From Bacteroidota bacterium (GTDB lineage Bacteria; Bacteroidota; Bacteroidia; Bacteroidales; UBA1402): a DNA stretch of 35,367 nt. Under the pieces are notes generated by a model. The model was given only the letters and a program-made list of their open reading frames with translations, was not told the DNA's origin and did not search any database. Below, one piece after another: positions 1 to 35,367 of this stretch (its first letter is position 1; every line of letters starts with the position of its first letter). The stretch covers positions 1 through 35,367 of the forward strand of contig JAUZOU010000003.1 of the NCBI GenBank assembly GCA_030706285.1. The letters run 5' to 3'. The position numbers and the translations under genes are program-made.

Positions 1-704
1 CGATCACGCAACCATTGCTTGTGTGTCCCGGCATAGAAATGCATCGTGTACATGATGTTGGTCTGGTTCCGGAGCGGATCGGCCGCCACCAGCTGTATTT
101 CCTGATCCCAACGCGGACAACCCACCAGAATGATGTTGTCGGGATCGATGGCACGTATCGTGGAGATAACCTCTTCGGAATACCTCTTCACGGCCTTCCA
201 AGTGCAAGAATCATCCGGTTCGTTGAAAATCTCATAGATGACGTTCGGGGAATCCTTGTATTTGTTGGCCATTAGCGTAAAAAATGCCTTAGCTTCGCGG
301 GTATGGATCTTGTGACTGTGGAAATCGATGAGGACATAAATGCCGTGTTTGATGGCTGCATCCACCACCGTCGTTATGCAGTTGACGCTGCCTTTGGGAT
401 CGGTCCGGTAGCCCAGGTCGAGATCGACACCCATAGCCGCCCGCACCACATTACATTTCCAGTCGTTGGCTAAAAAGCCTACACAGGAATCGTTGTAAAA
501 CCGGGGATGGAGGCAATGCCATCCGAAGCTGACGCCCCGGAGCACCATGGTATCACCGTGCTCGTTCATGAGCTGTGTACCAACCACTTTGAGTTTTCCG
601 TTGACTTCGACAGGGGTTTTCACTCGCACGGGAGCTTCTTTTTTCTTGCAAGCGGTCAGGCCCAAAATCAGGGCAAAGGCGACCAGTAATGTCATGTTCT
701 TCAT
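1..704 (-). CDS. GH5 (subfamily 2-like) endoglucanase lipoprotein, partial (C-terminus beyond left window edge)
   Basis: Manual minus-strand translation from ATG at 704: MKNMTLLVAFALILGLTACKKKEAPVRVKTPVEVNGKLKVVGTQLMNEHGDTMVLRGVSFGWHCLHPRFYNDS...IFNEPDDSCTWKAVKRYSEEVI...TNIMYTMHFYAGTHKQWLRD. Lipobox LTAC, LRGVSFGWH and IFNEP (GH5 acid/base region) motifs. Open at the window edge, hence missing from the ORF track. Confidence 0.88.
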   Translation of the reverse strand, partial: MKNMTLLVAFALILGLTACKKKEAPVRVKTPVEVNGKLKVVGTQLMNEHGDTMVLRGVSFGWHCLHPRFYNDSCVGFLANDWKCNVVRAAMGVDLDLGYRTDPKGSVNCITTVVDAAIKHGIYVLIDFHSHKIHTREAKAFFTLMANKYKDSPNVIYEIFNEPDDSCTWKAVKRYSEEVISTIRAIDPDNIILVGCPRWDQEIQLVAADPLRNQTNIMYTMHFYAGTHKQWLRD

Positions 705-715
705 GGGAAAAGTAT

Positions 716-1939
716 CTATTTAAGTTGTTGTATCCGTTCCAACAGTTCCAAACACATGCGGCCGTTGTGGTAGGGACATTTCCAGAAACCGGCCTTGTCG
801 TTGATGCGATCGGGCATTCCTTGCGAAGACACCGACCAAAACCACTCGCCGGTATCTGCATCGATCAGCTTGGTCCGGATGAAGCTCCAGCCTTGGAGTA
901 CCGACCGGCTGTATCGTTCATCACCCGAGAGTCGCCAGGCATTGAAAAAACCGACCATCGCTTCCGCCTGTGGCCACCAGTCGCGGTTGTCGTCCACGTG
1001 TCCGGAGACGGAGTCTCTCTCGTTGATGATGGAGCCATCCGGCTGAACACCTTCAAAGGCGGCCTCCGCCATTCGTACAGATTCTTCCCGAACCATGGTC
1101 AAGAGATCTTCGTCTCCCAGCATTTCGGCGGCTTCCAGCAAGAGCCAGGAAGCCTCAATGTCGTGGCCATACGAAATCAAGGAAGACCTGCATACCCAGT
1201 TTTCATCGAAGAACAGATCCAAATGATGGGTTTGCGGCTGGATAATCTTTTCAAGAAAAAGCAGAATAAGATTTCGAAGCTGCCTTGCCAACAACGGCGT
1301 CCGATAAACCCGGTAGAGGTTGGTATAGGCCTCCAACACGTGCAGATGCGTGTTCATGGTTTTCTTCTCGTTGGCATCTTTTTCACTGAGGCGAAGATCT
1401 TCCAACAAATTCCACCGGCGGTCAAAAGCTTCCAGATAACCGTTCTTACCGGAATCGAAGCTGTATTTTTCGATCAGCTCGAACAATTCGACGGCCTTGT
1501 CCAGCGAGGCTTTGTCACCGGTGAGGCGGTAATACTCCACCAACGCATAGATAAAGAAAGCCTGGCTGTAAACCTGCTTCTTGGTATCCGCCGGTGAGCC
1601 GTCGGCATTCAACATCCAATAGGTCCCGCCATGGGTTTCATCGAAAAAATGGTCGAAAATGTAGTCTCTGGCTCTATCGACGAATGGTCTTATCTGAAGA
1701 GGCCCTAAATGCCGCGCGGCCGCTGAAAATGTCCAAAGAATACGGGCGTTCAGGATGGCCCCCTTGGGCGCTTGCTGAACCAGCTCATTCTGGCCGTTCA
1801 TCCGGCCAAAGTAGCCACCGTGCTGCCCATCAACCATCCGTTCCATCCAAAACGGCAGGATATGTTGTGTCAGCTCGTACTGCACTTCTTCTTTGAGTTT
1901 GTAAAAAGACGGTATCATCAAGGATTCTTTCACGGTCAT
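716..1939 (-). CDS. N-acylglucosamine 2-epimerase family protein, probable cellobiose 2-epimerase
   Basis: ORF 716..1999; likely start at MTVKESL (1939) or MIPSFYKLKEEV (1918), since the upstream gene ends at 1980. AGE-fold motifs: HILPFWMERMVDGQHGGYFGRMNGQN, NTHLHVLEAYTNLYRV, SYGHDIEASWLLLEAAE, DNRDWWPQAEAMVGFFNAW, KCPYHNGRMCLEL. Confidence 0.88.
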   Translation of the reverse strand: MTVKESLMIPSFYKLKEEVQYELTQHILPFWMERMVDGQHGGYFGRMNGQNELVQQAPKGAILNARILWTFSAAARHLGPLQIRPFVDRARDYIFDHFFDETHGGTYWMLNADGSPADTKKQVYSQAFFIYALVEYYRLTGDKASLDKAVELFELIEKYSFDSGKNGYLEAFDRRWNLLEDLRLSEKDANEKKTMNTHLHVLEAYTNLYRVYRTPLLARQLRNLILLFLEKIIQPQTHHLDLFFDENWVCRSSLISYGHDIEASWLLLEAAEMLGDEDLLTMVREESVRMAEAAFEGVQPDGSIINERDSVSGHVDDNRDWWPQAEAMVGFFNAWRLSGDERYSRSVLQGWSFIRTKLIDADTGEWFWSVSSQGMPDRINDKAGFWKCPYHNGRMCLELLERIQQLK

Positions 1940-1979
1940 TTCAGTTAGGTAAAAGTTTCGGGTCACTCCAGCTGACCTT

Positions 1980-4415
1980 TCAAAGTGTCGCCACCACATG
2001 GCAGATACTACCGGCCGGCTTCAGTGGAATGCGGTTGCCCTGCACAGGCTCTCCGTCTACCGTCAGGCTGCGGAGGCCTTTCATACGCCCATCCGGATTG
2101 TTCACCCGGATGTGGTAGGTTGCTCCGCGAAATTTCCTTGTGACGGTGTATCCTTTCCAATCGGGAGGAATGCAGGGATTCACTTCCAGACTTTCGTAAT
2201 CGGGTTTAATACCCAGGATATACTGGGAAATAGCATAGTAATTCCACGCAGCCGTACCGGTGAGCCAGGAGTTCTTAGCCTCACCGGGCCGAAAAGCATC
2301 TTTTCCGGCTATCATCTGGGCGTACACATAGGGTTCAACTTTATGTAGGTCGCTGTGAGCCTCGGTATAGGAAGGGCATATCTTGCGGAAGTATTCCCAG
2401 GCGCGGTCTCCCCTGCCCTGCATTGTTTCACCGATGATGATCCAGGGATTGTTGTGACAGAAGATGCCGGCGTTTTCTTTATACCCGCCTGGATAGCTGG
2501 ATATTTCTCCGTATTCAATGTAATAACGGGTATATGGGGGATTGTTGAGCACGATGCCGTGCTCACAGTCCAGACGTTTCTTTACGGCATCGAGAGCCTT
2601 GGAGACCATACCTTCCTCCATTCCGATACCAGCCATGGTACACCAGCCATTTGATTCGATGAAAATCTGACCTTCCTCGTTTTCCTTCGATCCGATCTTG
2701 TTGCCGAAATAATCGTAGGCCCGGAGAAACCATTCGCCGTCCCAGCCATATTGCTTAATCGCTTCGGTCATAGCATAGACCTGACGCTGGGCACGTCCGG
2801 CTTCCCCGTTCTTGCCCAATTGAAGGCAAAGCCCGGCATATTCACGTCCGTAAAGCACGAATTGGCCGGCAATCATCAAACTTTCGGCCTGACTACCTTC
2901 CGTCTTGTTTTCAGTCGTCTGAAAACTCTCGTCAGGGTCATTCGAAAAGCAGTTCAGGTTGAGGCAGTCGTTCCAATCGGCCCGGCCGATCAAAGGCAAA
3001 CCGTGTGGGCCAAGATGATTCGGCACATAGTCGAAAGAGAGCGTCAGGTGCCGGAAGAGCGAAACCTCAGTGCCAGGTGTGTTGTCGAAAGGGACAGGTT
3101 CATTCAGAAGGCTGAAATCACCAGTTTCCTTGATGTAGCTGATGGTGCCGATGATGAGCCATAAGGGGTCATCGTTGAATCCCTGTCCGATCTCATTGTT
3201 GCCTTTCTTGGTCAACGGTTGATATTGGTGATAACATCCTCCGTCCGGAAATTGGGTGGAAGCGATATCGAGGATTCGTTCCCTGGCACGCTCTGGTATT
3301 TGATGGACAAAACCGATCAAATCCTGGTTGGAATCGCGGAATCCCATGCCACGTCCGATACCACTTTCGAAAAACGAGGCGGAACGGGAAAACAGGAAGG
3401 TAATCATACATTGGTATTGATTCCAACAATTGACCATCCTGTCCAACCTGGGTTCATCCGATTGAAGCGTAAAGACAGTCAGCAGCTTGTTCCAATAGGC
3501 TTTCAGTTCCTCAAAGGCTGAAGTCACTTTCTCAACCGTATCAAACGCCTCGATGAGTGCCTTAGCCGGTTTTTTATTGATGACATTCTGATGCTCCCAC
3601 TTCTGTTCGTCTGGGTTTTCGACGTAACCCAACAGAAAAATCAGGTCCTTGCTTTGACCGGGAGCCAGCGTCACCTCCAGGCAATGCGAAGCGATGGGGG
3701 ACCAACCGTGAGCTACGCTGTTCCTCGGTGTACCATCCAAAACCACCTGAGGTTCATCAAAGCCGTTGTATAGGCCGAAAAACGTTTCCCTGTCCGTATC
3801 GAAGCCTTTCACCGGCTTGTTCACCGAATAAAAGGCATAATGATTGCGCCGTTCCTTGTATTCGGTCTTATGGTAGATGACGGAATCTTCCGTCTCAACC
3901 TCGCCGGTGGAAAAGTTGCGCTGGAAGTTTTCCATATCTGTGGCGGCATTCCACAAGCACCATTCGATGAAAGAGAAAACCTGAATGGTCTTGGTTGAAG
4001 TTCCCAGGTTCCGGAGCGTCAGGTGTTGCACCTCCGCTCTGGTTTTCAAGGGAACGAAATACAGCACCTTGGCCTCGAGTTCATTTTTGACACCCTTGAT
4101 GATCGTATAGTTCATCCCGTGCCGGCACTCATAACCGTCCAAGGGCGTCTTGCACGGTTTCCAGCCTGGGTTCCAGACATTTTCACCTTCCTTGATGTAG
4201 AAATACTTGCCGCCGCTGTCCATGGGCACGTTGTTGTACCGGTAACGGGTAATACGCCGGAACTTGGCGTCTTTATAGAAGGAATAGCCCCCGGCCGTGT
4301 TGGATATCAGGCTGAAGAAGTCTTCCGTACCCAGATAGTTGATCCAGGGCCAAGGCGTCTTCGGATCGGTGATGACATACTCCCGTCTTTTGTCGTCAAA
4401 ATGTCCGTACTGCAT
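1980..4415 (-). CDS. GH94 cellobiose phosphorylase (cytoplasmic)
   Basis: 811 aa, no signal peptide. N-terminus [64 protein letters not shown] is typical of cellobiose phosphorylases; catalytic Asp motif [45 protein letters not shown]. Confidence 0.92.
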
Positions 4416-4425
4416 AATCCATCTT

Positions 4426-5835
4426 TTAGCTATTTCTGTCTTTGGTTGTCATTTGTCTGGCTTCGGTAAGTTCCGAGCTGATTTTCTTCAAACGCTTTTC
4501 ATTGAGCGGATACAGGGCCATACACAAGACACCGATGGCGGCTCCGGCTGCCGGGAAAAAACTCAACATCATACGAATTCCTTCCTGTGCAAACTCGGTC
4601 TGGGCCACATTGGCCTTAAATCCGTAATAGCCTAGCAACCAGCCACACATGGCGCCACCGATGGTCCAACCGAATTTTTGGGACATGGAAGAAGCGGAAA
4701 ATACAAGCCCGGTGGCACGATGTTTCGTCTTCCATTCGGAATAGTCCGCCGAATCGGCATACATGGACCAGATGAGCGGTAACGTGGTGCCGACACTCAG
4801 GCTGATGAGGAATTGGAGAACGTATATTTGGGTGACATTTCCACGATCAATGAAATAGAAGAGGATGCTCAATGCCCCGCAGACAACCATGGCACTCAGG
4901 TATGTTCCTTTTTTGCCGATGCGGTTGGCAAACGGTACGGCCAACATAACGCCGATGATGCTGGCGGCCTGGCCGATGACGAAATACAGCGTACTCAGGG
5001 TGATGGTGAGGTTGAAGGCGGCGATGTGGAAAGCATCCTGCGTAAGCACGTAATATTTGAAGTAGTAGATTGCCGCCCCGTCACGGATGGAATTGAAGAA
5101 AATGACGGCGATGCCGGCTCCCAGTAAAATCCACCACGGCGAATTTTGCAGCAGGTCTTTCAGGTCTTGCCTAAGTGAAGTCTTTTCTTTCATGGGCCGG
5201 ATGCGCTCCTTAGTCCAGGAGAAGCAAAGGAAGAAGAACAAGATAGCAACCAGCGCAAACAGGACGGCAGCCAGCTGCCAGCCCAACCGTGGGTTGTTTC
5301 CTCCTCCCAGCTTGCTGAAGATACTGACGACGGGCTCCGCAGCGGCCAACACCAACAGGCTTCCTCCGTAGGCAAACACCATACGGTACGTGGACAACGA
5401 TGTCCGTTCCTTGCCGTCGTCGGTCATAACGCCCATCAACGAAGCGTAAGGCACATTGATGAGGGAATAGACCATCATCATGAGCGAATAGGTAACATAC
5501 GCGTAAAGGATCTTTCCGGTAGGTTCCAGGTCGGGTGTAGAAAAGGTAATTACTCCGATGATACCGAAGGGAACCATCACCCACAGCAGATAAGGACGAA
5601 ATTTACCCCATTTTGTTTCTGTACGGTCTGAAAGCACGCCCACGAAAGGGTCGAAGGCGGCATCCCAGATACGGGTAACCAAAAACATGGTGCCTACTAC
5701 GGCAGCGGAGATTCCGAATATATCGGTATAGAAAAACATGAGATACATGGAAAACAATTTCCAGAACATGGAAGCGGCAGCATCACCGAATCCATAACCG
5801 ATTTTTTCTTTCAAACGAAGCTTGGGAACTACCAT
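4426..5835 (-). CDS. GPH-type (MFS) sugar:cation symporter, putative manno-/cello-disaccharide importer
   Basis: Likely start [70 protein letters not shown] is the GPH signature; about 12 hydrophobic segments. Confidence 0.88.
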
Positions 5836-5920
5836 AGGTCTAGTCGAATAGTTGTGTTTATTTTCTAACAAGAACAGCTTAATTGATTGATCGTTGTAAA
5901 ACAATCCAAAAGGGGACACT

Positions 5921-7129
5921 TCATGGTATCAGTTTCAAACAAAGCACGTCATGAGCCGGGATGATCGCTTTCAGCTGTTTACGGGTGCCGCCGGCGTTTT
6001 TCTTCCTCCAGACATCGCGGGCCTTGTAAAGGGTTTTCCCCGTATCAAGCACTCTTCCGGAAAGAGAGTCGGTCACCGAAAATGTTTTCCAGTCAAGCTC
6101 CCAATTTTTTGGCGACGTACTACGATTCAGGAAGCAAATAGCCCATTCACCGTTAGTCAAGGGTTTCAGCCAGGTTTCCACACTGTCTTTCACCTGATGG
6201 CGGAATCCCTGGATACCCAAAGAATCCTGGTCAATGGAGATCAAATCTTTGTTGGACAAGATGTCGTAGGTCTCGATGGTCATGTTCCGAAGGTCGTTGC
6301 CTGCCATCAGAGGGGCAGCCAACAGGCACCACAGAGTGAAATGGGCCCGGTCTTCGTTCACAGGCATGCCGTTTCCGACTTCAAGCATGTCGGGATCGTT
6401 CCAGTGCCCGGGGCCGGCATAGACGCGCAAGCCGTCCTGCATGTCCACTATTTGCATGACACCCCAGGAATTCCAGGTGTCCCATTTTTTCACACAATCG
6501 AAGCAGTTGTAGATGTCACCGGTGGTACGCCACAGATGGCCTACGTCCCTGGCCCAGGTCCAAGGCTTGCTTCCTCCCCACTCACATAGGCTGAACACGA
6601 TGGGGCGGCCGGACTCTTTCAGGGCCCTGCTCATGGTGATGTAGGCTCCTTCCGCATTCAGCTTTTCGGTGAAACACCAATCGTATTTGAGGTAATCCAC
6701 TCCCCATTTGGCATACATGAGCGCATCCTGGCATTCATGCCCGCGACTGCCGGGATGTCCGCCGCACGTCTTGTCACCGGCACACGAATAAAGGCCAAAT
6801 TTCAGCCCTTTCGCATGGATGTATTCGGACAAAGCAGTGATGCCTGAAGGAAAGCGTTCGGCATTCGCGGTGATGAAACCTTGTGCGTCCCGTTCTCCTT
6901 GCCAACAGTCGTCAATCACGATGTATTCATACCCGGCATCTTTCAGGCCGGAGGCAACCAACGCATCTGCCACTTCCCGGATCTTGGTCTCGTTGACATC
7001 GCAGCCGAACTTATTCCAGCTGTTCCACCCCATAGGAGGAGTTAGCGCAAGGCCTTCGGATTTTTGAGCCTGCAACGGCATTATAAGTAAAAAGAATAAA
7101 ACGGAAGTTATTATTCTTTGTTTTTGCAT
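5921..7129 (-). CDS. GH27 alpha-galactosidase, secreted/periplasmic
   Basis: Signal peptide MQKQRIITSVLFFLLIMPLQAQ; LALTPPMGWNSWNKFGCDVNE; YIVIDDCWQ; WGVDYLKYDWC nucleophile motif; WNDPDMLEVGNG. Confidence 0.94.
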   Translation of the reverse strand: MQKQRIITSVLFFLLIMPLQAQKSEGLALTPPMGWNSWNKFGCDVNETKIREVADALVASGLKDAGYEYIVIDDCWQGERDAQGFITANAERFPSGITALSEYIHAKGLKFGLYSCAGDKTCGGHPGSRGHECQDALMYAKWGVDYLKYDWCFTEKLNAEGAYITMSRALKESGRPIVFSLCEWGGSKPWTWARDVGHLWRTTGDIYNCFDCVKKWDTWNSWGVMQIVDMQDGLRVYAGPGHWNDPDMLEVGNGMPVNEDRAHFTLWCLLAAPLMAGNDLRNMTIETYDILSNKDLISIDQDSLGIQGFRHQVKDSVETWLKPLTNGEWAICFLNRSTSPKNWELDWKTFSVTDSLSGRVLDTGKTLYKARDVWRKKNAGGTRKQLKAIIPAHDVLCLKLIP

Positions 7130-7140
7130 GGCATCAGGTA

Positions 7141-8316
7141 TTAGAGATGGAGTTGCTTATTTTTGGCTATCAAAGCCTTGACGGATGCCACCGAAGCAGC
7201 GGAACGAAAACCGTCGGCCGGTGTATTCAGACAATAGTCCAACAGCTTTTCCACGGTAGAGGTGGCCACATGCATGCGGGTATCGGAAGAGGCATAATAA
7301 ATGAAGACTTTCCCATCTTCGTCCGCTATCCATCCGTTGGAAAACAAGACGTTGGACACATCCCCGGTACGTTCGTCACCCTCTGGTGCCATTAAGTATC
7401 CGGCCGGTTCCGCCAACAACTTGGCCGGATCCTGCAAATCCGTCAGATAAAGATACAATACATATCGCAATCCTGCAGCACAATTTCGCACCCCATGCGC
7501 CAAATGCAGCCAACCTTGGTTCGTCCGGATGGGATGAGGTCCCTCCCCGTTTTTCAATTCCTTTATTGTGTGATAGTTACGATGATTGATAATGATTTCC
7601 TCATTCACGGAAGCATGGCTGATGTCATCTACCAGCGCCCAGCCGATGCCGCCACCTTTCCCTGTTTCGATGAATCCTTCCTGTGGACGGGTGTACAGTG
7701 CATACTTGCCGTCTACGAACTCAGGATGCAACACGACGTTCCGTTGTTGGCTGCCGGAGATCAGGTCAGGCAGCCGATGCCACGTTTTCAGGTCTTTTGT
7801 GCGGACGATGCCGGCAGCAGCCACGGCGGAGGACAAGTCGCCCGCCGGAGCGGCAGGGTCTTTGCGTTCGCTGCAGAACACGCCGTAGATCCAGCCGTCC
7901 TCGTGTACGGTCAGACGCATGTCATACACGTTCGTATCTGGATTTTCGGTCTCGGGTATGGTACAGGGTTCATCCCAAAAGCGAAAGTTGTCGATGCCAT
8001 TGGGACTTTCGGCCACGGCAAAAAAAGATTTGCGGTCATAGCCCTCCACTCGCACCACTAACAGATACTTTCCTTGCCATTTGACAGCTCCGGCGTTTAG
8101 GGTAGCATTGACTCCGATGCGTTCCAATAAATAAGGATTGGTCTTCGGGTCAAGATCGTATCGCCATTCAAGGGGGACATGCGCTGCAGTGATCACCGGA
8201 TGTTCATACCGTTCGAAAATACCGTTTCCGGCTGTTTCTACAGGGCTATTTTTTCTGGCGATCAAGCGTTCGTGGTCAGCTTTCAATTTTTCCAAAGCCA
8301 TCTTGAAGTCTGTCAT
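7141..8316 (-). CDS. GH130 family phosphorylase, probable 4-O-beta-D-mannosyl-D-glucose phosphorylase (GH130_1-like)
   Basis: 391 aa, no signal peptide; [91 protein letters not shown]. Epimerase and symporter genes are in the same run. Confidence 0.88.
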
Positions 8317-8334
8317 ATTGTTCTGTTTTTAGGG

Positions 8335-11300
8335 TCAATATTGGATATCAGCCGTCGAGTAAAGATCTGGCAGATCCTCACTCAGCCAAATTTTACGGGA
8401 TTGAGTGAATCGTTTAAAATCGTTCGCTGCCGGATGTCCGGCATAAGGCACATAAAAATGATGTTTCAGGGAAGCGGCATACGCATTTCTCCAAAGCAGG
8501 ATATAGCTGATATCGAACGGCTCGATCAAAGGAGCCAGCACATTGGTGTAAAAGTCAGGGATCAGAATGCCTTCCAGACCGGTCTCGGCCAGGACGGGTA
8601 TTTTTCCGGTTTTGCGTGCATAATCGGTCACTGTCCGAAGACCTTCGCTCATTCGTTGACGATAATCAGCCACGGACCGGTCCGTCTTGTCCCAATGCAG
8701 GTAGAAATCAAAACCGACCACGTCGACCCACTTGTCTCCAGGATAATAAGTCAGGAAGTCGGCCTCTTCTTTTACGTCGTTCGGCGAAAAGGCATACAAG
8801 AGTTGATGCACCTGCCGGACATCGCGCAGATACGCCTCGGTCATGCGGTAAAGGGCCTTGTATTCTTCGGGCGTGCATTGACGGGAGCCCCACCAAAACC
8901 AAGTCCCGCTCATTTCGTGATACATCCGGAAAATGACAGGGATGGGCTTTCCGTCGGCCGCTTTAAGACTGAAGAAAAAATCGGCTAGCCGGTCAAGCCT
9001 TTTCAGATAAGCCTCATGATGTACACCTCCTGGCAGGATACTCCGAACAACAGTATCCTGGGCACAGTCCCAGGCATCTTTGCCGGTGGCGATGTTGAAG
9101 GCATGGAAACTGACCGTATTGACCGAACCCCGGTCGTAGACTTCGCGCATCAGGCGACGCATGTCGGTAAAGGCAACAGAATCCAGATTCCTGCCGGCAC
9201 CTACGTCCAGACCACCCAACTCCCAACCTACAACGGCCGGATAGTCACCTGCCGTCTCCTTAACATCAGACCGTCCGGATTCGTTGAACCAGTTGTGTCC
9301 ATAGGCCGGATCGTCCTGATGGCCAAATAGGATGCCCTTGCCCAGGCTTTTTCGAAGATTCGCAAAAAGCGCTTTGGTCCGGTCCGTGGCCAATGAGTCG
9401 GCTATAACAGGTTCCTTTGAAAGCAAAGAGGCATATTTTTTGATTAACGGCACGGTCTGATCGACGTTAAAGACCGAATTCAGCCCTTGTTCTTCTTGCG
9501 CCGGGTCTCCCAGATAATCGTCGCCGGGTTGCCAGTACAGATGGCGGGGTCGCCCAAACCCACCCCAGGCCCAAATGTTGCAGCCTGCCAAAACGCCGTC
9601 TGTGGCAGATGACCGGAGAATGCGTTCAAAAGCGGACTGATAATAGGCATCCCGGCAAACCGTCCCATCCGTCGGTTCGTACCGGTGATGATCTCGCGGG
9701 AAGCCGAATTCTTCGAGGACGATGGGCTTTTGAAGTTTTCTGGCCACCGCTTCATGTTCTTCCATGTAGGCAACGGTGCTGTCCACGCTTTTTCCCAAGG
9801 AACCCGGAATGTCTTTCACGTCAAGCCAGCTCCAGTTTTTGGGCCAGATGTGCATGACCAAGTAATCGATGTTCGGGTCGGCATGGGTCTCTTCAAACAG
9901 CTTGAGGTCTTCCTCGCAACCGTGTTTTCCTTCGGTCCCGATCGTGACCAGGTGATGGCAGTCGAGCGATTTGATGTAGGCGGAAATGTCGCGGAGCCAA
10001 CGAGAAAATGCCGGTTTGCCCTCTTCCGAAAAAGCACGCGGCTCGTTACCGATTTCCCAGGCAAAAATAGCCGGGTCTTCCGTATATTTCCGGCCATTGT
10101 AGCAGTTTTGGCGCTCCAGAACATGACGAATATGATGTTTCAATAATTCCGTGCAGCTGTCACAAAAGGCATATTGTTTGACAAAATTCAGGTAGGCCGG
10201 CCAACCATCAATATTGGGGATGGGCGCTTTTCCCTTGCCCGCCCATTCCAGGTATTGCCCGTATCCACCGGACCATTCCCAGGCATTGGTAAAAAAGAGC
10301 ACCGCCTTCATGTCGCGTTTTCCCAGTTCCGACAATAGAAAATCGAGTCCGTCAAAAATGGAATCGTTGTACACACCTGGTTTCAGCTGCAGGGTCGGCT
10401 CTACTTTCGTCGGCACTCCATTGGGACCGTCCGCCCCGATGAGCACGCGCAGGTTGGTGATGCCGTTCGCCTTCATCAGGTCTAGTTCCCGCAGCAACCG
10501 GACACGGTCACCTCCTCTCCCCGGCGAACCGAGGATGGCGCCATACCAGAAATTGGCACCAATGAAGCGATACGGCCTTCCGTTAATTACAAAATGGCAG
10601 CCTTGCTTCTGGACAATGCCTTGGGGCTTCTTCGCATCGTTTTCGGAGGCAATCACGGTAAACCTCGCAATCAACGAGCCTGTCCGAACCTCGAAATCAC
10701 CGGGTTCAAGCGTCTGACGGTTTTCGGAGTCGATGAAGCTCATCTCTTTCGGAGTCAACGTAAAGGTGACAGTCTTGGTTTCTCCCGAATTCAGACTGAT
10801 TTTGTCAAACCCTTTCAACCTACGCTTATCGGGAGCGAGGGAAGCCACCAGATCGGATAGGTAGAGCAGGACGGCCTCCTTGCCTTGGAGCTTCCCCGTA
10901 TTGGTGACGTCCACCGACACCTCCAGATTGTCCCCGGCCCGCACAGTCGTAGAAGACAGCCTCAGCCGGTCATAGCGGAAACTGGTATAGCTCAGGCCTG
11001 TCCCAAACTCCCATTGAGGAGAATAATCGGATTCATAGTTATACATACCTTCGGCCTTTAGTTGTTCCTCTGCATATTTATGCCAATCCGGAATGAGAGA
11101 CTGCGGATAGCGCGGATAGTTAAACGGAAGTTTGCCACTCGGATTCACAGCTCCGCACAAAAGGTCAGCCAAGGCATCAGCCCCATAATTTCCCGGAAGA
11201 TAGGTCATTAGAACGGCTTTCATATCCTTCTCGAAACGGCTGATGATGCGCGGACGTCCTTCGTTAAGCACCAGCACGATAGGCTTGCCTGTAGCAACCA

Positions 11301-12912
11301 ATCGCTGCGCCAACTGTGTCTGCAGGTCCGAAAGATAGAGGTCCTGCAAATCGCCGGGCTTTTCCGCGTAACTGTTCTCACCGAGGCAAAGCACCACGGC
11401 ATCGACGGAAGCGGCAGCTTTGACGGCTTCATCCATGTTATCTACCGTTTCCTCCCAATACTTGCCACCTTCCACATAACGGACGCCCGGCACGTAGGTC
11501 ACCCTGTCGCTCCCGAATGTCTGTTGCAACGCTTCGAGTATGGTATGATAGGGTTCCGTAAAACGGGGCGCTTTCTCACCTTGCCAAGAGTAGGACCAAC
11601 CGCCGTTGAGGGCACGCATGGAATGGGCATTCGGACCGGTCACCAACAAACGAATCCCTTTTTTGAACGGCAGCACACCATCCTCGTTTTTTAAAAGCGT
11701 AATGGCTTCTGCTGCGGTTTCACGGGCTTTCGCCTGATGGGCAGCACTGGCAAATTCCGGATAATCCTTTCGGTCATCCCAAGCCTTGTCAAAAAGGCCA
11801 AGCCGCTGTTTTAGCTTCAGTATACGCCGTACGGCATCGTCGATACGCGTCATGGAGACACTTCCTTCGTTGACTAGTTCGATCAGATCGTCACAGAACC
11901 GGAAGTCGTAGGGTATCATGGACATGTCAATCCCTGCATTGACGGCCAAACGGACAGCATCCTTGCGAGAGGAAGCCACGCGATCTCTCCGGTAAAGATT
12001 CTCAATATCGTTCCAATCGGTGACGACCACCCCTTCAAATTTCAGCTCATTTTTGAGCAAATCAGTTATGATGCGTTTGCTGGCATGAACCGGTTCACCA
12101 TTGATAAGGCCGGAATTGACCATAATGGAAGAAAGACCGGCATCGACAGCCGCTTGAAAAGGAGGCAAGTGATATTCCCTAAGTACAGGATCCGGAATGC
12201 TGGCCGGAGTCCGGTCTTTGCCCGAAACCGGCACAGAATATCCCAGATAATGCTTGGCACATGCCGCCAGATGCAGACCGTCGATGTCAGGTCCCTTCGA
12301 GCCCTGATAACCGTGTACCATTTCGGTACCCAAAGCTGACACCAAGTACGGATCTTCCCCGAAAGTCTCCCACAGACGAGGCCAGCGGGGATCCACTCCA
12401 AGATCCAATACCGGTGAAAAGTTCCAGGGTAAGGAACATGCACGGGTTTCATAGGCAGACATTTCAGCGCAAGCTCTCACTAACTGACGGTTAAAAGTGG
12501 CCGCCTGTGCTATTTGTTGTGGAAACATCGTCGCACCTTTAGTATAGGTCGCCCCATGGATGGCGTCGACCCCATAGATCAACGGAATTGTCAACGGTGT
12601 CTTCCGTGTCTGTTGTTGAAGTAATTTCACCATCCGGTTCCATTCTTCCGGGCTATGGGCCACATTGTCCCATGTGTTCAGCACCGATCCGATGCGATAG
12701 TCCACGATGCCTTTTCTGATCATGGAATCAACCGGCTGATAAGTTTTCTGGTCCACAAAAACATCAATGGTCACCTGAGCCATCTGTCCGACCTTTTCCT
12801 GCAGACTCATCCGTTTCAGCAACGCCTCAACATCCACTGATTGCTGAGCAGACACCATAATGGGCGTCCATAGAACCGCCAACAAGGAGAGCATATGAAT
12901 AGGGTTTTTCAT
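8335..12912 (-). CDS. Trimodular GH3-GH5_7-GH26 glycoside hydrolase (beta-glucosidase/glucanase + two beta-mannanase modules), periplasmic
   Basis: Single 1525-aa ORF with Sec signal MKNPIHMLSLLAVLWTPIMVSAQQ. Module 1 (aa ~25-755) GH3: KFEGVVVTDWNDIENL (nucleophile D299), GTGLSYTSFRYD. Module 2 (aa ~765-1165) GH5_7: YRFIGANFWYGA, WEIGNEPRAF (E957), IVLEEFGFPR (~E1068), NIWAWGGFGRP. Module 3 (aa ~1177-1515) GH26: GILFGHQDD, IPVIFRMYHEMSGTWFWWG (E1333), IPVLAETGLEG (E1443). Confidence 0.92.
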   Translation of the reverse strand: MKNPIHMLSLLAVLWTPIMVSAQQSVDVEALLKRMSLQEKVGQMAQVTIDVFVDQKTYQPVDSMIRKGIVDYRIGSVLNTWDNVAHSPEEWNRMVKLLQQQTRKTPLTIPLIYGVDAIHGATYTKGATMFPQQIAQAATFNRQLVRACAEMSAYETRACSLPWNFSPVLDLGVDPRWPRLWETFGEDPYLVSALGTEMVHGYQGSKGPDIDGLHLAACAKHYLGYSVPVSGKDRTPASIPDPVLREYHLPPFQAAVDAGLSSIMVNSGLINGEPVHASKRIITDLLKNELKFEGVVVTDWNDIENLYRRDRVASSRKDAVRLAVNAGIDMSMIPYDFRFCDDLIELVNEGSVSMTRIDDAVRRILKLKQRLGLFDKAWDDRKDYPEFASAAHQAKARETAAEAITLLKNEDGVLPFKKGIRLLVTGPNAHSMRALNGGWSYSWQGEKAPRFTEPYHTILEALQQTFGSDRVTYVPGVRYVEGGKYWEETVDNMDEAVKAAASVDAVVLCLGENSYAEKPGDLQDLYLSDLQTQLAQRLVATGKPIVLVLNEGRPRIISRFEKDMKAVLMTYLPGNYGADALADLLCGAVNPSGKLPFNYPRYPQSLIPDWHKYAEEQLKAEGMYNYESDYSPQWEFGTGLSYTSFRYDRLRLSSTTVRAGDNLEVSVDVTNTGKLQGKEAVLLYLSDLVASLAPDKRRLKGFDKISLNSGETKTVTFTLTPKEMSFIDSENRQTLEPGDFEVRTGSLIARFTVIASENDAKKPQGIVQKQGCHFVINGRPYRFIGANFWYGAILGSPGRGGDRVRLLRELDLMKANGITNLRVLIGADGPNGVPTKVEPTLQLKPGVYNDSIFDGLDFLLSELGKRDMKAVLFFTNAWEWSGGYGQYLEWAGKGKAPIPNIDGWPAYLNFVKQYAFCDSCTELLKHHIRHVLERQNCYNGRKYTEDPAIFAWEIGNEPRAFSEEGKPAFSRWLRDISAYIKSLDCHHLVTIGTEGKHGCEEDLKLFEETHADPNIDYLVMHIWPKNWSWLDVKDIPGSLGKSVDSTVAYMEEHEAVARKLQKPIVLEEFGFPRDHHRYEPTDGTVCRDAYYQSAFERILRSSATDGVLAGCNIWAWGGFGRPRHLYWQPGDDYLGDPAQEEQGLNSVFNVDQTVPLIKKYASLLSKEPVIADSLATDRTKALFANLRKSLGKGILFGHQDDPAYGHNWFNESGRSDVKETAGDYPAVVGWELGGLDVGAGRNLDSVAFTDMRRLMREVYDRGSVNTVSFHAFNIATGKDAWDCAQDTVVRSILPGGVHHEAYLKRLDRLADFFFSLKAADGKPIPVIFRMYHEMSGTWFWWGSRQCTPEEYKALYRMTEAYLRDVRQVHQLLYAFSPNDVKEEADFLTYYPGDKWVDVVGFDFYLHWDKTDRSVADYRQRMSEGLRTVTDYARKTGKIPVLAETGLEGILIPDFYTNVLAPLIEPFDISYILLWRNAYAASLKHHFYVPYAGHPAANDFKRFTQSRKIWLSEDLPDLYSTADIQY

Positions 12913-12918
12913 AACAAC

Positions 12919-14670
12919 TTACATTCCGAGTTTCTTTTTGAAAAAATCCATGTGCAGATCGTTCCATTCCACCGGGGTTCCGTGTCCCTGTTCACGGTAT
13001 ATCCGGTACTGTTTTTCCGATCGGATCAGATTATAACCGACAAAATTGGTGTGATTCGGACAAACCTCATCCTGCAATCCGGCAGCCATCAATATGGGAC
13101 ACTGGATCCATCCGGCCAGGTTCTTGATGTCGAAGTAGGTCAGTATGTCGTATACCTGTTCCCAAGTCTTGTCCGGATGAAGGGCGAGATAGGTTTCGAA
13201 GGCGCTGCGGGGCCAGCTCACAATCCGGAAATAGTCGCGGTAATCGGACAGGAACGGTACGGCCGGAGCAGCAGCCTTGATGCGATGGTCCAGAGCACAG
13301 GCAGCCAACGTGAAGGCTCCACCTTGGCTTCCACCTTCGGCAACAATCCGATCGGCGTCCACTTCAGGACGAGAAACTAGGAAATCCACTCCACGCACCA
13401 GATCCATGAAGGCTCCACGGTAGTAGTAGTTTTCCTTGCTATCCAGCCCCCAAATGAGCCAATCGCCCCAGAAATCTTTCTGGATGGCCTTCTGGATACC
13501 CTGCCCACGCACGGAAAGCACAAAGCTGGCAAAGCCGGGTTCACCGTCGGTGAGCGGATACCAAGGTTCGGAACCATACCCCATATAATAGATGATGGCC
13601 GGATACTTGCCGGGAGTCTTGGGCACAGCGTAAAAGCCTTCGATGGTGAGCTCCCCGAACGACTTCATCCACACATGATAGATGTTTCGGGCACCGGTGG
13701 ACCGTTCCGGAATGAGTTCCATCCGGTATTCCGGATTCACTTTTTTCAGTTCGACCAGCGATTGCTTCCAGAAGGCTTCAAAATCGGGCTTGGCATCGAC
13801 GGGAGAGACAATTTTTTCAGGTTCGTATCCGATGTTGAATTTTTCGACGTTGCCGATGACCCCCTCTTTCTCAACAAACAGGGTACAGCGGTAAAAACCG
13901 GGAGTGGGCAAATGGAAAGGCACGTTGGCGGAAAGACTGGCTCCTGGTTTCAGCGTAAAGGACCGGACGATACTGTCCACCGGTGCATACATGTCGGTCT
14001 TCAGCACCAGCACCACATTGAATCTGGCATTCTCCCGAACCGTATTTTTCAACGACAACGTCATTTCCTGTTTTTGGCCCTGCATGAATACCCATTGGTC
14101 GGCCGGAAAATCCCATTGCAGCTTGATGGCATCTGTAACACCCAAAGGACGCACCAGCGTATGGTCCGTTATCAGGCCGCCCCCTCCTACTCCGTCGTAG
14201 ACACGAACAGCCATGACATTGGGCCGGCCGAAAAGGACATAGCCGGCAGGGACGACATACACTCGCTTCTGACCGTATTTGCTGACATATTCCGGCGGCA
14301 TTCCACCCGTTACTCCGATGCGACGGCCATTGAAATAAAATTCATCGGCATCGTCCGCATTCGTATACCGTATCATGATGCCACCATATTTCTGAACCTG
14401 TGCTTTCAACGTCTCAGGCAAGACGACTTGCTTACGGTACCAACCGAAACCGTCCCGGTCTGGAAAGCCTTGGTCCTCCCAACATTTGGAGGAGCTGATG
14501 ACCTTCCATTCACGATCGTCCAAACTGGGAGAAGCGCCATCCGGCTGGTCACCGATGGCGAACTTCCATTGGTCGTCAAGCACCAGTTCGGAAAATTGTG
14601 CCTGCGCTTCCAACGTCTTTCCGACATTAAGCAAACAGACGAAAGAAAGTAGTATGAGCATTCGTTTCAT
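12919..14670 (-). CDS. CE7-type (acetyl xylan esterase/AXE1) acetyl esterase with N-terminal jelly-roll domain
   Basis: Start MKRMLILLSFVCLLNVGKTLEAQA (signal). N-terminal beta-sandwich FSELVLDDQWKFAIGD...GWYRKQVVLPE...DEFYFNGRRIGVTGGMPPEY; C-terminal alpha/beta hydrolase with SVRGQG, AEGGSQGGAFTLAACALD, MAAGLQDEVCPNH, EQGHGTPVEWN. Confidence 0.85.
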   Translation of the reverse strand: MKRMLILLSFVCLLNVGKTLEAQAQFSELVLDDQWKFAIGDQPDGASPSLDDREWKVISSSKCWEDQGFPDRDGFGWYRKQVVLPETLKAQVQKYGGIMIRYTNADDADEFYFNGRRIGVTGGMPPEYVSKYGQKRVYVVPAGYVLFGRPNVMAVRVYDGVGGGGLITDHTLVRPLGVTDAIKLQWDFPADQWVFMQGQKQEMTLSLKNTVRENARFNVVLVLKTDMYAPVDSIVRSFTLKPGASLSANVPFHLPTPGFYRCTLFVEKEGVIGNVEKFNIGYEPEKIVSPVDAKPDFEAFWKQSLVELKKVNPEYRMELIPERSTGARNIYHVWMKSFGELTIEGFYAVPKTPGKYPAIIYYMGYGSEPWYPLTDGEPGFASFVLSVRGQGIQKAIQKDFWGDWLIWGLDSKENYYYRGAFMDLVRGVDFLVSRPEVDADRIVAEGGSQGGAFTLAACALDHRIKAAAPAVPFLSDYRDYFRIVSWPRSAFETYLALHPDKTWEQVYDILTYFDIKNLAGWIQCPILMAAGLQDEVCPNHTNFVGYNLIRSEKQYRIYREQGHGTPVEWNDLHMDFFKKKLGM

Positions 14671-14677
14671 AGCTGAC

Positions 14678-16411
14678 TTATTTAAGATTGGGCATTTGAT
14701 CACGAGTCACCACATAATCGTAGCTGAAGAACTTGTTCCACCAAGCCGCGCCGTTATGGCTGTCCGACTCCGTGTAATAGCCGTTCCATGGCATAAAGTA
14801 CGACCACATGTCACCATAGGCTTTCATGGACGCCGGATCAGGCACGGAACCACATTCGCTGAGCGTGATCAGCTTTCTGCCTCCGAATAGTTTCCGGATC
14901 CGGTTAAAAGAATAATACTGTGAACCGTGTTGATTTTCACCGGGATAGATATCCATACCGATCAAGTCTACATACTCGTCACCCGGATACCAATCGACAG
15001 TAGAAGCATTCGCATCACTAGTCCAGACCCAAATCAGATTGTTGAGGCCATGCACGTTGGTGAAGCGATTGAACATTAGTTTCCATAATGTCTTGAAGGG
15101 AACCGGACCTTTGGCACCCCACCAGAACCAGGTACCAGATGCCTCGTGCAACGGCCGCCAGAGCACCGGTATGCCGGCATCGCGAAATTGTTTCAGGTAA
15201 CCGGCTATCACATCAAGGTCAACGATCATAGCCTGGTACTCATTGGACGTCGTATCCGTCACATTGGACACGTCGAACGTGGTTCCGGATGGCTTCGAAG
15301 AGGAATACGTGTACATCGAACCCGATTTGGTGAGCGGATCGCGCCAATGCCACATCAGCGCTACCAGGCCGTTGTTGTTCCACCAGTCGGCGCCCAGCGT
15401 GAATGGAGCGGAATAGTTCACCCAATTCTGGTTCGGATTGGTATGGTCAACGAAGTCGAAGCAAGTCAGCGCCGGCCATTTGCCGGTATGCTCATGTACC
15501 CAAGTGGCTTCCGTAATATTGGTGCTGTATGCCGCCATCGTCCCAGAAAGTACCTTGCTCCCAAAATTTCCCTTCAGAAAATCGTAGACTCGAACAGCCT
15601 GTGACGATGGATTCGGGGTGACCAACGATGCGGCAATCCGGAAGGGAGTCAATCCGGCTGAGTCGTAGGCCAACGTCACGTAATCATAGTTGGTCCACCC
15701 CCAGTTCTTGACCAATGACAAACTATGGACGCCGGCGGTGAGGTAGATCTCACCCGCAGAAAGGGTCGTCCAGAAAGACACCGCCTCAAAGGACAATGTG
15801 CAGATCAAACCATCATCCACATACAGATCGTTTTGCTTTGCACTGGACATGGTATGGTAGCGCACCGTCAACCGATAATAGCCGTCTTGGTCAGCCTGGA
15901 CGCTAAAGGTCACATTCCCGTCTCCTGAGCTGACGTATCCAGTTCCGGAATAGCCGTTCAGGCTGGTTGCGACAGCGGCAGAGCCTGTCAACGTCGCCTT
16001 TTCCGCTTCAAACACAGTTCCTTCCGGAGCAATGCCTTTGACGGTCTTGAACGGCAGTAAAAGGCTTTTGTTGTAATTTCCGGCATCGTCGTAAAGAGTT
16101 CCGGCCGGAATTTCAAGGATATACGAAGTGTTGCCCGTCAACTCCGTGTCGATGGTCAGCTTTTGGTAAGAAAGTGCCGCCTTCACGACCTTTCCGTTTA
16201 GGGTAATCTGAGGATTGTCTATAAGATAAAATTTTTCGGAGAATTTCAATTCCAGGATCGTGCCTAAGGCTACGGCTGTGTCGCCCGGTTCCGGTGTACT
16301 GCTCGTCAAGGCTGGGCCCTCTTTGTCGCCGTCATTTTCAGGCTTGCAGTTGGTTAAAAAGAGCACCAAAACAAACAGGAAACCCCATCGGAAGGCTTGT
16401 TTTTTGAACAT
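14678..16411 (-). CDS. Surface lipoprotein beta-mannanase: Ig-like (SbsA/Big_5-like) + CBM35/CBM6-like + GH26
   Basis: Start MFKKQAFRWGFLFVLVLFLTNCKPENDGDKEG (lipobox LTNC). PALTSSTPEPGDTAVALGTILELKFSE Ig-like; VFEAEKATLTGSAAVATSLNGYSGTGYVSSGDGNVTFSVQADQDGYYRLTVRY CBM35-like; GH26: IPVLWRPLHEASGTWFWWGAKG and KLITLSECGSVPD. Confidence 0.9.
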   Translation of the reverse strand: MFKKQAFRWGFLFVLVLFLTNCKPENDGDKEGPALTSSTPEPGDTAVALGTILELKFSEKFYLIDNPQITLNGKVVKAALSYQKLTIDTELTGNTSYILEIPAGTLYDDAGNYNKSLLLPFKTVKGIAPEGTVFEAEKATLTGSAAVATSLNGYSGTGYVSSGDGNVTFSVQADQDGYYRLTVRYHTMSSAKQNDLYVDDGLICTLSFEAVSFWTTLSAGEIYLTAGVHSLSLVKNWGWTNYDYVTLAYDSAGLTPFRIAASLVTPNPSSQAVRVYDFLKGNFGSKVLSGTMAAYSTNITEATWVHEHTGKWPALTCFDFVDHTNPNQNWVNYSAPFTLGADWWNNNGLVALMWHWRDPLTKSGSMYTYSSSKPSGTTFDVSNVTDTTSNEYQAMIVDLDVIAGYLKQFRDAGIPVLWRPLHEASGTWFWWGAKGPVPFKTLWKLMFNRFTNVHGLNNLIWVWTSDANASTVDWYPGDEYVDLIGMDIYPGENQHGSQYYSFNRIRKLFGGRKLITLSECGSVPDPASMKAYGDMWSYFMPWNGYYTESDSHNGAAWWNKFFSYDYVVTRDQMPNLK

Positions 16412-16455
16412 AAAGGAATTGAATGAAAAAATGATAAACGAATCCTTTTCGAATG

Positions 16456-16480
16456 AGGAGCGTTCCGAAGAACAACTCCC
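16456..16480 (-). promoter_or_regulatory. C(UUCG)G-tetraloop hairpin in the leader of the GH26 lipoprotein gene
   Basis: Minus strand GGAG-TT-GTTC-TTCG-GAAC-G-CTCC, in the 113-bp gap between the SGBP stop and the GH26 start. Confidence 0.5.
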
Positions 16481-16511
16481 CATTCTTTACTAACCTAAGT
16501 ATAGAACTAAA

Positions 16512-16530
16512 AAATAAAAGGCTTTTATTT
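16512..16530. repeat. Perfect 9-bp inverted repeat overlapping the stop codon of the six-IPT SGBP gene; possible weak terminator
   Basis: Plus strand AAATAAAAG-G-CTTTTATTT; on the minus strand followed by T-rich TTTTTTAG. Confidence 0.45.
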
Positions 16531-18633
16531 CGGATCAAAGCGCATGTTGTCAAAACACAGCCCTGCAAAATCCGTTCCGGCATCCGAAGAATTCAGGACG
16601 ATACCAAAATTACCGCTGCTAAGGGTCGGATTCGAAAGCTTTCCGGCTATAGGTATGGTTAATGTAGCCCATTCTCCACCTGTCGTGATGTAGTCTCCAT
16701 TGACGATAAGCTGAGAAGAAAGGGTCTCGCCGCCGATCATGAACTGAAACTCATAATTGCCCGTGATCTTGATGGGCGTCGTTGTCTTGATATCCACTTT
16801 GAACACATAATTGTCAGAGTTTACGGAAGGCCAGCCACCGTTCGGATCAGGATGGTTGCATCCAAGCACCCACCAACCCGGATGTGAGACCAAAACGATA
16901 TAGCCAAGGGCCTTACAAGCGGCAGCATCATATGAACTGCCCCAGTTATCCCAATCGACAGCGTGCCAATCGGTGGTACGTACGTTGAAATCATAAATCA
17001 TCTTGGTGTCAGCCGTTATCGGATCCGTACCGGACACGGTAAATTCCGGAGAAACGACTTCGCTCCCGTCATACGCTTTCAACGTCAAGGTAACCTTGCC
17101 GTTTTTCGCATTCGTCGGGACATACACTTCCAGTTTGGTAGAGGTACGGTCACCATAGTCGGTTGCTGTGACGCCATTCTGGAATACGACATCCCTGACC
17201 AGATGGAGCTTGGTGCCGGTGATGGTCAACAATGCTCCAGGTTTGACAATAAATGTGATGCTAGTAATAACGGGTTTGTTGGCTGCCGAGAGCGTCAATT
17301 CGTCGGTCGATTCCACCAGATCTCCGTTCTTTGCGACCAAGGTGATCTTGCCGGAAACGGCCGCTGTCGGAGTCGTCACTGTCAGTGAGGTAGAAGAGGC
17401 CGGAATCGCGTCAACGGAAAGGCCACCGCCAAATATGACTTGCTTGACAAGGTCCAGATTAGTACCGGTGATGGTAATATCACCTCCCGCGGTCAAAGAA
17501 AGCGGAGCAATAGTTGCAATGGCCGGCTTAATAAAGGTCAGGTTGGCACTTTCAGCCGTTTGACCGGATTTGGTACTGAGGACGACTTTGCCCTCAACCG
17601 CTGTTTCGGGAACCGTGACACTAATGGAAGTGGCTGTCTGAGTCGTGATGTTTCCCGTTTTACTTCCGCCGAACGTCACGGTAGTGGCCAGATCGAGGTC
17701 TGTACCGGTGATCGTCAGCGTTTGTCCGCTCTTGACCGGATTCGGAGCTATGCCAGTGATGACGGGAGCCACTAGTTTCAGATCTTCTGATGATTGTACT
17801 TCCACTTGAGAATAAGCCACCAGCTTGAACCTTCCCACTTTGGCAGCAGCCGGGACCTTCACCGTGAACGACGTGTTCGACCTGGAAACAAAAGTCGAAT
17901 CCACCAGGTTGTCTGCGAAAATCACCGATTTGATCAGCTGAAAATCGGTACCAGATACCGTCAGGTTCTCACCCGGTTTTACAGGATTGGGGCTCATGCC
18001 GGTCAAGGCCGGCAGCGTAACGGCGACGATCGTGTCTGAATAGACCAGAATGGGTATTTCCTGCCCATTGGAAATGATAATCTTGCCGCTCTGTGCTTCC
18101 TTGGGCACCGTCACCTTGATCTGGTAGCGGGTCTGGCTGTTGAAACTGGAGCTATCTACAACGATGTTGTCGTTGAAAATCACCTGTTTGATGAGGTTCA
18201 GATAATCACCATTGATCGTAAACTCATCACCGGCCTTGATGGTAAGTGGGGTAATACTGCCAATGGAGATTGGCTCGGAAAACGATAAATCGGTCTTTGT
18301 CAAAATATCCCCGTCGGGGGTTTTCAACGTGATTTTGCCAGGCTTGGCATCCTGCGGAATCACAATCTTGATCGTGGTAGGACTGATGACTGTGATGACC
18401 GTCACTTCGATGTTTTCGGGTAGAATAATGGCCGTCACCTTGTCCAGGTTCAAGCCGATGAATTCCAATTCTCCTCCGCGCAAAGCCGGACTCGGACCGA
18501 ACACCTTGAGCTCCACTTTCTCGGAAGCTTCATTCGTGGTATCGCACGATGTGAGGGTCAAACTGCCCAGCAAGAGGCAAGCCATGAGACCTGCCGTCAT
18601 ATATTTCAAAAATAGTTTTCGCATAATGGTCAT
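16525..18633 (-). CDS. Surface glycan-binding lipoprotein, six IPT/TIG-like repeats + C-terminal glycan-binding domain (SGBP-B-like)
   Basis: Start MTIMRKLF or MRKLF (18624); lipobox LTSC (SLTLTSCDTTNEASE). Repeats of the type PxITGIAPNPVKSGQTLTITGTDLDLATTVTFGG; C-terminal DWHAVDWDNWGSSYD...WWVLGCNHPDPNGGW...FAGLCFDNMRFDPK. Confidence 0.82.
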   Translation of the reverse strand: MTIMRKLFLKYMTAGLMACLLLGSLTLTSCDTTNEASEKVELKVFGPSPALRGGELEFIGLNLDKVTAIILPENIEVTVITVISPTTIKIVIPQDAKPGKITLKTPDGDILTKTDLSFSEPISIGSITPLTIKAGDEFTINGDYLNLIKQVIFNDNIVVDSSSFNSQTRYQIKVTVPKEAQSGKIIISNGQEIPILVYSDTIVAVTLPALTGMSPNPVKPGENLTVSGTDFQLIKSVIFADNLVDSTFVSRSNTSFTVKVPAAAKVGRFKLVAYSQVEVQSSEDLKLVAPVITGIAPNPVKSGQTLTITGTDLDLATTVTFGGSKTGNITTQTATSISVTVPETAVEGKVVLSTKSGQTAESANLTFIKPAIATIAPLSLTAGGDITITGTNLDLVKQVIFGGGLSVDAIPASSTSLTVTTPTAAVSGKITLVAKNGDLVESTDELTLSAANKPVITSITFIVKPGALLTITGTKLHLVRDVVFQNGVTATDYGDRTSTKLEVYVPTNAKNGKVTLTLKAYDGSEVVSPEFTVSGTDPITADTKMIYDFNVRTTDWHAVDWDNWGSSYDAAACKALGYIVLVSHPGWWVLGCNHPDPNGGWPSVNSDNYVFKVDIKTTTPIKITGNYEFQFMIGGETLSSQLIVNGDYITTGGEWATLTIPIAGKLSNPTLSSGNFGIVLNSSDAGTDFAGLCFDNMRFDPK

Positions 18634-18642
18634 TGTTTAAGG

Positions 18643-19881
18643 TTATTCAGCAGGTACCACACGAATGTTGTCAATGCAGATGTTCGGGGTACAGTCCGTA
18701 CCTTTCACACCACCATTGAAAACGAAGAAGGTCAAACCGCCGCAATTTCCGGCCGTGAGTTTACCGACTTCTGCTCCAGAAGCATTATACTTGAAATTTT
18801 TGAGAGGAATGGATACGGTGATCCAACCATTCGTCGTATAAGAGCCAGATCCTTCCCACGGGATCCATAGGCCTCTCGGATAAGTGGCATCTCCGACGTA
18901 ACCGTTCGTACCGGAAGTACTCCAAGACGTAAAAATCATCTGGAGGGCTCCGGCAGACCAGGCCTGCGTCACATTCACCTCAAATTTCAGTACGGCATTT
19001 TCCACCGGAATGGAGAAAAGGTCTCCTTCCGGACGTCCGTTGGATGTCCCCCATAGGTTGAAAGCAAAAGCATCCTCATTCCAGGTTTCACCGGCACCAC
19101 CTTTCATCGTTCCTGTAAAGCGTACGTAGTTTCCGGTGATGCCCGTCGGATTGGTATTGGCAATGACACCGCTACGCCAACCACCTGAGGCATTGGTATT
19201 GTCCCAATCCAAAATCATTCCTCTGGAATCACGGAAACGGAAGGTAGAACGCGTGGAGCCATAACGGCTTTTCATGGTGATGGGGCCTTCGGTAGCGGCA
19301 GCCGGAACCTTGACGTTCAGTTGGGTTAACGTGTAAGACACGACTTCCGCCTTGATGTTGGGAGTAAAATAAACTTCCGGCACGTCAGAACCTGCTACGG
19401 AAAGGAAGTAATTGCCATTGATGGTGATGATATCTCCTGCATTGGCATATTCACACGTCAGGGTATTCAAGATCGGAGAAGGAACATCCACACCAAAATG
19501 ATAGGTCACGGTATCCTTATTCTTGTTGATCAGATAGATCTTGTTCGTCACATTGGTCGGGATGGTACTGGGTACGCTCAAAATCAAGACATCCGATTTG
19601 ATGAGACTGGAATTGAGTGTAGCCTGCACGTTGTTAAACCAAACTTCCTTCACACTGGTCATATTTTCACCAATGAGCGCAATAGTGGTTCCCATGAAAG
19701 CATGTGTCAACAGAGAATCGGAACTGAGAGCATCGGGCAGGCGGATATAATCCACCGTTGGTTCGCCACCCGTAATGACATATTCATCCGGATTATCGTC
19801 GCAAGCAGGCAAAGCGAATAACGTCAGCAAAGCCATCGCAGAAGCAACGATTTTCATGGTTGATTTCAATATATTTTTCAT
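18643..19881 (-). CDS. Surface glycan-binding lipoprotein, two IPT/TIG-like domains + C-terminal glycan-binding domain (SGBP)
   Basis: MKNILKSTMKIVASAMALLTLFALPACDDNPDEYV (acidic residues after the lipobox Cys); SIG/IPT-like repeats; C-terminal GMILDWDNTNASGGWRSG...NICIDNIRVVPAE parallels the neighbouring SGBP. Confidence 0.82.
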   Translation of the reverse strand: MKNILKSTMKIVASAMALLTLFALPACDDNPDEYVITGGEPTVDYIRLPDALSSDSLLTHAFMGTTIALIGENMTSVKEVWFNNVQATLNSSLIKSDVLILSVPSTIPTNVTNKIYLINKNKDTVTYHFGVDVPSPILNTLTCEYANAGDIITINGNYFLSVAGSDVPEVYFTPNIKAEVVSYTLTQLNVKVPAAATEGPITMKSRYGSTRSTFRFRDSRGMILDWDNTNASGGWRSGVIANTNPTGITGNYVRFTGTMKGGAGETWNEDAFAFNLWGTSNGRPEGDLFSIPVENAVLKFEVNVTQAWSAGALQMIFTSWSTSGTNGYVGDATYPRGLWIPWEGSGSYTTNGWITVSIPLKNFKYNASGAEVGKLTAGNCGGLTFFVFNGGVKGTDCTPNICIDNIRVVPAE

Positions 19882-19913
19882 ATGATCGTATTTAATTTTT
19901 TTACATTAAAGCC

Positions 19914-19982
19914 ATATGTAACACCGCATGCCCAGATTAGCACTTACTTGGACGCTTTATACAAGCATGCTCGTTTCATAGT
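19914..19982 (-). promoter_or_regulatory. Leader element copy A (GCATGC-bracketed, MKRACLY mini-ORF) upstream of the SGBP gene
   Basis: Minus strand ACTATGAAACGAGCATGCTTGTATAAAGCGTCCAAGTAAGTGCTAATCTGGGCATGCGGTGTTACATATG; closely resembles 35011-35075. Ends about 36 nt before the SGBP start codon; outer arms GTAACAC...GTGTTAC are also complementary. Confidence 0.6.
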
Positions 19983-19992
19983 GTTACTCGTT

Positions 19993-21684
19993 TTAATATC
20001 CAATGGAACTAAAGTCAAATGCAACAGGGGCTTCGCTCAAATGCGGATTCATAGCCAAGTCTGTGTCCGGGAACGGTATGGTGAATTCAATGTCGCTGGC
20101 ATTGACCTTCCAGGATCCGATGGTCACGGTGGACTTGTCGGCCAGCTGGCCTTTATACCAAGCTTCCAGATTGTTCCAATAGCCACGTTCCTGTGCGGCC
20201 AGGCGTGCTCTTGCATCGTCCGGTTTGTAATAACTCAAACGGACAAAATCGTACCAGTTGTCCCCTTCTCCGGCCAATTCGAGTCGACGTTCTTTGAAGA
20301 TATCGTCAAACGTGATGGATGTCTTGTCAACATAGTTTTTTACACTTCTGCCACGAACGGCATTAAATGCAGCTAAGGCCTTGGCATCTGAGGTGGAGGC
20401 GTTGTTGCCCAACACCGCTTCTGCGTAGATCAGGTAAACGTCAGCCAGACGAAGGATATGAGTACTCAACGCCGTGGCCATACGAGCCATGCCCATACCG
20501 GATCCCAGTTCATGATCGTAGTTGTTGCCGACGATATGCTTCACGCAGTTGGAACCGGTACCGCTGCCATATGTGACTCCTTGAGTTGCCGCCTTGGTCC
20601 AGTCGTAGTCAAAACCGCCTTTATCCTGCCAGAAATACTCGTAATGATCACCCTGCATCATCATCGTTGCCTTGCGACGGGCGTCGGTGTTGTTGCGAGT
20701 CAGGCTGGAGGCATCTTCGCCGAAAGCTTGTTCCAAATCGATGGATATTCCAACCCAAGTACCCCAGGTATCAGCAAATTCCGAAAAATTATTCAGAGCA
20801 AGGTCAGACTGAAGGGTATTCTGCGAAGTCCACTGGGCTCCCACCGTCCATCTCCAGGCTATCAGGCTTTCATCGTTGAAGTTGTTAGCCAGGCGAAAAA
20901 TATCCGAATACTTCGGAACCAGCACTCTGCCGCTCTTTTCGATGACATAGCCGGCATATTCAGCCGCTTTTTCCAAATCGTTCTCATCCCGTACACCGGC
21001 GTCGGAATGACCCAATCCGGAACGAGTGAGATAGACCTTGGAAAGCAATCCGTAAGCCCCATATTTATCGATGCGTCCCGGATCATTCTTTTCTGGCAAA
21101 AGTTCGATCGCTTTTTCCAACGTCTTGATGATATAGGTGTAAACGTCTGCTTCAGGGGCCTTGTACACTCCATTATAATTTTTATCAGAAATCATCTTCG
21201 CATTGTCGTGGATAATGGGCACAGCGCCAAAACAACGAACCAGAAAGAAATAAGCCATGGCTTTCCAGGTCATCGCTTCACCCTTTACCGTATTTTTGGC
21301 GTACGTTGTGACATCCGGACCGGCTTTCATGTCAATATTCTGGATGACACTGTTGCAATAAGCATTGACAGACCACAGGGAAGCCGAAGCATTCCGCAAG
21401 GCATCGTCGCTCGATTTCAGTACAAAAGACTGATAGGCATCGTCAGTGCTGTAATACATGTTACCGGCCAAAACATCGCCGATCTTCACAAAGCCACGTT
21501 GAAAGTCGTACCAAGGTGAATTATAGATCGGATTCACAGATTGGAAACACTGTTCATCCGTCTGATAAAAACCATCAATGGAATAACTGTCTTCCGTAGG
21601 GCGGTCCAGAAAATCTTCGCAGGAAGAAAATCCGGCCATCAGGACGGTGGCTATCGCCAAACTCTTTATCGTCAGATTTTTCAT
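19993..21684 (-). CDS. susD-like: SusD/RagB-family outer-membrane glycan-binding lipoprotein
   Basis: MKNLTIKSLAIATVLMAGFSSCEDFLDRPTEDSYSIDGFYQTDEQCFQSVNPIY; WKAMAYFFLVRCFGAVPI; RLADVYLIYAEAVLG; FKERRLELAGEGDNWYDFVRL; adjacent to SusC. Confidence 0.95.
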   Translation of the reverse strand: MKNLTIKSLAIATVLMAGFSSCEDFLDRPTEDSYSIDGFYQTDEQCFQSVNPIYNSPWYDFQRGFVKIGDVLAGNMYYSTDDAYQSFVLKSSDDALRNASASLWSVNAYCNSVIQNIDMKAGPDVTTYAKNTVKGEAMTWKAMAYFFLVRCFGAVPIIHDNAKMISDKNYNGVYKAPEADVYTYIIKTLEKAIELLPEKNDPGRIDKYGAYGLLSKVYLTRSGLGHSDAGVRDENDLEKAAEYAGYVIEKSGRVLVPKYSDIFRLANNFNDESLIAWRWTVGAQWTSQNTLQSDLALNNFSEFADTWGTWVGISIDLEQAFGEDASSLTRNNTDARRKATMMMQGDHYEYFWQDKGGFDYDWTKAATQGVTYGSGTGSNCVKHIVGNNYDHELGSGMGMARMATALSTHILRLADVYLIYAEAVLGNNASTSDAKALAAFNAVRGRSVKNYVDKTSITFDDIFKERRLELAGEGDNWYDFVRLSYYKPDDARARLAAQERGYWNNLEAWYKGQLADKSTVTIGSWKVNASDIEFTIPFPDTDLAMNPHLSEAPVAFDFSSIGY

Positions 21685-21702
21685 ATATTTTCCTTTCATA
21701 GT

Positions 21703-24700
21703 TTAAAACGTGAGATTGAATCCGAAGGAATACACCTGTGGGGAAGGATAACGTCCATTATCCAATCCATAGACATTTGGACTGGCAGGGCTGGCCCCGA
21801 TTTCAGGATCGAATCCGGAGTACTTGGTCCACGTCAGCAGATTTTGGATGTTGGTATATACTCGCAAAGCCTCGATATTGTATTTCCGAAGCATGTTGGC
21901 CGGCACATTGTAACCGAATACGATGTTCTTGATGCGCAGGTAGGAACCGTCTTCAATATAGCGATCGGAAATGCGGTCGTTGTCATTCGGATTTTGCTGA
22001 ATGGCACGAGGCACATTTGTACCGGAATTGGACACCCGGACATTGTCGATATCATCAAACCAATTGTAGATGGTATTGCCTGTCGAATTGACACGCGGAT
22101 AGGTAATGGTCTCATCGATGGCCACCAGTTTGGCACGCCTGTTCACAACAGACAACTGATTGTTCCACAAGGATTCCATATTGGAAAGGTTGCGTGACAT
22201 GTAGTTGAACACCTTGTTTCCATACGACCCGTTCACGAAGACATTCAGATCAAAATTTTTGTACCTGAAGGTATTGTTAAGACCAAATGTAAACTTGGGC
22301 ATCGGAGAACCGATGTTGGTTCGGTCATATTCGCTGATTACTCCATCCGGTTTTCCATCCGGACCACTGATATCCTTGAACTTGATATCGCCGGGATACA
22401 CGGTGCCGGTACGACTGTATTTTCCATCGGCAAGTACTGCCGGGCTGTTTTCGATATCTTCCTTGTCCTGGTAGATACCATCGGTTACATAACCATAAAA
22501 ATTGTACATAGATTCGCCGATTTCCGTTCTGGAAACCACGTCGCTCCATTGGCCGTAGCCTTCGATGGCAGCATTGTCCGTACCGTCCAGGGCTATCAGT
22601 TTGTTTTTGTTGAAAGACAGCTGAGCTTCCGTATCCCAGAGGAAATTGCCCTGGAAGTTGTGCGTATTCAGACTGATTTCAAGACCTCTGTTCTCAATGG
22701 TCCCGTAATTTCCATAAGGTGCCGCCAAGGCGCTGGAGACATTGCCTCGCGTTCCCATGTAGGAAGGAAGCTGGGCCTGCATCAACATGTCTTTAGACAT
22801 CTTCTTATATAAATCCAATGTCAGGTCGATGCGTTTGTTCAGGACAGAAAGATCCAACCCGAGGTTGTATTGTTCCTGGGTTTCCCATTGGATGTACGGA
22901 TTGGCGATTCTGCTCTGTCGATAACCTTCTCCCAATCCTGTATCCATATTGGAAATGGAAGCGCCCCACAAATAGCTGCCGATGCTTTGGTTTCCGGTCT
23001 GTCCCCAACCGAAACGCAATTTGGCGTCATTGATGGTTTCCTTGATACTGCCCCAGAAGTCTTCATTGCTCATTCTCCAGGACACTGCCATGGAATGGAA
23101 CGGAGCCCAGCGGTTCTTTGGACCGAAATTGGAAGATCCGTCCCGGCGGAACGTGTAAGTGGCATAATATTTATCGGCGTAGTTCCAACTGCCACGAGCG
23201 AAAGCTGAAACCATGGCCCAGCTTCCCATACCGGAAGTAATGACCGGATCGGTACCCAATTGAGGGCTGTGGACGGAATTGTCGGGCAGATTCGTCGCCG
23301 TGATGCTCTGATATTCATAGCTGGACTCAGACGTTTCTTGCCCCAACATGAGGGTGGCTTTGTGCAATCCGAATTCCTTATTATACGTCAGGTAATTTTT
23401 TAATTGCCAGTAATTGTCGCTGTTGGTCTGCCAAGCATCGCTATTGATGGTTCGTTTCCACGTGCCGTATGTGGCGGTAGGCCTGAACCGTTCCGCCTTG
23501 GAACCGCCCAAGCTGGTGGCATATTCGGAATGCAACACCAGACCTTGCATCAAGTTGATATCCAAATAAATATTTCCAAGCAAGTTATTACGGTCCAACA
23601 AATTGTCTTCATCCAATGCCTTCGCAATGGGATTGATGCGGGAAGCCACTCCTTCGCGCGACACGCTGGTGTAATGGCCTTCCAGGTCGTAAATAGGCAC
23701 ATCAGGCGTAGAAAGCAATGCCGTATTGATGATGCCTTCGTCACTGTCGGCAAGCCCTAACCGTTCGTGGGTTTTGGAATAACTGAAATTCATACCCAAC
23801 TTGAGCCATTTCTTCATCTGGGCATCCAGATTGGCACGGAAGGAAGACCGGTTGAACGTCGTACCGATAACCGTTCCGTCTTGATCCATATACGAACCGG
23901 CCACGAAATAACGGACGGCTTCGGTACCTCCCGATGCGCTAACAGTATGTGATTGCATCGGAGCAATCTGAAAAACGGCATCCTGCCAATTGGTTCCATG
24001 CCCCAACAAAGAAGGATCGCGGAATTCGTCCCGCATATCCCGGCCGGAAGTTTCAGAGGCAATTTCGTTGCTGTATTCTGCAAATTCTTTCAGGTCCATG
24101 ACTTCCATGCGCTTAGCTTGGCGCTGTACACCGTACAATCCTTCATAAGAAAATTTAGCTTCACCCTTGTTGCCCCGTTTGGTGGTAATGAGAACCACTC
24201 CGTTGGAACCGCGCGAACCATAAATGGCCGTTGCGGAAGCATCCTTAAGAATTTCCATGGAAAGGATGTCAGCCGGGTTGATGGTGGAAAGCGGAGAGAT
24301 AGTGGACGTCGTACCGTTTCCAAGTGCATCTCCCAATCCATATTCGGCACCGCTGTATTCTCTGACATAGACGGGCACTCCGTCAATGACATACAACGGC
24401 TCGGCATTGGAATTGATGGTGTTTTGTCCGCGCACGCGGATGGAAACGGAAGAGCCGGGCTGCCCCGAGGTATAGACCGCCGTCACACCGGCGACACGCC
24501 CTTGCAGCGCCTGGTCCAGGTTGGTGATGACTGACCCCTTCAATTTCTCGACGGTTAGAGAAGTAGAGGCACCTGAGAGATCACTCTTGCGGGCAGTACC
24601 GTAACCAATGGCCACTACTTCCGATAACATCCTGGTGTCTGTCTTCATCTGTACGTTGATCACGTTTTTCTGAACAATGACTTCTTGCTTTTCCATACCG

Positions 24701-24930
24701 ATGTACTTAAACACCAAGGTCTTCCCTTGACTTGTGTTCACCACATACTTACCGTTGGCATCCGTCACTGTTCCTTTGGAAGAGCCTTTGACCATGACAG
24801 ATACACCAGGTATGGGATTGCCATCGCTGACATCTGTCACAACTCCCGAAACAGAAAGACTCTGTGCAGTCACCGTGCATACTCCCATGAGGAGCAGAGC
24901 CGACAATAGAGATAGGATTTTTCTTTTCAT
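21703..24930 (-). CDS. susC-like: SusC/RagA-family TonB-linked outer membrane transporter
   Basis: 1075 aa: signal MKRKILSLLSALLLMGVCTVTAQ; carboxypeptidase-regulatory-like domain (VSGVVTDVSDGNPIPGVSVMVKGSSKGTVTDANGKY); plug IRVRGQNTINSNAEPLYVIDGVPVY, ILKDASATAIYGSRGSNGVVLITTKRG; C-terminal PSPQVYSFGFNLTF. Confidence 0.97.
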   Translation of the reverse strand: MKRKILSLLSALLLMGVCTVTAQSLSVSGVVTDVSDGNPIPGVSVMVKGSSKGTVTDANGKYVVNTSQGKTLVFKYIGMEKQEVIVQKNVINVQMKTDTRMLSEVVAIGYGTARKSDLSGASTSLTVEKLKGSVITNLDQALQGRVAGVTAVYTSGQPGSSVSIRVRGQNTINSNAEPLYVIDGVPVYVREYSGAEYGLGDALGNGTTSTISPLSTINPADILSMEILKDASATAIYGSRGSNGVVLITTKRGNKGEAKFSYEGLYGVQRQAKRMEVMDLKEFAEYSNEIASETSGRDMRDEFRDPSLLGHGTNWQDAVFQIAPMQSHTVSASGGTEAVRYFVAGSYMDQDGTVIGTTFNRSSFRANLDAQMKKWLKLGMNFSYSKTHERLGLADSDEGIINTALLSTPDVPIYDLEGHYTSVSREGVASRINPIAKALDEDNLLDRNNLLGNIYLDINLMQGLVLHSEYATSLGGSKAERFRPTATYGTWKRTINSDAWQTNSDNYWQLKNYLTYNKEFGLHKATLMLGQETSESSYEYQSITATNLPDNSVHSPQLGTDPVITSGMGSWAMVSAFARGSWNYADKYYATYTFRRDGSSNFGPKNRWAPFHSMAVSWRMSNEDFWGSIKETINDAKLRFGWGQTGNQSIGSYLWGASISNMDTGLGEGYRQSRIANPYIQWETQEQYNLGLDLSVLNKRIDLTLDLYKKMSKDMLMQAQLPSYMGTRGNVSSALAAPYGNYGTIENRGLEISLNTHNFQGNFLWDTEAQLSFNKNKLIALDGTDNAAIEGYGQWSDVVSRTEIGESMYNFYGYVTDGIYQDKEDIENSPAVLADGKYSRTGTVYPGDIKFKDISGPDGKPDGVISEYDRTNIGSPMPKFTFGLNNTFRYKNFDLNVFVNGSYGNKVFNYMSRNLSNMESLWNNQLSVVNRRAKLVAIDETITYPRVNSTGNTIYNWFDDIDNVRVSNSGTNVPRAIQQNPNDNDRISDRYIEDGSYLRIKNIVFGYNVPANMLRKYNIEALRVYTNIQNLLTWTKYSGFDPEIGASPASPNVYGLDNGRYPSPQVYSFGFNLTF

Positions 24931-25120
24931 GGAATTAATTTTAGTATTAGAAAGGTAACTTAAGGTTTCTCGAACGTGTCATTTTCGAAATTGTGCTTTT
25001 CGACAGAACAAAAATAAGACATAGATAATGCAAATAAATATATTTTTTTATCTTAAAGTGATACTTTTCCAACACCTATTTCGATGTATTAAGTATTAGA
25101 TCAACCATTTATCTTGTAAA

Positions 25121-25154
25121 AAAGGTATTGGGACACCTTTCATTCTATACCTTT
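25121..25154 (-). terminator. Second terminator-like hairpin upstream of susC
   Basis: Minus strand AAAGGTAT-(18 nt)-ATACCTTT followed by further T residues (ATACCTTTTTTACAAG); 8-bp stem. Confidence 0.45.
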
Positions 25155-25210
25155 CGATCTCTTTCAAATCAGTACGCAAAAAGCCTGTTCACCGAGATTT
25201 CAGCTATAGT

Positions 25211-25242
25211 GTCCGATAACTATTTTTTCATTGTTATCCGAC
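25211..25242. repeat. Imperfect inverted repeat (10 bp, 1 mismatch, 12-nt loop)
   Basis: Plus strand GTCCGATAAC-TATTTTTTCATT-GTTATCCGAC. Confidence 0.7.
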
Positions 25243-25268
25243 TAAAATTCGAGAACTAGTCATCACGC

Positions 25269-25304
25269 AAAAGGGAGCCTTCCAAAATGAATTGGAAAAC
25301 TCCC
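25269..25304 (-). terminator. Terminator-like hairpin in the sprA-susC intergenic region
   Basis: Minus strand GGGAG-TT-TTCCAA-TTCATT-TTGGAA-GG-CTCCC-TTTT: 13 continuous pairs including two U-G wobbles, 6-nt loop, then U4. On the plus strand the two middle positions are C/A mismatches. Confidence 0.6.
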
Positions 25305-25588
25305 CGATATGGCGAATTTGTTGTACCACCAACATTTAACCATTTGGACAAAAAAAGTGAAACAGCGTTTGCCGGACAGTAGTAATAAAGTATGCCAACC
25401 AGATAATCCTCTCCTTCTTTCTCTTGATAATAGCCATTTTCCGGTTTATAACCATTACCCGCAAACAAAGCCAATCAAAATTTGGATTAAGATATATTAA
25501 TAATTATCTATTATTAAATATACTTATAACTAATTCATGTAGGAAACCAAAGGAAAAAATTGCAGTTAAGGTCAAAGGTTGTCAGGCA

Positions 25589-28500
25589 TCACCTTGTCAG
25601 TGAGAACCTAATACTGACCCCAAAGTCGGAACTTCTCACCGGGTAGGAAGATACCAACGGCACACTCGATTCCAGATCATAAAACAGGACTAAATTCATG
25701 TTCTTGCTCATCGTATAATCGCCGGAAAGCTCGACAACAAATGTCTTATTACCCGAAGATGCCTGCGTATAGTCGCCTTCAATCTTCCTGAGCAACGCAT
25801 GCATATCCTTATATTTCAGATTACCGGTCAGATTCAGGTCATTCTTAACCTTCGAGCCTTTCATAAAACCCCACGGATGGAAATCGCTCAATTTGTAGCC
25901 TGTCCCCGCTCCAATCTGATTCTGATCGGTCTCAATAATCTGTCCGCCACTGATGCTCAGGCTTAGAGCACGTGTCTTTGTTATCTCGGTATTCAATGTC
26001 AAACCGCTATTCAGGGTCCCCTGGATTCGCAGCAACGGATTGAACGATTCAGTCAATGTTACAGCAGAAATGTCATACATCGAAGACGGGACAGCACTAT
26101 TGGTCAAAACGTCACGAACAAAGCCCAATCCATCGCCGGCGTTCTGCCAGGTACTGTACGTTGAGAAGGATGAAACGCCGTATGTGCACGTGTAGTTATG
26201 GTTGAGTGTGACGCTCTTGAAGTATTTCCTGATAAATTCCAGTTTGGATAGACCATCGTACGAAATACTCCAGTTCGGCAGCATGGACAGTAACCCAGGA
26301 AAGAGGTCCAGGCTGGAAGTTCTGGCGTCCTTGCCCGAATAAGCGGCCAAAAATGCAGGGATCAGCACATCGGCCGAATTCAGATCGAAGGCACCATTGG
26401 ATTTATTGTACACACTGCCAGCCAAAGGAGTATCTTTCAGGAAGCCGGTCGAAGGATACAGTTTTCCAGCCATCTTCTCTTCCAGTCTGCTGGCGATCAT
26501 CGACCGGTTTGCCAAAAACGTTTCAAAGGCCTTCGACCGGTATCCGTTTGATGCTTTGGACGATTCAAATGCAGTAGACAGTGCGATGGTGGTCATGGTA
26601 AAATTACCTGTCCTGGTTTCAGGCATGCCATCATACATATACTGAATTTCCGTATTGAAATTCCACGCCCTGGCTCCATTGAATTCAATCTTCAGGCTTG
26701 GTAAAATTTCCAGCGAAGCTTTCACTCGTAAATCGGTATTTTTCGTCATGTACGCCGGCGTCATCACCGTATCCAGCACCAACCAATTCTTGTCCAGCGC
26801 TTTCTGCAGATAATCCGAGCCCTGAAAGCCCAACGCGTAGTCCCAACCTGGAGCCGTTCCATAATCCGTCTGAGAAATCAAGCCTGTTTCAGGTTTAAAA
26901 CCCGGAATGGTCAACCCGTCAGATTGCTTGTATATAACTGAAACATTCCGGACAGACATCAATGTGCGGGCAATAAAGCTGACCGGCTTATACCAGTCTT
27001 CCTCTTCCAACTCCGGCTTTTGCAGGACTGTTATCTTTACGGTGCCATCTTTGGGGCCTTTGACAGCCAGGCTGTTTTCGTCTTTAATGTGATAATCCAA
27101 CTGGACTTTCTTCCCGGCAGAATCGACGGCTACGGCAAACACCCGTTTGTTTTTCAAGCCGTGTTTGATCAGTATGGCAGAATCCGCAAACAGATTCACT
27201 TCCTTTTCAAATTTTCTGGAAGTCTTGACAGGCGTTGCCGGTACGGCTCCGGGTGTTTTCTTGTCCTGTGGTTTGACCGACTTGTCGTCCGGCGCTTTTT
27301 TACCGGCTGTTTGTTTCTCTGTTTTCTTGGTCGTAACAGGCCGTTGTGGGGTGGGTTTGTTTGCCTGGGCGAGTATCTTTTTAAGGAAAGCCGACTTATT
27401 GTACAGGGTCGTCATATTGGCAGAAGCTGTCATACTCATGGTTCGCTGGTTGGATATCTGGTTTCCAAGGTCGTTGTCTGTGCCTGACGTCGTACTGCGT
27501 TCCCAATTATAAACGGCATTATACTGGGAATTCAGCGTCAAGAAATCAAAGGCTGGGAGCCGGTTCAACGGCACTTGCCACGTCAGATTGACGGTCTGGG
27601 AATAATTCAACGGTGTTCCGAAACTTCTCAGGCTCCGGCTCACCGTATCTTTCCAATTTTCATACTCAGTTGCATACAGTGCTTTGTTCACCGGTGCATA
27701 ACGGGTCTCTTCCACTTCTGCCTGATTATTGACAGAGGCGTTGAGTTTCAGATTTTTGGTCAAGTTCCAGTTGACAACCAAATCAGAATTCCATAGGAAA
27801 TTCTTGCTGACAGTCAGAGGCGTTGCCAACTCTTCGGCCGAGGTGGTCGACAGATTTCTGGACTGAAGCTCATAATAATAACGGGTCAACTTCGAACTGG
27901 CCGTCACTGAATTCGGCAGGAAATTCAAATTCAATTCTTTCAGCAGTTTGAGCCAGGATGAAGTCATCTTCTTGTCGTTGGCAAACGGTTGCCAGGGTTT
28001 CAACGGTGAAGCATAATTGTAGTTGACACCACCCTGATAATTCTGGGTAATTTCATATTCGGTTGTCGGATCGTGTTCATCCGACTCCGTGGAATTGTAA
28101 TTGAACGAGAAATTGGCCGGGTCGAACGGCATTGGCGTTTTGCTTTTCAGATTAATCCTGACATTCGAGAAGTTCATACTCTTGTATGTTTTCAGCGTCT
28201 GACTGTAATTCAGGATGGAATCACGAACAGCCTTACTTTTAGTTGACTTCAGTACATCTTTCAAAAGCAGGTCTTCATTGAGCGGATCATATTTCGGAAG
28301 CGTGCGTTCCTTCGAAATGGAATAATAGAACGGGAAGTTCACTTTCGCCTTTTCAGGAAACAAACGCCCAAGATCGGTATTGAAGGAGATATTGTATTGG
28401 CTGTACGTATCCTGCCTGCGCTGTGAAACACTTTCTTCCAGCCCTCCGAAACCGTCGGTGATGTATTTTCCGCTGGCTGTCACCGTCCCCAAATCCGATA

Positions 28501-31500
28501 CATTGAGCACGGCACTTCCCAGTGCAGCCCAGCCCCCGTTGTCCTTAAATCCTGAAAGCCGCAATTCATCAGCCCAGATTTCCAGCGATTTAACCGTACC
28601 GCTTTTGTTCCGGATCCCGATCATGATGGTTTCCACATCTGAGAGCGTCGGATTTCCTTTTATTTTGACCTTGTTTTGTTCATTATCAGGATCATATTCT
28701 GAATATTCGGTTGTGTAGTTTCCTCCTGAGACTGCGTTTCGTTTGGTCTTGAGTTTGGTAAACAAATCAAACGGGATGTCAAGATAATTATTCTCTGGCC
28801 AGATAGAACGTGCCGTGTTTACATAAAAGGGTGAGATTTCCAATGGCACTTCATATTCATAATAGTTGCTCTGGTTGTCGGAACCTAAGCGAATAAACAC
28901 TGTTGTTTCATAATTCTTCGGCGGATTCAGGTCATTCTGAAGCGCCTCGGCATGAACAAACAGTTGAATCCGTTTATATTGTCTAAAATCGTATGACGTG
29001 TTTTTATAAATCGCCCTGGCGTCATTCGGCGACAGATTGTTTACCCGTAGAGCCAGGGATTGTTCATCTTCCAGATAGACACCAGGCTGGCTGGGATCCG
29101 TTTCCTGTTCAACACCAGGTGGCAACTTATAGTTGATGGGGCTTCTTCCGGAATTTTCCTCCAGACTGACGGTCGATACATCCATCGTCGCATCGGAAAT
29201 CGGTACCGATCCGGCTGTATAAAGATCTTTCGTATACGAGCGCCAGTCTCCGCGTACCAATTCCAACGTACCGAACCTCAGAATCACACTGTCCTGAAAA
29301 CCGGTCAGAAACAGGCGCATAAACCGGATGCTGCTGAACCCGTTTATGGTACCTACTTTCTTTTCGTAGTCTGTAATGGGCACTTTAAACTGATACCATT
29401 TCACCTTGGCGGTTTTGCCGTTTTTCAAGGTAACGGTAGCAACTCGCTTATCATTGATAAAATTCTGCCCGACGATGGTATCGGACGGCCTTAATGAAAC
29501 CCGGTATTGATAATACCGTTCCGATTCATTCAGCGTAAAATCGAGGTTGATATCCTCGACATTGGGCAAGGTCGTAGCTGCTGTAGAATAGGTCTCATTG
29601 GTATATTCTGGGGGTAATGAGTTGCCTTCTGTTCCGTTGTAATGTTTGTAACGATCCAGAATGTCCGTTTTTTTACTGTCAAAATCAGAGCCTCTGAAAT
29701 AATGGTAATCATCCCCGGCCGGGTCATTCAACGGAGAGAATTTATCGTCTGTCATTTCTTCCAGCGCTGTCGGGTTTAATTTGGCTTTGACTCCTTTTAC
29801 ATAATCCGAAACGCCAGGCCAGGTTGCTTCTTCTTCGTCCGACAAACCATCCAGACCGACATCCTGTTTAACCCTGACACCTGCGGTATTGTCAAACGAA
29901 TAGGCCGTTGATGATTTGCTGGAAACCTTTCCCCAGGCCGTTTCGCTGACAAGCGATGCATCCGACGCATTCGTCGGCAGTCCATTTTCAAACGAGCGTT
30001 TGCCATCTTTCAGCACATCTTCTGATATCTCGCCCAGGTCAAAGTAGAGATCACCGCCAGTGGCCACATCCGTTGAGTCGTATACAAACGGGTCCATCAG
30101 CCAGAACTCTATGTATTCGACATTATTGGATTCGAAATTCGTATAGCCGGACTCTATCTTGCGCATGATACCGCCCCAGCGTTTTTCAGGATGAGACAAT
30201 GTTCCATCCGCTTGCATGCCATCCACATCATAATTATATGGGCCACGCTGTTTGGGATAAAAAGCAAGGTTCATGACTGGCAAAATGCCAACCTGGTTAA
30301 ACGCAATGTCCCTGTCCGGAAAGATTTCTTTTTCATTGACAACACGGACATAATGGTTGGAGAGTTGGTCGACATCGTTGCGCAGATGACTCGGTGTCTG
30401 TGAACTGTTGTTGTAGTTTAATGTTCCGTCAATGGAATACCAGGCCAGCAGGGCACGGTTGTAGCCATAGGCCAGATCGTTTGATTTGGCGGCCTCCGGG
30501 AACAGCCCCCCGGAAGGATCGTAAGGCGTACTGGCCAAGAACCATTGCGTCATATCCTTCAGGTTATACGTCTTTTTGGCTGATTCAAAATCATCCACGT
30601 AAGAAACATTTTTCAGTTCGCTGGATGTTCCGGCTACCAGTTTGGCATATTCTGCGCTGACAGTCAAACTTGAAGGCTTGGTTGCTTCAATCAGCGGAAG
30701 CTTGTCCACCAGATTGGTCAGCAATTGCGATTCTGTCTTGAAGGATGTGTTCACTCCGAAAATGGTATTCGAAACAGATTCATAACCCATATCGACCTTG
30801 GTGGTTAGCGGTGTTTCAGACAGATGCATCATGGTACCGCCCAAACTGAAATTATCATTGAACTTATAATTCAAGGCGAGCCCGGTCATGGTTTTTCGAA
30901 CCATACTGTAGGTGGACTGATCTTCGCAAGTCGCATTAATCGCTGTTCCGGAGGTAATCAGGTCGGAATTCGTAATGGTCACCGTTCCGGAAATATAATC
31001 CACGGTATAATCGACATTCTCCGTCAACTTCTGACCTCCGGCCGTAACAGTCACAGATCCTTGAGCCACATTGGTCGCACCAAGGGATATGGTGGCGCCC
31101 GAAGAAGCCTTGTATTCACCGGTGATCCGGAACTTATTCTTCTCAGACAATTGCTGAGCCACCGTCAACGTCGAATCATAAAGTTCCTCGAACACATATT
31201 TGTCTGCCAATGCATCATCGCCGATCGCCTGGCGCAAATGGGATCCGAAGGGCTCCAGCACCGGAAATATGATACGGCCATACGTGGACTGAACGGTATA
31301 ACCCTCCACAAAGTCGAACAATCCGTCCGGATAGGCTTGTTGTTTGGAGTTCAGCCTGTCCAGTCCCATCACTTTCAGCAGCAAGGTGTTTTTGATTTTC
31401 CCTTCCGTCAGGTAAGTCATATCTGTCCCTACAGAATCACTCTGATAAACCACATTCAGTTTAAAACCATCCGATTGAAGGTTATAGGCATCGCCAAGGG

Positions 31501-33052
31501 TATATACGTTTTTCATCATCAAATCCCAAGTCGGTGCTGATGGTGAACAATTGGTTCCTTTCAACAACTTCAGAAACAAGGTTTGGGGTGCCTGGATGCC
31601 ATCAGTGGAAAATTCTCCGACTTGATACGTCTGCCCACCTTTCGAGTATTCATAGGCCACGGCCAAAATTTCATCACTGTTGAGCGCCTGCTTGAGAGAT
31701 ATATAGCCCAATGTACTGTTCAAGGTATATTCAGACGCATCCAAACGCCGGGCACTTTCCAGCCGTTCGTAATCTTCTCCTACCGCAAGGCCGATTGGTG
31801 AAAGCGTAGAATTGACATCGCTGAACGTACGGGCGCCCGCATATTGATTGGTAATTTCGGAATAAAGGCTGTTGCTTCCGTTGGATGGATAGGTTCCGGT
31901 CGAGGTCCAGTGTGAATTGCTGATGTATGCAGGTTCAGCCAGATCGGCAAAAGCGACAATGTTTCTGGCATTGTCCAATGTACTGGTTTTGTTGGTGACC
32001 CAGACTTCAACCTTCGTAACGGTCATACCGGAAGAGACATACGGTAATTTACTCATCCAGGTATCATAATGATCGCGAAAATAATGAGACAGGAAAAAAT
32101 GCCTGTTCTCATCATAGTTATCGACTGCCAGGTCAAATTTTCTGGACTGCGCACCGCCTTCGAGACTGACCGATTTTGTCTGTGAATTTTGTTGGGATAC
32201 CACCGTTGCCACAGATAACTTTCCGAACTGCAACTCGGTCTTGACTCCAAATAACGATGAACCGCCTGTGATCAGGGAACTGTTCAATGGCATGCTGACA
32301 TTACCGGCCTCTATCGACTTAATGATATCGTCCTCTTTGCCATCATAGTGTAATTTGACAGACTTGGCATCATAATTGAAGGTGGCCTGTGTGTCATAAT
32401 TCATGTTGACATCGATCTTGTCTCCCACTTTTCCATTGACACTCATCTGAATCTGAGGGTCAAAATTGAACATCGTTTTGTTTCGTGCCGTTTCAGATAA
32501 AGAGGGATTGTCCACTTTATTGGTTTTTAAGCCGAATTTAGTTTCAATGGATCCCTGCGTTTTAAGCCGGACGCCTCCTTCACCAAAAATTTTGTCACCG
32601 AGCCCAAGATCAAACTGCATATCCGTCAGGGAAAAATCCTGACCCTTTTTCGTATAATCAACCTTGTTTTTTTCTTTCCAATAAGCGGCAGAAGACTGTT
32701 GTTGCTGGTACTTCAGGTATTCCTGCTGGGTCAGGTTGATCGGGGTCCCGATTTTAGTATCGCCCAGGTAGGTGACCAGAGAATACAGTCCGGTTTCCGG
32801 ATCATATTCCACTTTAGACTCAATGTTCGATGGATTTTTCAAGTCTCCGGTTTTACTTTCCGTCAGGTCTTCCATCGTTTCCGGGATCGTTTTCGATACG
32901 GGATGAACCGGACGTTTGGCTTCTGCCAAGGCACTGTCTTGCTGTCCGGCAGCCATATTCACCTCAGTTTGTGGTGACGCCGCTGAAAAGATACTGAATG
33001 CACCGGCCAGTGAAAACAGTAAAAATAGCAGGATGGACAGTGGACGTTTCAA
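25589..33052 (-). CDS. sprA: SprA/Sov, type IX secretion system outer-membrane translocon
   Basis: 2487 aa, signal peptide; YDPETGLYSLVTYLGDTKIGTPINLTQQEYLKYQQQQ, FDLGLGDKIFGEGGVRLKTQGS, GKVGDKIDVNMNYDTQATFNYD, YVDDFESAKKTYNLKD, IEFWLMDPFVYD; terminal YPVRSSDFGVSIRFSLTR. Immediately downstream of ruvA. Confidence 0.95.
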   Translation of the reverse strand: MKRPLSILLFLLFSLAGAFSIFSAASPQTEVNMAAGQQDSALAEAKRPVHPVSKTIPETMEDLTESKTGDLKNPSNIESKVEYDPETGLYSLVTYLGDTKIGTPINLTQQEYLKYQQQQSSAAYWKEKNKVDYTKKGQDFSLTDMQFDLGLGDKIFGEGGVRLKTQGSIETKFGLKTNKVDNPSLSETARNKTMFNFDPQIQMSVNGKVGDKIDVNMNYDTQATFNYDAKSVKLHYDGKEDDIIKSIEAGNVSMPLNSSLITGGSSLFGVKTELQFGKLSVATVVSQQNSQTKSVSLEGGAQSRKFDLAVDNYDENRHFFLSHYFRDHYDTWMSKLPYVSSGMTVTKVEVWVTNKTSTLDNARNIVAFADLAEPAYISNSHWTSTGTYPSNGSNSLYSEITNQYAGARTFSDVNSTLSPIGLAVGEDYERLESARRLDASEYTLNSTLGYISLKQALNSDEILAVAYEYSKGGQTYQVGEFSTDGIQAPQTLFLKLLKGTNCSPSAPTWDLMMKNVYTLGDAYNLQSDGFKLNVVYQSDSVGTDMTYLTEGKIKNTLLLKVMGLDRLNSKQQAYPDGLFDFVEGYTVQSTYGRIIFPVLEPFGSHLRQAIGDDALADKYVFEELYDSTLTVAQQLSEKNKFRITGEYKASSGATISLGATNVAQGSVTVTAGGQKLTENVDYTVDYISGTVTITNSDLITSGTAINATCEDQSTYSMVRKTMTGLALNYKFNDNFSLGGTMMHLSETPLTTKVDMGYESVSNTIFGVNTSFKTESQLLTNLVDKLPLIEATKPSSLTVSAEYAKLVAGTSSELKNVSYVDDFESAKKTYNLKDMTQWFLASTPYDPSGGLFPEAAKSNDLAYGYNRALLAWYSIDGTLNYNNSSQTPSHLRNDVDQLSNHYVRVVNEKEIFPDRDIAFNQVGILPVMNLAFYPKQRGPYNYDVDGMQADGTLSHPEKRWGGIMRKIESGYTNFESNNVEYIEFWLMDPFVYDSTDVATGGDLYFDLGEISEDVLKDGKRSFENGLPTNASDASLVSETAWGKVSSKSSTAYSFDNTAGVRVKQDVGLDGLSDEEEATWPGVSDYVKGVKAKLNPTALEEMTDDKFSPLNDPAGDDYHYFRGSDFDSKKTDILDRYKHYNGTEGNSLPPEYTNETYSTAATTLPNVEDINLDFTLNESERYYQYRVSLRPSDTIVGQNFINDKRVATVTLKNGKTAKVKWYQFKVPITDYEKKVGTINGFSSIRFMRLFLTGFQDSVILRFGTLELVRGDWRSYTKDLYTAGSVPISDATMDVSTVSLEENSGRSPINYKLPPGVEQETDPSQPGVYLEDEQSLALRVNNLSPNDARAIYKNTSYDFRQYKRIQLFVHAEALQNDLNPPKNYETTVFIRLGSDNQSNYYEYEVPLEISPFYVNTARSIWPENNYLDIPFDLFTKLKTKRNAVSGGNYTTEYSEYDPDNEQNKVKIKGNPTLSDVETIMIGIRNKSGTVKSLEIWADELRLSGFKDNGGWAALGSAVLNVSDLGTVTASGKYITDGFGGLEESVSQRRQDTYSQYNISFNTDLGRLFPEKAKVNFPFYYSISKERTLPKYDPLNEDLLLKDVLKSTKSKAVRDSILNYSQTLKTYKSMNFSNVRINLKSKTPMPFDPANFSFNYNSTESDEHDPTTEYEITQNYQGGVNYNYASPLKPWQPFANDKKMTSSWLKLLKELNLNFLPNSVTASSKLTRYYYELQSRNLSTTSAEELATPLTVSKNFLWNSDLVVNWNLTKNLKLNASVNNQAEVEETRYAPVNKALYATEYENWKDTVSRSLRSFGTPLNYSQTVNLTWQVPLNRLPAFDFLTLNSQYNAVYNWERSTTSGTDNDLGNQISNQRTMSMTASANMTTLYNKSAFLKKILAQANKPTPQRPVTTKKTEKQTAGKKAPDDKSVKPQDKKTPGAVPATPVKTSRKFEKEVNLFADSAILIKHGLKNKRVFAVAVDSAGKKVQLDYHIKDENSLAVKGPKDGTVKITVLQKPELEEEDWYKPVSFIARTLMSVRNVSVIYKQSDGLTIPGFKPETGLISQTDYGTAPGWDYALGFQGSDYLQKALDKNWLVLDTVMTPAYMTKNTDLRVKASLEILPSLKIEFNGARAWNFNTEIQYMYDGMPETRTGNFTMTTIALSTAFESSKASNGYRSKAFETFLANRSMIASRLEEKMAGKLYPSTGFLKDTPLAGSVYNKSNGAFDLNSADVLIPAFLAAYSGKDARTSSLDLFPGLLSMLPNWSISYDGLSKLEFIRKYFKSVTLNHNYTCTYGVSSFSTYSTWQNAGDGLGFVRDVLTNSAVPSSMYDISAVTLTESFNPLLRIQGTLNSGLTLNTEITKTRALSLSISGGQIIETDQNQIGAGTGYKLSDFHPWGFMKGSKVKNDLNLTGNLKYKDMHALLRKIEGDYTQASSGNKTFVVELSGDYTMSKNMNLVLFYDLESSVPLVSSYPVRSSDFGVSIRFSLTR

Positions 33053-33057
33053 TCGAG

Positions 33058-33648
33058 TTACAGCAATTTAAGCGCAGCCTTGACAACCTGCTCAACAGGC
33101 ATATCAGGAGCCTCAACCATTAATTTGTTAACCGCTTTTTGTGAAGCGGACAGAGGAAATCCAAGCATCTGCAACGCAGCCAATGCTTCCGAACGGACCT
33201 GGTTGCTGGTCGAAGAAACAAGTGGCATATCGGATTGCAACAGTTTCGATTTTTGAATTTTATCCTTCAGATCGACCAGAATGCGCTGAGCTGTCCTAAT
33301 CCCGATACCCTTGACGGACTGCAACATGGATACATTTTCACTGACGATGCCTTGTTTCAATTCCTCTACCGTCAACGAAGACAGGATCATACGGGCTGTA
33401 TTCGCCCCCACACCGGAGACGCCTATCAGCAGCAGAAAGATATCCCGTTCTTCCATTTTTGAGAAACCGAACAACAAATAGGCATCTTCCCGGATGGCTT
33501 CATACACATAAAGTTTGCACTCGGATTGCGATTGGATCGCCGTATAGGTATTCAGGCTGATTTGCAGAAGGTACCCTATTCCATGGTTGTCCAATACCAC
33601 TGATGTTGGCGTCAGTGATTCCACGTTTCCTTTAATATATTCGATCAT
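33058..33648 (-). CDS. ruvA: Holliday junction branch migration complex subunit RuvA
   Basis: MIEYIKGNVESLTPTSVVLDNHGIGYLLQIS; EDAYLLFGFSKMEERDIFLLLIGVSGVGANTARMILSSLTVEEL; LQSVKGIGIRTAQRILVDLKDKI; C-terminal EALAALQMLGFPLSASQKAVNKL. Confidence 0.97.
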   Translation of the reverse strand: MIEYIKGNVESLTPTSVVLDNHGIGYLLQISLNTYTAIQSQSECKLYVYEAIREDAYLLFGFSKMEERDIFLLLIGVSGVGANTARMILSSLTVEELKQGIVSENVSMLQSVKGIGIRTAQRILVDLKDKIQKSKLLQSDMPLVSSTSNQVRSEALAALQMLGFPLSASQKAVNKLMVEAPDMPVEQVVKAALKLL

Positions 33649-33667
33649 AGCTGAGTCTGTTGATGGC

Positions 33668-33693
33668 ACCGGCAGCCATACCGCCGGTTTTTT
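33668..33693. repeat. GC-rich hairpin just upstream of the ruvA start codon; terminator-like in the plus orientation
   Basis: Plus strand ACCGGC-AGCCATACC-GCCGGT followed by TTTTT; 6-bp GC-rich stem, about 20 nt from the ruvA ATG (33648). Confidence 0.5.
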
Positions 33694-33826
33694 ATAAACG
33701 GAAGAATGGCTGAAAACGTATGTGGTGTAGTAAAATATTGTCCGGCGGCACCATCAACAGCTCAAACTGTTCACTTGAGTAAATTTACCGCTTGTTACTT
33801 TTGACGTTGAAACACGTTATACTGAT

Positions 33827-34981
33827 TCACCGGTTAAGTTCGAGGCAGGCCATGATAAAAACGCCGGTGGCTTTGCCATCATCACTCCGGACCGGGGTAT
33901 GAATGTAATAATCGTAACTGCCGTCACGGTAGGGCGTTCCTCCCAAACCCGCCACTTCACAGCAATGAGTGATTGAAATGGTTCCATTTGGATTGGTTAC
34001 AATCAGGTGCTTTTTAATGCCTTTAAAGGCTTTCAACGCTATCTTCCTGTAACCGGCAGGCAAATAGCCCTTGTTCGTCGCTTTAGCGTAGAAATACATC
34101 ATCATGGCTGAGACAGAGCCTTCGAGAAAATTACCGTTCCTGTTTCCCTGATCGACGACCTGATACCAAAGGCCAGTTTGTTTATCCTGATACTTGAGCA
34201 TACCGTCAGCCAACGTTCTGACCAATTTAATCACGTCAGCCCGTTGAGGATGTGTGGCTGGAATGTAGTCCAGGTTATCCACCAATGCCATGGCATACCA
34301 ACCGATGGATCTGCCCCAGAAATTGGGAGACGTACCGGTTACCGGATTGGCCCATTTTTGAGAGCAGCTTTCGTCCCAGCCATGGTAAAACAGGCCGGTT
34401 TTCTGATCATAGGTATGTTTGGCTACCGTTATAAGCTGATGGATGGCCTCATCAATGCAGGCAGGCTGATTGAATGTTGCCCCGTATTGGGAAAGGAAGG
34501 GAGAAGCCATGTACAATCCGTCCAGCCACATCTGATGAGTGTAGACTTTCTTGTGCCAGAATCCACCGTCAGCTGTCCTTGGTTGTCCTTTAAATTGCTG
34601 AAGCAAAGTATCCATGGCCATCCGGAATCGTTTTTCACCTGTCGCTTCATACAGATAAAACAACACTTTACCCGAATTGATGAAATCCAGGTTATAGTTA
34701 TCCATTTTATAGAGATAAATTGAACCGTCTGAACCGATCAGGCTGTCTCCCCATTGATAGACATAATTGAAATACGTTTTGTTGCCTGTCGCTTTCCACA
34801 ATTTCATAAAGGCACATCCCCCAAGCCCTTGGGTATAGCCTGGAAACAAACGCGTTCCATAATCATACTGGTAAAGATGTGGAAAACGCACCATCTCAGA
34901 CTCCGCCATCCTGACAGACATTGTTGCCTGGATACCACCCAGCAGGCAAAGAAAAACAACTGTAAACATCAGTTTTTTCAT
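33827..34981 (-). CDS. GH105/GH88-like (YteR-type) unsaturated glycuronyl hydrolase, secreted
   Basis: Start MKKLMFTVVFLCLLGGIQATMSVRMAESEMVRFP; TADGGFWHKKVYTHQMWLDGLYMASPFLSQYG, FWGRSIGWYAMALVDNLDYIP, GNFLEGSVSAMMMYFYAKA, HTPVRSDDGKATGVFIMACLELN. Confidence 0.9.
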   Translation of the reverse strand: MKKLMFTVVFLCLLGGIQATMSVRMAESEMVRFPHLYQYDYGTRLFPGYTQGLGGCAFMKLWKATGNKTYFNYVYQWGDSLIGSDGSIYLYKMDNYNLDFINSGKVLFYLYEATGEKRFRMAMDTLLQQFKGQPRTADGGFWHKKVYTHQMWLDGLYMASPFLSQYGATFNQPACIDEAIHQLITVAKHTYDQKTGLFYHGWDESCSQKWANPVTGTSPNFWGRSIGWYAMALVDNLDYIPATHPQRADVIKLVRTLADGMLKYQDKQTGLWYQVVDQGNRNGNFLEGSVSAMMMYFYAKATNKGYLPAGYRKIALKAFKGIKKHLIVTNPNGTISITHCCEVAGLGGTPYRDGSYDYYIHTPVRSDDGKATGVFIMACLELNR

Positions 34982-35010
34982 CTGATAATCATTTTTTTTG
35001 TTTAAGGACA

Positions 35011-35075
35011 GATGCAACACCGCATGCCGATGATCCTCTGCTTGAGTGCCTGGTACAGGCATGCGCGTTTCATAA
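35011..35075 (-). promoter_or_regulatory. Leader element copy B (GCATGC-bracketed, MKRACLY mini-ORF) upstream of the GH105-like gene
   Basis: Minus strand TTTATGAAACGCGCATGCCTGTACCAGGCACTCAAGCAGAGGATCATCGGCATGCGGTGTTGCATC; GCATGCC...GGCATGC 7-bp complementary arms, internal GCCTG-TAC-CAGGC hairpin; ends about 32 nt before the GH105 start codon. Confidence 0.6.
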
Positions 35076-35105
35076 AAAATGTTCAATTTCCGTATGGTAA
35101 CAAAG

Positions 35106-35141
35106 TTAAAAAAAAGCAGAGAATCTTCCGACTTTCTGCTT
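35106..35141 (-). terminator. Rho-independent terminator downstream of the partial right-edge CDS
   Basis: Minus strand: AAGCAGA-(14 nt)-TCTGCTT followed by a T-run (TCTGCTTTTTTTTAAC); 7-bp perfect stem 35114-35120 / 35135-35141. Confidence 0.75.
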
Positions 35142-35182
35142 CTTTATTCAATGATAGACACTATCTATCGTATTTGTCCGGA

Positions 35183-35367
35183 TTAATTGGCTGACACCAG
35201 TTTCCAAGGGACAAAATAACCTCCGGCCAGAATCTTGGCCCGTATGGTTGCGGCATTGCCTTCATACTTCGGGCAAACCCGGTCTGCGACGATATTATAG
35301 TCGTTCCAGCGTTTGGCAACCCGGATCAATGCCGGATAAATTTTGCCCTCGCAGGGAAATTCAAGCA
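35183..35367 (-). CDS. 3' end of an unidentified CDS (5' part beyond right window edge)
   Basis: Manual minus-strand translation in the open frame: LEFPCEGKIYPALIRVAKRWNDYNIVADRVCPKYEGNAATIRAKILAGGYFVPWKLVSAN*; stop at 35183-35185; followed by a terminator-like hairpin. Product not recognised. Confidence 0.6.
   Translation of the reverse strand, partial: LEFPCEGKIYPALIRVAKRWNDYNIVADRVCPKYEGNAATIRAKILAGGYFVPWKLVSAN

Follow-up and report, generated by a model that had tools for sequence, protein, structure and literature searches.

A 90-nt repeat ahead of a glycoside hydrolase gene in Bacteroidota: a probable non-autonomous mobile element found mostly at start codons

The leader of a GH105-like glycoside hydrolase gene was analysed in a 35,367-nucleotide stretch of Bacteroidota DNA, referred to here as the window. 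The repeat in this leader, copy B, is probably a member of a phylum-wide group of non-autonomous mobile elements of about 90 nt, which insert at NTGA(A), mostly at gene starts, by means of a putative CAT guide resembling that of IS200/IS605. As far as sequence comparison goes, mobility is shown by the many copies, precise empty sites, unit boundaries at two ATGs, tandem insertions, decay in place and covarying helices.

Copies B and A in the window

Copy B extends from the ATG of a short upstream ORF (mini-ORF) exactly to the start codon of the downstream gene. Its features, all on the minus strand, are listed below. R1 is a 93-nt profile built from 23 copies, whose alignment contains both copies of the window, and R2 is a structural model.

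34979–35073, minus: copy B, complete unit from the left ATG to the right ATG inclusive (R1 positions 1–93, 90 bits; R2, 74.8 bits)
35069–35073, minus: left boundary ATGAA, containing the presumed target (former start-codon position), and mini-ORF start; empty/filled pairs place the insertion here
35002–35073, minus: 23-codon mini-ORF MKRACLYQALKQRIIGMRCCICP; peptide not kept in other genomes
35058–35069, minus: helix 1, 5′ arm AACGCGCATGCC (covariation over 36 genomes, 0 of 5000 shuffles as high)
35016–35028, minus: helix 1, 3′ arm GGCATGCGGTGTT (covariation)
35009–35014, minus: putative guide CAT plus CTG, forming the 5′ arm of helix 2; the CAT alternatively pairs with the left ATG (helix 2 covariation)
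34979–34984, minus: helix 2, 3′ arm CAG plus ATG, the right element boundary; its ATG starts the downstream gene (covariation)
33827–34981, minus: downstream gene, GH88-family (GH105-like) glycoside hydrolase, 384 aa (PF07470, Glyco_hydro_88, E=1.2e-107)

The Pfam family Glyco_hydro_88 includes GH105 as well. The sequence-only reading had described an intact mini-ORF, closely spaced to the gene and containing complementary 7-nt arms, and on these points it was accurate. The minus strand from 35073 to 35002 runs from ATG to TAA and codes for the 23-aa peptide, the stop lies 20 nt before the ATG of the downstream gene at 34981, and the arms are GCATGCC (35064–35058) and GGCATGC (35028–35022). 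Just upstream of copy B on the minus strand lies a T-tailed stem, AGCAGA/TCTGCT, which was not listed by the terminator scan because its loop is longer than the limit of 8 used in that scan. The window also carries, on the minus strand at 25589–33052, a gene for Sov/SprA, the outer-membrane translocon of the T9SS (2487 aa, TIGR04189), which adjoins ruvA (33058–33669).

A second unit, copy A, had been said to match copy B in placement. It aligns over the whole unit and also ends on the ATG of the next gene.

19879–19979, minus: copy A, of a different subfamily (helix 2 CATATG/CATATG; 71 bits with R1)
18643–19881, minus: gene abutted by copy A at its start codon, SGBP-B-like surface glycan-binding protein (PF18329, E=7.7e-49)

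Copy A is flanked by a SusD-like gene upstream and by the SGBP-B-like gene. The minus-strand region 12919–24930 holds a SusC/SusD/SGBP locus together with a GH26+CBM35 protein and an AXE1-type esterase and looks like a mannan-utilization locus; copy A lies inside this putative locus, between susD and the SGBP gene.

Copy number, boundaries and distribution

The repeat shared by copies A and B is far above chance, as judged from the 90 and 71 bits obtained with R1 and from 93 matches at E<0.003 in the genome. The 3.6-Mb genome from which the window comes contains about 90 copies of the element; some of the 93 matches are half-copies, and 101 matches were obtained at E<=1. A DNA search of the same genome gave some 28 clear matches. 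In most copies the unit is 87–98 nt long, and nearly all units open with NTGAA and close on ATG. When the copies were aligned, sharp boundaries were seen at the left (NTGAAACGAGC) and at the right (...TATCAG or ...GATCAT, each followed by ATG), and the sequence outside them was unrelated. The left end reads ATGAA in 61 of 66 copies collected across the phylum; its first base is occasionally G or T, like GTG and TTG starts.

The congener G002 has at least 41 copies and G069, which belongs to another family, at least 43, whereas the rest of the order has fewer; no copies were found in the congeners G001 and G003. A phylum search with R2 detected relatives in at least 23 of 398 genomes (E<1e-4), from several classes, a lower bound since ten candidates were scored per genome. 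A blastn search of plasmids and phages with several consensus forms gave no real match, and the element therefore looks chromosomal. A scan of contigs with GGCATGCGGTGTTNCAT returned 91 unrelated matches, about chance level by estimate.

Empty sites, stacking and decay

Orthologous empty sites were found in sister genomes at 13 genes, with the junctions at the start codon. The first set comprises leuB, proC, eno, fmt, cmk, fabD, topB and trkA; the second, from another genus (g95), comprises metG, lutA, bglX, pyrC and one unnamed gene. In some empty/filled pairs the left flank and the gene match the sister sequence right up to the boundary. In one such pair the empty site reads ...caattgtagcgt joined to ATGAAAAATATT, and the filled site reads ...caattatagcgt joined to ATGAAATGAGC...TCTTCGT, again joined to ATGAAAAATATT. 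At metG the empty sister sites read ATGATACAG and the filled site reads ATGAAATGAG... followed by ATGATACAG, so that the target cannot be longer than ATGA, the second A of the left ATGAA being part of the element. At cmk the stop codon of the upstream gene lies within the left flank, GTGA, as it does within the ATGA of the empty orthologue. ATGA flanks the element on both sides, and this could reflect either a duplication or an end borne by the element.

Units also stack at a single start codon, the new beside the older (loci L101, L117, L173 and L396), and copies erode where they stand. An example is the pyrC copy: G165 has it intact, in G438 it is eroded, and in G272 nothing but its right end is left.

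Several further observations concern related repeats and shared sites. The metG site is filled in two species (L372 in G272 and L425 in G300) by elements of very different sequence, both with the two helices described below intact; the site is empty in other species of the genus, and either recurrent insertion or a retained copy would account for this. A third element subtype, ATGAAACGAGCCCATGATC...GGCGAGTTCCATCG...AATAATGAG directly before the ATG, is stacked with the main subtype before leuB and proC (L313 and L314 in G002). A second repeat, the palindromic GTTTTAAG(A/C)AGCGAGTGCAGAG..GCGCAAAAC of about 80 nt, is nested in some element copies just after an internal ATG (L111 on G000:C104, L114/L115 on G000:C421, L314 and L315 in G002), and elsewhere it forms tandem arrays with a period of about 78 nt (L137–L139). 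An autonomous long copy was sought among the half-copies, and the gaps proved to be nested insertions of this second repeat.

Two covarying helices

Two helices are conserved with compensatory changes. Helix 1 is a hairpin of the form AUG.A.AAC..../....GUU.C.CAU; in helix 2, CAU and the next three nucleotides (CAU+NNN) pair with NNN+AUG of the downstream start. Helix 1 is found in the compensatory forms AACAUCCAU/AUGGAUGUU, AACGCC/GGCGUU, AACACCU/AGGUGUU and AAUGCCC/GGGCAUU, and in many types, instead, the AAC/GUU stem is separated from the GCAUG/CAUGC stem by GA facing GA. Helix 2 occurs as CAUCUG/CAGAUG, CAUAUG/CAUAUG, CAUGUG/CACAUG and CAUCCG/CGGAUG.

Over 36 genomes, with one copy per genome, 184 of 288 helix 1 cells were paired against a shuffled mean of 139, and 93 of 108 helix 2 cells against 70.8, with 0 of 5000 shuffles as high in either case; the shuffles ignore relatedness, and the compensatory forms recur across families and classes. 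The helix 1 count on a MAFFT alignment agrees. In 106 copies of three genomes, 231 of 318 helix 2 cells were paired (shuffled mean 198, 0 of 2000 as high).

The same CAT at the 3′ foot has two possible pairing partners: the left ATG, forming the base of hairpin 1, and the right-end NNN+ATG, forming helix 2. The left pairing is nearly invariant and offers little variation for covariation, whereas the right-end pairing covaries. The fifth pair of helix 2 is kept in only 30 of 57 copies of the window's own genome, and many single copies break this helix. RNAalifold found no consensus structure in 23 copies of that genome, and the structure became clear only once other genomes were added. Single-sequence folding z-scores were weak in the window, so that the structure rests on covariation; in several MFE folds the AUG of the gene is hidden in helix 2. 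A central motif around ACACAAGGNNATGATTAT, outside both helices, also recurs across classes in the phylum-wide set (e.g. L393–L414).

Reading frame and peptide

The Cys-rich mini-ORF had been taken as part of a cassette, possibly a leader peptide or attenuator, deployed on carbohydrate-utilization genes. Under such an attenuator, translation of the 23-aa peptide would control the GH105-like gene. The frame is indeed intact in copy B and in most of its subfamily, where all 11 indel-free copies are free of stops (7.6 would be expected) and the fraction of synonymous changes reaches 0.35 as compared with 0.25 (p=0.017, from counts that ignore shared ancestry). Elsewhere neither the peptide nor the frame is kept. 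Other genomes give MKRACL*, MKRA*, MK* and MKHP*, the upstream ORF varies from 2 to about 40 codons among copies, and the frame of copy A meets a stop after 11 codons. The peptide had no match in NCBIfam or Pfam, and the genes that follow the copies are unrelated to one another (nuoF, proC, leuB, fmt, lepB, cmk, metG, pyrC, eno and others), which speaks against deployment on carbohydrate genes. Control of the gene by a leader peptide is thus very improbable for copy B, and for the element family this reading is largely refuted. Of the earlier interpretation there remains a leader element that is dispersed and structured and keeps a constant position with regard to start codons; the weak frame signal is confined to the subfamily of copy B.

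Placement on start codons

The ATG at the right end opens a long frame in 65 of 75 scorable copies of the window's own genome, 17 of 23 in G002, 15 of 27 in G069 and 53 of 66 in the phylum set, 150 of 191 in total, with tandem copies that are followed by another copy counted as misses. For comparison, 320 kb of G002 were found to contain ATGAA at 110 predicted gene starts and at 180 other intergenic sites on either strand. Insertion directed by sequence only would thus put 38% (110/290) of the copies at gene starts, against the 150 of 191 observed (p about 3e-30); this null is rough, being drawn from one genome, with gene calls taken as the longest ATG frames and all intergenic sites assumed equally tolerant. 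Only 40% of the predicted gene starts in the same 320 kb read ATGAA. The right flank is nearly always ATGAA even where no gene follows, so there is a sequence requirement too. The excess at start codons is beyond what sequence-directed insertion alone explains. The sequence-only reading had named as its refutation a decayed mobile repeat lying at random with respect to start codons. Half of this holds, since the repeat moves and its copies decay where they stand; the other half does not, given a strongly non-random placement.

The start excess, together with the shared metG, leuB and proC sites, could reflect retained function, and a cis-acting RNA switch has to be considered. In such a switch CAU would be paired in helix 1 with the upstream AUG or in helix 2 with the AUG of the gene, making translation of the upstream ORF and of the gene exclusive or coupled, and the element would have spread because it is useful and been kept for regulation. 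Covariation of both helices, burial of the gene's AUG in several MFE folds, placement far above the sequence-only expectation, the weak frame signal of the copy B subfamily and the two divergent metG elements with intact helices are all consistent with this possibility. The targets, on the other hand, are unrelated housekeeping and secreted-protein genes, sister species lack copies at the same genes, and upstream ORF length varies widely. Loss of helix 2 from many single copies and decay of the pyrC copy in place argue against regulation as the force that keeps most copies. We consider a regulatory switch unlikely as the explanation of the family.

Proposed mode of insertion and effect on the gene

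As a mobile element, the repeat would use its CAT as a guide that recognises ATG both in the target and at its own end while the DNA strand is single-stranded, a role suggested by the covariation. Cutting would be carried out by a trans-acting enzyme, as in the peel-and-paste transposition of IS200/IS605, but here a single hairpin would carry, at its 3′ foot, the one guide used for both ends. Upon insertion the old start site would become the start of a short upstream ORF and the coding sequence would remain intact, and the gene would gain the start context of the element (A-rich at −12/−13, C at −3). Bacteroidota start translation without Shine-Dalgarno sequences. Among 88 start-located copies, 77 have C at −3 and none has A, compared with A at 46% of native starts; A at −12/−13 is nearly always present. 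In Flavobacterium johnsoniae, an A at positions −3, −6, −12 and −13 promotes translation, as does low secondary structure (PMC6847099). The C at −3 is the base required by helix 2, which suggests that structure, not translation efficiency, shapes the right end of the element. From these sequence features, an inserted copy would probably reduce translation to some extent.

No partner enzyme that would move the element was found. One candidate explanation is a REP-like element moved specifically by a Y1 transposase (TnpA-REP/RAYT), possibly belonging to the 'atypical secondary structures' that have been described next to genes of Bacteroidetes subclass 2.6 (PMC6006769). The conserved NTGA at the 5′ foot of the hairpin and the high copy number fit this explanation, and Y1 genes (PF01797) were found in 19 of the 23 genomes with copies (12 of 13 phylum-level and 7 of 10 order-level positives). 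No Y1 gene was found in G284 (100% complete, 7 copies), G000, G002 or G075, which all carry copies. A search of 60 Y1 loci for a flanking element gave only isolated matches, consistent with background, and the element has no GTAG/GGAG tetranucleotide. Its placement at start codons also differs from that of measured REP families, which lie near gene 3′ ends (PMC3733652). A Y1-driven REP element is thus rather unlikely. Because Y1 was not found in four carrier genomes and Y1 loci are not flanked by the element, we propose that the element works like IS200/IS605 and do not claim membership.

More tentatively, and with the balance of our judgement somewhat against it, the repeat may represent a new class of mobile element. 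The CAT guide of such an element would read ATG in the target as well as at the element's own end, so that each insertion would hit a translation start and then rebuild it, and in the mRNA the CAU would choose between two AUGs. Least-damage insertion would explain its wide spread, 5′ leaders would have been rewired genome-wide, and the machinery would be one not yet described. An element of high copy number that inserts at start codons throughout the phylum would be an overlooked source of change in 5′ leaders and translation initiation in Bacteroidota. It can mislead gene calling and small-ORF catalogues, as many copies make a mini-ORF without a conserved peptide. The shared-guide geometry raises the testable question of how so short a DNA, 90 nt, reads ATG in two positions, and it might point the way to a mobilising enzyme not described before.

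Comparison with known systems

In IS200/IS605 elements, target and right-end cleavage site are both recognised through base pairing with a guide located beside a hairpin (PMC6006769). The present element likewise has a hairpin, a putative short guide that would pair with a 4-nt target at the left end and with right-end sequence, and a short fixed target. It differs in that its single hairpin carries, at the 3′ foot, a guide that both ends would share, whereas the insertion sequences have two hairpins with separate guides at the 5′ feet, in being about 90 nt long without a gene, and in occurring in several genomes where Y1 was not found. REP/BIME sequences with their RAYT (TnpA-REP) proteins, including Bacteroidetes subclass 2.6, are similarly short, hairpin-forming, high-copy, non-autonomous and chromosomal; unlike them, the element has no GTAG/GGAG foot, lies on start codons in sense orientation and is not found beside RAYT genes. 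HEARO/IscB (OMEGA) elements insert next to ATGA/GTGA and leave the start of the following gene intact. The likeness extends to the insertion site and the spared start, but the present element is about 90 nt long and has no internal gene.

Searches of Rfam (including HEARO, Flavo-1 and Bacteroidales-1) gave no match at the gathering score, nor at E<=1 in seven loci, and only chance-level matches near copy B; with no match to any Rfam family, there is none to HEARO. Leader-peptide attenuators and cis-regulatory RNAs of Bacteroidetes (Bacteroid-trp RF01692 and others) also have a short ORF and a hairpin just upstream of a gene; the element differs from these in lacking a conserved peptide, a pathway link and an Rfam match, and in its variable presence between sister species.

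Among prokaryotic MITEs, BrickBuilt of Porphyromonas gingivalis is a minisatellite within a MITE (PMC4596501). Such MITEs are likewise small non-autonomous repeats in Bacteroidota, whereas the present element is defined by two covarying helices and start-codon targeting. A classical MITE was rejected, as no terminal inverted repeats with the target-site duplication of a known transposase family were seen; the only inverted repeat in the element, ATGAAACGAGCATG/CATGCGAGTTCCAT, is imperfect. Also set aside were integron attC sites (box consensus not matched), group I/II introns (no catalytic core) and the DUF1661 repeats of P. gingivalis, which have a different sequence. In the open-access literature, no start-codon-inserted element like this was found in Bacteroidota, and we know of no precedent for this choice of target. 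We place the element among the small non-autonomous mobile elements, a broad kind already known, as an apparently new family.
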